Positions 1 through 45,132 of a stretch of DNA of 45,132 bases are shown here, piece by piece (position 1 is the stretch's first letter; the number at the start of each line of letters is the position of its first letter). The notes beneath the pieces were generated by a model. The model searched no databases. It was not told where the DNA came from and saw only the letters and a program-made list of their open reading frames with translations. Position numbers and translations under genes: made by a program. The stretch lies in IMG/VR virus record IMGVR_UViG_3300032246_001663, positions 1 through 45,132 of that record; one strand, given 5' to 3'. This stretch comes from a virus.

Positions 1-395
1 CACCAGCACCAGCGCCAGCACCAGCGCCAGCACCAGCACCAGCACCAGCGCCAGCACCAGCGCCAGCACCAGCACCAGCACCAGCGCCAGCACCAGCGCC
101 AGCACCAGCACCAGCGCCAGCACCAGCGCCAGCACCAGCACCAGCACCAGCGCCAGCTAACGAAGCGGCGTTATCCGTTGCGGAACTGACCGCGCAATTT
201 ACTGGACCAGTGCCGACAGCCGCCGAGGTGATGACATGGGCCGCGCAGCAAATGGGAAGCAAAAAACTCGATTTTGACTTTGCAAACAAATGCGCGGGCG
301 AATTGGGGTTAACAGATATGTCGGCGCTGATCATGCGTCCAGATCTGATCCCGGCGTTTTGTGTGAAAGTTGGCTATGCGAATCAAAGCCAGTAA
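1..395 (+). CDS. C-terminal part of PAPAP-linker phage protein (continues from 43803-44431 across the window ends)
   Basis: The frame starting at base 3 is open from the window edge to a stop at 393-395. It begins with about 50 residues of alternating Pro-Ala and continues with a globular tail of about 80 residues containing VMTWAAQQMGSKKLDF and ending ANQSQ. No start codon of its own is needed: when bases 1-64 are overlaid on the identical 44368-44431, the frame joins the gene starting at 43803 to give 319 residues. An ATG at 229 and a GTG at 210 exist but would cut the linker off. I do not recognise the C-terminal domain. It precedes the DUF2800 nuclease with a 20-bp overlap, so it belongs to the replication operon. 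Confidence 0.8.
   Translation, partial: PAPAPAPAPAPAPAPAPAPAPAPAPAPAPAPAPAPAPAPAPAPAPAPAPAPANEAALSVAELTAQFTGPVPTAAEVMTWAAQQMGSKKLDFDFANKCAGELGLTDMSALIMRPDLIPAFCVKVGYANQSQ
3..154 (+). repeat. CACCAG/CGCCAG hexamer array encoding Pro-Ala linker
   Basis: Twenty-six hexamers alternate between CACCAG and CGCCAG, read as (Pro-Ala)n in the coding frame. The irregular order of the two hexamer types makes the copy distinctive: the first 64 bases match 44368-44431 exactly. This is a natural break point for short-read assembly, so the true array length is uncertain. Confidence 0.95.
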
Positions 396-1464
396 TGCCG
401 CGCTGTGGTCCGTTTGCGCTGCCGCACCGAGGGCGCAAGCGATCATACTGCCAGAACTGCACCGCGACGAAGACCACACCCGCGAAGGTTTGGCGGCACA
501 CTGGGCAGCGGCGGAAGTGATGCGCGGGCAGCCGATTGCTGACGGACAAGTGACCCCGCAAGGCGTTGTATTGACCGATGATATTTTGACGCCCGTTAAT
601 GCTTACGTGGCGGCGTTGTTGAATATCGCCCCGCGTGAGTTTTGGGAAATCGAAAAGTCGAGCGTGTCGCAGTACGTTTTACCGGGTCAACAGATTATTC
701 CTGACGCAAGCGTTATTGCCGAAGATGGTCGGGTTTGGGTTGTTGATTTTAAATTCGGTCATCGTCCGGTCAATGTGTACAAAAACCCGGCGATCACGAT
801 ATACGCCGCCGAGGTTTTGGGATGTGTTCCGGATGTGACGCCCATAAGTCTGGTTATTTTCCAGCCAAGCGACCACGTCAGCGGTGAGGGTCCGCTGAAA
901 ATATGGGATACAACAGCGGGCGAGATTTTCCGGGACGCAGCAGAGTTGCGCCGACGTGCGGAAATCGCGGCGTCAGACAGTCCGCCGTTTCGCCCCGGAG
1001 GTCATTGCATCGACTGCGCGGCGCGACATGGTTGTAAGGCACTTGGCGAACGTGTCGCGGCCGGAATGGATCTGGCGGCATGGGAAGCCCCGCAAGGGTT
1101 GACCGATGACGATGCGGCAAAGCTGCATTCTGAACTGTTGACGTTTATTGAAATGATGAACGCTCGCCGTGACGGATACAAAGCCCAGATCGAACACAGT
1201 TTAAGATGCGGTAAAAGGGTTTCGGGCTGGACGCTTGAAAGCCGGGCGGGTCGCGAGTCGTGGACGATCCCGCCGGAAGTAGTGGAAAACTTGGGAAAAA
1301 TGTTCGGGCTGTCCGGGCTCGTATCATTAAAAGCGGTCACACCCAAACAGGCGGCAGATAAAGGCTTGCCTGCCGAAGTGATCAAAACAAACGTTACCCG
1401 GACAACGTCACTAGAAGCCGTCCCGGTGAACTTTGACAAACTTAAAAAACTCATTATTGATTGA
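376..1464 (+). CDS. DUF2800 family protein, PD-(D/E)XK nuclease with Cys cluster
   Basis: A 362-residue protein of the phage DUF2800 type, expected to be a Cas4/AddB-like nuclease in phage recombination or replication. Visible nuclease residues are D110, then D124-F125-K126 in VVDFKFG, followed by a conserved NPAITIYAAEVL helix. C14 together with C211, C214 and C220 (CIDCAARHGC) gives the one-plus-three cysteine pattern that binds an iron-sulfur cluster in Cas4 and AddB. I chose ATG 376, which has GAAAG upstream, over TTG 370. It overlaps the upstream gene by 20 bp and is followed 11 bp later by the ssDNA-binding protein, a pairing common in phages. The family assignment is from memory of its pattern; the Fe-S cluster is inferred. 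Confidence 0.8.
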   Translation: MRIKASNAALWSVCAAAPRAQAIILPELHRDEDHTREGLAAHWAAAEVMRGQPIADGQVTPQGVVLTDDILTPVNAYVAALLNIAPREFWEIEKSSVSQYVLPGQQIIPDASVIAEDGRVWVVDFKFGHRPVNVYKNPAITIYAAEVLGCVPDVTPISLVIFQPSDHVSGEGPLKIWDTTAGEIFRDAAELRRRAEIAASDSPPFRPGGHCIDCAARHGCKALGERVAAGMDLAAWEAPQGLTDDDAAKLHSELLTFIEMMNARRDGYKAQIEHSLRCGKRVSGWTLESRAGRESWTIPPEVVENLGKMFGLSGLVSLKAVTPKQAADKGLPAEVIKTNVTRTTSLEAVPVNFDKLKKLIID

Positions 1465-1475
1465 AAGGTAATATC

Positions 1476-2846
1476 ATGGCAAGTCAAGCAACACGTCTGC
1501 GTTTCCCTGTCGGCCGTCTGGTGGCGGGCTCGCTTTACTCCGGATCTGACAAAGATCAGGACGGAAATCAAAAGCTGTTTAAGAGTGGGCCGGACGCGGG
1601 CAAACCGCGTATCGATTACTGGTTTTGCGTAGCGATCCCGAAAGACGGTCGCGACTGGAAACAGACCGAATGGGGCGTTGTGCTGCAGCAGGTCGCACAG
1701 GCAGCACACCCGAACGCATGGCAACATTCGGCATACAGTTATAAGGTCATTGACGGTGACAGCCGTGAAAAAGGATTGCAGGCGAAACGCGCTCCGGCCG
1801 AATACGAAGGCTATCCGGGTAACTGGGTGGTGCGTTTCAGTGCAACATACGCGCCGACAGTTTGCGCCGTAGCCGAACTGAACGGCAAGCCGTCAGTCGT
1901 CGAACTGAACGAAAAAGACCGCGTAAAACCGGGCTATTATGTCCGCGTCGTGGCTGACGTTGCAGGTAATGACGGCGCGAAACCGGGCATTTATTTGAAT
2001 CCGAAGGCGGTTGTTTTTGTTGCCGAGGGCGATGTAATTAATATCGGTCTGGATTTAAACAGCCTCGGTCTGGTTGATGATCTGGCCGGGATGCAATTGC
2101 CGCCCGGCGCTCGCCCGGTTACGGCCGCAAGTCTCGCCGATGTGGATATGAGCGCCCCGAAACTGCCCGGCGCTCCGATGGTTCCGGGTGGCGTGGTTGC
2201 CTCGGTATTCACAATGACGCCGAAAGCTGGCGCTTTTACTCGCGAACAATACCACGCTCAGGGCTGGACAGACGACGCGCTGATCGCTGCGGGCATGATG
2301 ACGAAGACCACGCCAGCACCAGCGCCTGTAGCACCAGCACCTGCACCTGCACCTGCACCTGCACCTGCACCTGTACCTGTACCTGAATTCACAATGACCG
2401 CTGCGGCTGGCACTTTCACCCGAGAGCAATACCACGCGGGCGGCTGGACAGACGACGCGCTGATCGCAGCGGGCATGATGACAGCACCTGCACCTGCACC
2501 TGCACCAGCACCTGCACCTGCACCTGCACCTGCACCAGCACCTGCACCAGCACCAGCACCTGCACCTGCACCTGCACCAGCACCTGCACCTGCACCTGCA
2601 CCTGCACCTGCACCTGCACCAGCACCTGCACCAGCACCAGCACCTGCACCTGCACCTGCACCTGCACCAGCACCTGCACCAGCACCTGCACCTGCACCGC
2701 TGGCGGCGATGACAGCACCTGTCCCGCCTGCAGCACCTGCGGCGCGCGTGATGACACCCGCAGCAAACGGCGTATCTTACGACGCATACAAGGCGCAAGG
2801 CTGGACAGACGAGCAATTGATCGCGTCCGGTCTGATGTTGGCATAA
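1476..2846 (+). CDS. Enc34-like ssDNA-binding protein (DUF2815) with PAP linkers and three GWTD motifs
   Basis: The first 200 or so residues resemble the phage Enc34 ssDNA-binding (DUF2815) family: RLRFPVGRLVAGSLYSG at the start, an IDYWFCVAIPK strand and PGIYLNPKAVVFVA near the end of the domain. Such proteins protect single strands during replication, fitting the polymerase just downstream. The C-terminal half is unusual: three copies of a short module (FTREQYHAQGWTDDALIAAG twice, then a YKAQGWTDEQLIASG version) are joined by Pro-Ala linkers, the second about 36 Pro-Ala pairs long. The ATG at 1476 follows AAAGG at a good distance; an upstream GTG/ATG at 1461 overlaps the previous stop and looks less likely. 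The modules probably contact partner proteins on flexible tethers (inference). Confidence 0.75.
   Translation: MASQATRLRFPVGRLVAGSLYSGSDKDQDGNQKLFKSGPDAGKPRIDYWFCVAIPKDGRDWKQTEWGVVLQQVAQAAHPNAWQHSAYSYKVIDGDSREKGLQAKRAPAEYEGYPGNWVVRFSATYAPTVCAVAELNGKPSVVELNEKDRVKPGYYVRVVADVAGNDGAKPGIYLNPKAVVFVAEGDVINIGLDLNSLGLVDDLAGMQLPPGARPVTAASLADVDMSAPKLPGAPMVPGGVVASVFTMTPKAGAFTREQYHAQGWTDDALIAAGMMTKTTPAPAPVAPAPAPAPAPAPAPVPVPEFTMTAAAGTFTREQYHAGGWTDDALIAAGMMTAPAPAPAPAPAPAPAPAPAPAPAPAPAPAPAPAPAPAPAPAPAPAPAPAPAPAPAPAPAPAPAPAPAPAPAPLAAMTAPVPPAAPAARVMTPAANGVSYDAYKAQGWTDEQLIASGLMLA
2482..2700 (+). repeat. GCACCT/GCACCA tandem array encoding Pro-Ala linker
   Basis: About 36 hexamers of GCACCT or GCACCA form a (Pro-Ala)n linker inside the ssDNA-binding protein gene. 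A shorter copy lies at 2320-2385. Codon choice differs from the array at 1-154 (mostly CCT rather than CCA/GCG), so these arrays expanded separately. Length is likely variable and hard to assemble. Confidence 0.9.
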
Positions 2847-2857
2847 CTTAAACTTAA

Positions 2858-2875
2858 GGCCGGGGAAACCCGGCC
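2858..2875 (+). promoter_or_regulatory. GAAA-tetraloop hairpin just upstream of DNA polymerase start
   Basis: A perfect 7-bp stem GGCCGGG/CCCGGCC closes a GAAA tetraloop; the ATG of the polymerase gene follows 8 nt later. No T-run follows, so it is not an ordinary terminator. It occupies the place where the ribosome-binding site should be, which suggests translational control of the polymerase or an RNA processing site. T4 and RB69 polymerases repress their own mRNA through a hairpin in this position; any parallel here is inference. Confidence 0.6.
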
Positions 2876-2883
2876 ATTTAAAT

Positions 2884-4866
2884 ATGACTTTCGCCTATTT
2901 CGATACTGAATGTTATAAAAATTACTGGTTGTTTAAAATACGTCCGGAGGGCATGCCGACGTTCGCGATAGAGATTAGAAACGGTCAAGCGTTATCCGAT
3001 CGGCAAGCGGAACTATTGAAAAACCTGTTAGAAAAATACACCTGTATCAGTTTCAACGGCCGCAATTATGACGAGCCTATGAACCTTGCGGCGCTTCTGC
3101 GATACAACACGGAGGCGCTAAAAACACAAACCGATATGATTATTTCTCGCGGGCTTAAACCGTGGGAATTGAACCTGCCGCGCGGCTGGCGTATTCGTGA
3201 CCACATTGATTTGATTGAAGTCGCACCCGGCGCGGCTGGCCTGAAACAGTACGGCGCGCGCATTCACAGTAAAAAAATTCAGGATCTGCCATATCCGCCG
3301 GAATCGATCCTTACACCAGAACAGATGGCGGAAACGTCGCTATATTGTGACAACGATTTAGACTTATTAGAAGATCTGCATAACGCGCTGAAAAAGCATA
3401 TCCGGCTGCGCGAATATTTCGGCAACAAATACGGTATCGACCTGCGCAGCAAGTCTGATGCTCAGATGGCCGAGGCGATCATTAAACGCCGTTGTGAGCA
3501 AATGCTCGGACGCAAGATCGTAAAACCGCCGATAAACTGGAATTTACGTTTTCAGTGCAACGTGCCGGAATACATCACTTTCCAATTACCACAATTACGC
3601 GCGGCGCTTGATGCTGTGCGGGCGTCCGTGTTCACAATCGGCGCGAATGGCAAAATCCAAATGCCGCCGCAGTTGGATAATCTCGACGTGGTTATCGGTT
3701 CGACCGTGTATCGAATGGGTCTTGGTGGCATTCACAGTCAAGAAAAGCGGCTCGCCGTCGTCAGTGACGCTGATTATCTGCTGCGTATGCCTGACGTTGC
3801 CAGTTATTACCCGGCGTTAATTTTGAACTCTGGAAAGTACCCGCTCGCGCTCGGTGAGGCATTCCGCACAATTTACGCCGACATTCGCCGGGAACGCCTG
3901 CATGCGAAAGGCGAAGTTGGCAGAATGAAAAAAGCCGGGCAAAAAAGCGGCGATTACTGGGATGACATGAACGCCGCGAACGACGGCGGCAAGATTATGA
4001 TTAATGGTACTTTCGGCAAAACGTCGGAAATCCATTCGTGCCTGTTTGCTCCTGAAATGTTTATTGATACGACCATTCCGGGGCAATTATCCATTCTCAT
4101 GCTGATTGAATGGTTAGAGTTGTCTAATATCCCTGTCGTGTCTGCGAATACTGACGGTATCGTTATCAAATGCCCGCGCGACAAAATCGCGTTATGTGAC
4201 GGTTTAATCAAAGCTTGGGAACGTCGCACCGGGTTAGAAATGGAAACAAACGATTACCGCGCCATTTACGCGAAAGACGTAAACAACTATTTCGCGATAG
4301 ACGAAACGGGCGACGTTAAGCGAAAAGGCGAGTACGCAAAATCAGGGCTAGATGAAAAGAAAAACCCGGATGTTGAGATATGTTCTGACGCGGTCGCAGC
4401 TTTCCTGTCGCAAGGTACGCCAATAATGCAGACCATCCTAAGCTGTCGCGACATTCGCAAATTTATCACGGTCATTAAAGTTACAGGCGGCGGCGTCAAA
4501 ATGTGGGGCGAAGGCGTCAAAAAAGGTACAAAAGTTGCAGACATGACCGAGCGTTTGCTGCAGCATGGCTGGGTGAAATCCGGCCGGAAGTGGGAGAAAG
4601 GCGGCGTTGTGGCGTCTGCGGCTGATGCGTATGCGACCACATTTGCGCAGCAGCGTCCGGAATATCTCGGAAAGGTTGTACGCTGGTATTACGGTACAAA
4701 CTCACCCGGCCCGATTGTGTCGGCTGCGAATGGTAATACCGTTTCGCTGTCTTATGGATCGCAGCCAGTGATGACACTGCCGGACGAGTTCCCGACAGAT
4801 ATCGATTACTCGTGGTACATCGAAAAAGCGCAAAGCATTTTATTTGACGTGGGATTTTTAAAATGA
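2884..4866 (+). CDS. Family B-type phage DNA polymerase with 3'-5' exonuclease
   Basis: A 660-residue replicative DNA polymerase. The N-terminal proofreading domain shows Exo I D7-T-E9, Exo II SFNGRNYDEP (56-65) and Exo III YCDNDLD (154-160). The polymerase domain shows motif A DVASYYP (304-310), motif B K370-IMINGTFGKT and motif C NTDG (422-425), the last with a single Asp (D424) instead of the DTD of most family B enzymes; NTDG-type motif C is seen in short phage polymerases. It is short for family B but all active-site motifs are present. The start ATG lacks a clear ribosome-binding site and lies right behind a stable hairpin. It overlaps the next gene by ATGA. Confidence 0.9.
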   Translation: MTFAYFDTECYKNYWLFKIRPEGMPTFAIEIRNGQALSDRQAELLKNLLEKYTCISFNGRNYDEPMNLAALLRYNTEALKTQTDMIISRGLKPWELNLPRGWRIRDHIDLIEVAPGAAGLKQYGARIHSKKIQDLPYPPESILTPEQMAETSLYCDNDLDLLEDLHNALKKHIRLREYFGNKYGIDLRSKSDAQMAEAIIKRRCEQMLGRKIVKPPINWNLRFQCNVPEYITFQLPQLRAALDAVRASVFTIGANGKIQMPPQLDNLDVVIGSTVYRMGLGGIHSQEKRLAVVSDADYLLRMPDVASYYPALILNSGKYPLALGEAFRTIYADIRRERLHAKGEVGRMKKAGQKSGDYWDDMNAANDGGKIMINGTFGKTSEIHSCLFAPEMFIDTTIPGQLSILMLIEWLELSNIPVVSANTDGIVIKCPRDKIALCDGLIKAWERRTGLEMETNDYRAIYAKDVNNYFAIDETGDVKRKGEYAKSGLDEKKNPDVEICSDAVAAFLSQGTPIMQTILSCRDIRKFITVIKVTGGGVKMWGEGVKKGTKVADMTERLLQHGWVKSGRKWEKGGVVASAADAYATTFAQQRPEYLGKVVRWYYGTNSPGPIVSAANGNTVSLSYGSQPVMTLPDEFPTDIDYSWYIEKAQSILFDVGFLK

Positions 4867-5270
4867 GCAAAACAGCCGAAGCATTAAAGTATTTACGTAT
4901 GGGCTTCTCACCGACCGATGCCGCCGCCGCAGCAGGCGTATCCGTGGCCGCCGTATCGCGTCATCCGGAGGCAAAAGCCATTGCGGCGATGCGCGCACAG
5001 TTTCCGCAGGATCTGCGACCATTGCCGACCACGTATTGTAGCCGTACAGTATGGGCGGCGCGGCGTCTGGTGGCGGCGGGCATGAGTTTATCGGAAGTTG
5101 CGGCAATGGTACGCATTACCACACGGACGCTATACCGTGACGACGTGATCGCGCGTTACGCCGAAGCCCGCCGACAGCAGACGCGCCCCGGCGTGTACGC
5201 TTTGCCAGATTGGAACACCGAAAAAGATTTCATTTTTGTCGATGTCGGGGGGAACTATGTTAGCGGTTAA
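4863..5270 (+). CDS. Small double helix-turn-helix DNA-binding protein
   Basis: A 135-residue protein with two helix-turn-helix-like segments: GFSPTDAAAAAGVSVAAVSRHPEA near the N-terminus and GMSLSEVAAMVRITTRTLYRDD in the second half. The pattern (alternating A-rich helix, turn, recognition helix) resembles resolvase/transposase-type or sigma-like HTH domains. It starts inside the stop codon of the polymerase gene, so it is translationally coupled to it. A role as a regulator or DNA-binding accessory is likely, its target unknown. It is one of several HTH proteins that could read the operators described elsewhere in this window. Confidence 0.65.
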   Translation: MSKTAEALKYLRMGFSPTDAAAAAGVSVAAVSRHPEAKAIAAMRAQFPQDLRPLPTTYCSRTVWAARRLVAAGMSLSEVAAMVRITTRTLYRDDVIARYAEARRQQTRPGVYALPDWNTEKDFIFVDVGGNYVSG

Positions 5271-5469
5271 TGCGATAATCACAGGGCTGTTCTGGGTGGC
5301 GTTGTTTGTTCGCTGCCGTGGCGGTAAATGCGGTGGATATGACGCGGATTGTTTCTGGTTGGCCGTCGCCGCGCTCGTTCCGGGTTGGAACTGGTTATTG
5401 TTGTTTTTAATTGTTTATGACATGACAAAGGGCATTAAATGGAAATCGTTATTTCGCGTAAGTGGATGA
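5257..5469 (+). CDS. Small Cys-containing two-helix membrane protein
   Basis: A 70-residue protein with two predicted membrane segments (MLAVNAIITGLFWVALFV and FWLAVAALVPGWNWLLLFLI) joined by a short loop with three cysteines (RCRGGKCGGYDADC). ATG 5257 is preceded by a GGGGGGA ribosome-binding site five bases away; a TTG at 5236 in the same frame is a poor alternative. It overlaps the genes on both sides. Lying next to a DUF5675 protein and opposite small membrane proteins, it could be part of lysis or superinfection control, but nothing in the sequence decides this. Confidence 0.6.
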   Translation: MLAVNAIITGLFWVALFVRCRGGKCGGYDADCFWLAVAALVPGWNWLLLFLIVYDMTKGIKWKSLFRVSG

Positions 5470-5870
5470 CTGCGGCAAGTACAACATCGCAGCTAACAAT
5501 CGACGGGCAGAACCCGGACGGCGTCCCGGTATTCGTTATCGAGGACAAAGTGCGAGAGATTGCCGGGCGACCTGTGAAAGAATGGAAAGTACCGGGACAG
5601 ACTGCGATTCCGACAGGGCGCTATCGTGTTGTGCTGACGATGTCCAATCGCTTCGGAAAAATACTGCCGGAAGTGTTGAACGTGCCGGGCTTTTCCGGTA
5701 TCCGGATACATCCGGGCAACACTGCTGCAGACACTGAGGGCTGTTTGTTGCCCGGCCTGACCCGCGCTAATGACTTCGTCGGAAACTCCCGCGCGGCATT
5801 TGAAATTGTCAATAAAAAAATAAGCGCCGCGATTGCTAGCGGCGCTGAAGTGTGGCTGACTATCGGCTGA
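5439..5870 (+). CDS. DUF5675 family protein
   Basis: A 143-residue protein matching the DUF5675 pattern: IPTGRYRVVLTMSNRFGK, then GIRIHPGN and a DTEGCLLPG segment with conserved His and Cys. The family is common in phages near lysis genes, and its His/Cys arrangement recalls L,D-transpeptidase folds, so a cell-wall role is possible but unproven. ATG 5439 follows AAAGGG by five bases and lies inside the previous gene. It is the last gene of the rightward block; its 3' end contains the terminator hairpin of the convergent late operon (5812-5846), so coding and termination share the same bases. Confidence 0.7.
   Translation: MEIVISRKWMTAASTTSQLTIDGQNPDGVPVFVIEDKVREIAGRPVKEWKVPGQTAIPTGRYRVVLTMSNRFGKILPEVLNVPGFSGIRIHPGNTAADTEGCLLPGLTRANDFVGNSRAAFEIVNKKISAAIASGAEVWLTIG
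5812..5846 (-). terminator. Rho-independent terminator of the leftward late operon
   Basis: On the minus strand an 8-bp perfect stem AGCGCCGC/GCGGCGCT with an 8-nt loop is followed by TATTTTTTTATT. It sits 26 bp beyond the stop of the last late gene, exactly where late transcription should end. It lies inside the coding sequence of the convergent DUF5675 gene. On the plus strand the hairpin is not followed by T residues, so it should act in one direction only. Confidence 0.85.
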
Positions 5871-5871
5871 T

Positions 5872-6084
5872 CTATTTCTCGTTAAGTGGTTTTGATGTTT
5901 TGAAACGCAAAACAATATTGATTAGCACCGCCCAGAATGCCAGCGTTTTATATGTGTTTTCGGGCAAATATGGTTGTAACGCTGACAGATTCTGGGCGAC
6001 GTGTTCCGCCAATGGCAACAGCGACAAAATAATCACATTCGCCCAGATCGTGAGCGATTTGAACGCACCTTGTAATTTATCCAT
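5872..6084 (-). CDS. Small membrane protein, holin-like
   Basis: Seventy residues with two hydrophobic segments (SLTIWANVIILSLLPLAEHV and TYKTLAFWAVLINIVLRF) separated by QNLSALQPYLPEN, and a short charged end. This layout matches small phage proteins often annotated as holin or holin-associated. The ATG at 6084 comes one base after the stop of the upstream gene; an in-frame ATG at 6093 overlaps that gene and is also possible. It is the last gene of the late operon, just before its terminator. A holin role is inferred from size, topology and place. Confidence 0.6.
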   Translation of the reverse strand: MDKLQGAFKSLTIWANVIILSLLPLAEHVAQNLSALQPYLPENTYKTLAFWAVLINIVLRFKTSKPLNEK

Positions 6085-6085
6085 A

Positions 6086-6472
6086 TTAAGCATCCGATTT
6101 CGTGAACCATGCGCGGGCAGAAACAGCACCCGCAATACTTTCAAATTTCACGCGGAACGCGAACGCGCAACCAGTCCGAGTTTCCGGCGCACCATATGTT
6201 GCCGTGGCTGGCGACGGATCGACTTTGCTAGCGTCAATTGTCGGGTTAGTTGCAAACGGCAACCACACATTCGGCGTAGCCTTTACCGACGGCGTCACGG
6301 TTCCTGCGCCGGGTTTTACCGGAATAGTGCCGTTTGCGTCAGAATAAAATTCAACATAGCAACGGCAAACCGGACCGTAACCAGACAGCGGCGGCGTTTG
6401 ATAAAAGCCGTCAGTGACTGGCAGAACTTCGCCCCCGGTGGCGTTTTTAACCGGGATTAATCCGTATGTCAT
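6086..6472 (-). CDS. Hypothetical virion-type protein near tail fibre
   Basis: A 128-residue protein beginning MTYGLIPVKNATGGEVLPVT, rich in Gly, Thr, Pro and Ala with alternating hydrophobic residues, as in beta-rich phage adhesin or fibre accessory proteins. It has no membrane segment or signal peptide. Both ends touch the neighbouring genes (1-bp overlap upstream, 1-bp gap downstream). I do not recognise a family. Its position after the tail-fibre gene and among membrane proteins leaves both adhesion and lysis-timing roles open. Confidence 0.55.
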   Translation of the reverse strand: MTYGLIPVKNATGGEVLPVTDGFYQTPPLSGYGPVCRCYVEFYSDANGTIPVKPGAGTVTPSVKATPNVWLPFATNPTIDASKVDPSPATATYGAPETRTGCAFAFRVKFESIAGAVSARAWFTKSDA

Positions 6473-6672
6473 TATTCGCCCTCGTCTTTCTGGTTGCGCT
6501 GATATGCGCGAATCCGTAAGTAAAATAATATCAGTGTCGTAAGAATACCAACGATCAGCGACACGACCCTTAAAATCTGTTCGACATCGTCCAGACTAAC
6601 CGCAACTGTTCCGAGCCCGGCAAACCACGTAGGGAAATCAGAGTTTTTTATTTTGTGTAAGAGGTCTTTCAC
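6472..6672 (-). CDS. Small single-span membrane protein, holin candidate
   Basis: Sixty-six residues: an amphipathic start (MKDLLHKIKNSDFPTWFAGL), one or two hydrophobic stretches (VVSLIVGILTTLILFYLRI), and a charged tail (RAYQRNQKDEGE). The SDFPTWFAGLGT start resembles class II phage holins that begin with a short N-terminal arm. Overlaps the upstream gene by 4 bp. A holin function is inferred; the window has three small membrane proteins here and sequence alone does not say which one times lysis. Confidence 0.55.
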   Translation of the reverse strand: MKDLLHKIKNSDFPTWFAGLGTVAVSLDDVEQILRVVSLIVGILTTLILFYLRIRAYQRNQKDEGE

Positions 6673-7091
6673 TTCGCCCCCTTTTTGAGACGTGACGCCA
6701 GCAAATGCTGATAACGACGCACAGCCATATCAAACTGATAGTAATAAGGGCTTGCCGCGTCATTTTGTGTGATTATCGCTAGTCGAATGAATTGGATAAG
6801 GAAAAGAAAACCGCCAATCAGATTATAAATGAGAATGTCAGAATTTGTTACATAGAGCAAAAATCCGACACCGTGATTAATCACAGCGGCAAAGTTGATT
6901 TTTTCCAGATCCCGGATCAGCGGGGCGTTTCCAAAATACGACAGGGCGAGAACGACCGAGGCATCGACGTACGCACAAACCAAAAACAACACTTCCGGCG
7001 CGTGGAGTTGCGGAAAGAAAGTGCGAAACGCCCACGTCATGAAAACGAAGGCACCCGCAAGGGTCAAACGTGTATAGATTGACCCTTTCAT
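6669..7091 (-). CDS. Polytopic membrane protein of unknown function
   Basis: A 140-residue protein with about four membrane segments, among them LTLAGAFVFMTWAFRTFF, VLFLVCAYVDASVVLALSYF and LIYNLIGGFLFLIQFI, ending in a basic tail (RLKKGAK). ATG 7091 is preceded by GGGGGA five bases away and is preferred to a GTG at 7106. It follows a 34-residue Pro-rich gene by one base. The location in a run of small membrane proteins at the end of the late operon suggests a lysis or membrane-remodelling task, without direct proof. Confidence 0.6.
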   Translation of the reverse strand: MKGSIYTRLTLAGAFVFMTWAFRTFFPQLHAPEVLFLVCAYVDASVVLALSYFGNAPLIRDLEKINFAAVINHGVGFLLYVTNSDILIYNLIGGFLFLIQFIRLAIITQNDAASPYYYQFDMAVRRYQHLLASRLKKGAK

Positions 7092-7092
7092 T

Positions 7093-7197
7093 TTATTCCC
7101 CCGCACCCGGTGGCGGTGGCGGTGGCGGTTTAATCGGCGGGTTTGCTGGTGGTAAAACGCCGTCCTCGTCCGGGGTTTGGGTTTCGTTCGGGCTCAT
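7093..7197 (-). CDS. Very small Pro-rich protein (34 residues)
   Basis: A 34-residue frame starting MSPNETQTPDEDGVLPP and ending in a run of seven prolines followed by GAGE. It has a strong ribosome-binding site (AGGAG, eight bases before ATG 7197) and its TAA is one base from the ATG of the next gene, so it fits tightly into the operon. Proline-rich mini-proteins occur in phage lysis cassettes (Rz1 type), but no lipobox or signal peptide is present here, so I give no function. Confidence 0.55.
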   Translation of the reverse strand: MSPNETQTPDEDGVLPPANPPIKPPPPPPPGAGE

Positions 7198-7239
7198 GCT
7201 GTTTACTCCTGTTGTGTTAATCGGAAAAGAGATTCTATT

Positions 7240-8181
7240 TTAACTGTATTCGACCCAGCAGTTAACAGTGATCGCCCCGGTCGTATTTACTTTATACGAT
7301 TGACCCGGATTTACTCGCGCCTGCAATGTGCCGATGACGGCGCTTCCCGTACCCATTGCGGCCACGCGGACGCCATCTACCGACAAATCCGCAGAGGCAG
7401 CACCCTCGCCTGCAAGAGCGACCGAAACTTCTATTGTCTGCGCGGTTGTGTTCTGATAATCCACGCCGAACGAGCGCGAACCGGAAACGTTGTGATATGT
7501 TTGCACTGCTGGGGTTGGTGGTGTGCGGCTGGCGCGAGGATTCAGCAGGATCAGCGGAACACCCGCGCCGGGTTTAGACATATAGCAAAACGACATCGGC
7601 CAGTTTTCGGAGATATCCCCGGCAATCAGGTTTTCGTTTGTTTCGGTACGCACCGCCAGCCCGGAAGCGATTTCAACCCCGCCAATTCTTAAAGTCGCGG
7701 TTACTGACCCGGTGTTTGTGATCGGGGAGATAAACACAAACGCATACGTACTGCCGCTATTGGCGGGGTCCCACTTGCCCGGCATGTCTAAAATGATAGT
7801 ATCCGCTGCCGTCGATGTTGCCATGCCGCCGCTGTATTTGCCGTTTTGAAAATCGACAATTTGCAGCATTGCGGACATAGCCCCCGCGTTTTGCAGCATC
7901 AATATCTGATCGCCTGCTTGCCAGCTTTTCGCGGTCGTATCATCAGCGCCGCGCGTCACAACCATTTCACCTGTAGCTTTATTGATTAAGCTACACAGCA
8001 CTACTTCATACGCCAGACGCTGCCCGGCATTTGTGATCGTTGCGTAAAATTGCGTTTTCGTTGTAGTCGCGGCGTCTGGAAACTTTGCGGCGTCTGCGGG
8101 CGATACATAGATAGTGTTATCCGTCGGCGCGGCCGCAGCGGTCAAAGTGGCGGCAACATTGTTGTTAAATGCTAATGACAT
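7240..8181 (-). CDS. Tail fibre / receptor-binding type protein
   Basis: A 313-residue protein. The N-terminal third (NTIYVSPADAAKFPDAA, then YEVVLCSLINKATGEMVVTRG) matches the attachment region found in many phage tail-fibre or host-specificity proteins, which often read like 'I.V..A..FP....'. The remainder is rich in Thr, Ser, Gly and Val, typical of beta-structured tips. It lies immediately downstream of the baseplate genes, where fibres are usual. No chaperone gene with a recognised fold follows, though the 6086 gene could serve. Host-range determination is the likely role (inference). Confidence 0.65.
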   Translation of the reverse strand: MSLAFNNNVAATLTAAAAPTDNTIYVSPADAAKFPDAATTTKTQFYATITNAGQRLAYEVVLCSLINKATGEMVVTRGADDTTAKSWQAGDQILMLQNAGAMSAMLQIVDFQNGKYSGGMATSTAADTIILDMPGKWDPANSGSTYAFVFISPITNTGSVTATLRIGGVEIASGLAVRTETNENLIAGDISENWPMSFCYMSKPGAGVPLILLNPRASRTPPTPAVQTYHNVSGSRSFGVDYQNTTAQTIEVSVALAGEGAASADLSVDGVRVAAMGTGSAVIGTLQARVNPGQSYKVNTTGAITVNCWVEYS

Positions 8182-8193
8182 AATTGTTTCCGG

Positions 8194-8781
8194 TTATGGT
8201 GGGGTTGGTCCAAACAACGAGGCTTCGCCAGAAAAACCGAGCGGCAGCGGTAATTGCCCGTTTTCAAATAAAAACTTAAATTGTGAAAATAGTGGGTGTT
8301 CCGGTATCGCTGCGGCGATGGTCGAACCAACTATTGCAAGGCTTATTTCGTTATAGTCAATGTCAAACCATCGCGCAATACGCTGGCGCACTGACCACAA
8401 TGCAAAAACCTTGCCGTCACCGCGCCACATACGCCACTGTAAACAGCGTTTATAAACATCGTCGCTAACAAGCTGCGCGCTAACCACAGTGCGAATAATT
8501 GGCGCGGAATTGTATTCGGCGCTGTTAAACGTCAGCGTGTTATACGGTCCAGCCTCGGCGGTCGAATAGGTCGGTACGGACGGGCGCGGAAATGCGTATA
8601 AATACAGGCCGATGTAGTCCAGAAACGCGCCGGATTTTGTCGCCCATATCGGCAGATTTACCGCCAGCAATTGCGAATATTCAAGCGCGACACGTTCGCG
8701 GGCAGCCTGAAACATCGCATCGATTGGTGGATCTTTTTTATAATTTTGGTATTGATACGGTAATAACGGAACGGTCAGCAT
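8194..8781 (-). CDS. Baseplate/tail-end protein (DUF2612-like or gpI-like)
   Basis: A 195-residue protein following the baseplate J gene by one base. In contractile-tail phages the gene after J encodes a P2 gpI-like or DUF2612 protein that links the wedge to the fibres. The N-terminal half is compatible: helical segments MFQAARERVALEYSQLLAV and AFLDYIGLYLYAFPRP, then a region with VYKRCLQWRMWRGDGKVFALWSVRQRIARW. Assignment rests mainly on gene order and length. Confidence 0.55.
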   Translation of the reverse strand: MLTVPLLPYQYQNYKKDPPIDAMFQAARERVALEYSQLLAVNLPIWATKSGAFLDYIGLYLYAFPRPSVPTYSTAEAGPYNTLTFNSAEYNSAPIIRTVVSAQLVSDDVYKRCLQWRMWRGDGKVFALWSVRQRIARWFDIDYNEISLAIVGSTIAAAIPEHPLFSQFKFLFENGQLPLPLGFSGEASLFGPTPP

Positions 8782-8782
8782 A

Positions 8783-9973
8783 TTAGCCTCTGATGGTCGT
8801 TACTGCCGCCGCAGTGTAATATGTTTCCGGATCTACCGGGTAAAGCTGCGTCCCGGCAACGGGTGTTTTCTCGACACCATTAACAAACACTTTAAAGCTC
8901 AGGTTTGCGATCTGATCGGCTGGCAATACCGCCGCCACGGATGATAAAAAAACTTCGTCCATGCGGAGCGCGCTAATCTGCTGACCTGTCGGAATATCGT
9001 TTAAATATGCCGTCAGCGCCGGAACTGCTGCAGAATTTACCCCGCCGTCATTTTGAAAATTCACATCTTTAGGCGTGTATGTGACTTGCAGCGCGACCGA
9101 CTGAGCGACAGGCGAAACATACGTGATAGGGAAAACGTCCACACCATCGCGGACAAATGTGACCACATCGCGGCCGGGAGTTCCGGAGCCCTCCAGCATG
9201 TTTATCTGCAGCAGGTTCCTGTAAATCGCTCCGGCGACGAGCGCGCGGTCAGCAGATCCGCCGACATAAACGCGGATCTTTCCGGCCGGAGTAATGCGAA
9301 ACGAAACGAGCCGGGATACAGTGCCGGGGATTTTCAAAATTGCCGACTTCACCGCTGACGGCACTCCGGGCGGTTCCGCAGAAAATGCCGCAAGTACGTC
9401 CTGTCGGTAGCTCTCGACGCTTTGTCCGTCCGGATCGCCCGGTGTACCTGCTGCCGGGTTTGATACGGTCAGCACAATGCCCGGCGGTAATGATGTTGTG
9501 ATCCCCGTAATCGATCCCGCTGGGATTGGTGCGCTACCCGATTGAGTCGCCACAACGAGCAACAGCGGCGACGTGCCGCCAGTGCTTACGCTTCCGCCCT
9601 CCGTCACCCGGAACTGCCGCGAACCGTCAGACACAGTAAAGCCCGGACGTATGAAATATTCAGGGGTTCCGGAGAATTGCACCAGTGCCGATCCGTTTGT
9701 CGGCAAGCCCTGCGGAATGCCGACGGCCTGCCCGATTTCCTGCAACAGCGCCTTATTCGCGTATGCCGGGGAAATGCTGTTAATCAGATCGGCCGCCGCT
9801 TGTTGCTGCATGAAAACCGCAGCAGTGATTGTGCCTAACACGTCATCGATCAGCGAGCCCGGAAGGTCTGCGGTATATCCGGGGTATAGCGCGGCGACAG
9901 CGGCGGCGATCTCTGCGCGGATCGCTTCTGGCGTTTGTGGGCTCGCCCCGGTGTTTGTGATAATCGTTGTCAT
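8783..9973 (-). CDS. Baseplate J-like protein
   Basis: A 396-residue baseplate wedge protein. Recognisable J-like features are the start TPEAIRAEIAAAVAALYPGY followed by PGSLIDDVLGTITAAVFMQQQAAADLINSISP, a QFSGTPEYFIRPGFTVSDG stretch, then GTPGDPDGQSVESYRQDVLAAFSAEPPG, the classical region around the conserved RR/YR motif. It forms the arms that connect the central hub to fibres. It overlaps the upstream gp25-like gene by 4 bp. Confidence 0.85.
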   Translation of the reverse strand: MTTIITNTGASPQTPEAIRAEIAAAVAALYPGYTADLPGSLIDDVLGTITAAVFMQQQAAADLINSISPAYANKALLQEIGQAVGIPQGLPTNGSALVQFSGTPEYFIRPGFTVSDGSRQFRVTEGGSVSTGGTSPLLLVVATQSGSAPIPAGSITGITTSLPPGIVLTVSNPAAGTPGDPDGQSVESYRQDVLAAFSAEPPGVPSAVKSAILKIPGTVSRLVSFRITPAGKIRVYVGGSADRALVAGAIYRNLLQINMLEGSGTPGRDVVTFVRDGVDVFPITYVSPVAQSVALQVTYTPKDVNFQNDGGVNSAAVPALTAYLNDIPTGQQISALRMDEVFLSSVAAVLPADQIANLSFKVFVNGVEKTPVAGTQLYPVDPETYYTAAAVTTIRG

Positions 9974-10287
9974 TGATAAACCTTGTCGGGTAATTTTCCG
10001 TTTTTAAATCTAACGGTCACATTGTAAGTCGGGTTTTCGGTATTTTGTACGCGAGAAACCATCAGAGTAGCAAAGTACGGGCTGAAACGCGCCTGTGTCG
10101 ATCTTACGTAAGCGTCCGGCGCAATCTGTTGTAAAACGGATCGCTGCGCGGGTATCCCGTAGCTGCTGAAAAATGGCGCTTCGCCGAGTTGTAATTTTAA
10201 TACCTGCTGCAATGTGGTCAGCATCACGTTATCGGGGTCAGTGATCACGGTCCATTGCCCGTTCTCGTCCCGTCCGTATGTCCTCAT
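9970..10287 (-). CDS. gp25-like baseplate wedge protein
   Basis: A 105-residue protein between the spike and J genes, the usual position of the T4 gp25 / P2 gpW homologue that starts sheath polymerisation. It opens MRTYGRDENGQWTVITDPDN and contains LTTLQQVLKLQLGEAPFFSS YGIPAQ, a pattern frequent in this family's phage members. Length agrees. It overlaps both neighbours by 4 bp. Confidence 0.65.
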   Translation of the reverse strand: MRTYGRDENGQWTVITDPDNVMLTTLQQVLKLQLGEAPFFSSYGIPAQRSVLQQIAPDAYVRSTQARFSPYFATLMVSRVQNTENPTYNVTVRFKNGKLPDKVYQ

Positions 10288-10892
10288 GCTACTCCCCCCG
10301 ATGTGTCGTTACCAGTTTTTACGCTGGTGTGTCGATGTGATAGATATGGCGCGCCGTTAATGAACAGTTCGCCGTCAAGATCGACGCGACCACTTGAAAC
10401 TTTTACGCGCGCACCCGGTGCGGTCAATTCGACTTTATCCGGCGAAACGTCCGCCTGATACTGCCCGTCGCTGGTTTTAATTGTGCCGCCCTTTTCACAA
10501 ACTATAACGACTTTTTCCGGGTCTTCCTGACTGAATGCCGCGCATGATATCGGTAAGAAAGTGAGCGCGGAAAGGTTTGCCGGAATCGTCAGTTTTGCGC
10601 TCCCCGGTGCGTTTCCGGTCAATGCTGATATAAGCGTGTCGCATGGCAAAACGATCCCCCTGTCGCCCTTTTTCAGCGGCAGACGGATATAGTCGGACAT
10701 GGCGACTTGGCATTTTACATTCGGCAACGTAAAGCCCGACGACACTTGAAAGCTAACAACGACCGTCTGTTTGCCGTCGTATGATTCGACCACGGCTGGA
10801 AGTGTCTTACCTGACAGTTGGCTTGCTTCTGCGATTTTGTGGGCGGCGAACTGGTTAAGGCTTCGCCCTATCGGGATTTTATCCATTGTCAT
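10284..10892 (-). CDS. Tail spike / baseplate puncturing protein (gp138/gpV-like)
   Basis: A 202-residue protein with an OB-fold-like N-terminal half (LPAVVESYDGKQTVVVSFQV, then LPLKKGDRGIVLPC) as in gp138 and gpV spikes, followed by a repetitive beta section (QYQADVSPDKVELTAPG, VKVSSGRVDLDGELFING). It ends with YLSHRHTSVKTGNDTSGGV; paired HxH at the tip binds a metal ion in P2-type spikes, and the following TGNDTSGGV closely matches the typical end. It is the membrane-piercing tip of the tail. ATG 10892 overlaps the upstream gene; ATG 10886 is also possible. Confidence 0.8.
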   Translation of the reverse strand: MTMDKIPIGRSLNQFAAHKIAEASQLSGKTLPAVVESYDGKQTVVVSFQVSSGFTLPNVKCQVAMSDYIRLPLKKGDRGIVLPCDTLISALTGNAPGSAKLTIPANLSALTFLPISCAAFSQEDPEKVVIVCEKGGTIKTSDGQYQADVSPDKVELTAPGARVKVSSGRVDLDGELFINGAPYLSHRHTSVKTGNDTSGGVA

Positions 10893-11865
10893 CTACCTGA
10901 ACGACTTCATACTGTGTGATCCAGTCATTACTCGCGGCGGTCTGCCGAAAGTTTCCCAAGTGGCGAACCTGAGTTATCAAAAACGTCCCCTGAAATACTG
11001 ACTTATTTCTATACTGACTGTTGCTCTGCGGCGTGTTTTGCGCAAAAAGTTGCTCCGGCAGTTTGACGTAGTCGCCGACCTGCATATCTGAACGAAGCAT
11101 TGCGGCAAAACTCAGTGTACCAAAATCTAACCATGTCGCCTGCCCGACCAGATCCTTAAAACCGATTTGCAGCGGGTCATCTTTCGTCGTACCGTCAAAC
11201 ACTTTTAAGCCGCCATCTTTGAACGATATTTTTACACCCCGGTAAGTATCGCCGCCGATTATTCCGCGCGTTTCCTGATTTAACCACGTCGCAAACTCTG
11301 ACAATGTGCCGTAATAACCGGGCAGCGGCGACAACGTGACCAGATCGGGAGACAGGCCGGACGCATCCACATCGAATTCGGGAAACGCCGTTTTTAATGC
11401 TGCCGCAATACTGTCGGACAAATGCGCCCCGGCCGGGCAATCAAATACAATATTTTTCTGATCGTTTACGGTTCCGTAATCACCCTGAATGATTAAATCA
11501 AGCGTCTGGATTGTGCCATCCCACACCGCATAGGCTTGTTGTATGACGCCCTGTAAAATGATTCCCGGCGTTGGCTGGCGACGAGATAGCGGAAGTCCGC
11601 CGAGAAACCCGGCAAACACTTGTATTTTTTTACCGTTCAGATCAGCGCCTTGCGAAACAACCCACAAACCAAGCCCCCATATCCGGAAAAAGCCGCCTCC
11701 GGTTGGCTGATCAAAAGTAAATGATGGTATGTTTAGTTCGACATTCAGCGCGCCACGAATCGGGCGCTCGCCGACGTGCGACATATAGGGGCCAATCGGG
11801 TTCCCTGCCGCGTCCGTGACGGGCTCGCCGTTCTCGTCAGTGATAATGATTTTATAATATCTCAA
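10879..11865 (-). CDS. Baseplate hub protein (gp27/gpD-like)
   Basis: A 328-residue protein directly upstream of the spike gene, where the hub is expected. It starts MRYYKIIITDENGEPVTDAAG, contains GALNVELNIPSFTFDQP and an IQVFAGFLGGLPLSRRQPTPG segment, and ends with a region on the transcript of the spike. These resemble hub proteins of small myoviruses such as Pam3 and XM1, which form the trimeric base for the spike. Overlaps the plug-like gene upstream by 14 bp. Confidence 0.65.
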   Translation of the reverse strand: MRYYKIIITDENGEPVTDAAGNPIGPYMSHVGERPIRGALNVELNIPSFTFDQPTGGGFFRIWGLGLWVVSQGADLNGKKIQVFAGFLGGLPLSRRQPTPGIILQGVIQQAYAVWDGTIQTLDLIIQGDYGTVNDQKNIVFDCPAGAHLSDSIAAALKTAFPEFDVDASGLSPDLVTLSPLPGYYGTLSEFATWLNQETRGIIGGDTYRGVKISFKDGGLKVFDGTTKDDPLQIGFKDLVGQATWLDFGTLSFAAMLRSDMQVGDYVKLPEQLFAQNTPQSNSQYRNKSVFQGTFLITQVRHLGNFRQTAASNDWITQYEVVQVDDNG

Positions 11866-12100
11866 AATACGCCCCGGCCGCGTTGTATGTCATCGTGGTT
11901 TTGTTGAAAGCGCCGAAAAGCATATTTACGCCAGCAACGAGCGGGCGCGTCAAAACGACTTTTCCGCCGTTTGTTTTGATCTGCACATAGTACCGCTGCC
12001 CTGCTGCTGAAAACGGCACTGTGACGCTGTAAGGCTTACCGTCGGCGACGATTTGAAACTGTGTTACCGCTTGGCGCGATGGCGTAAAATTGATTTTCAT
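11852..12100 (-). CDS. Baseplate plug-like protein (DUF6983-like)
   Basis: An 82-residue protein with a ubiquitin-sized beta layout: QAVTQFQIVADGKPYSVTVP, YYVQIKTNGGKVVLTRPLV, then AGVNMLFGAF. The PLVAGVNML element matches the 'PLV.GVNL' signature of baseplate plug proteins found next to the hub in phages such as Pam3. Such a protein would close the channel or anchor the hub. Assigned from length, signature and position between hub and the 12100 gene. Confidence 0.6.
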   Translation of the reverse strand: MKINFTPSRQAVTQFQIVADGKPYSVTVPFSAAGQRYYVQIKTNGGKVVLTRPLVAGVNMLFGAFNKTTMTYNAAGAYFEIL

Positions 12101-12765
12101 TATTGCGGTCCGTAAATGTTCACCGGATTAGCCAGCCCGCCAGCCGACGCCGCCGCCGTTTGCGAAGCGTTGGCGCTCGATGTGGTTGGCGTCCCGTATG
12201 TATTCGCGTCTTCGCCTGACCACTCGGCCGGATCTTCTACCGGGAGCCCTGCGGCCAGTTTGGACATCATAGCATTCAGCGCAAGCTCTGCCGCTTGCTC
12301 AGTCGTCAGATACTGCAGGAACGTCAATTCCCAGAACACCTGCGGCGTTTTGTCATCGCCGCCCATGTCCGAAACGCTTTTCAAAATGCAGTTGTTATAA
12401 AGCACCATAGGTGTGGCCACATTAAACACACCTCCGGACAGTTGATGCTCGTCTAACGCATTCATAAACGCCGAAAATATTTCCTGTCGCCGCTGGAAAC
12501 CTTCGCGAACAGGGCAGATCATGCGGAGGCTTACCGTGTTCGGCTGTGTTACGACCGCATTTGCGGCCGCGACTTGGTTTGCAAAGCAATAACTCGCCAC
12601 GTCGTAGCTTGTCGCGACCGCGCCCGGCAGCACTTCAAAATCTGCAAAGTTTTCCGGGACGATATCCAGAAACGTAAGGATCTGACCCGGCGCACCGTTG
12701 GCGATGCCATTAACAAACGCTAACGGGTTTTTCTGATAATAAAGCTCGATTGTATCAATGCTCAT
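12100..12765 (-). CDS. Baseplate/tail protein of unknown fold
   Basis: A 221-residue protein between the tape measure and the plug/hub genes. It starts MSIDTIELYYQKNPLAFVNG, has a central region LRMICPVREGFQRRQEIFSAF followed by FWELTFLQYLTTEQAAELALN, and ends in a low-complexity Ser/Ala/Asn tail. In small myoviruses this slot holds a tail-hub or initiator protein linking tube and baseplate. I see no diagnostic motif, so the role is by position. Confidence 0.5.
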   Translation of the reverse strand: MSIDTIELYYQKNPLAFVNGIANGAPGQILTFLDIVPENFADFEVLPGAVATSYDVASYCFANQVAAANAVVTQPNTVSLRMICPVREGFQRRQEIFSAFMNALDEHQLSGGVFNVATPMVLYNNCILKSVSDMGGDDKTPQVFWELTFLQYLTTEQAAELALNAMMSKLAAGLPVEDPAEWSGEDANTYGTPTTSSANASQTAAASAGGLANPVNIYGPQ

Positions 12766-14600
12766 TTTGCAGCCTGTGCAATGTTCACAGTGGCGTTTCC
12801 GCCTGTGTTGTTATTGACCGTAACTTTTACATTATTCGCCGGAGCGTTGCGGGCGAGTTTCATTCGCTCACCTTCGACTTTCGGAATGTATGCCTGTGTT
12901 TCTGCAGGCAGCCCCGCTTTCCAGTTTCCGCCATGTTTGCGAATGGCTTTATCTACATTGCCCTCCCCGGCGTTATATGCTGCCTCGGCTTTTTGCGCGT
13001 CACCGTTATATTTTTGCAGCAAGTACGCATACAGGCGCGCCGCCCCGTTTGCACTGTCCTTAAAATCGAACGGGTCTTTTACGCCCATTGTTTTTTGTGT
13101 GCCGGGCATAAATTGAAAATGCCCCTTCGCACCTGCCGGGCTGATCATGCTACCCTGACCGCGCCGGGTTTCCGCATAATACGTTGCGTCGAGAATATTA
13201 TTCGGTAACTTGTATTTCTTTTCAAGCTCGCGTAAATACGCCTGCTTTTGTGCGACCGTTTCGGCACTGTCAGACGCTGCGCCAGCCACGCCCGGCGCTG
13301 TCGGCGCTGATGTGATTTTGCCCGATGCGCTCGGACCCTTTTTATTTCCGAATATTTTTAAATCGTTGCCGTTTTCCGGTTTGAAAAAGTCAAAATCAAC
13401 ACTTCCTAGATTTCCGCCCCGAAGGTTTAAACCGTTCGGGGTTGTGGCTTTTTTATTTGTATCAGGCAGAAGAAAACTAAGAGCATCAACAAAACGACCC
13501 ATAATCGCCGCCGCCCGTTCGACGTAGTCGAGAAACTTATTGATGTCTCGCTCAAAATCGTCGGATGTAAGATATTTTGCAAAACGTTCCGCACCTTTCC
13601 CGGCGCTTTCCAGCCATTCGCCGATTTTTGGGGATTGTAAAAATATTTCTACTGCATGCGCCGCCGCGTCAGACAGTTTTTCAAGATTCGGTGTGAGCGG
13701 TTCAATACCTTTCAAAAACGCGCCCTCAATGACCCGTTTGCTGCGGTCGATCTGCACGTCAAGCCGCTGCCATTGCTGCAGGGTTTTATCCGTGAGCGCC
13801 AATTGTTTGCGATCGCTTTCGTATTGCCGCAGCGTGATTTCTAACTCCTGACCACGCAACGAAGCCAGCCGCCGCGCTGTCTCAAAATCAACCACATTAC
13901 CAAGCCCGCGCGCCTCGTAACCTTGCCGGGTTCCACCTGTCTCTTTGAAAGCCCGTACAGCACCGCGTAACACGTCCGGCAGTATATCCTCGGCGGAACG
14001 ACTTTCGCCATTTTTGACACCAAGAGATTTTAAAACCCATCGCTTTGACAAGTCGCTTTGCAGATCCGCCACATTCGACAATGTCGCGTCTGGATTCAGG
14101 TACGGGGAAAGGTTGACCTGCGCGGATCGCATTGCGCCGGGGCTAAACCCGATACCGGACGACTGACGACGAATACCTGTGCCGCTTGATGCAAGCGCAT
14201 TTATGCCGAACAGCGACCCAGTAGCCGCGCCCAGTGTGCCGACAACCGACCATTTTGCAGCAGTGCCGACAATGGATAAAAACGTCCCGGCAATGTCTTT
14301 CGTAATCCGGGCGGTCGTCATCAAGCCTTTGTTGAGTTTGTTTGTGTGTTCAACAAACCCGCTGACATTGTTTTTTGTTTTCGCTGTATTGTTTGCAACC
14401 TTTTCAGTATGCTCGGCAACTTTGTCCACGGACGCGGCCATTTCCCGCATGACCGCAAGCAATGCCGAAAACGAATCGCTAGTTTTTGCAACTTCGGCGG
14501 GCGTGTCTTTTAAATCAACTTTGAACGAATCAAACGCTGATTTAAATTCGTCCCAGCCGACCGCATTTACTTCAATGTCTAATACGGCGCGCTCTGCCAT
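12762..14600 (-). CDS. Tape measure protein with C-terminal lytic transglycosylase domain
   Basis: A 612-residue protein. The first half is helical and coiled-coil-like (EMAASVDKVAEHTEKVANNTAK) with a hydrophobic Gly/Ala stretch near 107-140, typical of tape measures. Residues from about 462 form an SLT-type lytic transglycosylase: YYAETRRG with the catalytic Glu near 477, AKGHFQFMPGTQKTMGV, then EAAYNAGEGNVDKAI. The enzyme domain would cut peptidoglycan during genome entry. At this length the tail would be short for a myovirus. Its ATG comes one base after the stop of the frameshifted chaperone product, and that 3' end supplies its AGGGG ribosome-binding site. Confidence 0.85.
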   Translation of the reverse strand: MAERAVLDIEVNAVGWDEFKSAFDSFKVDLKDTPAEVAKTSDSFSALLAVMREMAASVDKVAEHTEKVANNTAKTKNNVSGFVEHTNKLNKGLMTTARITKDIAGTFLSIVGTAAKWSVVGTLGAATGSLFGINALASSGTGIRRQSSGIGFSPGAMRSAQVNLSPYLNPDATLSNVADLQSDLSKRWVLKSLGVKNGESRSAEDILPDVLRGAVRAFKETGGTRQGYEARGLGNVVDFETARRLASLRGQELEITLRQYESDRKQLALTDKTLQQWQRLDVQIDRSKRVIEGAFLKGIEPLTPNLEKLSDAAAHAVEIFLQSPKIGEWLESAGKGAERFAKYLTSDDFERDINKFLDYVERAAAIMGRFVDALSFLLPDTNKKATTPNGLNLRGGNLGSVDFDFFKPENGNDLKIFGNKKGPSASGKITSAPTAPGVAGAASDSAETVAQKQAYLRELEKKYKLPNNILDATYYAETRRGQGSMISPAGAKGHFQFMPGTQKTMGVKDPFDFKDSANGAARLYAYLLQKYNGDAQKAEAAYNAGEGNVDKAIRKHGGNWKAGLPAETQAYIPKVEGERMKLARNAPANNVKVTVNNNTGGNATVNIAQAAK

Positions 14601-14601
14601 T

Positions 14602-15281
14602 CTATGCCCCTAACCGTTTAAGTAAAAAACGCTGGCGATACTCCGAACCATGCGACCATTCAGAATGACGCATGAGCGAAGCAAAGCCAGCGCCCGCGAG
14701 GAAATCTAGAATTTCGCTTACTGCGTTTCCGCCTCCGCAGTCTCGCCAGTATTCGCGTCCGTGGTCGAGGTCTGCAAAGAACTCATGAATTCCGTAAAGG
14801 GTGAGCGCGTAATACGGAGAGTCGTTATCTGTTCGATTTTCCCCATTAAGCCAAGCGTGACGCCTTGCGGAGTCGTCCGATAAAGACAGGTAAAAAAAAC
14901 GAGCCCCGACAAAATTTCGCGGTAGTCTTCCGGGTCGAATTGCTCCTTACCTTCCTTTTGCAACTCGTACAGCGGCACTTGTCGGATGCCGTCCGGATAG
15001 CGCACCGCACATGTCGTCTGACGGACCAGCTCTGCCAGAAAGCCCGACCGCACATCATCCAAAATGCCTTCGCGCTTTGCAACGGAAATCAGGAAACTGT
15101 ATGCGTTATGCGGACCAAGCGCGATTCCGGCCGCTTCCATGATGTGACGGGCGACCCGCGACAGCGTCAAACAGTATTCGTCCCATACATCCAAACTTAC
15201 AGGAGAATGATATAAATAAACCTGCGTGCCGTCGGCAAGTTGTGACTGAAACGTGACTTTTAAATTTCTGTCAATTTTCAT
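14602..15281 (-). CDS. Predicted -1 frameshift product of tail assembly chaperone (226 residues)
   Basis: If ribosomes slip back one base on the T8 run at 14892-14899, residues 1-130 continue into an open -1 frame of 96 codons that ends at TAG 14602-14604, one base before the tape-measure ATG. That frame reads a normal protein (for example SPYYALTLYGIHEFFADL and a final RQRFLLKRLGA) and contains no good start codon of its own. It fills a 113-bp gap otherwise without coding. A short and a frameshifted long chaperone directly upstream of the tape measure is a conserved trait of tailed phages (lambda G/GT, P2 E/E'). The exact slip site is inferred. Confidence 0.7.
14718..15281 (-). CDS. Tail assembly chaperone, short (zero-frame) form
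   Basis: A 187-residue protein between the tail tube gene and the tape measure. It starts MKIDRNLKVTFQSQLADGTQ, contains VWDEYCLTLSRVARHIMEAA and a QFDPEDYREILSGLVFF segment just before the T8 slippery run, and ends in a low-complexity acidic tail (TGETAEAETQ). The tail composition and the coding quality of the -1 frame through the same stretch suggest that the zero-frame end is constrained little. It should coat the tape measure during tail assembly. Begins 3 bp after the tube stop. Confidence 0.65.
   Translation of the reverse strand: MKIDRNLKVTFQSQLADGTQVYLYHSPVSLDVWDEYCLTLSRVARHIMEAAGIALGPHNAYSFLISVAKREGILDDVRSGFLAELVRQTTCAVRYPDGIRQVPLYELQKEGKEQFDPEDYREILSGLVFFTCLYRTTPQGVTLGLMGKIEQITTLRITRSPFTEFMSSLQTSTTDANTGETAEAETQ
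14892..14899 (-). promoter_or_regulatory. T8 slippery sequence for -1 ribosomal frameshifting
   Basis: Codons GTT TTT TTT ACC on the minus strand give the heptamer T TTT TTT in the correct zero-frame phase for simultaneous P- and A-site slippage. Both the zero frame and the -1 frame are open downstream. A second candidate, G GGG AAA near 14840, allows perfect re-pairing only in the P site. Confidence 0.65.
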
Positions 15282-15283
15282 TT

Positions 15284-15727
15284 TTAGTTATTCCAGTTAT
15301 CCGAGTTGATCACGTATCGGGCAGTAATCACGATCTGAAAACCGGGCTCACCGCCGTTTGTGGCGATATCGCCATGCCGCGTGATGCTGGCCTGATCGAA
15401 CGTATAAAACGGTAACGTGTCTGGCGCATCGGTGAAAACCGTGATTTCGCCCAGATCGCCGCTTGTTTCGACCGCCAATTTCCACGCGGCGGCCAGCACC
15501 TGAGTTTTCAGAATCGTTGCGGTAATGACCGCTTCTACATACGGTTGCGGAGATTGAACAATGCCAACCATGACACCGTGGCTCGTGGTCACATCGCCAT
15601 TAAACGAAACAGTTATACCCGCTTTTGTGCAATTGCTGGGCGTTATTAAGAGTTCCGGACGTTCCGCAAGCTGCAGCGACGACGCCAACAGATTGAGCGA
15701 GCCCAGATTAACGCGAGGATTAGCCAT
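15284..15727 (-). CDS. Tail tube protein
   Basis: A 147-residue protein directly after the sheath genes, the normal place for the tube. Length and beta-rich character fit (VSFNGDVTTSHGVMVGIVQS, then FTDAPDTLPFYTFDQASITR, ending FQIVITARYVINSDNWNN). Six-fold rings of this protein would form the inner tube that the sheath contracts around. Family match is from position and general pattern; no single diagnostic motif is visible. Confidence 0.65.
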   Translation of the reverse strand: MANPRVNLGSLNLLASSLQLAERPELLITPSNCTKAGITVSFNGDVTTSHGVMVGIVQSPQPYVEAVITATILKTQVLAAAWKLAVETSGDLGEITVFTDAPDTLPFYTFDQASITRHGDIATNGGEPGFQIVITARYVINSDNWNN

Positions 15728-15749
15728 TTTTTAATACTCCGGTTAATAA

Positions 15750-16820
15750 TTACAGTGCGATATTCGACACTGTAAAGTAAATCGTTATGGCGGAAAAGCC
15801 TTTTTCTGGCTCGAATGTCAGCGCCAGCCCTTTGTAAATACCCGCTGCAACATCGGCCGGGTTCGACGCCTTGTAATCGGCAAACGATACCGCCGTTACT
15901 TTCGGCGCTCCGGCGATCAGGCCAAAAGATATGCCACGATTAACAGTCGCCTGTGCCACTTGTTGCAGTCGGTCGATGCCGTCCTGATCGTAGAATAGAG
16001 GGTTATCTGTGTCGGCGCTGCCGTTAATCACAGCGGCCGCAAGATCCCGTTCAATGTTGATCTGAGCCCAGTTTGTCGCGTACCAGAAACCGAGCCGGAG
16101 ACCGTCAGACGCTACACCATTTTCTAACAGCGTCACATCGCTTAAGCCAGCCTCCTTACCCGTATCAATCCAGTTGATACGCTGCGCAAACAGTGTACTT
16201 TTCTGCAATTTTGTCGGCTGAAACGGCGTAAAGCCCGGCATGTACGAATAGCGGATCGATGTCATTAACTCGGCCGGGCTCAGGTTGTACGAAGCGATCA
16301 GCGCCGCCAGTGCTGCTGCCGGGTGTTCTGTTGCCGGGCTGCCTGCAGGTTTCGCCATCGTCCAAACAGATTTAATGCCGACGAAAAACGACGCTGACGG
16401 CAGAGTGTTGATCGCAAAATAAAAGCGGTCATCGGCACCGTCGTAAGTCTGCGCGAGCGATTTTAAGCCCTCGTCAGTGGTCCACGCCGTCGGGCAGATG
16501 ATGGAATACGGAACCGGGCGAGTGCCGTTCTGCAAATATGTCGCCACGTTTGCGACTGTGCCGCCTGTGCCGATTTCCAGAATATACAGCGCCGGGGCTC
16601 CGGTAATTTTGAACCACGACTTTACCGCCGCGTCTAGTTCTGGCGTGAATGCCACAACAAGGCGATGCGTCAGATAATCCTCGTAGCTGTAAACCGGGTT
16701 CGCAGTACCCGAAGCAAAGCTAGTCGCACCAAGCGATACGGCGAGACTGACGCGCTGTGTTGAGTCCGGAAGCTGCGCGAGGGCGACATTCGGAACGATG
16801 GTTACAATATCGGTCGTCAT
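15750..16820 (-). CDS. Tail sheath-like protein, second copy (356 residues)
   Basis: A DUF3383-type sheath protein clearly homologous to the upstream 448-residue protein: both share RxNWIDTGKEAGLSDV-like text, GFWYATNWAQINIE versus NYWYAQDWGQLELD, PLFYDQDGIDRLQQV versus PLKYNQQGIDTLSGV, and NPADVAAGIYKG near the end. It is about 90 residues shorter, mostly lacking the N-terminal insert. Its ATG overlaps the stop of the first copy by 4 bp. It may build part of the sheath, form a terminal ring, or have become a specialised form. Two sheath paralogues are unusual for a 44-kb phage. Confidence 0.75.
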   Translation of the reverse strand: MTTDIVTIVPNVALAQLPDSTQRVSLAVSLGATSFASGTANPVYSYEDYLTHRLVVAFTPELDAAVKSWFKITGAPALYILEIGTGGTVANVATYLQNGTRPVPYSIICPTAWTTDEGLKSLAQTYDGADDRFYFAINTLPSASFFVGIKSVWTMAKPAGSPATEHPAAALAALIASYNLSPAELMTSIRYSYMPGFTPFQPTKLQKSTLFAQRINWIDTGKEAGLSDVTLLENGVASDGLRLGFWYATNWAQINIERDLAAAVINGSADTDNPLFYDQDGIDRLQQVAQATVNRGISFGLIAGAPKVTAVSFADYKASNPADVAAGIYKGLALTFEPEKGFSAITIYFTVSNIAL

Positions 16821-18163
16821 TGTGGGATGTCCGTAACGGTTAAATTAAAAATAAGCTGATCGAAGCCGCGCAGCGCCGCCACATCGGAACGAAAGCCCTT
16901 GTAAATGCCCGCAGCGACATCAGCCGGATTCGTCACTTTATACTTTTTGTAAGGAACCGCCGTGACCGAGTATTTGCCGTCAAACAGTTTGAAAGTTACG
17001 CCCGTATTGATCACGGAACGGATGACGCCCGACAGCGTATCGATACCCTGTTGATTATATTTCAGCGGGCTGATCCGATTGTTTGCGCCGCGAATAACCG
17101 CCTCGGCGATTTTCTGGTCAAGCTCTAACTGCCCCCAGTCCTGCGCGTACCAGTAGTTAAGCGTGAGATTGTCGGCAGTGACACCAGAACCCAGAATCGT
17201 ATTCGTTAAGCCGCCTTCCGCGCCGGAGTCGATCCAGTTTACCCGGTTGGCTTTTAACGTCGCCATCAATGCTGCTGACGGGTCGAGGCTTGTAACGCCG
17301 TATGCCGGGCTGTATGTGATCGGCGTCATTTTTTTGGCAGCGTTCGGCTGCGCGGTAACAATGCGCGCCGCATATGCAGCAATCGGCGACTGTGTGGCAA
17401 TCTGGCCGGGCGTATTCGCAGCCATCACGACAGACTTTTTACCGACCCACGCCGACACGTCCGCGCCCACATCCACGCCAAGATAAAAATATGTGTGAAA
17501 TTGCGGATAGGCATAGTTTGCTGCCAGCGCGACCGCCTCGGCCACGCCTCGCCATGTCGCCGGAATCAGATACACATATGCCGCGACTTTCGGATCAAGC
17601 AAATATGTCGCAAGCGCCGTAATCTGGTTTTGTGGCGTATTAACACCAAGCTCCAGAACGTAGCAGGACGGAACTGCAGGCGTTTTAAAATACGTCGTCG
17701 CCCATGCCAGCAACTCGTCAGCGTTGCCACCGTTAAACAATGCTTGTCCGGCCACGGTCGGATTTTCCGAGATAACATCGTTAGGGATAACACCCGCTGG
17801 GGAAAAATACGTGTTTCCGCCGCCCGTACTGATTACCGGAACCGGGCCGACATTCCATCCGGACGGAGAGAATCCCGACAACGTCACATTAACCGGACCA
17901 TTGCCATACTTTGACGGAACCAGTGACGGCAGCACACCGAGCGAATGCGTCGGGCGGTCCTGAGTAATCAGCGTGTTATTCGTAACCGGGACGATATCGC
18001 CGAACACCAGTAACGGGGTTAAATCCGTCACGTCGGTAATTTCGCGCACAGTCCCGGCACTAAGATTAGTGCCGCCTGCAGAAACCAGAATAAGGGTTTG
18101 CTGTAGGTTGTTCGGCGTGGCGGATCGTTCGACCCGCGTATTTACTTGGACAATGTCAGTCAT
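16817..18163 (-). CDS. Tail sheath-like protein, first copy (448 residues)
   Basis: A DUF3383-type sheath protein, the longer of a tandem pair. Conserved text with the next gene lies in the C-terminal half (ANRVNWIDSGAEGGLTNT, LNYWYAQDWGQLELDQK, TNPADVAAGIYKGFRSD). The N-terminal part includes an extra segment with GGGNTYFSPAGVIPNDVISE that may form a surface domain. The C-terminal conserved domain is the part that interlocks in contractile sheaths. Upstream lies a small surface-type protein, downstream the shorter copy. Confidence 0.75.
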   Translation of the reverse strand: MTDIVQVNTRVERSATPNNLQQTLILVSAGGTNLSAGTVREITDVTDLTPLLVFGDIVPVTNNTLITQDRPTHSLGVLPSLVPSKYGNGPVNVTLSGFSPSGWNVGPVPVISTGGGNTYFSPAGVIPNDVISENPTVAGQALFNGGNADELLAWATTYFKTPAVPSCYVLELGVNTPQNQITALATYLLDPKVAAYVYLIPATWRGVAEAVALAANYAYPQFHTYFYLGVDVGADVSAWVGKKSVVMAANTPGQIATQSPIAAYAARIVTAQPNAAKKMTPITYSPAYGVTSLDPSAALMATLKANRVNWIDSGAEGGLTNTILGSGVTADNLTLNYWYAQDWGQLELDQKIAEAVIRGANNRISPLKYNQQGIDTLSGVIRSVINTGVTFKLFDGKYSVTAVPYKKYKVTNPADVAAGIYKGFRSDVAALRGFDQLIFNLTVTDIPQ

Positions 18164-18181
18164 GATCCGCCCGCAATTTTA

Positions 18182-18541
18182 TTAAGAATATAGCGCCGTG
18201 ACAGTGACACCGGCACTTGCCACGATCACTAAGCCTTTTGTAAAAGGGGCACCTCCGGCAAGTGGCTGCCATTGAAGAGAGTTAGCCGCAAGCGGAAACG
18301 TACCGTACAATTTATTTGCAGTAACCAACGAGCCCGGCGACGTGTCAGCTGCGTCGTAAATGTCAATTGTTCCGTTTGCTACCGTTACCGGGATACCGAC
18401 ACCATACACCACGCCCGGACCAGTTTTAACCAAAGTCGCCCCGGTCATGTTCAACATTGTTTTTTGCGCGCCCTGTATCGCTACTGAGCCAGTCGAACCG
18501 ACAGACATTGCGGCGATTTTATTTACAGCAGATTGTGTCAT
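18182..18541 (-). CDS. Small virion surface/decoration-type protein
   Basis: A 119-residue protein with a beta pattern typical of small phage decoration or fibre-head proteins: GTIDIYDAADTSPGSLVTAN, then a PFTKGLVIVASAGVTVTALY ending. The 'G.....KGLVI..SAGV..TALY' ending recurs in many phage structural proteins of unknown role. It stands between the connector genes and the first sheath gene. Function by analogy only. Confidence 0.5.
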   Translation of the reverse strand: MTQSAVNKIAAMSVGSTGSVAIQGAQKTMLNMTGATLVKTGPGVVYGVGIPVTVANGTIDIYDAADTSPGSLVTANKLYGTFPLAANSLQWQPLAGGAPFTKGLVIVASAGVTVTALYS

Positions 18542-18542
18542 T

Positions 18543-19451
18543 TTATACTCCCGAAGTGATTGAAATAAACGCCGACGTAATCAAGCCGCGCGCGACATTT
18601 ACGACAGATTTCTGATGATAATTCGCGCTTAGTATAACCCTTTTCCGCTTGGCTAAAACAGAAAAAGCGGTCTGTGTCTCGTGGTCATCGTGGATCGTAA
18701 ACGGCGCGGCCAGCCCGACCCCGTCAATATTACCGCGCAGATAGTTTTCGATTGTTCGCACATACTGAAACGCCTGCGCATTCGACAGCCCGACCAGATT
18801 TAAAACAATCTCGTCGCGGGCAAGTATGTCCGGGTTATCCAGCGCACTACGGCGCAAATTCAGCGCGAGCGTTTCCGTTTTCTCAGGCGGAATAAATACC
18901 GACACATACGGGGGAGGCTGATCTTTTGGCACAAGATACGCCGGAAAGATCGGAACGCCTGCGAGCGGGTGCGCCAGCCACACCGGGAGTGAGTTTGTCA
19001 CTGTCAGCGTTATATCGTCCGGGCTGTTTATAAATTGCGTTTCCATTGTCGGATACAAAATGTCGCCCGCGTAATGAAACACGTTCGCCTGTCGATAGTA
19101 TTTGCCCTGACTGTTGAAAGCGTATCGGCGACCATCAACAACGCCGCAGTAAAGCGAATCCCCGCCCACATCCCGGAATTGTGGAATCTCGGTCTGAGTT
19201 GATAGCCACACCTGTGAGAATGTTTTTGAATCGGCAATATTCTGTTGCTGATCTGCGGTGATGTGAAACGATCCGGCCACAGTGACGGGCTCGGAGTTTG
19301 GTGCAGGTATCCAATAAACAAGACCGTCGATTGGTGATACAAATTTAATAAATAAATTAAACGTGTATTGTGTCGCACCGCTAAGGTATTCGATACCCTG
19401 CGCAATGACTGACGCCAATTCCGGCGGCGCGTTACTTTCTATAATACCCAT
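18543..19451 (-). CDS. Neck/tail structural protein of unknown function
   Basis: A 302-residue protein. The N-terminal half carries LFIKFVSPIDGLVYWIPA and VAGSFHITADQQQNIADSKT; the C-terminal half has PAYLVPKDQPPPYVSVFIPP and TIENYLRGNIDGVGLAAP. The mix of beta segments without membrane helices and its location between connector and sheath genes suggest a neck or tail-terminator component. It overlaps the 19432 gene by 20 bp. I do not recognise the family. Confidence 0.5.
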   Translation of the reverse strand: MGIIESNAPPELASVIAQGIEYLSGATQYTFNLFIKFVSPIDGLVYWIPAPNSEPVTVAGSFHITADQQQNIADSKTFSQVWLSTQTEIPQFRDVGGDSLYCGVVDGRRYAFNSQGKYYRQANVFHYAGDILYPTMETQFINSPDDITLTVTNSLPVWLAHPLAGVPIFPAYLVPKDQPPPYVSVFIPPEKTETLALNLRRSALDNPDILARDEIVLNLVGLSNAQAFQYVRTIENYLRGNIDGVGLAAPFTIHDDHETQTAFSVLAKRKRVILSANYHQKSVVNVARGLITSAFISITSGV

Positions 19452-19911
19452 TATTTACCCACGCTTTAAAAGTGGCCTGATACAGCCCGGAATCGATAAA
19501 CGACGGGCGCGGAATGCCCGGCGCGTTTTTCTTTTTGCCTTGTATAAAGCCCGCAGCAGCCGGAGAGAATCGCTTATAGCGCGACGATTTGCCTGTCAGT
19601 GCCGCGCGCGTTGGTACGCCTTTCTGCCCGTCCATACCGTGAGAGTCGAGAAAGTCGCGAAAGTCTGACTGTATGTTTTCCATTGCGGCCGCGAACGGGT
19701 CGAGCGATAGCGGCGCGCCTTGCATGATATCAACAAGGGCATTTTTTAACGACCGCGTAACGTGGGCGCTGATCTTGTCTTTGTTCTGTTTGACAAAAAA
19801 GCGCATGATGCCGTAACGCTTTTCTAAGATCTGCGCGACTTCAAATGTGGTTATGCCGCCGTTTGTGTACGGAATGTCGATAACGCCCAGATGTATGATG
19901 ACGGCGGCCAT
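19432..19911 (-). CDS. Head-tail joining / tail completion protein
   Basis: A 159-residue protein with a basic, helical N-terminal half (AQILEKRYGIMRFFVKQNKDK) and a C-terminal SFIDSGLYQATFKAWVNN. The 'FIDTGLY..SFKAWV' ending recurs in myovirus neck proteins that lie between connector and sheath genes. It follows the adaptor-like gene directly. Assigned by position and this ending. Confidence 0.5.
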   Translation of the reverse strand: MAAVIIHLGVIDIPYTNGGITTFEVAQILEKRYGIMRFFVKQNKDKISAHVTRSLKNALVDIMQGAPLSLDPFAAAMENIQSDFRDFLDSHGMDGQKGVPTRAALTGKSSRYKRFSPAAAGFIQGKKKNAPGIPRPSFIDSGLYQATFKAWVNNGYYRK

Positions 19912-20355
19912 TCACGTAATGCCCCAAACATGCGCGAACGGTTGAGCGATGGTGAGATATGCGCGACCGAACGGGGTTTTTAATTGCGTCAATTCGCCCA
20001 CATTCAGCCCGCGCAGCGCGTCTGATATCTGGATGTTGCCGGATGTCCCCTGATCGCTTCCGCCCGTCGTGAGCCCGCCCGTAAAGTAATTAAGCCCGTA
20101 ATTTTTGCGCAGACGAGAAAAGAACTCTGACGGCGGCGTATCAATCGCCCAGTTAATCAGATAGTCGGTCGCGTAGTTATAAACAGCATTCCGGTACGAC
20201 ACCGGGCCGAGGGCGACTATCCCCTGATATACATTTTCCAATGCGACTTGATAACTCTCTGAAATGATCGGGGAGTTATCAGGTAGCACGTCCGCGCCAA
20301 TTCCCGCGACACCGCGTAAGAATGCTAAATATCCGTCGAGAGTTGGCGCGCTCAT
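19912..20355 (-). CDS. Head-tail adaptor-like protein
   Basis: A 147-residue protein in the slot of head-completion/adaptor proteins (after capsid genes, before neck genes). It has an all-helical N-terminal half (LDGYLAFLRGVAGIGADVL, then YQVALENVYQGIVALG and YNYATDYLINWAI), as in gp6/gp15-type connectors, and a Gly-rich loop (GGLTTGGSDQGTSGN). Starts one base after the upstream gene. Moderately supported. Confidence 0.5.
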   Translation of the reverse strand: MSAPTLDGYLAFLRGVAGIGADVLPDNSPIISESYQVALENVYQGIVALGPVSYRNAVYNYATDYLINWAIDTPPSEFFSRLRKNYGLNYFTGGLTTGGSDQGTSGNIQISDALRGLNVGELTQLKTPFGRAYLTIAQPFAHVWGIT

Positions 20356-20356
20356 A

Positions 20357-20830
20357 TTATTTACGTTTGCGGTCGATTTTTACAGATTGCTCGATTGGCT
20401 CGCCGCTGTCGTCTGGTGCAGCATCAGAAGCGATTTCCTGCGCACCCATTTCGATGCTTTGCGGCACTGGCAGACCTGCAGCCTGCATTTCCTGCGCGGC
20501 CGTGGTTTCGGTGATCTGTGCGACCGCCGCAGCCGCCTGCTGCACATCGTCCAGTTTCGCGCCCAGTTGCGCTTCCTGCGCGTCTTTCAGGTGTTCAATC
20601 TGCATGACGCCGTTATCACGATACCACAGGCCAGAATACGCCGAAGGGTCGCGCAGATCGTCAAATTTGCGCATACCGAATACAGACATTTGACGGACAA
20701 ACGCATCCATATCCTGAATATCGATTACAGACTGAGCGCCGCCCGCGATGGTTTCCACAATCAAGCGGTTCGCGTCACGGAACTGCAGCATAAACGTTCC
20801 GGCGTTTGTGTTTGCAATAGTGATTTTCAT
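20357..20830 (-). CDS. Hypothetical head protein downstream of capsid
   Basis: A 157-residue protein with a compact N-terminal part (MKITIANTNAGTFMLQFRDA, FVRQMSVFGMRKFDDLRDPS) and a Gln/Ala-rich helical C-terminal half. It is the first gene after the major capsid protein and its terminator-like hairpin. Position suggests a minor capsid or head-completion protein. No motif recognised. Confidence 0.5.
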   Translation of the reverse strand: MKITIANTNAGTFMLQFRDANRLIVETIAGGAQSVIDIQDMDAFVRQMSVFGMRKFDDLRDPSAYSGLWYRDNGVMQIEHLKDAQEAQLGAKLDDVQQAAAAVAQITETTAAQEMQAAGLPVPQSIEMGAQEIASDAAPDDSGEPIEQSVKIDRKRK

Positions 20831-20849
20831 AATGTTTTTCCTCGCGTGG

Positions 20850-20875
20850 AAAAGTGGGGCGACCGAAGCCGCCCC
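20850..20875 (-). terminator. UUCG-tetraloop hairpin after the major capsid gene
   Basis: On the minus strand GGGGCGGC-TTCG-GTCGCCCC forms an 8-bp stem (one G-U pair) with a UUCG tetraloop, followed by ACTTTTCC. It lies in the 52-bp gap just after the major capsid stop. The T-run is short, so partial termination or protection of the capsid mRNA end is likelier than a full stop, because essential late genes lie downstream. Confidence 0.6.
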
Positions 20876-20882
20876 GGTTTGA

Positions 20883-21908
20883 TTATTGGTAAGGAATTGA
20901 CGCCACGGTCACGGCTTCTGGACGCGGAGCCCAGCCACACGAAGCGCGCAATTCGCTGACGATGTCAATTGCGCCGCCCGGCATTGGCGTAGGGATTTCG
21001 CGCGGTGCTGCCATATCGCACAGCATCAGCGTGGTCGCCGTCATGTTCGGCACGATGTCGGAAAACGCGCTTGTGTTCATACCGCCGCCCTCCGGAATTT
21101 TGATTTCCGGAATTGTCAGAACCAGCGCGTCAGTGCCGCCAGCGCCTTTACCCTGCAGGCTGTCGTCATAAACCCAGTCGATCCAGTCACCGTTACCGTT
21201 TGCGACACTGTCGGTCAGACCTGCTGCCGACATAGTACCGCCACCCGCCGCTTGGAACTGAGCGAGACTTACGATGTCCTGCCATTCCAGCGGACCGAGA
21301 ATGCGCTGCGGTGCGCAGATTGCAATGCGACCCGGCATGCCCAATTGAAACATGCGTGATTTTGCGGCGGAAATCAGCGACAGCAGCCAGAATGCAAACT
21401 CGCCATTGTCGTAACGCTGGAAAGTTGTATTGCCCGCGCTGTCTGGCGGCAGGTTGGTCAGCGTAATGCCGGGTTGATTCAGCAAACCTTCGCCTTTTGT
21501 CGGGTTCAGGCCAATCAGCAGCATGTTACGCAATTGCAGCGTAATACCCTGACGCATGCCCAGACGCGCTGCCTGATCCAACGAATAACCGTCACGGCCA
21601 GCCGCTGCGGTGTCGTGATGATCAAACTCAAAACGGCTGCGACATAAATATGTCGGTGTACCGATAATGCCGGAGTTCATTGCCAGCGATGGCAGCATGT
21701 TTGCAGCAGCCTGCGCAGCAGTAGCGCGAGTGCGGATATCCAAAGTGCGAATATACGCATACAGATCGCCTTCGCCGAGCAATTGTACCGGGGCGGAATC
21801 TGCCAGCAACGACCACGCGCCGGACTTTTGCGCCATTGTAACGATCAATTCCGGCAGAACCCGCGACGGATTGATCATCGCATAGCTTGGAGAGATATTA
21901 CCAGCCAT
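20883..21908 (-). CDS. Major capsid protein (DUF2184 type)
   Basis: A 341-residue protein resembling the DUF2184 capsid family. Visible family-like text includes SRFEFDHHDTAAAGRDG, LDQAARLGMRQGITLQLRNM (the long spine helix), LLIGLNPTKGEGLLNQPG and RIAICAPQRIL. These proteins adopt the HK97 fold and build the head. It is preceded by the cement-type protein and by the protease/scaffold gene, as in many phages, and is followed by a stable hairpin. Ribosome-binding site AAGGAG lies upstream of ATG 21908. Confidence 0.85.
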   Translation of the reverse strand: MAGNISPSYAMINPSRVLPELIVTMAQKSGAWSLLADSAPVQLLGEGDLYAYIRTLDIRTRATAAQAAANMLPSLAMNSGIIGTPTYLCRSRFEFDHHDTAAAGRDGYSLDQAARLGMRQGITLQLRNMLLIGLNPTKGEGLLNQPGITLTNLPPDSAGNTTFQRYDNGEFAFWLLSLISAAKSRMFQLGMPGRIAICAPQRILGPLEWQDIVSLAQFQAAGGGTMSAAGLTDSVANGNGDWIDWVYDDSLQGKGAGGTDALVLTIPEIKIPEGGGMNTSAFSDIVPNMTATTLMLCDMAAPREIPTPMPGGAIDIVSELRASCGWAPRPEAVTVASIPYQ

Positions 21909-21918
21909 GTTTTACTCC

Positions 21919-22533
21919 TTAAATTTGGATCAGTGCAACCGCGTTGCCGCTGGTCACAAAATTGGTCGGATTGCCCGCTACGTCCTGACCGACCGTTTTA
22001 ACTTTGGCGTTACGGGCGGTAATGACTTTGACAGGGATTGCGTTGCTGCCGTCGTACGGAATAAGCTGGTTATTCGTGTAGTCCCAGCTGTACTGTGCAT
22101 TGATCGGAGCGCCAGCAATAACTGCATTCACGACGGCCGCCGAGCATTTAACCGGAATGCGCGCACCGGAGCCGAGGCGGTAAAAATTCAGGTTCATGCC
22201 GGGCAGATATGCCGGAACGTTCGCGCTTGGCGTGATAATGCCGTTATTGCTCTGATCGAACACTGTAAAGCCTGTCAGTGTTGCCACGCTGACCGCGCGT
22301 TTGATTATGGAACCGACGCCAGCGGAATCTTGAGCCTGTGTGCGGGCAAATTCCTGAATCGCGATACCGCCGAACATATTTACGGTTTCGGCGTTATCCA
22401 CAACACCAGCGCACAGAGCATTGCGAACGGACGGATCAGCCATCGCGACGCCCTGTACATAACCGTCAGTATCGGTCGTAAACAAACCCGCTGCGGTCGT
22501 GGTTTGTGAAGGGTCAAAATTAATAGAAGGCAT
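21919..22533 (-). CDS. Capsid cement / stabilisation protein
   Basis: A 204-residue protein between the protease/scaffold fusion and the major capsid gene, the usual position of head-stabilising (cement) proteins such as gp24-like. It begins MPSINFDPSQTTTAAGLFTT, includes ALCAGVVDNAETVNMFGGIA and a GSGARIPVKCSAAVVNAVIA stretch, with beta-rich content. Its stop is 10 bp before the capsid start, and its ATG overlaps the upstream stop by one base. Confidence 0.65.
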   Translation of the reverse strand: MPSINFDPSQTTTAAGLFTTDTDGYVQGVAMADPSVRNALCAGVVDNAETVNMFGGIAIQEFARTQAQDSAGVGSIIKRAVSVATLTGFTVFDQSNNGIITPSANVPAYLPGMNLNFYRLGSGARIPVKCSAAVVNAVIAGAPINAQYSWDYTNNQLIPYDGSNAIPVKVITARNAKVKTVGQDVAGNPTNFVTSGNAVALIQI

Positions 22534-24257
22534 TATTTGGCTCCCGGTTTGTTAATACGCATCACGCGCTGCGCAGGCAGAACGAAGGGCGCGAGAAATG
22601 CTTTTGTTGAGCCGACAAACTCGCGAATTTCGCGGCCGCCGACGCGCTTAACCACTTCGACAAGGTTATTAGCGGTTCGGGCAGTTTTGGTCGCATTGGC
22701 GCGAACAGATTGCAAAATGTTGCTTTCCGCCATTGCCAACATTGCGCTGTCGTGGCGGATATTCTGCAGATCCAGCGATTGCAATTCCGCGCTCGCGAAT
22801 TTCTGCGCAGTCATCAGCGCGCGCAAACGGTAATCTGCTGCGCGCTCGCCCGGCAGTGGTTGGCTTGCACGTTTGCCAACAGCACTTAAAACGGAATCCA
22901 TTTTTGCGCAGTAGTCCGCTTTCATGTTCATTTCTTCCGCGCTGTCGGCCGCCAGACGCGCCGCCGCTTCCTCCGCGTCTTTCTTGGCTTTCGCTTCGGC
23001 TTCCTCCGCGTCCTGCTTGGCTTTCGCTTCGGCTTCCTCCGCGTCCTGCTTGGCTTTCGCTTCGGCTTCGGAATCGCTACGGGCTTTTTCTTCCGCGCTA
23101 TCCAGACGCGCTTTAATTTGCGCGTTATCTTCCGCAATCTTATTGATTGCGGTCAGCAGTGCTGACAGATCTGCGGTCGGGGCATTTACTCCCGGCGCAC
23201 TGTCTTTCTTTACTTCGTCGCTCATTTCATTAACTCCTGTTTGTGAGAGTGTGACCCCGGCCGGATCGCCCCCTTTATCCCATACACCCTGCTCACACAC
23301 GGCGAGATGGTCAATCAGGCGCGGATTGCCTTCGATATACAATTGGCCGCTCTCATTATCGCCCTGTTTTAAAATCGGTGCAACAAGTACGCCGGGCGAG
23401 GTTGACATTTGCTTTTTAAGCATAATCTCGGCTTTTTCGTCATCGTAAATTTTAGCCACGCCCCAGACTTCCTGCTCGTCATGTTTCAGATACGGCAAAA
23501 ATACGCTGCCGATGTTTTGCGCGGCATACTCTTCCGGTTTAATCAGCGCCAGATTGTCGCCCTCCGGATGTTGCCACACCACAGGCAGCCCGTTACAGCG
23601 TTGTAAAAATTCCTCGTTCATATAGAACTCTGGCGGGCGATACGCAAGCTCATTGTCAGCCACGCGCCACGCCGTACCCGTCCCGGTGATCCGCATATCG
23701 AACAGATACACATTAAGGAACTTGAAACCTGATGGCAGAACACCGCGCATAACCAGCCGCGCCGCGTCTAACTCAGTACGCATTGTGGCGATGTCGAGTG
23801 CATCACGAATACCCGGATGCAGCGGGTACGGCAGATCGTCAAGATATGACCACATCGCGCCGGATGATTCGTCGCACATTTTCACCGGGAACGGTTCAGC
23901 AATTTTGGCGACATACGTAACAAAACCGCCCGCGCTCATTGCTTCCGACAATTCCCCGGTGTAGTCGAGCCCGGTTTCCTCCAGCGTTTCGCGGCGCGCT
24001 GCCTGCTCCGGGGTTTCGTCGGGTTCGATGTGACCAGCCGGGAGCCCCCAGAATCCGGGATAGTCGCCACCTTCGCCACGTTTCAGCAGCAGAGTTTTTC
24101 CGTCATCGGTCAGAAATAAAATTCCGGCGGCAATCGGCGATTCGGCGCTGTCGGCTTTTACAAATTCTTCGCCGACTGATTGCGGAATGCCTAGCGTACT
24201 GTGACCATGCGCTGCCGCTTCCATCGCACGATGCTGTTTTTCACTTGTTGTCGGCAT
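22533..24257 (-). CDS. NUDIX hydrolase + DUF2213-like prohead protease + coiled-coil scaffold fusion
   Basis: A 574-residue multidomain head protein. Residues 1-37 hold a phage-head motif (KQHRAMEAAAHGHSTLGIPQ). Residues 40-160 form a NUDIX domain with a complete box from G75 to L97 (GHIEPDE, then RETLEETGL). Residues about 165-345 match DUF2213-type capsid proteases (LPVVWQHPEG, MSTSPGVLVAP, RLIDHLAVCE). Next comes an acidic coiled coil with an exact 11-residue repeat (AEEAEAKAKQD), a hendecad typical of straight scaffold rods, and a basic C-terminal capsid-contact region. The protease would process the scaffold. The NUDIX part, with all metal ligands, may act on nucleotides or be structural. 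The fusion is what is odd here. Confidence 0.8.
   Translation of the reverse strand: MPTTSEKQHRAMEAAAHGHSTLGIPQSVGEEFVKADSAESPIAAGILFLTDDGKTLLLKRGEGGDYPGFWGLPAGHIEPDETPEQAARRETLEETGLDYTGELSEAMSAGGFVTYVAKIAEPFPVKMCDESSGAMWSYLDDLPYPLHPGIRDALDIATMRTELDAARLVMRGVLPSGFKFLNVYLFDMRITGTGTAWRVADNELAYRPPEFYMNEEFLQRCNGLPVVWQHPEGDNLALIKPEEYAAQNIGSVFLPYLKHDEQEVWGVAKIYDDEKAEIMLKKQMSTSPGVLVAPILKQGDNESGQLYIEGNPRLIDHLAVCEQGVWDKGGDPAGVTLSQTGVNEMSDEVKKDSAPGVNAPTADLSALLTAINKIAEDNAQIKARLDSAEEKARSDSEAEAKAKQDAEEAEAKAKQDAEEAEAKAKKDAEEAAARLAADSAEEMNMKADYCAKMDSVLSAVGKRASQPLPGERAADYRLRALMTAQKFASAELQSLDLQNIRHDSAMLAMAESNILQSVRANATKTARTANNLVEVVKRVGGREIREFVGSTKAFLAPFVLPAQRVMRINKPGAK
22975..23073 (-). repeat. 33-bp direct repeat, three copies, in scaffold coiled coil
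   Basis: Three units at 22975-23007, 23008-23040 and 23041-23073 differ by only a few bases and encode the 11-residue AEEAEAKAKQD/K unit. Near identity at the DNA level indicates recent expansion, so copy number may differ between relatives. Confidence 0.85.
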
Positions 24258-25047
24258 ATGCTGCGCGCCCTTTCTCAGTTAGCATGTTTTCCGGCAATTC
24301 GCGCGGAGAGTAAATATAAACCGCCCAGCATCGGCAAAAGACTTCCTGCCCGACGTGGGTAATATCGTCATAATATCCCACGTCCCAGGGCGTAACTAAT
24401 CCTTTTTCCTGAGCCCAGTTACCACGCAGCAAATATATCTTCTCGTCGCGCTCTTTATGATCCGGTCGGTAATTGTAGCCCGGCTGTCGCCAGTGTGAGC
24501 GCCATTTAACGGCGATCGCGCCGGACGCCTCGGCAATGATGCGGTTAATGTTCGCCGCCAGTTTGTGCGACTGATCAATATTTACCCGGCGTTCATCAAA
24601 CGTCAATTGTTTCAGTGTTTTGCTGATCTCGGTCTTTGTTTCGCGGCGGTCTATTGCATCAGATCCGCCGGACGGAACGGAAGACGCCCAGCCTTCAAAA
24701 CGCTGCAATGTTTTATCAATCGACGCCGAGCGATTGCGGCGGATCAGCGAAGCCGACACGTCGATGCTTTTACGCAATTCCTCGCGCAATTGTGGCGCGA
24801 CCATGTCGATATTAAAAGACTTCGGCATTTTCGGGTGCGTCCGCTTGATTGCGCCGGGCGTAAGCATGCGCTCGTATTCCGCAGTCAGCGCCGCGCGAAT
24901 CTCTTTGTCTAATTGCGCCAGATTGCCCGCGTCGCCCTCGGCAGCGATCCTCAACTTAGTCAGCCAAGTTTCGATTTGCTGATAACTCTGGTAACCGTTC
25001 CGGGTTATGTCCTGAACCGCTGCCGTCAATGTTTGCTGAAATGTCAT
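24241..25047 (-). CDS. Mu F-like minor head / morphogenesis protein
   Basis: A 268-residue protein encoded right after the portal gene, matching the Mu gpF-like head morphogenesis group: conserved RVNIDQSHKLAANINRIIAE, AVKWRSHWRQPGYNYRPDHK with the HxxR/D motif, and HVGQEVFCRCWAVYIYSP near the end. It interacts with portal and DNA during packaging or ejection. I chose ATG 25047 (MTFQQTLTAAVQD, with GAAG upstream) over a start at 25095. It overlaps the portal gene by 92 bp and the next gene by 17 bp. Confidence 0.75.
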   Translation of the reverse strand: MTFQQTLTAAVQDITRNGYQSYQQIETWLTKLRIAAEGDAGNLAQLDKEIRAALTAEYERMLTPGAIKRTHPKMPKSFNIDMVAPQLREELRKSIDVSASLIRRNRSASIDKTLQRFEGWASSVPSGGSDAIDRRETKTEISKTLKQLTFDERRVNIDQSHKLAANINRIIAEASGAIAVKWRSHWRQPGYNYRPDHKERDEKIYLLRGNWAQEKGLVTPWDVGYYDDITHVGQEVFCRCWAVYIYSPRELPENMLTEKGRAAYADNK

Positions 25048-26404
25048 AATCTTCAATGTCCAATTGATCAATAACGATCTCATGCTTATATACATGTTTC
25101 AGATCGTTCAGGTTGCGGGTCGCATTCACAATCAAAGCTGCGCGGGTCTTCGGATCAACATAAGGCAATACAACCTGCAGAAAGTCCCGAATCGCCTGCG
25201 CGGTCGTTTTGTCCGATTCCTGCCGTTTGCTTTCTGGCTCTTCTCGCAGTGGCTGCCATTCCCACGAAAAACGGTTTTCCCAGTGCTGCAGAAACGCTTC
25301 ATAACTCAGACCGCCGATTGTGTTCGGAAACTCAGATTTTAACTGTGCAAATAGCTCAGGCGTCCACGCTTGGCGCATGCAGATCGGGTCGAGAAACGAA
25401 TACAGCGGCGTCAGCCATTTGCGAATGCGGCCGACGTAACGAAGTATTCTGTCCGCGTCTTCTGTTCCCTCACTCATGCTGCTAGATAACGTGTCGCTGG
25501 TCAGCATGACGGCGGGCATGTCGTCAGTCGCGGCGATGTCTTCTAAGATATTGCGCCGGGAGACCGTCAGCGGACCGTCAAGATTTTGCAGATTGAGCGA
25601 TTCGATGCTGTCGTCGTGGCCGATGCTCAGGACGTTGCCGGAGGCAGCCAGTTTCACGTCAGCCCGCTTTAAACCGAGTGCAGCAGCGGCAGCGGCGACG
25701 GCAGCGGAAACCGCTTGCTTTACTTTAGCCACGATCACACCCGACTTAACCGCGACGACATCATTAGCGATCATGGTTTGCAGATACGATTTCAGCGGAT
25801 ATAACGGGCGCTGAAACACTGAACGGCCGGAATAGCCGAACGCTGCCGGGTTGTACGCCAGATAAACCGGGTCCTCGTTAAACAGTACACAGGTTCGGGT
25901 CGCGTGGTACACCTTGCCCTGCACCGCGACGCCGTCCGGTTTTTGATAAAAGGGGCTGTTTGGATCTTGGTTAAGCAACAGCGAGCCCGACACGTTCAGC
26001 GGATCGACGACATTTATATACAGCCCTTCGCTGCCCATCATTGACTGTGACAGCGGCGCATTACTTGCCACATCCGGGATGCCGACAATAATTCCGGCCG
26101 CGCCGTAAACCCGCGTTTGCGTCCCGGCGGAGTGTATCGCCTCGTCAAGCCGGAGCCGTTCCCAAGTTTTTACAAACGCTTTTTCTAATCGGTCTTCTAT
26201 CGGGCCGCCAGTGCCGAGAAACAAACGCCGGGGCTTGCTCATGGCTTCCGATATCGGGCCGGACGCCAGCCGCAGGCCGAGCGGGTGATACAGGAAAATG
26301 TTTTTGCAGGTCTGATAGTTGAGACTCGTACCGGGTTCAATGTCCGCGCTTAATAGCTCAGACAGTGCAGAAACCTGTGTGCTGTTAAATGATAATTCCG
26401 CCAT
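24956..26404 (-). CDS. Portal protein
   Basis: A 482-residue portal, DUF1073-like. Supporting text: YHPLGLRLASGPISEAMSKP, ETQ-like GTQTRVYGAAGIIVGIP, VVDPLNVSGSLLLNQ, and a C-terminal NATRNLNDLKHVYKHEI. ATG 26404 lies one base after the terminase stop; a longer frame to 26509 would overlap the terminase and is rejected. It follows the terminase and precedes the Mu F-like gene, the standard order. It forms the dodecameric DNA gate of the head. Confidence 0.8.
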   Translation of the reverse strand: MAELSFNSTQVSALSELLSADIEPGTSLNYQTCKNIFLYHPLGLRLASGPISEAMSKPRRLFLGTGGPIEDRLEKAFVKTWERLRLDEAIHSAGTQTRVYGAAGIIVGIPDVASNAPLSQSMMGSEGLYINVVDPLNVSGSLLLNQDPNSPFYQKPDGVAVQGKVYHATRTCVLFNEDPVYLAYNPAAFGYSGRSVFQRPLYPLKSYLQTMIANDVVAVKSGVIVAKVKQAVSAAVAAAAAALGLKRADVKLAASGNVLSIGHDDSIESLNLQNLDGPLTVSRRNILEDIAATDDMPAVMLTSDTLSSSMSEGTEDADRILRYVGRIRKWLTPLYSFLDPICMRQAWTPELFAQLKSEFPNTIGGLSYEAFLQHWENRFSWEWQPLREEPESKRQESDKTTAQAIRDFLQVVLPYVDPKTRAALIVNATRNLNDLKHVYKHEIVIDQLDIEDYDISANIDGSGSGHNPERLPELSANRNLAD

Positions 26405-26405
26405 T

Positions 26406-27704
26406 TTATATGCCGTCCGGGTTAGGGTTAAGGCCGATGCAAACGCCATAAGTGACAGTGTCGTGTACGTCGTCTGCGCGTTTCGGTGCGTCCGGGTCGC
26501 CGAGAACATACGACGTGACCTGCGCGAGCAAGTGGTTTTTAGTTTCCTGTTTAAACGTCGTCACTTTCATATACGCATGATCGGATATTTTAACCTGACC
26601 GTTAGCGACCGGACCCGCTGCTAACATTGTACGACCATCCTTGCCTTTTGCAGTCAGTTTTTCAGGAATCGGCACAACCTTCATTCCGTGCGTTTCGCCA
26701 TGTTGCAGCATCATTGTTCCGCTGCTCTTGTCTTCGATGTATGCGCCAGTGAATCCCATAAGCGCGGAACACCGGGCGGCCAGCACTTCGCCATGAGCCA
26801 GCACACCGGGCAACCATTCAGTAAGCATCGACGCGCGGATCTGGACATAATCCCAATCAAGTATAGTCAGTTTATGTGTTTCGGAATATGGGTCAAGCGC
26901 AAACCATGTGATCGCTGTCCCGTCATGCTCTTTGCCGTCTTTCATTGCCGAATCGATGACGGCGAATATAGAAAATGTGCCGTTTGGGTACGGTACAGGC
27001 TGACCATTCACGAGGAATGCTTCACGCGGCAGAATCGCAGTTCCGCCCCAGTCAATAAACATCGCCTCATATTCCTGCAGCCACACATCCGGAGCAAACT
27101 GAGCTTTCATTTCCGTTAATGCTTCGGCTGACAAGTGCGGGTTCAATCTGGTCGGCAAGTGAAACTCAGTAAAGCCAAACTGTTTATCAGTGCAGATCTG
27201 GTAAAACCAACTCCGGGCGCTTACGCCCTTCGGCGTCCCGGCAAAGTACGCGCTGCCGTGGCGGTCGGTCAATGTCGGCAAGATCGCTTGCTCGTAGATG
27301 TCGCGCAGCCCGTCCCGGACGAGCCCGGCCTCGTCAATAATGACGCGGTCGTAGTTACGCGAGCGCCCGGCGTCCTCGTCTTCCAGGGTCCAGAACTCCA
27401 GCGACCCGCCGCCGATGAGAGTGATCAAGCCATCGTTTTTATTGGCCGTGATCTTTAGCGGGCTAAGGGTGCGTAAGCATTCTTTATATGACGGGCTCAA
27501 TAATTTATATGTCGGCGTGAACCATCCGATTTTTTCGCCCTTAATCGCCCAGTTTTTCGCGGCTTCCTCCAGCAATGTAGTCTTACCAAAGCGACGGCCG
27601 GCCCTGAACACATAGCGTCCGCCGCGTGGGGTCGCTGCAATTTCCCGGTAAATTTGCTGTTGTGCCGAGTGGAATTTCTTTAATTTAACTCTGATCTGGG
27701 TCAT
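26406..27704 (-). CDS. Terminase large subunit
   Basis: A 432-residue packaging motor. Walker A GRRFGKTT (36-43), Walker B VIIDE (121-125), coupling motif SAYFAGTPKG (151-160). The nuclease domain shows AVID (D251), then DKSSG and DDVHDTVTYG, the acidic cluster of RNase H-like terminase nucleases. It belongs to the Terminase_6-like group. It overlaps the small subunit gene by 20 bp and is followed one base later by the portal gene. Headful packaging would fit the circularly permuted assembly, but the type cannot be fixed from sequence. Confidence 0.92.
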   Translation of the reverse strand: MTQIRVKLKKFHSAQQQIYREIAATPRGGRYVFRAGRRFGKTTLLEEAAKNWAIKGEKIGWFTPTYKLLSPSYKECLRTLSPLKITANKNDGLITLIGGGSLEFWTLEDEDAGRSRNYDRVIIDEAGLVRDGLRDIYEQAILPTLTDRHGSAYFAGTPKGVSARSWFYQICTDKQFGFTEFHLPTRLNPHLSAEALTEMKAQFAPDVWLQEYEAMFIDWGGTAILPREAFLVNGQPVPYPNGTFSIFAVIDSAMKDGKEHDGTAITWFALDPYSETHKLTILDWDYVQIRASMLTEWLPGVLAHGEVLAARCSALMGFTGAYIEDKSSGTMMLQHGETHGMKVVPIPEKLTAKGKDGRTMLAAGPVANGQVKISDHAYMKVTTFKQETKNHLLAQVTSYVLGDPDAPKRADDVHDTVTYGVCIGLNPNPDGI

Positions 27705-28242
27705 TTTCGATTACCACGCGCACCGTTAAATCTTTGCCGTTTGAATTGCCCTGTGCCGCCCCTGACGATGTCGGCAGACCATGCGCCAGCCGTTCGCCGT
27801 CATGCGTGATTCGATACGTTTCGGCAATTATTTTTGCTAATTGCGCTTTCTCTTTGCTCTTCTCTTCGATGGCCTCCCAAAGCAACGGGCGCAATTTTTG
27901 CCAGTCTTCCCGGTGCGACTGTATTAAATCGTCTGGCGTTTCCGGAGGCGGCGGCGCGGGCTTGGCTGCGACCACAACACCCGGCGATGGTGCGGCGGTC
28001 GGTGCTGTCTCTTTCAAGTCAATCATCTTCATACGCGCGGGCTTCCCGGTCCGCTCGTATGTCTTAAAAGCTGCAACCTTGTCAATCAGCGTACCGGGCA
28101 ACAAGCGACCGTCTGGAATTGTGCGTAACGCTTCACGCAACTTATTTTCCTTTAATCCGGTTTTTATAATTATCTCGGAAAGCGGCAATTCTAGCGCCCA
28201 CATCCGAAAAACAGCCACACGAGTAAGCTTTCCAATCTTCAT
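27685..28242 (-). CDS. Terminase small subunit-like protein
   Basis: A 185-residue protein, first gene of the late block, overlapping the large terminase. The N-terminal 40 residues form a helix-turn-helix (RVAVFRMWALELPLSEIIIK, GLKENKLREALR). A Pro/Ala linker (PAPPPPETPDD) leads to a coiled-coil oligomerisation helix (REDWQKLRPLLWEAIEEKSK). This HTH plus coiled coil layout fits DNA-recognising small terminases. Ribosome-binding site AAAGG precedes ATG 28242. Confidence 0.7.
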   Translation of the reverse strand: MKIGKLTRVAVFRMWALELPLSEIIIKTGLKENKLREALRTIPDGRLLPGTLIDKVAAFKTYERTGKPARMKMIDLKETAPTAAPSPGVVVAAKPAPPPPETPDDLIQSHREDWQKLRPLLWEAIEEKSKEKAQLAKIIAETYRITHDGERLAHGLPTSSGAAQGNSNGKDLTVRVVIENDPDQS

Positions 28243-28284
28243 AATTATTACGCCTTTGACATTTAAAACGGTTTCTACTGCTAG

Positions 28285-28377
28285 TTACCACGACATTTCC
28301 GATTTATGTCCGAACATGACCGGATGCCCGGACGGTTTTCGTTCGGACATTTCGTTAAGCCATCGACATACCTTCAT
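28285..28377 (-). CDS. Possible 30-residue leader peptide
   Basis: A frame with a strong ribosome-binding site (AAAGGA, five bases before the ATG) encodes MKVCRWLNEMSERKPSGHPV and ten more residues, ending in ...EMSW. It lies 43 bp upstream of the small terminase on the same strand. It runs through three copies of the regulatory motif at 28306, 28324 and 28341, so its sequence may be set by those sites. It could be a leader peptide or chance. Confidence 0.3.
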   Translation of the reverse strand: MKVCRWLNEMSERKPSGHPVMFGHKSEMSW

Positions 28378-28899
28378 TTTTTTCCTTTAAAATCAATAAC
28401 TTACAAAAATCAATGACCGAAGACCGAACAAAACACCAAAATTCAGTTCCAAACTGCCCCCACTTCCATAATTACATAATTCCCGTTAACGCCCCCAGTA
28501 ATTACAGCCAGCCCCGCCGCCGCGCCGGGATGCGGTTCGGACACGCGGAAAAAATGTTAATTTGATAGACGTAAACCATTGATTAATAAGGGTTTTCAGC
28601 AAGTGGTATTACATGCCCGAACCATGCCCGTACACCTTCGTTCGGACATAAATTTACTGCCCGTCGCAAACTTAACATCACTTTTGCCCCTGCTGTAATT
28701 AGTGCGTCTATGGCTTAACGGGTTTTGTCCGGGCATGGCTGGCTTTTTGTCTCATTTCCGCCACGCTCAGAGGGAAACCCGCAAAACCTTGTGATTATTA
28801 CCCCCGAAAACCCTAAAAAATATAAGTCTTATAACGGTTTCAAAAGCCTTATAAATCAATGACTTACACGATTATGCCCGTACGGACACGTTCGGACAC
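28306..28899. repeat. Eleven copies of RTGYCCGNAC (operator or iteron cluster)
   Basis: Plus-orientation copies start at 28306 (ATGTCCGAAC), 28324 (ATGCCCGGAC), 28613 (ATGCCCGAAC), 28624 and 28874 (both ATGCCCGTAC). Inverted copies are 28341-28350, 28535-28544, 28640-28649, 28728-28737, 28880-28889 and 28890-28899 (for example GTTCGGACAT). Three of them form dyads with a 6-7 bp spacer (28324-28350, 28624-28649, 28874-28899). This density in non-coding DNA points to a specific protein binding array; whether for transcription or replication is not visible. Confidence 0.8.
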
Positions 28900-28921
28900 T
28901 ATTAATTTCGTCTTAATACAC

Positions 28922-28950
28922 TTGTTAAGGTTAAAATTTAACCCTATACT
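28922..28950 (+). promoter_or_regulatory. Early promoter P1 with palindromic operator
   Basis: TTGTTA (28922-28927), a 17-bp spacer and TATACT (28945-28950) form a sigma70-type promoter. The spacer contains GGTTAAAATTTAACC (28929-28943), a perfect palindrome around one base and a close relative of the operators at the other early promoters. Transcription would start near 28957, immediately before the folded leader. Confidence 0.75.
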
Positions 28951-28960
28951 GTTCTGCATA

Positions 28961-29021
28961 TCGTACACCAAGCGGAAGGCTGCAAGTGCGGCCAGTTTCG
29001 CCGCTTAAATCAACAGTACGA
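28961..29021 (+). ncRNA. Strongly folded leader RNA (three stacked 6-bp stems)
   Basis: TCGTAC (28961-28966) pairs with GTACGA (29016-29021); AAGCGG (28970-28975) with CCGCTT (29001-29006); GGCTGC (28978-28983) with GCGGCC (28988-28993, one G-U) around an AAGT loop. All three are nested in order and begin a few bases after the predicted start of P1. It may be the 5' part of a leader with regulatory function or a small RNA ending at the structure at 29030-29075. Not a known riboswitch as far as I can tell. Confidence 0.55.
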
Positions 29022-29029
29022 CACAACCA

Positions 29030-29075
29030 GCGCCACGTCATAGGGAAGAAACCTGTCAAAACATGGCGCATTTTT
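29030..29075 (+). terminator. Possible attenuator/terminator in the early leader
   Basis: GCGCCA (29030-29035) and TGGCGC (29064-29069) can pair across a 28-nt loop and are followed by ATTTTTA. The stem is short for the loop size, so it would be a weak or conditional terminator. It lies 24 bp before the first early gene. Confidence 0.35.
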
Positions 29076-29098
29076 AAATAAACAGAAAGGGCGAAAGT

Positions 29099-29509
29099 AT
29101 GAGGCTGTCAAACAACCGTATTCAGATATACATGGCGCTGCGCGTAATGCCGCACATTACCCCGGCGGAGGCATTGCGGATTGTCAGGGAAATACCGTTT
29201 GCAAGATTCGTCATCGATCAGCCGCTTTTTTATGTATCCGCCCGCCCGCTGTCTGACTTATACGGCGTCCCGGCAAAAACTTACGGATCGTACGGGGCGG
29301 CCAGAAATAGCGCGGCAGGTCGCAATCTGCCGAACATGCCTGTACGCACCATCACATTGCATGAGCTATTGCAGCGCGCAAAACCCCCGAAAACTGAACA
29401 GTATCAGGCTTTTGATACTGTTGGCTTTTTGGGCATTTATCGCACTGTTGACGCTGCATATAAAGCCAATCCCGGCATTAATTTCTATATTCAAAAGGTG
29501 ATGTTATGA
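29099..29509 (+). CDS. First early gene, unknown function
   Basis: A 136-residue protein, no recognised domain. It starts MRLSNNRIQIYMALRVMPHI with a helical region ITPAEALRIVREIPFARFV, and ends GIYRTVDAAYKANPGINFYI, a short beta-helix-beta pattern that recurs in weaker form at the ends of the next two proteins. AAAGGG lies seven bases before the ATG. It is the first gene behind P1 and overlaps the next gene by 4 bp, so the three proteins 29099-30404 are made together. First genes of phage early operons often act on the host; that is inference. Confidence 0.65.
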   Translation: MRLSNNRIQIYMALRVMPHITPAEALRIVREIPFARFVIDQPLFYVSARPLSDLYGVPAKTYGSYGAARNSAAGRNLPNMPVRTITLHELLQRAKPPKTEQYQAFDTVGFLGIYRTVDAAYKANPGINFYIQKVML

Positions 29510-30039
29510 AAACAATTCACGAGTTCTATATTCTGGCGTTTCGTTCCGGTTTAAAAGTTCACTATCGCATTGCAATCGACTATCCGAACCCGTCGGACGA
29601 ATTGCGAGCCCACTACACGACAGCGGAAAAGGCGACGGACGCGGTATTTAACGCAATCGGAAACGACAGGCGCTTAATGATACGTAAGCAAATTGACGCT
29701 GACGGGAGCGCCCACTATTGGCGTTTACCGGACGAAAAGCCGATCACAGCGGGTATCGGCGTGGAACCATCGTGTGAGGGCTACCGCGCACCGTGGCGAG
29801 GGTTAGAACCAACCGCCCCCACTGGTAATAAGTCATTCGATGTCTGCCGCATTAGCAGCGAGCGCGGGGAGGCGTTTTGCGTTCTGTTTGATGACGATAC
29901 GGTTTTGCCGCAGCCGTACGCAACTGTACGGGATGCGGAGCAAGCGGCTACGGCGCATTTGGGAACCAGTTACAAGCAATACATGGTTAAACACTGGAAT
30001 TTTCGGAACGGCTTTATGAGTTACATATTCACACCATGA
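29506..30039 (+). CDS. Unknown early protein with two similar halves
   Basis: A 177-residue protein with no recognised family. Two halves look alike: a strand-rich part, then a Thr-containing helix (YTTAEKATDAVFNAIGND versus YATVRDAEQAATAHLGTS), then a Lys-containing strand (LMIRKQIDADGSAHYW versus YMVKHWNFRNGFMSYI). This suggests an internal duplication of a roughly 75-residue unit. It overlaps neighbours on both sides by 4 bp. No membrane segment. Confidence 0.6.
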   Translation: MKTIHEFYILAFRSGLKVHYRIAIDYPNPSDELRAHYTTAEKATDAVFNAIGNDRRLMIRKQIDADGSAHYWRLPDEKPITAGIGVEPSCEGYRAPWRGLEPTAPTGNKSFDVCRISSERGEAFCVLFDDDTVLPQPYATVRDAEQAATAHLGTSYKQYMVKHWNFRNGFMSYIFTP

Positions 30040-30404
30040 AACCCGAACATATCTACTATTTAAAACTGCGGGCGCTCGGCGTCCCGGCAAAACATGCCTG
30101 CCGGATGATGCGCGAGGCGCGTAAAGCGCGCGATTATCGCCGGGTGTGGTTTCCCATTCAGGTGCGGGTTGATTTTGACTCGGTCGGTAATCCGTTGCTG
30201 CCAAAAGTGTACCAACTATTGCGCGGCCATTCCAGCCCTGTAAATTGCATTCATTTGCGGCTAAACGAATTACAGCCGAGCCCGCGCGCTGTTCGCTGGC
30301 TGCCTATCGGCCGGGGTGAAATTCTGGCGCGCCGGACGTTTAAAACGGCAGCCGAGGCATTCCGGCAAACTGACGCGGTCACAGCGAAAAAGGTGATTTT
30401 ATAA
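30036..30404 (+). CDS. Unknown early basic protein
   Basis: A 122-residue protein, rich in Arg and Ala, starting MKPEHIYYLKLRALGVPAKH with a basic helix ACRMMREARKARDYRR. It ends ARRTFKTAAEAFRQTDAVTA, resembling the ends of the two preceding proteins. Positive charge suggests nucleic-acid binding. Last gene of the first early cluster; promoter P2 begins 6 bp after its stop. Confidence 0.6.
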   Translation: MKPEHIYYLKLRALGVPAKHACRMMREARKARDYRRVWFPIQVRVDFDSVGNPLLPKVYQLLRGHSSPVNCIHLRLNELQPSPRAVRWLPIGRGEILARRTFKTAAEAFRQTDAVTAKKVIL

Positions 30405-30410
30405 AATAAT

Positions 30411-30445
30411 TTGACAAGGTTATATTTTTAGGTTAGATTCTAACC
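30411..30445 (+). promoter_or_regulatory. Early promoter P2 with operator over the -10 box
   Basis: TTGACA (30411-30416), 17 bp, TAGATT (30434-30439). The -10 box lies within the perfect palindrome GGTTAGATTCTAACC (30431-30445), and a half-site GGTTA lies exactly 13 bp upstream (30418). Start of transcription near 30446, 26 bp before the next ATG. Confidence 0.85.
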
Positions 30446-30471
30446 TATCAACTCACCAAACGGAACAAATT

Positions 30472-30775
30472 ATGAGCAACTTTCCAAAAATTGACGCAGA
30501 GTTAAACGACTGGGCGAAAAAAACAAACAAACCGCGTGAACAAATTCTACGGCGGCGATGTTGAGGCTTTTAAAAAAGCAACTTTGATCGGGCTGATGGG
30601 TAATCCGAATACTGGTGCGCGCGGCAAACGTTGGGAAAAGAAAGGCAAAGTTCGCTTTTATTTTAATGATCTTGGCGTATGGTTCTGCCCTGAAAAAATG
30701 GACATTTTCCCGATTGAACCGGGCGAAGCTGTTGACCGTGATGCGTTCGACACCGCTATCGCCCGCCGTCTGTAA
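30472..30775 (+). pseudogene. Probably one ~100-residue gene split by a frameshift at an A7 run
   Basis: ATG 30472 behind P2 starts MSNFPKIDAELNDWAKK but stops at 30562-30564. A second frame, open from 30506 and ending at 30775, encodes FYGGDVEAFKKATLIGLMGN and a basic, aromatic C-terminal part (FYFNDLGVWFCPEKMDIFPI). Removing one A from the A7 run at 30517-30523 joins both into a single frame of about 100 residues (DWAKKQTNRVNKFYGGDVEA). Options are a sequencing or assembly error, a real mutation, a programmed shift, or two genes with the second starting at GTG 30536, which has no good ribosome-binding site. Function unknown. Confidence 0.55.
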
Positions 30776-30783
30776 AAAATAAT

Positions 30784-30820
30784 TTGCAACAGGATTAGAT
30801 TTTTAGGTTAGAATCTAACC
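30784..30820 (+). promoter_or_regulatory. Early promoter P3 with operator over the -10 box
   Basis: TTGCAA (30784-30789) with TAGAAT (30809-30814) 19 bp away; GCAACA (30787) would give 17 bp. The -10 lies in the perfect palindrome GGTTAGAATCTAACC (30806-30820). A half-site GATTAGA lies 13 bp upstream (30793). The start of transcription would be about 28 bp before ATG 30849. Confidence 0.8.
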
Positions 30821-30848
30821 TATCAACTTACACAACAGGGGTGACACC

Positions 30849-31109
30849 ATGCAAACAATCGACACTTTGATAGCCGATTTTCAAAATCTGAAAAACAATA
30901 AAATTGTTTTTGAATTTGCCCAAAACGAGGCACGTGAAAAAGTCGCCGCAGAAATCCGCGCGCAGTTTGGCGGCGAAACAACCGCAAAAGCCGTTGCACT
31001 GCTTGAAGCGCGTTATGCAAACATCGCGGCGCGTGTTGCTGAATATACGGATATCGGCATTCTCGGTTGTGTTGCTGTAAAACATAATCTACTGCCAGCA
31101 AATTGCTGA
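30849..31109 (+). CDS. Unknown small helical early protein
   Basis: An 86-residue protein, mostly helical: TLIADFQNLKNNKIVFEFAQ, then ETTAKAVALLEARYANIAAR, ending HNLLPANC. AGGGG precedes the ATG. It is the first gene behind P3 and ahead of the tandem pair at 31156 and 31359. No known family; size and position fit an early host-modifying or regulatory protein, which is speculation. Confidence 0.6.
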   Translation: MQTIDTLIADFQNLKNNKIVFEFAQNEAREKVAAEIRAQFGGETTAKAVALLEARYANIAARVAEYTDIGILGCVAVKHNLLPANC

Positions 31110-31155
31110 TCAAACCAGCCGCCAGCGATGGTGGCGCACTTTCTGGAGCGAAACC

Positions 31156-31362
31156 ATGCACACACAAGTTTCTGAGCAATACCGCAAAACAGGTCAAAGC
31201 CTGTACAAACTGACCGCTGACGGTAGCGCATACCGTCATTGCGCAATCGTGCCAAGCCGCTGCAAAACGCTGGCCGCTGCTGTTGAATGGTACGAAGAGC
31301 AGCAATATCAAAAACTGTCGGCAGATAGCGTCGATCCTGCAATTTTTGGCCGCTTGGCATGA
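31156..31362 (+). CDS. Small early protein, copy A of a tandem paralogous pair
   Basis: A 68-residue protein with YRKTGQSLYKLTADGSAYRH and PSRCKTLAAAVEWYEE. The next gene repeats the pattern with about half of the residues identical over 40 positions. GGAG precedes the ATG. The strand-helix pattern (TG...LT..GS...CA.VP..CKTL.AAV.WYE) suggests a small alpha/beta domain. Function unknown. Confidence 0.6.
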   Translation: MHTQVSEQYRKTGQSLYKLTADGSAYRHCAIVPSRCKTLAAAVEWYEEQQYQKLSADSVDPAIFGRLA

Positions 31363-31553
31363 GTGATTTATCACGCTACCGCCTGACCGGGCAAATTCTG
31401 GCGATCCTGACGGAATCCGGCAGCTATAAGAACTGTGCGACCGTCCCGGCGAAGTGTAAAACGCTGTCGGCGGCCGTGGCTTGGTACGAGCGACCACGAA
31501 CGAAAAATGATCGTTATTACTATGATGTCAAATGCTTGGGGATTAAAACATGA
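31359..31553 (+). CDS. Small early protein, copy B of a tandem paralogous pair
   Basis: A 64-residue protein overlapping copy A by 4 bp. YRLTGQILAILTESGSYKNC and PAKCKTLSAAVAWYER align with copy A without gaps except one residue. The C-terminus differs (RYYYDVKCLGIKT). Both keep two cysteines at matching positions. Overlaps the next gene by 4 bp. Confidence 0.6.
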   Translation: MSDLSRYRLTGQILAILTESGSYKNCATVPAKCKTLSAAVAWYERPRTKNDRYYYDVKCLGIKT

Positions 31554-31876
31554 AAGACAAATTTAAGGTCGGCGCGACGGTTTGGGTGGTCGGCCGCAAT
31601 TTTGACGTGTCTAAACCTGACCGAAACGTTATCGAAACGACCATTACTAAAGTCGGCCGCAAACTAGTACACGTCAAACACCGAAGCGAATCGTTTGATA
31701 TGGTGACTTTGAAAGACATTTACGGTTTTAGCCGCCTTGTGCTGGATATGAATCAATTTATTCAGGATCGAAAAATAGCAACATCACTGCAATATGGCAA
31801 TAAGTCGCTTTCGTTGGAAACCCTGCAGCAGATCGCTGATTTGCTGGAGCCCGGCAGCGTGGAGCGTGTCAAATGA
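31550..31876 (+). CDS. Unknown early protein, beta-barrel-like N-terminus
   Basis: A 108-residue protein. The first half (FKVGATVWVVGRNFDVSKPD, TTITKVGRKLVHVKHRS) has the strand pattern of small SH3-like or KOW-like barrels seen in phage accessory proteins; the second half is helical (SLETLQQIADLLEP). Translationally coupled to both neighbours. No assignment beyond that. Confidence 0.55.
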   Translation: MKDKFKVGATVWVVGRNFDVSKPDRNVIETTITKVGRKLVHVKHRSESFDMVTLKDIYGFSRLVLDMNQFIQDRKIATSLQYGNKSLSLETLQQIADLLEPGSVERVK

Positions 31877-32262
31877 GCGCGGTTAGAGCTAAGATCAGCG
31901 CGCCCGTAGGGGCTAGCCTGTATTCCGGCGTGCGGTTTTTTCCGACGCTGTTTGACGGTAGCCGCCCTGTTGTGGTCATCAGCGGCCGCCCCGGATCGCT
32001 ATTAGATCACGCGTTTTGCTGGGCTTTACCGAATAACACACCGCGCGCAATCATATCGCTGTCTCGATGGCTGCGCGGTTTCCGTCCGCCCACACCTGAC
32101 GCGGTGCTGGTCTTCGTCGATATTTACGCCGGAACCTTGTTTAACATCCGTGAGAAGTTCCGCGCGGAGCCTTGCCATGTTGTCATATTCACGAATGACG
32201 ACGTTTCTAAAATTGTTTTACCCACATTTAACCCGGAGGCTGTAGAAAATGAAAATCAATGA
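31873..32262 (+). CDS. Unknown early protein
   Basis: A 129-residue protein with RPVVVISGRPGSLLDHAFCW, ISLSRWLRGFRPPTPDAVLV and FVDIYAGTLFNIREKFRAEP. Alternating strands and helices (VVVIS, AVLVFVDI, HVVIFTNDD) suggest a Rossmann-like alpha/beta fold without a clear nucleotide-binding loop. It overlaps the following HTH gene by 14 bp. I do not recognise it. Confidence 0.5.
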   Translation: MSAVRAKISAPVGASLYSGVRFFPTLFDGSRPVVVISGRPGSLLDHAFCWALPNNTPRAIISLSRWLRGFRPPTPDAVLVFVDIYAGTLFNIREKFRAEPCHVVIFTNDDVSKIVLPTFNPEAVENENQ

Positions 32263-32452
32263 TCTGTTAGACGATGTTATCCGCGCATGCTGTTTGAAAA
32301 ATGACGCGGCGCTGGCGCGTAAATTGCGCGTCGCCCCGCCAGTCATCAGCAAATTGCGTCACGGTAAGCTAACCCTCGGCGCAACCCTGATAATCAGCAT
32401 TCACGAAGAAACCGGGATGCCGATTAAAGAGATTAAGGAGTATTTGAAATGA
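32249..32452 (+). CDS. Small Cro/CI-type helix-turn-helix protein
   Basis: A 67-residue single-domain DNA-binding protein. The HTH is KNDAALARKLRVAPPVISKL, followed by RHGKLTLGATLIISIHEETG, typical of the lambda-repressor-like five-helix fold. GGAGG is at a suitable distance before the ATG. It is a good candidate for reading the palindromic operators at the early promoters, since it lies between P3 and P4 and is of Cro size. That link is inferred. Confidence 0.7.
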   Translation: MKINDLLDDVIRACCLKNDAALARKLRVAPPVISKLRHGKLTLGATLIISIHEETGMPIKEIKEYLK

Positions 32453-32982
32453 ACATTATGATTGATCTTGAAACGCTCGGAACCGGGCACGACGCCGCAA
32501 TCGTTTCAATTGGTGCGGTATCTTTCAATAAACAGGACATCATTTCGGGCTTTTATGTCACCGTGGACGTATGCGACGCAATAAGGTACGGTGCAGTTTC
32601 TGGCGATACGGTCAAATGGTGGATGCAACAAAGCGACGAAGCGCGGAAAGTGTTTAATGATCCAAACGCAATGACGTTGCCGCAAGCGTTGAGTGAGTTT
32701 GTGCAATGGTTGGGGTTATTCTGGAATGCTCACGAGTTCAAAATCTGGGGTAATGGTGCGGCTTTTGATAATGTCATTTTGGCGAATGCGTTTGATAAAT
32801 GCGACTTGTCTACCCCGTGGGAATTCTGGAATGACCGATGCTACAGAACAATCCGCGCGCAATATCCTGACGTTGTCGTCGAACGCGAGGGTACACACCA
32901 CAATGCGCTAGACGACGCCCGGTATCAGGTGAAAGTGTTGCAGGAAATCATGCGGCAGAAAAATATCGGAGGTCTTTTGTAA
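32449..32982 (+). CDS. DEDDh 3'-5' exonuclease (RNase T-like)
   Basis: A 177-residue exonuclease with the full DEDDh set: D6 and E8 in MIDLETLG, D107 in GNGAAFDNV, and H151/D156 in HNALDDARYQ. It resembles the phage group of Rv2179c-like or exonuclease VIII-like nucleases. It likely trims DNA or RNA 3' ends in phage replication or host nucleic-acid turnover. Overlaps the HTH gene by 4 bp, and P4 begins 6 bp after its stop. Confidence 0.88.
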   Translation: MNIMIDLETLGTGHDAAIVSIGAVSFNKQDIISGFYVTVDVCDAIRYGAVSGDTVKWWMQQSDEARKVFNDPNAMTLPQALSEFVQWLGLFWNAHEFKIWGNGAAFDNVILANAFDKCDLSTPWEFWNDRCYRTIRAQYPDVVVEREGTHHNALDDARYQVKVLQEIMRQKNIGGLL

Positions 32983-32987
32983 AACGC

Positions 32988-33025
32988 TTGCAACAGGTTA
33001 GATTTTTAAGTTAGAATCTAACCTG
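32988..33025 (+). promoter_or_regulatory. Early promoter P4 with three-half-site operator
   Basis: TTGCAA (32988-32993), 18 bp, TAGAAT (33012-33017). AGTTAGAATCTAACC covers the -10 (33009-33023). In addition CAGGTTAGATT (32994-33004) is a perfect inverted match of AATCTAACCTG (33015-33025). Half-sites are again 13 bp apart in tandem. Start codon of the next gene is at 33049 behind AAGGG. Confidence 0.85.
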
Positions 33026-33048
33026 TTTCCACTTTTAAGGGTTTTGAA

Positions 33049-33231
33049 ATGATCAATCTGACTTTCGCTTTAATGACTTTCGGCGCGGCCATTATTTGCG
33101 TTTTTGAACTGGGATGTGACAAGGCGACCGCAAAATTTCTGGGTCATCCTTACCGCAGCCGTTCAACAGTTTACTCCGGCGCATGCGCGGTCGTTCTGGT
33201 CTCCCTGTGGCTCGTTTATAACTTATTATGA
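33049..33231 (+). CDS. Small two-span membrane protein (copy 1)
   Basis: Sixty residues: membrane segment INLTFALMTFGAAIICVFEL, a loop with GHPYRSRSTVYSGA, and a second segment CAVVLVSLWLVYNLL. Its layout and loop (G-D-x-A, G-x-P, R-x-T) resemble the 53-residue protein at 34328, and each sits beside one clamp-like gene. First gene behind P4. Function unknown. Confidence 0.6.
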   Translation: MINLTFALMTFGAAIICVFELGCDKATAKFLGHPYRSRSTVYSGACAVVLVSLWLVYNLL

Positions 33232-33767
33232 TTCCACTGACCCACATTCGCGCGGCGCTGCGCATAGCGCCATCTTGCGGCGTGTCGGTGCTGCATGACC
33301 GCCTGATTTCAATTGACTTGCGACGAGCTATCGCGATTAAACATCCGGAGCCCGTCGCGGCGGAAATCCACATTCCGAACCAGATCGCAAACAGCCTGCG
33401 GTTTGATATCGCAAAGATACACCGTGACGCCGACAATGTCCGGTTATTGCTGGTTAGCGGCGATGTGGTCACATACCAGACATGCTTAAACGAATTCGGC
33501 TCGGCGTTTTCTAAAAAATGGCGATCTATCGTATTTGCGGCAGATCCGAGCCGGGAGCATGCGCAATACAGCCCGCAAGATGTTATCGGGTTTGTGTATG
33601 CTGCGCGTGAACTCGGTTTCAGGCATATGGTTCCACACATCACGCCGAACGGTCCGGAAGGCTTCGGACGGGTATTGTTGCCCGGTTTAAATCAAGTTGT
33701 CGGCACCGTGATTCCGTATTCGCATAATTTACCCATACCCTCATGCCCGGAATGGGCGGCCACATAA
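33228..33767 (+). CDS. Compact sliding-clamp-like protein (copy 1)
   Basis: A 179-residue protein. The start LTHIRAALRIAPSCGVSVLH and the end YSPQDVIGFVYAARELG followed by LNQVVGTVIPYSH recall phage DnaN-like proteins, whose C-terminal domain reads 'FNP..L..F..AA..LG...VGVLMPMR'. It is much shorter than a normal clamp (about 370), as if only the outer domains remained. The next gene shares the pattern. Whether it binds polymerase is unknown; family assignment is tentative. Confidence 0.45.
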   Translation: MIPLTHIRAALRIAPSCGVSVLHDRLISIDLRRAIAIKHPEPVAAEIHIPNQIANSLRFDIAKIHRDADNVRLLLVSGDVVTYQTCLNEFGSAFSKKWRSIVFAADPSREHAQYSPQDVIGFVYAARELGFRHMVPHITPNGPEGFGRVLLPGLNQVVGTVIPYSHNLPIPSCPEWAAT

Positions 33768-33776
33768 GGAAATAAC

Positions 33777-34331
33777 ATGCTGAAACTTACTCATATCAAA
33801 GCCCTGTTGCTGTTTGTACCGTCCGAGCCTGTCGCGGATCGACCGTTTTTGAACGGCCTGACGATTACGGCTGACTACGCGATTGGCGCATCATCGCCGT
33901 TTGCTGCGGTTATCCGTGGCGGCATTCCCGGCCTGACCGCGCCGTTATTCGTGCCTGTCGAGCATGCGCGTCTGATCACTGGCGACGTGCTGGCCGCCGC
34001 TGTCGATGGTCGGCAAGTAACATTGCTTACGTCAGCCGGAATGATCTGTTATGAAACCGACCCGGTGAAAACTTCAGATATGTCAACATTGCGCTGCGCG
34101 TTTCCGACCACGCCGAGCGGTTATTCTGTGCAGTTTAATCCTGATCTGGTGCGGGTGTTTGAAGACGCGGCAGAACTGCTGACAGGTGCGCGCCGCCACA
34201 TTATGCGCCACGGCGGACAAAGCGCGGCCGCAATCATATCAATCCCGGATTTTCCTGACTTTTTCGGCGCGCTCATGCCGCGCAAAGTGTCGGGCGAATT
34301 TCACGCAACCCGGCCGGAGTGGTTTTTATGA
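33777..34331 (+). CDS. Compact sliding-clamp-like protein (copy 2)
   Basis: A 184-residue protein, distantly similar to the preceding one: LTHIKALLLFVPSEPVADRP at the start, VEHARLITGDVLAAAVDGRQ in the middle, and VQFNPDLVRVFEDAAELLTG then FPDFFGALMPRK at the end. The last part agrees well with the C-terminal signature of phage DnaN-like proteins. AAGGAA precedes the ATG. It overlaps the next gene by ATGA. If true clamps, copies 1 and 2 could form a heteromeric ring (inference). Confidence 0.5.
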   Translation: MLKLTHIKALLLFVPSEPVADRPFLNGLTITADYAIGASSPFAAVIRGGIPGLTAPLFVPVEHARLITGDVLAAAVDGRQVTLLTSAGMICYETDPVKTSDMSTLRCAFPTTPSGYSVQFNPDLVRVFEDAAELLTGARRHIMRHGGQSAAAIISIPDFPDFFGALMPRKVSGEFHATRPEWFL

Positions 34332-34489
34332 TTGAACTGACGATTGGTTTATTTGCGGCCGCGTTTGTCTGGGGTACGCAATACGACGCGGATCGGACGC
34401 GCTTAACTGGCCGCCCGCACCTGTCACGCCTGACCGTGATTACTGGCGCGCTGTCGCTGGCCACCGTTGCCGTGGGGTTTGCTGTATGA
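34328..34489 (+). CDS. Small two-span membrane protein (copy 2)
   Basis: A 53-residue protein with segments LTIGLFAAAFVWGTQY and LTVITGALSLATVAVGFAV, separated by a basic loop (ADRTRLTGRPHLSR). It starts inside the stop of the clamp-like gene and its own stop overlaps the next ATG. Similar in layout to the protein at 33049. Tight coupling on both sides supports it as a real gene. Confidence 0.6.
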   Translation: MIELTIGLFAAAFVWGTQYDADRTRLTGRPHLSRLTVITGALSLATVAVGFAV

Positions 34490-34773
34490 AAACCGCTAAC
34501 GACTTTTACGACCGGGCGGAACTACTCGGCCGCCTGTGCCTGCGATTGATCCTGTCGCCGCCACGATACACAACACGGCAGACCGCCGACGGTGGCTCAG
34601 TGTATCAAGCCAATTTGCGCCGACGTGAGCGCCGCATACATCAGTATCAAAAGGAACGGACCTTATGCAACATGATCGGCGCTCATATGGAATTTTTCGG
34701 GACGCTGCACGACGCGCCGCACGTCCCAGCGAAAATGAAACTACTGCATAAAGCCAGATATGAACTTTTATAA
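34486..34773 (+). CDS. Unknown basic early protein
   Basis: A 95-residue, Arg-rich protein (RAELLGRLCLRLILSPPRYT, then LRRRERRIHQYQKERTLCNM). Mostly helical, no recognised domain. Overlaps the methyltransferase gene by 14 bp and the preceding gene by 4 bp. Basic character suggests nucleic-acid contact. Confidence 0.55.
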   Translation: MKTANDFYDRAELLGRLCLRLILSPPRYTTRQTADGGSVYQANLRRRERRIHQYQKERTLCNMIGAHMEFFGTLHDAPHVPAKMKLLHKARYELL

Positions 34774-35953
34774 CGAGATTGACGAATACGCCGCGCAATG
34801 GTTGCGCAATTTAATCGCAGCCGGGCACATCGCGCCCGGCGTAGTTGACACCCGAAGCATTACGGAGATTTTCCCAGATGAGCTGCAACAATACACACAA
34901 TGCCACTTTTTCGCCGGAATCGGCGTCTGGTCATACGCCTTGCGCCTTGCAAAATGGCCAGACAGTCGAAAAGTCTGGACAGGCTCATGTCCGTGTCAAC
35001 CTTTCAGCGCGGCTGGCGGACGTGGCGGGTTTAATGACGAGCGGCACTTATGGCCGCATTGGCATTGGCTCATCGAACAATGCCGCCCTGATGTTATTTT
35101 TGGCGAGCAAGTTGCAAGTGCTGACGGGCTCGGTTGGTTCGATCTTGTACAATCTGACTTGGAAGGCGCGGGTTACGCCTCAGCAGCGTTTGATTTATGC
35201 GCTGCGGGCGTCGGTGCGCCGCACATCAGGCAGCGCCTGTATTTCGTGGCCTACTCCAGCGACGCGAGATTACAAGGGCGAATCGGGCGCGGGGCGACAG
35301 GAACGGAAAGGGTATCCGGCGGTTCTGACATCTTGGCCGACACCGCAAGCGATAGACGGATCTGGGCAGGGGAGGGCTCCGAGGCTGAAGCCGGACGGCA
35401 ACAGGGACCCGATGTCGGAGGGGTCATATCGGGCGGATCTGAAAGATGCGGAATGGTTGGTTCTGAGCAAACCGCCTTATTTGGAGTTAGCACCGTGGCC
35501 GACACCAGTGAGGAACGACGAGAACAAGAGCCGAACATCAAGACCGCAGGAGTTTTCGGAAAAGGAATACAACAGGAAAAACTCGGGCAGCAGTCTGGCG
35601 ATATGGGCGCAACATCTTGCAGCGTGGCCGACACCGAATTGCATGGATACAATCGGGAGGCGGTCGGACGAAGCTCTGGCGAGAGCGAAACAGAAAGGGG
35701 GCTGCAGCAATCTGAAAGATGTCGCGCCGATGGTGGAGAGCAACACCCCGGCCCGACTAACGGTCACTGGCGATCTGCTGACTGGCTCCTGTGCAGAGAT
35801 GGAAAGTGGCGGCCAGTTGAACCCGGCACATTCCCGCTGGCTCATGGGGCTCCCGGCAGAGTGGGACGCTTGCGCGCCTACGGTAACTCCATCGTCCCGC
35901 AAGTCGCGCAAAGTTTGATATCTGCGTTTTTAGGGTCAGAAAGTGAGCTATAA
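34760..35953 (+). CDS. DNA cytosine-5 methyltransferase (Dcm-like)
   Basis: A 397-residue C5 methyltransferase: motif I FFAGIG (50-55), motif IV PCQPFS with the catalytic Cys (78-83), motif VI as GEQV (115-118) in place of ENV, motif VIII HIRQRLYFVA (155-164), and a C-terminal motif X RAYGNSIVPQVAQ. The region between VIII and X is a long, low-quality linker with repeated VADT, where a specificity domain would normally be; the same bases encode WPTP repeats in another frame. It may methylate phage DNA against host restriction. I saw no cognate restriction enzyme. Confidence 0.85.
   Translation: MNFYNEIDEYAAQWLRNLIAAGHIAPGVVDTRSITEIFPDELQQYTQCHFFAGIGVWSYALRLAKWPDSRKVWTGSCPCQPFSAAGGRGGFNDERHLWPHWHWLIEQCRPDVIFGEQVASADGLGWFDLVQSDLEGAGYASAAFDLCAAGVGAPHIRQRLYFVAYSSDARLQGRIGRGATGTERVSGGSDILADTASDRRIWAGEGSEAEAGRQQGPDVGGVISGGSERCGMVGSEQTALFGVSTVADTSEERREQEPNIKTAGVFGKGIQQEKLGQQSGDMGATSCSVADTELHGYNREAVGRSSGESETERGLQQSERCRADGGEQHPGPTNGHWRSADWLLCRDGKWRPVEPGTFPLAHGAPGRVGRLRAYGNSIVPQVAQSLISAFLGSESEL
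34878..35918 (+). CDS. Long overlapping gene inside the methyltransferase (WPTP-repeat protein)
   Basis: A 346-codon frame, shifted +1 relative to the methyltransferase and lying wholly inside it. It reads as a coherent protein: LMTSGTYGRIGIGSSNNAAL, LTWKARVTPQQRLIYALRAS, four WPTP motifs (SWPTPATRD, SWPTPQAID, PWPTPVRND, AWPTPNCMD) and LNPAHSRWLMGLPAEWDACA near the end. I recognise this text from proteins found beside phage cytosine methyltransferases, so it is unlikely to be a chance frame. Each WPTP lies where the other frame has VADT or a variant. ATG 34878 has CGGAG ten or so bases upstream; TTG 34845 is an alternative. Role unknown, perhaps target recognition or a partner subunit. Confidence 0.7.
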   Translation: MSCNNTHNATFSPESASGHTPCALQNGQTVEKSGQAHVRVNLSARLADVAGLMTSGTYGRIGIGSSNNAALMLFLASKLQVLTGSVGSILYNLTWKARVTPQQRLIYALRASVRRTSGSACISWPTPATRDYKGESGAGRQERKGYPAVLTSWPTPQAIDGSGQGRAPRLKPDGNRDPMSEGSYRADLKDAEWLVLSKPPYLELAPWPTPVRNDENKSRTSRPQEFSEKEYNRKNSGSSLAIWAQHLAAWPTPNCMDTIGRRSDEALARAKQKGGCSNLKDVAPMVESNTPARLTVTGDLLTGSCAEMESGGQLNPAHSRWLMGLPAEWDACAPTVTPSSRKSRKV

Positions 35954-35954
35954 T
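35949..35954 (+). promoter_or_regulatory. Possible -10 element upstream of the 35987 HTH gene
   Basis: A perfect TATAAT lies in the 33-bp gap after the methyltransferase, flanked by GTGA and TCAC inverted arms. The -35 position (GTTTTT region) is poor. A separate promoter for the HTH gene is plausible. The palindrome family of P2-P6 is absent. Confidence 0.4.
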
Positions 35955-35986
35955 AATCACGTTCAAATTTTTATTGTGGGGAACTT

Positions 35987-36325
35987 ATGACCATTGACAA
36001 CACTATCCGAACCGCCGGGCTGAAACCTGCCGAGATTGACAAGCTGCAGCACCTGCGAATCTTGTTTCAATTGCCCGCGCTGGACAACAGCCCGGAAGCG
36101 TGGGCGCGATTCGCGGCAAAACTGGTCGATCATTACAACATGACGGAGATTGAAGTTGCCGCCAGTCGCGCCGGGAATGCGTCGAACATGGCGCGAGACA
36201 TTCAGGTGTCCGTAAATTGCTGCCGTGGCTGGATGAAAGGCTCGGCACAATTGCCACAAAAACGCGCCGCTCAGATCGCCCGGCTGTATGGTGTCAGCGA
36301 GCAATTGCTGAAACTCGGAATCTGA
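35987..36325 (+). CDS. Helix-turn-helix regulator
   Basis: A 112-residue protein with an N-terminal helical part (LKPAEIDKLQHLRILFQLPA) and a C-terminal HTH: MTEIEVAASRAGNASNMARD is followed by QVSVNCCRGWMKGSAQLPQK and AAQIARLYGVSEQLLKLG, like Cro/CI-type domains that read the DNA with a 'W.G...P...A..IA..YGV....L' ending. GGGGAA precedes the ATG. It has its own putative -10 and a terminator behind it, so it may be a separately expressed regulator, another candidate reader of the operators. Confidence 0.65.
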   Translation: MTIDNTIRTAGLKPAEIDKLQHLRILFQLPALDNSPEAWARFAAKLVDHYNMTEIEVAASRAGNASNMARDIQVSVNCCRGWMKGSAQLPQKRAAQIARLYGVSEQLLKLGI

Positions 36326-36335
36326 TTAAACCCGC

Positions 36336-36359
36336 GCCCGGCTTAGTGCCGGGCTTTTT
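36336..36359 (+). terminator. Rho-independent terminator after the HTH gene
   Basis: A perfect 7-bp stem GCCCGGC/GCCGGGC with loop TTAGT, followed directly by TTTTT. It starts 10 bp after the HTH stop. Downstream early genes need either read-through or an unseen promoter before 36378. Confidence 0.88.
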
Positions 36360-36377
36360 CCAGCGAAAAAAGTAAGC

Positions 36378-38090
36378 ATGCTAACACCGAAACTGAGGCC
36401 GTATCAGGCGCTTTACATACAAGATATTTTTCAAAGCTGGCAAAGCGGGCAGCGCGACGTTTTAGCGGTTTGTGCGACTGGCGGCGGTAAGACCGTGATT
36501 CTGTCGGAAGTCGTCCGGCTAATTTTAACTACGGCGTGGAACGGGCAAGTGCTGGTGCAGGTTCACAGAAAGGAACTGATCGGCCAGATATCTGTCGCAC
36601 TGGCAAAGTTTGGCATTGTTCACCACGTCATCGGCGGCAAAAAAGTTGCCGCGCTGCACATGCGCAAATTAAAACGGGTCTTTCTGAGCCCGGCCGCGCG
36701 AGTCATTGTTGCCGGAGTCGATACGCTTGTAAATTACCCGGAAAATGATTCTTTATTTCAGCAAACCCGGTACTTTATCACTGACGAAGCGCATCACGTC
36801 CTGCGCGCGAACAAATGGGGAAAAGTGCGCGAGCGTTGCATTAACTCCTTCGGGCTGGGTGTGACGGCCACGCCATGCCGGGCAGACCGAAAAGGGCTCG
36901 GCCGGGCTGCAGATGGCTTTTTTGACGTACTGATCGAACGCATCACACAGCGACAATTGATCGACAGTGGATACCTGACGCCTTACGTGATTTACGCTCC
37001 GAAAACTGATGTTGATTTGACCGATGTAAAAATCGGTGAATCTGGCGAATACGTCCATTCGCAGTTAAAAGACGCGGTCAGTAAATCGCATTTGGTCGGC
37101 GACGCTGTCACGCATTACAACAAATACGCACCGGGCAAAAAGGGTATTGTGTTTGCGGTCGATGTGGACGAAGCGCGCAAAATAACCGAGGCTTTTGTAG
37201 CCGCTGGCATTCCGGCCTGCATGGTGCATGCGAAGACCCCGGAGGAAGACCGCGACCACATTCTAAGGCGGTTTGAAGCCGGAGATTTACGCATTCTGGT
37301 TAATGTGGATCTGTTCGGCGAGGGTTTCGATATACCATCCGTCGATGTGGTCATTATGTGCCGCCCGACAGCATCCTTTCCTTTATTTGGTCAGCAGTTT
37401 GGCCGTCCTTTACGCCTGAATATTGATGATTCGTATTATGCAACTTACGACGATCTGACAGACGCCGAGCGCCGCGCAATTATTGCTGCCAGTCGGAAAC
37501 CTTACGCGGTCATTATTGATCTTGTCGGAAACGTTTTGCGCCACTTGCCGCCCGATATGCCGCGTGTCTGGTCGCTTATGGGTACTGTTCGCGGAAAAGC
37601 GCCCGGCGAAGCGTTGGAAGCTCGGCCCCAGCGTGTCTGCCTGTCGTGCACCCAGCCTTACGACCGATATAAAAGCGTCTGCCCGCACTGCGGCGCGATC
37701 ACACCGCCCCCGGCTGGTCGTTCGACTATTGAAGCGGTCGAGGGCGATCTGCAAGCGATTGACCCGGCCGTATGGGAAGCGATTTATAAAAAGTGGCAAC
37801 ACCATAAGGAAACGCCAAACCCGCCGCATAACGCTGACGCTGTTGTCGTCCGTAGTGTTCGCGCGCGTCATCACGAAAAGATGCAAGCGCATGCGGAATT
37901 GGAGCGACTTATTCAGGTTTACGGCGCTATATACGTACAGCGCGGCGATAGTGTGACCGAGGCGCAACGTCGTTTCTGGCATCAGTTTAAAGTCGATTGG
38001 ATGAGCGCATTGACCATGTCACGCGCGGAAATGGCGGAACTGTCGGAAAAGATCAGAAATTTTATTGCACAGTTAGGTTTTTCAGTTTAA
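36378..38090 (+). CDS. SF2 DNA helicase with C-terminal zinc ribbon
   Basis: A 570-residue helicase of the SSL2/RecG-like superfamily 2: Q-like LRPYQ at the start, Walker A ATGGGKT (33-39), DEAH (136-139), motif III-like GLGVTATPCR, motif V region ILVNVDLFGEGFDIPSVD and motif VI QQFGRPLRL (near 338). A CLSC/CPHC zinc ribbon follows near 420-440, and the rest is helical. It likely opens DNA for phage replication or recombination. It lies behind a terminator, with a weak ribosome-binding site, and ends 10 bp before operator P5. Confidence 0.88.
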   Translation: MLTPKLRPYQALYIQDIFQSWQSGQRDVLAVCATGGGKTVILSEVVRLILTTAWNGQVLVQVHRKELIGQISVALAKFGIVHHVIGGKKVAALHMRKLKRVFLSPAARVIVAGVDTLVNYPENDSLFQQTRYFITDEAHHVLRANKWGKVRERCINSFGLGVTATPCRADRKGLGRAADGFFDVLIERITQRQLIDSGYLTPYVIYAPKTDVDLTDVKIGESGEYVHSQLKDAVSKSHLVGDAVTHYNKYAPGKKGIVFAVDVDEARKITEAFVAAGIPACMVHAKTPEEDRDHILRRFEAGDLRILVNVDLFGEGFDIPSVDVVIMCRPTASFPLFGQQFGRPLRLNIDDSYYATYDDLTDAERRAIIAASRKPYAVIIDLVGNVLRHLPPDMPRVWSLMGTVRGKAPGEALEARPQRVCLSCTQPYDRYKSVCPHCGAITPPPAGRSTIEAVEGDLQAIDPAVWEAIYKKWQHHKETPNPPHNADAVVVRSVRARHHEKMQAHAELERLIQVYGAIYVQRGDSVTEAQRRFWHQFKVDWMSALTMSRAEMAELSEKIRNFIAQLGFSV

Positions 38091-38099
38091 TATTTAACC
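38065..38099 (+). promoter_or_regulatory. Early promoter P5 with degenerate operator
   Basis: TTGCAC (38065-38070), 17 bp, TAATAT (38088-38093). The -10 lies in GTTTAATATTTAACC (38085-38099), matching GGTTAAAATTTAACC in 13 of 15 positions, and a half-site GTTAGG sits 13 bp upstream (38072). Part of the element lies in the helicase coding end. It drives the gene at 38137, which has a perfect AGGAGG. Confidence 0.7.
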
Positions 38100-38136
38100 T
38101 AGTTTTAGCCCTAACACCAAAAAGGAGGTTTTACGT

Positions 38137-38490
38137 ATGAAGCCGTTTAACTTACAGCAAGCCCTTGCGGGCGCGCCTGTCGTCACTCGCGACGGTCGTA
38201 AAGTTGAGGAATTGCATTATTTTAAAAATGTCACGAAAGGTGATTTTCCTATCGTGGGTGTAATCGACGGAAGACTTGAGTCTTTTACTGAATCTGGCAA
38301 TTTTAACGTGTCGAATATTAGCGAAAGTGATTTATTTATGGCTCCGGTCAAAGTAAAAATGCTCGCTCAAATGTACTTTGATCAAACAGGGCGAGTTCAC
38401 CCGCATGTTTGGCGCGCGGATCAGTCAAACCAGTTTTCACCTGAAACGCGCATGCTTGGTGAGCCTGTTGAATACGAGGTCGAAGAATGA
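38137..38490 (+). CDS. Early protein of the MKPF/AGAPV family, copy 1
   Basis: A 117-residue protein starting MKPFNLQQALAGAPVVTRDG. This start (KPF.L..A.AGAPV.TRDGR) is common in small phage and prophage proteins of unknown role, and is shared by the next gene. The rest is beta-rich (GDFPIVGVIDGRLESFTESG). Perfect Shine-Dalgarno AGGAGG eight bases upstream, so it should be strongly translated. First gene behind P5. Confidence 0.65.
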   Translation: MKPFNLQQALAGAPVVTRDGRKVEELHYFKNVTKGDFPIVGVIDGRLESFTESGNFNVSNISESDLFMAPVKVKMLAQMYFDQTGRVHPHVWRADQSNQFSPETRMLGEPVEYEVEE

Positions 38491-38966
38491 AGCCGTTTCA
38501 ATTAGAAGCCGCCGAAGCGGGCGCGCCTGTCGGTTATAGCTTGCATGGTCAAGTTTGCCCGGTTTCAGAACTGAGCATTTTTAGCACGTCTGGCCGTCGT
38601 ACTGTCGCTTTTACTTGCCCGAACGTACACGGTGTTTTGCTCGCAGATAAAGTGACTGGCGAGGAATCGAACGGTTCAAAGCTGGTCATGCTGCCAGTGT
38701 TTAAAACATATGCGGGCGAGGATGTTTATATCGGCGATAAGGTGTTTGGTCGTGACGATGACAGCGACATGCACGAAGTATTAGAAATCAATTTTGAAAA
38801 CTGGCGGGACATTAAGGAGTGTGCCGAAAAAGGATTGGTTTTGTGCCTGTGTCAGTCGAAAAAGTATCATGTGATTTTGTTTCCCGGACATGCCGAGCCG
38901 ACCGTTATTCATAAGAACGAGCCAGTACCCGAAAACACCATATTTTTATGCGAGGTAGAAATATGA
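38487..38966 (+). CDS. Early protein of the MKPF/AGAPV family, copy 2
   Basis: A 159-residue protein beginning MKPFQLEAAEAGAPVGYSLH, like copy 1 in the first 15 residues, then diverging (FKTYAGEDVYIGDKVFGRDD, CLCQSKKYHVILFPGHAEP). Beta-rich, no membrane segments. Overlaps copy 1 and the following gene by 4 bp. Function unknown. Confidence 0.6.
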   Translation: MKPFQLEAAEAGAPVGYSLHGQVCPVSELSIFSTSGRRTVAFTCPNVHGVLLADKVTGEESNGSKLVMLPVFKTYAGEDVYIGDKVFGRDDDSDMHEVLEINFENWRDIKECAEKGLVLCLCQSKKYHVILFPGHAEPTVIHKNEPVPENTIFLCEVEI

Positions 38967-39115
38967 AGCCACGCTTAAGACCACTGCAGGGCGGATTGTG
39001 GCGGGCGCGCAGCACTTGCGGCAAATTTGAAATTGTCACAAATGCGCCGGGCTCCGCATATGTCGGCCTGATGCAGATTATCAGAGCGCATCGCATTCGG
39101 ATCGGATACTTATGA
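38963..39115 (+). CDS. Very small basic protein (50 residues)
   Basis: ATG 38963 to TGA 39115, coupled by 4-bp overlaps to both neighbours, which supports it as a gene. Sequence starts MKPRLRPLQGGLWRARSTCG and continues YVGLMQIIRAHRIRIGYL. Highly basic. The MKP start recalls the two preceding proteins, but the rest does not. Unknown function. Confidence 0.55.
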   Translation: MKPRLRPLQGGLWRARSTCGKFEIVTNAPGSAYVGLMQIIRAHRIRIGYL

Positions 39116-39381
39116 CACAGCCACGACAAGCGGGTAAAAGCTGGCTACACCAAGTGTATTCTGTAATTCGTAGCCGTGAGCATTTGCGGGCATTCCGGCA
39201 AGGTTTGCACAACACGGCGGACGGGCGAATCGAGCGTTTAAAAGGTCGCCGCAAGCTGCGTCGTGATGACTTGCTATTTGTTGACGCATATCTTGATGCT
39301 GCACGAATGAACATGCTTGTTCAGTTGCGCCGCCAGATTAAGGCCGATCGAATGATTTTTGACGAAGCGGGGGATTTATGA
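39112..39381 (+). CDS. Basic early protein sharing an RQGLHNT motif (copy 1)
   Basis: An 89-residue, Arg-rich protein with HLRAFRQGLHNTADGRIERL in the middle; the next gene carries ATRQGLHNTTDGRIERLRG. Helical ends. Probably nucleic-acid binding by charge. Overlaps both neighbours by 4 bp. Confidence 0.55.
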   Translation: MTQPRQAGKSWLHQVYSVIRSREHLRAFRQGLHNTADGRIERLKGRRKLRRDDLLFVDAYLDAARMNMLVQLRRQIKADRMIFDEAGDL

Positions 39382-39737
39382 AAAATATAAAAATGCTGGC
39401 GCTGATGGCAATGTCACTGGCTGGCAGCAGTCTTGGTGGTGCATTTAATTGGCGGTCACAATCGCAGATTTCCGGCAGATTCCGCAATTTACCAAAACAG
39501 CACCGCCGCTTGCGTGAACAGATCCGCGCCACACGGCAAGGATTGCACAATACAACAGACGGCCGAATCGAACGCTTGCGCGGAATTACTGTAATTCGTG
39601 GAAAAACGGGCGAGTTTTGCGCAATTCCTCGCGATGTGTGGTTTTACTCACACAACAATTACGGTTTTGGCGACACTCGCGCCGAAGCTATCGCAAATTT
39701 AAATAACACATTCTTACATCCGGAGATTAAACCGTGA
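39378..39737 (+). CDS. Early protein sharing an RQGLHNT motif (copy 2), possible signal peptide
   Basis: A 119-residue protein. The start MKNIKMLALMAMSLAGSSLGGAFNW could be a signal peptide or a simple hydrophobic helix. The middle has RATRQGLHNTTDGRIERLRG, like copy 1; the end (FYSHNNYGFGDTRAEAIANL) looks globular. If exported, the basic motif would work outside the cytoplasm, otherwise it is a membrane-anchored nucleic-acid binder. Undecided. Confidence 0.5.
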   Translation: MKNIKMLALMAMSLAGSSLGGAFNWRSQSQISGRFRNLPKQHRRLREQIRATRQGLHNTTDGRIERLRGITVIRGKTGEFCAIPRDVWFYSHNNYGFGDTRAEAIANLNNTFLHPEIKP

Positions 39738-40333
39738 AACTCAATAACAACTTACGAAACAAAATTGTAAATTATTTGGTCGCTAAAACTTTTGACGACC
39801 AGAATCAAGCCCTCGCGAAACTTCGCGCGGAATTTTTGCATCGTTTGGTGGTCGGCAAATTGCCGGAAGGTTTCCGCGAAGCGACCGCGAATTTGCCTGA
39901 AAAATGGTTTGTTAAAGTTGAATATGCTCAAATTGGAATTGAGTCAAAAAGCGGCAGCGTTAAGCGAGTCAGTTTGCCAGAACGCAATCATTATTATCTG
40001 TTAAGCAAAAGCGTTTTAGCGCCGCGCAATGTTGCGGAAAATGATCATTTGGTTGTATGGCTTAACGAGGATAGCCCGGAAGCCGACGAAGCCTTAAAAC
40101 TGCAGCAAAAATTTATGTCTCTTTTGCAGGAAGAAACAAAAGCGCGAAGCGATCTGAATTCGCTTTTAAATAGTTGCACGACTTATAAAAAATTTCAGGA
40201 CATCGCACCAGAACTCGCAGGCATTATTCCGAAAACCATCATCGATGTGCCGAAAACCCCCGCACCTGTTCCGGCGGTTATCGTCGGCCCGCTTATTGAA
40301 TCGCTGATTAAATCCGGGCTGAAAATTGATTGA
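39734..40333 (+). CDS. Nmad5-like protein (nucleotide modification associated)
   Basis: A 199-residue protein. The start MKLNNNLRNKIVNYLVAKTF and the KTFDDQNQALAKLRAEFLHR helix match the phage Nmad5 group, which is found near DNA-modification genes. The rest includes VKRVSLPERNHYYLLSKSVL and SLLNSCTTYKKFQDIAPEL. No catalytic motif is visible. With the cytosine methyltransferase it hints at modified phage DNA. Assignment from pattern only. Confidence 0.55.
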   Translation: MKLNNNLRNKIVNYLVAKTFDDQNQALAKLRAEFLHRLVVGKLPEGFREATANLPEKWFVKVEYAQIGIESKSGSVKRVSLPERNHYYLLSKSVLAPRNVAENDHLVVWLNEDSPEADEALKLQQKFMSLLQEETKARSDLNSLLNSCTTYKKFQDIAPELAGIIPKTIIDVPKTPAPVPAVIVGPLIESLIKSGLKID

Positions 40334-40346
40334 TCTTGATGTTTTG

Positions 40347-40418
40347 ATGATGCCGTCTCTGTGGCTATCTGCGGGTGCGGCGATCACGGTACTTTATTTC
40401 ATATTTAAGGATGACTGA
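40347..40418 (+). CDS. Possible 23-residue single-span membrane peptide
   Basis: ATG ATG at 40347 opens a short frame, MMPSLWLSAGAAITVLYFIF then KDD, with one membrane segment and an acidic end. It fits between two genes, but there is no clear ribosome-binding site. It may be a real mini-protein or chance. Confidence 0.3.
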   Translation: MMPSLWLSAGAAITVLYFIFKDD

Positions 40419-40420
40419 CT

Positions 40421-40633
40421 ATGCCTAAAATTTCAGAATTGCTTGCAAAGCTGCGCAAGGTTGATCCAGAAACTACAAACGCGCTCGAAACTGAAATGTC
40501 GATGTGCCATTTGCCACATCACGTCATGATGCAATTGCGCGACGCTTCGCAAAGTCTCGCACAGGGCGACGAGTGGAAAAACCGCGACGCTGTTAATGCG
40601 GCTATCTCGGCACAGGAACGTTTAAAACAATGA
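40421..40633 (+). CDS. Unknown small helical protein
   Basis: A 70-residue protein: MPKISELLAKLRKVDPETTN, then HVMMQLRDASQSLAQGDEWK and AVNAAISAQERLKQ. AAGGA lies upstream. Overlaps the VRR-NUC gene by 4 bp, so it may be a partner or regulator of that nuclease. No family recognised. Confidence 0.55.
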   Translation: MPKISELLAKLRKVDPETTNALETEMSMCHLPHHVMMQLRDASQSLAQGDEWKNRDAVNAAISAQERLKQ

Positions 40634-41109
40634 GTATCTTGTTTCAATGGGCGGCCGACTGGGGCATTAGCGCGGCCGCGCTGGACGATCTGACCGCCCG
40701 GCTGGTGTATGAAGCGGAAACGGTCGCCGGAGCCCCGAAAACGTCCGAAGGCTATGAGCAAGCGGAAATCAGGAAAGAATGTGCCGGGAAAAACATTTTG
40801 CTGTGGCGAAACAACGTCGGTGCGCTGGTGGATGCTCGCGGCAGAACAATCCGCTTCGGGTTGTGCAACGAGAGCAAAAAGCTGAATGAAAAATTTAAGT
40901 CTAGTGATTTGATCGGTGTTAGGTGTAACATTATTACCCCCGACATGGTCGGGCAAAAGATCGGCCAGTTTATCTGCCGCGAGGTTAAAAAATCAGGTTG
41001 GAAATTTAATCCGGCAGATCCGCACACAATGGCACAGACAAATTTTTTATTACTGGTCGCGGCGCATGGTGGTGACGCGCGGTTTGCGACAGGCAATGGC
41101 TCATTATGA
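40630..41109 (+). CDS. VRR-NUC domain nuclease
   Basis: A 159-residue protein with a VRR-NUC (PD-D/EXK) core: the helix EQAEIRKECAGKNILLWRNN, KSSDLIGV with the catalytic Asp near 92, and QFICREVKKSGW with the E-x-K near 117. Phages use such enzymes as junction- or flap-processing nucleases in replication. The order VRR-NUC, HTH, primase-helicase is common in phages. Overlaps both neighbours by 4 bp. Confidence 0.82.
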   Translation: MSILFQWAADWGISAAALDDLTARLVYEAETVAGAPKTSEGYEQAEIRKECAGKNILLWRNNVGALVDARGRTIRFGLCNESKKLNEKFKSSDLIGVRCNIITPDMVGQKIGQFICREVKKSGWKFNPADPHTMAQTNFLLLVAAHGGDARFATGNGSL

Positions 41110-41396
41110 AAAAATCAGAACGGAAAAAGCGATTGCTGCAAGTGGCGCTCAGTTTGTACGAGAGCGGCGGCGCTGAAAATACCACATTGTCGAGCGTGGC
41201 GCGCGCCGATGGCGTATCTCAAGCGTTGGTGGTGAAGCATTTCAAAACACGGGAAAATCTGATTTCGTCGGTTATGCGCGAAGCTGTTAAACGCGAAAAT
41301 CACAAAGTCATTTTAGCCGGATATCTGGTCGGTCATCCGGTCGCAAAATCCGCCCCCGTTTCTGTTTTGGAAGCCGCCCGCCATGCTGTTTTTTAA
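41106..41396 (+). CDS. TetR-type N-terminal helix-turn-helix protein
   Basis: A 96-residue protein with only the DNA-binding half of a TetR regulator: RLLQVALSLYESGGAENTTL, SSVARADGVSQALVVKHFKT (recognition helix), then RENLISSVMREAVKRENHKV. The ligand domain is absent. Such short TetR-like proteins are known from phage replication regions. It overlaps the primase-helicase by 14 bp. It might be a transcription regulator or an origin-binding helper. Confidence 0.7.
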   Translation: MKKSERKKRLLQVALSLYESGGAENTTLSSVARADGVSQALVVKHFKTRENLISSVMREAVKRENHKVILAGYLVGHPVAKSAPVSVLEAARHAVF

Positions 41397-43734
41397 AACC
41401 CCGGCTTTTGCCAAGCTGTACGAGTACCCGCAGTTTATTACTTACGTACTTCGCCCCGGTGTAAAGCCGGGCAAAATGGACAAGATACCCGCATGCGGTA
41501 AAACTGGCGTGATTGGCGTAAACCCGCTTGATCCGTCTGTATGGGCTGATGTGGATACGGCGGCGGCGACCGCGTCCCGGATCGGTGGCGGCGTCGGGTT
41601 TGTGTTCACAGAAAAAGACCCTTTCTTTTTTCTGGACATTGACGGATGCGTTACTAAGGACGGAACCGACTGGACCGCCGAAGCTAAATACTTTTTGCAA
41701 TTGTTCAGCGGTGCGGCGGTCGAAGTCAGCAGCAGCCGCCGAGGGCTGCATATATTCGGCACTGGTGACTGTCCGCCGCATGCGTGTAAATATGCTCCGC
41801 TTGGTTTGGAGTTGTACACGTCCGGACGTTTTGCGGCGCTGACTGGTGCGCAGGCAAGCGGCGACATATCGAAAGATTGCAGCCAGATTCTGCCGTTACT
41901 GGTCAATACATACTTTCAATTGAAAGGCGCGGACAGCGCGGCTGCTGACTGGACAGAATCGCCAGTCACTGAGTGGCGCGGGCCGTCTGACGACGAGCAA
42001 TTGCTGACGCGGGCAATGCGATCCGTCAGCATGAAAGCCGCTGCAGGCGTGGGTGCGTCGTTTGCGGATCTGTTCACAAAAAACGTTTCCATATTGTCGA
42101 GCGCGTACCCGGCCGATGATCGACCGTTTGATGAATCAAGCGCGGACGCGGCGCTGGCGCAGCATTTGGCATTCTGGACAGGGAAAGACTGCGCGCGCAT
42201 TCTCAGACTGATGCAGAAGTCGGAATTGCGCCGGGACAAGTGGGAGCGTGATGACTACATGCGCCGGACGATCCTGAATGCGTGCTCAATGGCGCGCGAC
42301 GTGCTGCAGGATCGCGCGGCTGAATCGCCGTCAGAACTGCCGCCAGCGTCTGCAGAATCGCCGAAAATCCAGCGTTTGGAACGTCAAAACAAATTTCTCA
42401 CTGTTGACGAGCAAGCGGCATTGTTCGCCGGGTGCGTGTACGTGGCCGACCGCCATAAAATCATGGTCCCGGGCGGCGAGGAATATTCAGCCGAGCAATT
42501 TAACGTGCTTTTCGGCGGGCGGTCATTTCTTACCGACGAATTAGAAAGTAAAGTTTCGTTTGATGCGTTTAAAGCATTCACACAAAACACACATTACCGC
42601 CCGCCGATGGCGATGCGCTCAACATTCGACCCGCGCCAGCCTCCCGGCGCAATTATCGGTAACGAAGTGAACAGTTATTACCCGGTGCAAATTGAACGCA
42701 AACAGGGCGACACGACGCCATTTTTTAAATATTTTGAGATGCTATTACCAAGTGCGCGAGACAGGCAGATTTTGCTTTGCTACATGGCCGCGCTCGTTCA
42801 ATTCCCCGGCGTCAAATTCAAATGGGCCCCGTTTATTCAGGGTGTCGAGGGTAACGGTAAATCATTTTTGCTTCAAGTGATGTTGCATGCTGTCGGGCGC
42901 GAGTATTCGCATTTTCTGCGCGCGAAAGGTGCGACGGCAAATTTCAATAGTTGGCGCTATCGAAAAATATTTGTCGGTATTGATGATCTGTACATCAGCG
43001 ACGATTTAAAAGACCTGATGGAAGATATAAAAGAAATGGTCACAAACCCGCTGCAGGAAATCGAATCGAAGGGGCGCGATAAGATCATGCGTGCGGTATG
43101 TTTTAATCTGATGATCTGCAGCAATCATAAGAACGCAATTAAGAAACATGAGAGTGAGCGCCGGGTCGCGATGTTCTACACCGCGCAGCAGAAAAAGGGC
43201 GATCTGATTACGTCCGGGATTGGTGACTATGTCCACAAGACCCTGTATCCGTGGGCGGAATCTGGCGGGTATGCGATCCTCGCCGAATTGCTGCATACGT
43301 ACCCGATACCGGACGAATATAACCCGGCACTAGGTGGCGTTGCCCCTGATACGTCCAGCCTCGCGGAAGCCCTGACGGTATCGCGCGGCAATCTGGAAGA
43401 CGCATTTATCGAAGCGGTCGAGTCGGCCACGGTTCCCGGATTTATGGGCGGCTGGGTTAGTTCGCTGGCGTTTGATCGCTGGCTTGCTTCTAAGCATTCC
43501 GAGCGAATTGTACCGATGAACCGCCGCCGCGAATTTTTGGAAAGTTGTGGTTACATTCTGCACCCGGCGCTGTCCGACGGCAGAACGTCGCGGATTGTTT
43601 CGCCTGACGGTGGACGCCCGCGCCTGTACGTCAAAAAGGGTCATAGCAATCTGACGTTAGGCAATCCGTCAGACATTGTGAATGCTTACGAGAAGTCACA
43701 AAGTTTACTTGACGTGTCTTACTTGTTGGGTTAG
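41383..43734 (+). CDS. Primase-helicase (AEP-like primase + DUF5906 helicase)
   Basis: A 783-residue replication protein. The N-terminal primase shows FFFLDIDGC (D85, D87) and SSSRRGLHIFG (116-126, H123), the AEP active-site residues, and LELYTSGRFAALTG. The C-terminal part is an SF3-like helicase with Walker A GVEGNGKS (about 487-494), Walker B VGIDDLYI (near 531) and FNLMICSNHKNA with the sensor Asn. This pairing is typical for phage genomes with family B or A polymerases. P6 lies within its 3' end. Confidence 0.88.
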   Translation: MLFFKTPAFAKLYEYPQFITYVLRPGVKPGKMDKIPACGKTGVIGVNPLDPSVWADVDTAAATASRIGGGVGFVFTEKDPFFFLDIDGCVTKDGTDWTAEAKYFLQLFSGAAVEVSSSRRGLHIFGTGDCPPHACKYAPLGLELYTSGRFAALTGAQASGDISKDCSQILPLLVNTYFQLKGADSAAADWTESPVTEWRGPSDDEQLLTRAMRSVSMKAAAGVGASFADLFTKNVSILSSAYPADDRPFDESSADAALAQHLAFWTGKDCARILRLMQKSELRRDKWERDDYMRRTILNACSMARDVLQDRAAESPSELPPASAESPKIQRLERQNKFLTVDEQAALFAGCVYVADRHKIMVPGGEEYSAEQFNVLFGGRSFLTDELESKVSFDAFKAFTQNTHYRPPMAMRSTFDPRQPPGAIIGNEVNSYYPVQIERKQGDTTPFFKYFEMLLPSARDRQILLCYMAALVQFPGVKFKWAPFIQGVEGNGKSFLLQVMLHAVGREYSHFLRAKGATANFNSWRYRKIFVGIDDLYISDDLKDLMEDIKEMVTNPLQEIESKGRDKIMRAVCFNLMICSNHKNAIKKHESERRVAMFYTAQQKKGDLITSGIGDYVHKTLYPWAESGGYAILAELLHTYPIPDEYNPALGGVAPDTSSLAEALTVSRGNLEDAFIEAVESATVPGFMGGWVSSLAFDRWLASKHSERIVPMNRRREFLESCGYILHPALSDGRTSRIVSPDGGRPRLYVKKGHSNLTLGNPSDIVNAYEKSQSLLDVSYLLG

Positions 43735-43743
43735 GATGTTAGC
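43709..43743 (+). promoter_or_regulatory. Early promoter P6 with half-conserved operator
   Basis: TTGACG (43709-43714), 17 bp, TAGGAT (43732-43737). The -10 lies in GGTTAGGATGTTAGC (43729-43743): the left half keeps the operator, the right half is degenerate. The promoter overlaps the end of the primase gene and lies 60 bp before the PAPAP-linker gene. Confidence 0.6.
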
Positions 43744-43756
43744 TAAATAGGTGAAC

Positions 43757-43782
43757 CCGACCGCCTTAAATTGTCGGTTTTT
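43757..43782 (+). terminator. Weak terminator-like hairpin before the PAPAP-linker gene
   Basis: CCGAC (43757-43761) pairs with GTCGG (43773-43777), followed by TTTTTG. The stem has only five pairs and an 11-nt loop, so it may only pause or attenuate transcription from P6. Confidence 0.35.
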
Positions 43783-43802
43783 GATTAATGAGGATTTAAA
43801 AA

Positions 43803-44431
43803 GTGATTACTCTGCAGATTTCCGATGTCAATAACTTGACACCATTGGAGCGCGCGATTGTGGCGCTGATTTCCGGCCAGCAACCACAAAAACGAATTGA
43901 TGCTGCCGACCGTCCTGATGCTGGCCGCAACGTGTCTCAGGTATCTGTCGCGCAGCCGAAAGCGGGCGACGATCTGGCGTCTATCGTGGGTGATCTGGGC
44001 GATATTACTGCGGCCGCACCTGTGACCACGGCGGACACGCCGACACCTGCGGCAGAAACAACATTGCCCGCTGTAGACCGTGGCGGTTTGCCGTGGGATT
44101 CGCGCATTCACAGTACCCCGGCAAAATTGAAAGATGACGGTTACTGGCGCGCGCGCCGTGGTCTCGACGAAGCGACCCGCGTAAAGGTTGAGGCGGAATT
44201 ACGTCAGAATATGGCCGCACCTGTAGCACCAGCACCAGCACCAGCACCTGTAGCACCAGCACCTGTAGCACCAGCACCTGTAGCACCAGCACCTGTAGCA
44301 CCAGCACCTGTAGCACCAGCACCTGTAGCACCAGCACCAGCACCTGTAGCACCAGCACCAGCACCAGCACCAGCACCAGCGCCAGCACCAGCGCCAGCAC
44401 CAGCACCAGCACCAGCGCCAGCACCAGCGCC
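43803..44431 (+). CDS. PAPAP-linker phage protein, N-terminal part (continues at 1-395)
   Basis: GTG 43803, behind GAGGA, opens a frame of about 140 non-repetitive residues (MITLQISDVNNLTPLERAIV at the start, LPWDSRIHSTPAKLKDDGYW RARRGLDEATR near the linker) and then a Pro-Ala/Pro-Val-Ala linker. WDSRIHS...K..DGYWR.RRG is a motif known in many phage proteins next to replication genes. The frame leaves the phage at 44431, where foreign DNA begins; the true continuation is at 65-395, giving 319 residues. An ssDNA-related or adaptor role is guessed from context. Confidence 0.8.
44223..44431 (+). repeat. GCACCTGTA/CACCAG/CGCCAG tandem array and right copy of the 64-bp terminal repeat
   Basis: Variant hexamers (CCTGTA, CCAGCA, CCAGCG) encode PAPVAPAP linkers. 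Bases 44368-44431 equal 1-64 in exactly the same order of hexamer types. Assembly break point; the foreign sequence starts within the last CGCC. Confidence 0.93.
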
Positions 44432-45132
44432 GGGCCAAGATCGTCGCCACCCTCGGCCCGGCCACCGACAGCGCCGAAATGATCAAGGCCCTGATGGTCG
44501 CCGGGGTCGACGTGTTCCGCCTCAACTTCAGCCATGGGGAGCACCCGGACCACGCGCTTCGGGTGGAGCGTATCCGCGCCGCCGAGGCCAAGCTCGGCCG
44601 GCCGGTGGCGATCATGGCCGACGTGCAGGGCCCCAAGCTGCGCATCGGCAAGTTCAGCGGCGGCGCCGTGCACCTGGCCGCGGGCCAGAGCTTCCAGCTC
44701 GACATGAGCCCCACCCCCGGCGACGTGCGCCGGGTCCAGCTGCCCCACCCCGAGATCATGGCCGCCGCCGGCCCCGGCACGGTGCTGCTGCTCGACGACG
44801 GCAAGATCCGGCTCGAGGTGGTGCGCAAGCACGGCGAGCAGCTGGAGACCCGCATCGTCACCGGCGGGCGCCTGTCGGACCGCAAGGGCGTCAACGTGCC
44901 CAGCGTCGCCCTGCCGATCCCCGCCCTCACCGTCAAGGACCGCGCCGACCTGGCCTTCGCCCTCGACCAGGGGGTGGAGTACCTGGCCCTGTCGTTCGTG
45001 CAGCGGCCGGAGGACGTGATCGAGGCGCGCGAACTGACGAAGGGCCGGGCCCTGATCCTGACCAAGGTGGAAAAGCCCCAGGCCCTGGCCCAGCTGGAGG
45101 AGATCGTCTCCCTGTCGGACGCGGTCATGGTG
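44431..45132 (+). CDS. pyk: Pyruvate kinase fragment (foreign, chimeric join)
   Basis: A continuous 234-codon frame to the window end encodes pyruvate kinase without its natural start: RAKIVATLGPATDSAEMIKA, VDVFRLNFSHGEHPDHAL (FRLNFSHG with the substrate-binding Arg and Ser/Asn), IMADVQGPKLRIGKF, and ILTKVEKPQAL with the catalytic Lys. It catalyses phosphoenolpyruvate plus ADP to pyruvate plus ATP. The base composition is much richer in GC, with strong G/C third positions, unlike every phage gene here. It joins the phage exactly at the end of a CACCAG/CGCCAG run. It looks alphaproteobacterial. Truncated at both ends. Confidence 0.93.

Follow-up and report, generated by a model that had tools for sequence, protein, structure and literature searches.

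The divergent gap and its sites

The record analysed here is the IMG/VR virus contig IMGVR_UViG_3300032246_001663, and the window is its whole length of 45,132 bp. Late genes run leftward from a putative terS at 28242 and early genes run rightward from 29099, leaving between them a non-coding gap that holds a dense array of short sites (Table 1). Judged by protein similarity, the phage genome is a mosaic in which the virion/terminase genes and the replication genes resemble different phages. Identities of 24-52% tie the TerL, portal, capsid and tail proteins to those of QDWS, RothC, PdC23 and a Yersinia phage, whereas B2, Scuro, JD001, LAPP1 and an IMG/VR contig supply the matches of the helicase and nuclease and the majority of those of the TetR_N protein and the primase. 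The replication genes (helicase, VRR-NUC, PHROG 8723 and NrS-1-like primase, here termed the replication module) resemble those of Stenotrophomonas B2, JD001, Scuro and others. No array of this kind was seen in QDWS, RothC or the Yersinia phages, the kin in virion and terminase genes.

Two further features of the record are noted here. The early region encodes an Nmad5 nucleotide-modification-associated protein and a C5 cytosine methylase (39734-40333 and 34760-35953), so the phage DNA may be modified. The last 702 bases (44431-45132, G+C about 68%) encode a partial pyruvate kinase (PF00224, E 5e-62), and the ORF at 43803 has a proline-alanine repeat in common with the start of the record. Together, this shared repeat and the terminal pyruvate kinase suggest a chimeric junction at the low-complexity proline-alanine repeat of the right end, probably with bacterial DNA. 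In the phage genome proper, the sequence that follows after about 44.4 kb is probably the one starting at base 1.

Table 1. Features of the early/late gap and of the replication module in the record (positions of the whole stretch)
Feature	Position	Strand	Remark
Putative terS, first late gene	27685-28242	-	position before TerL; no family match
Non-coding early/late divergent gap	28243-29098		856 bp, GC 0.43
Site ATGTCCGAAC	28306-28315	+	exact RTGYCCGNAC match
Dyad 1	28324-28350		ATGCCCGGAC (28324 +), 7-bp spacer, ATGTCCGAAC (28341 -)
Second AT-rich repeat AAATCAATRACTTAC	28390-28867		4 copies: 28390 +, 28407 +, 28571 -, 28853 +
Site GTGTCCGAAC	28535-28544	-	exact RTGYCCGNAC match
Site ATGCCCGAAC	28613-28622	+	same-orientation next site 11 bp on
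Dyad 2	28624-28649		ATGCCCGTAC (28624 +), 6-bp spacer, ATGTCCGAAC (28640 -)
Site ATGCCCGGAC	28727-28736	-	exact RTGYCCGNAC match
Least stable 200 bp of record; candidate unwinding element	28766-28965		nearest-neighbour scan
Dyad 3	28874-28899		ATGCCCGTAC (28874 +), 6-bp spacer, GTGTCCGAAC (28890 -)
Inner site GTGTCCGTAC overlapping dyad 3	28880	-	makes 28874-28889 a near-palindrome
Sigma-70-like promoter TTGTTA-17-TATACT	28922-28950	+	consensus match only; 22 bp past dyad 3, towards early genes
DEAD/ResIII helicase, replication module	36378-38090	+	domain match
Endonuclease PHROG 93	40630-41109	+	PHROG match; VRR-NUC-like in relatives
96-aa TetR_N helix-turn-helix protein, PHROG 8723	41106-41396	+	proposed (putative) array binder
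Primase-polymerase, NrS-1 HBD and DUF5906 domains	41383-43734	+	Pfam match

The array was first described in an earlier note as eleven 10-mers of one motif in both orientations, and this count holds. RTGYCCGNAC has 11 exact matches in the record (5 on the + strand and 6 on the - strand), all between 28306 and 28899, which makes 11 copies in 594 bp and none elsewhere; whole-record shuffles gave a mean of 1.89 and a maximum of 6 per record. One-mismatch forms elsewhere in the record stay at the background level, with 51 in total against 41.8 expected. Because the motif had been chosen by eye, we also ran a motif-blind test in which every 10-mer was counted, with copies within 1 mismatch, across the 856 bp of the gap. 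Its largest cluster was that of ATGCCCGAAC, with 8 copies; 60 dinucleotide shuffles of the gap gave 3.3 on average and never more than 5. Among segments of this size in the record, only the low-complexity repeats near 0-2.7 kb and 43.7-44.4 kb scored higher. The other structural claims of the note were reproduced as well: the three dyads with 6-7-bp spacers, 300 and 250 bp apart, the near-perfect palindrome within dyad 3, the non-coding location at the late/early divide (here from terS to the ORF at 29099), and the adjoining AT-rich stretch, where the 200 bp of lowest stability in the record start at 28766. The gap also holds a second, AT-rich repeat, AAATCAATRACTTAC, exact at 28853 and with 3 mismatches each at 28407 and 28571, and several longer inverted repeats connect its different parts. 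No Rfam match indicated an RNA structure in the array region.

Arrays and low-stability DNA in phages with the replication module

We compared the early/late gaps of 12 phages with the replication module, the studied phage included, and scored the k-mers of each gap against the remainder of its genome. Most relatives carry in this gap an array of the same class, built from a phage-specific word of 6-10 nucleotides in two orientations. The word is CCCAAGT in B2 and GTGCCCC in Vibrio 1.009.O (7 of 10 genome copies inside the gap in each), TGTAGKWWW in PD0307 (7 of 8), TGTAGTC in AeroV_348 (5 of 13) and TGTGCAC in VP16T (4 of 11). TACCCC recurs in MSW-3 (4 of 13 copies inside the gap), Scuro (5 of 22), JD001 (6 of 31), MEW1 (7 of 40) and LAPP1 (4 of 22), copies of TTGTAGTTT lie in a similar gap of Vibrio 97.13, and the short-motif array of SppYZU01 is weak. 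Arrays of TGTGACA and of GTGTTATCTG-like words were found in Vibrio 1.083.O and 9NA, respectively, two phages in which a different small HTH-like protein occupies the slot before the primase (read by eye; no Pfam match above the cut-off). In Vibrio phage 1.083.O about 20 TGTGACA-like words fill a 925-bp gap (44776-45120 plus 1-580), and the HTH-like protein before the primase is non-TetR. Since the motifs were picked after looking, the individual P values in the relatives are not to be taken at face value, and the common position of the arrays is a stronger fact than any single motif statistic.

The earlier note had suggested looking for the array in related phages. The layout is indeed the same in the phages with the replication module, but the words differ, and neither blastn against phages nor a dyad-pattern search of IMG/VR returned a close relative with alignable intergenic DNA. 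A looser dyad pattern gave other clusters of TGTCCGGACA; these were set aside, most of them lying in G+C-rich DNA that appears to be coding and lacks the replication module. A palindrome cluster of GTCCGGAC was observed in IMG/VR contig L067 (1590-1750), directly after a gene weakly matching the primase of the studied phage. Plasmids carrying the module could help to tell an origin from a late switch, but a search for them gave none that was useful.

In the Klebsiella phage JD001 the array and its AT-rich core form a 285-bp unit present twice, at 22984-23268 and 9450-9734, each in a divergent gap. The two copies are 95.8% identical with the outermost motifs as bounds, and the flanking promoter-like sequence lies outside them. 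MEW1 has a similar second copy of 242 bp and MSW-3 a partial one.

The arrays are accompanied by low-stability DNA. In a nearest-neighbour scan the least stable 200 bp of the genome fell in the early/late gap in 11 of the 12 phages (10 of the 11 relatives), and the least stable 120 bp did so in 10 of the 12, an argument weakened by the fact that long gaps are AT-rich in general. With QDWS and YenM as controls, the gap before terS ranked 6th to 9th in QDWS and 61st to 94th in the Yersinia phage; the largest gap of QDWS ranked 1st at 60 bp, 12th at 120 bp and 19th at 200 bp. GC skew, by comparison, was rejected as proof of an origin. The earlier note had looked to a turn of the skew at 28.3-28.9 kb, and the cumulative minimum lies at 29617, some 0.7 kb beyond the right edge of the array, and is confounded with gene direction. 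With gene direction allowed for, the array has t 1.8 and ranks 27th of 181 in the studied record, where it is not the best origin, and the corrected skew is negative, disfavouring the array, in JD001, MEW1, LAPP1 and MSW-3. Because skew tracks gene direction, it gives no independent support for an origin.

Such regions occur with the replication module whatever the terminase. JD001, MSW-3 and Scuro all carry TACCCC arrays, yet BLASTP shows no relation between the TerL of JD001 and that of either of the other two; Scuro and Vibrio 1.009.O do not have the same motif, although their TerL proteins are related at 39%; QDWS has a related TerL and no array. The TerL proteins of CP-T1 and phiPLPE are 75% identical, yet in CP-T1, which carries the TetR, helicase and primase genes, inverted repeats are nested about an AT-rich core ahead of terS (stability rank 1-2), whereas phiPLPE, with DnaD/DnaC-type helicase loaders and lambda-like replication genes, has neither (ranks 12-42). 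Because the short-motif array of CP-T1 is weak, it is by its inverted repeats and AT-rich core that this phage resembles the others. From the terminase comparisons and the CP-T1/phiPLPE pair we therefore conclude that the structure belongs with the replication module, and by these comparisons motif class is a property that follows the module across unrelated terminases. CP-T1 also has twelve tandem 15-bp repeats at 12969-13158, shortly after its TetR gene.

A candidate binder and a proposed origin

The protein encoded immediately before the primase-polymerase is a plausible binder of the array. It matches TetR_N (PF00440, E 1.6e-7, above the cut-off), and its single-sequence AlphaFold model (pLDDT 88) has an HTH domain followed by short helices. 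Fold matches in the PDB are to TetR-family proteins such as LuxR and SmcR, none of them below E 0.005. The large C-terminal ligand-binding/dimerisation domain of the TetR family is absent, the protein ending at 96 aa. TetR_N proteins of PHROG 8723 were found in the studied phage and in every TetR-bearing relative tested, with the gene located within the helicase-nuclease cluster and often immediately before the primase. Recognition-helix residues go with motif class, APS with TTGTGC, PPA or TAL with TTGTAG and xG with TACCCC, and the studied phage has QAL. Identity in the helicase and in the nuclease follows motif class just as well as identity in the TetR protein does, so our attempt to single out the TetR protein in this way failed.

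The reading we prefer, with moderate confidence, is that the array at 28.3-28.9 kb is probably the origin of phage DNA replication, bound by a small HTH protein encoded beside the primase. That protein, most likely the 96-aa TetR_N protein, would occupy the 10-bp sites, whether lone or in inverted pairs, assist the melting of the low-stability DNA next to them, and recruit the phage helicase and primase to the array, where replication would start. Several observations point this way: the array is confined to one gap of the record, it has more sites than an operator needs, it is joined to low-stability DNA and linked to replication genes, the JD001 unit is duplicated between its outermost motifs with promoter-like sequences left out, and in 1.083.O and 9NA another HTH-like protein before the primase is again accompanied by an array. 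Against it, what always adjoins the array is the late operon, as expected of a switch, the skew corrected for gene direction does not mark the array, and the short-motif arrays of SppYZU01 and CP-T1 are weak. We offer a wider proposal more tentatively: a stand-alone TetR-type HTH protein might be the initiator of a widespread phage module (helicase, VRR-NUC, HTH and NrS-1-type primase), its specificity changing together with the origin motif, and the origin being duplicable as a self-contained unit.

Iteron-type origins with an AT-rich unwinding element are known from the lambda ori with its O protein and from iteron plasmids. Like them, the studied phage has short sites, resembling protein-binding sites, clustered next to the DNA of lowest stability in its genome and associated with replication genes. 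It differs in that its sites stand in both orientations and, apart from the three dyads, at irregular spacing, in place of regular direct repeats, and it is for this reason that we do not file the array as a classical iteron origin. The proposed initiator differs as well: an HTH protein of TetR type, with its gene at another place in the early operon, would work with an NrS-1-type primase. Iteron-type origins are covered in two reviews (PMC4980987, PMC5043065). The nearest studied primase-polymerase is that of NrS-1, where two copies of a recognition site may serve as the origin (PMC7102993); this 8-nt site, TTTGGTTA, is read by the primase as single-stranded template (PMC7102993, PMC8718748). 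The primase-polymerase of the studied phage is related (Pfam NrS-1 HBD), but the two single-stranded-template copies of NrS-1 stand against eleven double-stranded-type sites here, and TTTGGTTA was not seen by eye in the gap. The arrays of JD001, B2, Scuro, VP16T and others share with the studied phage the early/late position, the replication module and the low-stability DNA; they differ in that the motif changes from phage to phage and that JD001 and MEW1 have two unit copies. We found no paper naming these intergenic arrays as origins, and our literature search returned no description of the origin, or of the role of the TetR-like protein, in phages with the replication module.

Many isolates carry this module, including the Jedunavirus group studied for therapy, and a defined array together with one conserved HTH gene makes the origin question directly testable. 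If the proposal is true, TetR-type HTH proteins would join the known kinds of replication initiator, and these phages would provide a ready-made set of protein variants with their matching sites.

Possible alternative functions of the array

The earlier note had considered an iteron-type origin and a late-switch operator both reasonable. The comparison favours the origin, through the linkage to the module and the stability result in 11 of 12 phages, and the switch is its main rival because the arrays divide early from late genes and adjoin promoter-like sequences. As a switch alone, which we think rather unlikely, the sites would be operators or activator sites by which the TetR_N protein or some other HTH regulator of the phage controls the divergent early and late promoters. 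In every case the array has early genes on one side and late genes on the other, and 22 bp separate dyad 3 from the sigma-70-like promoter, itself a consensus match only. In JD001 and Scuro a motif copy lies about 10-11 bp before a TTGAC-type hexamer as read from the sequence, the annotation of KpV52 has two diverging promoters around the second unit copy, and TetR_N proteins are usually transcription regulators. A simple operator would not need eleven sites over 600 bp, however, the duplicated unit of JD001 lacks the promoter-like sequences, and a switch predicts neither the lowest-stability DNA nor the linkage to the replication module. Origin and switch functions could also be combined in one region.

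A temperate or plasmid-like phage might use such sites as operators of an immunity repressor, for attachment or for partition, a reading that we judge improbable. The dispersed layout, with sites in both orientations, does resemble that of repressor or partition sites, and a paper recording tetR-like genes and repeats in phiPLPE, CP-T1 and 138 offered attachment sites, along with a stress response, as guesses, the former for other repeats in these phages (PMC3391216); but the subset of record ORFs searched contained no integrase or ParA-type gene, and the arrays of JD001 and MEW1 occur without an annotated integrase. Least probable of all is a cos/pac-type terminase recognition site bound by TerS, which the position directly upstream of the putative terS would suit, since such a site should track the terminase upon module exchange and the array instead recurs with unrelated terminases, changes or vanishes between related ones (Scuro and Vibrio 1.009.O, QDWS, and the phiPLPE/CP-T1 pair), and in Vibrio 1.009.O and PD0307 is separated from the terminase genes by a neck gene.

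Follow-up and report, generated by a model that had tools for sequence, protein, structure and literature searches.

In the window analysed here, a stretch of 45,132 nucleotides of viral DNA, a C5-cytosine DNA methyltransferase appears to be encoded as two polypeptides, a catalytic alpha chain and a beta chain that would carry the TRD array and motif IX and whose gene lies nested inside that of alpha (Table 1). This reading of the sequence, in which both chains would be translated and the enzyme would be active, is given a probability of about 0.85. Selection acts on both frames, the internal start is conserved, the cassettes of the nested frame have been traded between phages, and single-chain homologues exist. 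The preliminary description of this DNA had proposed a +1-shifted frame of 346 codons, running from an ATG at 34878 to a stop at 35918 and contained entirely within the methyltransferase, which was confirmed. The motifs that it had assigned to the methyltransferase (I, IV, VI, VIII and X) were all found in the alpha frame, and the four WPTP motifs that it had counted in the nested protein begin at the first positions of the four cassettes. Its statement that the other frame reads VADT opposite WPTP held in part, since alpha reads LADT, VADT and VADT over the last three motifs and VAYS over the first.

In the proposed scheme, the normal motif order (I-VIII, TRD, IX, X) would be kept, but the small domain, comprising the TRD and motif IX, would be written in the +1 frame. 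Alpha would consist of the catalytic Rossmann domain, a disordered linker across the DNA of the small domain, and motif X. Beta would initiate at an internal Shine-Dalgarno sequence and ATG, and its poorly constrained N-terminus would be followed by a conserved helix and hairpin, which likely dock on alpha, then by the four WPTP cassettes and a motif IX-like end. The two chains would assemble into an active enzyme, whose cassettes would touch the DNA and fix the target specificity, probably for several targets, as in tandem-TRD phage methyltransferases, and the resulting methylation would shield phage DNA from host restriction.

Table 1. Features of the methyltransferase locus, in window coordinates
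Feature	Position	Strand	Remarks
alpha, C5-cytosine methyltransferase catalytic subunit	34760..35953	+	397 aa; PF00145 1.7e-13; phrog_363 9.5e-87
GGAG, Shine-Dalgarno-like	34864..34867	+	10 nt upstream of nested ATG 34878; from sequence
beta, nested +1-frame protein, putative TRD and motif IX subunit	34878..35918	+	346 aa
alpha motif I, FFAGIGVWS	34907..34933	+	
alpha motif IV, GSCPCQPFS	34982..35008	+	invariant columns
beta N-terminal conserved helix and hairpin, SNNAALMLFLASKLQ...GSILYNLTWK...LRASVRR	35076..35216	+	near-invariant columns; pLDDT mostly 86-93
alpha motif VI, FGEQV	35099..35113	+	
alpha motif VIII, IRQRLYFVA	35225..35251	+	first beta WPTP starts within its last codons
beta cassette 1, WPTPATRDYKGES...	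35247..35333	+	cassette catalogue
alpha linker, disordered, residues about 180-332	35297..35755	+	AF2 pLDDT below 50; beta cassettes overprint it
beta cassette 2, WPTPQAIDGSGQGRAPRLK...	35334..35495	+	recurs in L003, L008, L024
beta cassette 3, WPTPVRNDENKS...	35496..35624	+	
beta cassette 4, WPTPNCMDTIGRRSDEALARAKQKGGCSNLKD...	35625..35747	+	
beta motif IX-like block, GQLNPAHSRWLMGLPAEW	35811..35864	+	profile matches single-chain actinophage methyltransferases, best 3.7e-8
alpha motif X, YGNSIVPQ	35879..35902	+	

Distribution and annotation of the nested frame

The nested frame was found by tblastn in 213 phage records. Additionally, viral contigs were scanned blindly for a DNA pattern encoding the nested C-terminal motif EWLMG[WF]PxGW. 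Of the 120 loci returned, 114 show alpha at an identical +1 offset, and four of the remaining six are truncated by a contig end. Among the loci on genome contigs, the arrangement is nested in all cases (80/80). A standalone, non-nested WPTP family, which had been expected from the DNA-pattern scan, was not found, as those ORFs overlap an alpha too.

Annotation pipelines mostly overlook the nested subunit. Both frames are annotated in Leyra_61/62, K1H gp32/33 and PhiXhv-18, and alpha alone in epsilon15, BcepC6B and the E. coli RefSeq prophages. In Mycobacterium phage Bipolar (L246:1133-1684), the nested gp69 is annotated as hypothetical and the overlapping catalytic methyltransferase frame is left unannotated. 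Prophage copies were also seen in 45 E. coli genomes (H153-H182), for which RefSeq gives a DNA cytosine methyltransferase only and names no nested subunit under the match. The genes of M.EcoHK31I and M.EaeI were sought through plasmid matches, and the Klebsiella aerogenes plasmid so obtained carries a broken copy among phage genes and no R-M locus.

Selection on the two frames and the internal start

The openness of the nested frame was compared with a null model in which the methyltransferase frame of the viral relatives was aligned and synonymous codons were shuffled within each gene. For the window gene, such shuffling produced a mean of 6.7 nested-frame stops and left the frame open in fewer than 1/1000 shuffles. 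Homologues whose nested frame is broken by stops, which the preliminary description had named as evidence against its proposal, proved rare: across alpha codons 46-370 of 80 viral homologues, the nested frame holds 3 stops versus 251 expected (minimum 218 in 300 simulations), and the subset retrieved by the alpha query alone holds 1 versus 70. When the nested protein was held fixed, the alpha frame of the 80 loci showed 0 stops versus 549 expected, which bears out the earlier impression that both frames are selected. Alpha codons 5-40 provide an internal control, in which nested-frame stops are at background (85 versus 74; 28 versus 24), and the drop begins at codon 41 (1 versus 22, then 0 versus 9). 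The start at 34878 agrees with this pattern, with stops at background before alpha codon 40 and gone afterwards. A beta start at 35034, where amino-acid constraint sets in, was ruled out, since stops are already depleted at the earlier alpha codons 41-60. In E. coli dcm, which encodes a conventional enzyme, the +1 frame contains 14 stops.

Codon-position rates were computed over gapless, well-aligned stretches of 31 independent pairs. In the geometry of the two frames, the alpha wobble is the nested second codon position and the alpha first position is the nested wobble. Alpha codons 1-40 follow the pattern of an ordinary gene (about 0.30 at position 3 and 0.05-0.09 at position 1), nested-frame constraint sets in around alpha codons 41-92, and the alpha wobble is suppressed from codon 81 onward, the synonymous-rate suppression that had been proposed as a check. 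The first 40 residues of beta have no amino-acid constraint. Along the linker (alpha codons 172-330), changes stand at 0.205 for position 1 and 0.026 for position 3, and an independent set from bacterial genomes replicated the result (0.313 and 0.054, respectively). Linker substitutions fall at the nested wobble and spare the nested second base; therefore, only the nested protein is constrained in this region, through which alpha still has to stay open. The earlier proposal that the nested frame is the main constraint there is thus upheld.

A +1-frame ATG lies at about alpha codons 28-45 in 65 of the 80 loci, and a Shine-Dalgarno-like motif precedes 45 of the 74 candidate starts, versus a background of 19%. 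Both elements occur together at this place in 48/80 loci versus 15.9 expected (maximum 25 in 200 shuffles). Additionally, the Arg of alpha VDERSIEDV is encoded by AGG in 27/78 loci versus 31/835 catalytic-half Arg codons elsewhere (p 5e-16), and it is this codon that forms the Shine-Dalgarno-like AGGAG ahead of the nested start. The conserved Shine-Dalgarno sequence and ATG are the predicted start of the nested protein, from which its translation would proceed.

Architecture of the two proposed chains and their relatives

The alpha chain has the features of a C5-cytosine DNA methyltransferase (PF00145), namely motifs I, IV (PCQ), VI (ENV/EQV) and VIII (QRxRxxxV) together with the catalytic fold. 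Its AF2 model has high confidence for most of residues 1-166 and for the motif X end; residues from about 180 to 332 are disordered. The best Foldseek match of this model was M.HhaI (E 4e-8), over 174 columns that correspond to the catalytic part. As modelled, alpha comprises a catalytic domain and motif X, and where the small domain would be expected there are about 150 disordered residues. Neither motif IX nor a TRD was found within the alpha chain, whose residues 180-332 are disordered, and both were placed in the +1 frame. In some relatives, alpha carries one in-frame TAG, at the motif I Trp (L049, and also L050, L052 and L054) or at the motif VI Glu (L044), with the nested frame intact; these codons might reflect nonsense alleles, errors in the sequencing or recoding.

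The AF2 model of beta has a mean pLDDT of 56, with the cassettes below 50, and is confident only for the helix (67-86), the hairpin (91-113) and, moderately, the C-terminal helices; a Foldseek search with this low-confidence model gave no fold match. Profile matches were obtained to phrog_1008 (1.9e-36), which is not wholly independent because this family might include single-chain members, and to phrog_31772 (6e-28). Pfam gave no family for the nested frame at E up to 10, NCBIfam likewise gave nothing, and the sole match in a PDB sequence search was a histone, judged to be due to chance. The nested-tail profile did not match motif IX of E. coli Dcm, and motif IX is therefore assigned to beta by position and by the single-chain homologues.

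Among these homologues, Mycobacterium phage Moonbeam gp69 carries motifs I-VIII, PTP cassettes (LLPTPSAADGGGG..., LLSTPQARDYKG...), RLHPAFPEWMMGWPAGW and motif X, all in one frame, and its actinophage tail block reads EWMMGWPAGW. It matches the alpha family over residues 1-364 (1.7e-71) and the nested family over 203-366 (4e-49). The nested C-terminus profile matches Jarcob gp70 (3.7e-8), Chanagan gp83, Moonbeam gp69, Camperdownii gp75 and Neville gp75, in each case just upstream of motif X, and the cassette profile matches Camperdownii gp75 (7.4e-10) and Jarcob gp70 (0.0019) three times each. Since single-frame proteins match both the cassette and the tail profiles, the WPTP cassettes correspond to the TRD slot and the LNPxxSxWLMGxPxxW block to the motif IX slot.

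The relatives can be arranged as a series from a single chain (Moonbeam), through an overlapping split in which the recognition half carries motif X (Jumbo and Camperdownii), to the nested form with motif X on alpha (the window and most others). In Gordonia phage Jumbo, the part with the TRD, IX and X comes after alpha in the +1 frame, and the two overlap only briefly. The actinophage loci (L247:1009-2112, L242:1712-2491, L249:1361-2101 and L243) run from the single-chain Moonbeam to the split Camperdownii gp76/75 and Jumbo. Chanagan gp83 (L248) and Neville gp75 (L251) have a PTP cassette in the +1 frame and motifs IX and X in frame 0, which may represent an intermediate arrangement or a decayed cassette. 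In another locus (L211:8559-9537), the nested C-terminus DWVEWLMGWPIGWTDLKPL is joined to alpha in one frame and motif X is absent, as if by an indel.

Cassette exchange was observed among five near-identical phage genes (L004, L005, L006, L067 and L072), whose chief differences are the gain, loss or swap of WPTP cassettes, and both frames remain open at every change. The cassette WPTPMAGTPAQ... was found repeatedly across unrelated lineages. Tandem exchangeable modules thus occupy the TRD position, as in multispecific tandem-TRD methyltransferases. By analogy with the tandem-TRD Bacillus phage enzymes (PMC8936443), we infer that the cassettes are exchangeable specificity modules.

Alternative explanations, implications and known systems

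Conserved genes that are GC-rich can give rise to long open +1 frames, and the unconstrained first 40 residues of beta would also suit a nested frame that is an untranslated by-product of composition and alpha conservation. However, this explanation is extremely improbable given the stop depletion under the synonymous null, the constraint on the nested frame in the linker, the conserved internal Shine-Dalgarno sequence with its rare Arg codon, and the stops in the +1 frame of E. coli dcm. A translated product of another kind, a regulatory or unrelated protein whose gene simply happens to overlap that of the methyltransferase, such as a hidden homing endonuclease, has a precedent in the ShiLan methylase insertion, since HNH endonucleases are known to lie out-of-frame within phage methylase genes (PMC11855218). 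No HNH domain was found in the alternative frame among Pfam families at E up to 10, the association is near-universal rather than a patchy insertion, and the same modules fill the TRD slot of single-chain methyltransferases, all of which make an unrelated protein very unlikely. Of the two roles suggested in the preliminary description, that of a target-recognition subunit is supported by the single-chain actinophage relatives with the same cassettes, and that of a regulatory subunit found no positive support.

Programmed frameshifting, by which alpha and the nested frame would be fused into one product (I-VIII, TRD, IX) and independent beta would be minor or absent, would fit the existence of single-chain homologues and the short +1 overlap of Jumbo. 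As the principal route it is nonetheless very unlikely: a shift at motif VIII would bypass the constrained upstream region with its confidently folded helix and hairpin, motif X would be lost by a single shift, and the internal ribosome-binding site is conserved. Frameshifting may still yield an extra product beside a separate beta.

The two-chain reading with a nested beta would account for phage hypothetical proteins of a very common kind (WPTP...WLMGxPxxW) and would mean that the E. coli RefSeq annotation names only the catalytic half of the enzyme. It would also provide a large, well-supported family of long same-strand genes that are fully nested. Codon-changed expression from the annotated ORF would ruin the other subunit, so that the enzyme could be wrongly judged inactive. 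Beyond this locus, we lean slightly towards the view that phages commonly encode the methyltransferase recognition domain as nested, out-of-frame, swappable cassettes, whose exchange would add or change a target; if so, many unannotated nested genes would be modular multispecific recognition subunits, and the cassette array would offer a direct route from phage sequence modules to methylation targets.

A literature search for WPTP proteins or nested phage methyltransferase subunits found no description of either. The two-polypeptide precedent, M.EcoHK31I, is already known; no description was found of how widespread the arrangement is, or of a nested array of swappable cassettes. The beta gene of M.EcoHK31I lies in an alternative frame inside alpha, and the small subunit of the window is likewise encoded in an alternative frame within the large one. 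Alpha of M.EcoHK31I carries motifs I-VIII and X as well as the predicted TRD, and its beta carries motif IX, both chains being required (PMC3404938). As compared by published description, the window resembles M.EcoHK31I and M.EaeI in having an alpha with motifs I-VIII and X and a small subunit to which motif IX is assigned from its position and from the single-chain homologues. It differs from the published account of M.EcoHK31I in where the TRD lies: the alpha linker shows neither order nor constraint, and TRD-like cassettes, four in number, are found in beta.

The two halves of M.AquI have only a small overlap. Its beta chain holds part of the variable region, IX and X (PMC3404938). As in M.AquI, the catalytic and recognition halves of the window enzyme would be two polypeptides from overlapping frames, but motif X belongs to the alpha frame and beta lies entirely within alpha; the Jumbo and Camperdownii relatives appear closer to M.AquI. 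The Bacillus phage enzymes M.SPRI, M.Phi3TI and M.H2I are multispecific methyltransferases with several tandem recognition modules (PMC8936443), and the window resembles them, by arrangement, in placing several tandem modules in one phage methyltransferase, whereas they are single-chain and single-frame. Moonbeam gp69 shares with the window a homologous catalytic part, PTP cassettes, WMGWPxGW and motif X, but everything in it is written in one frame, without nesting.
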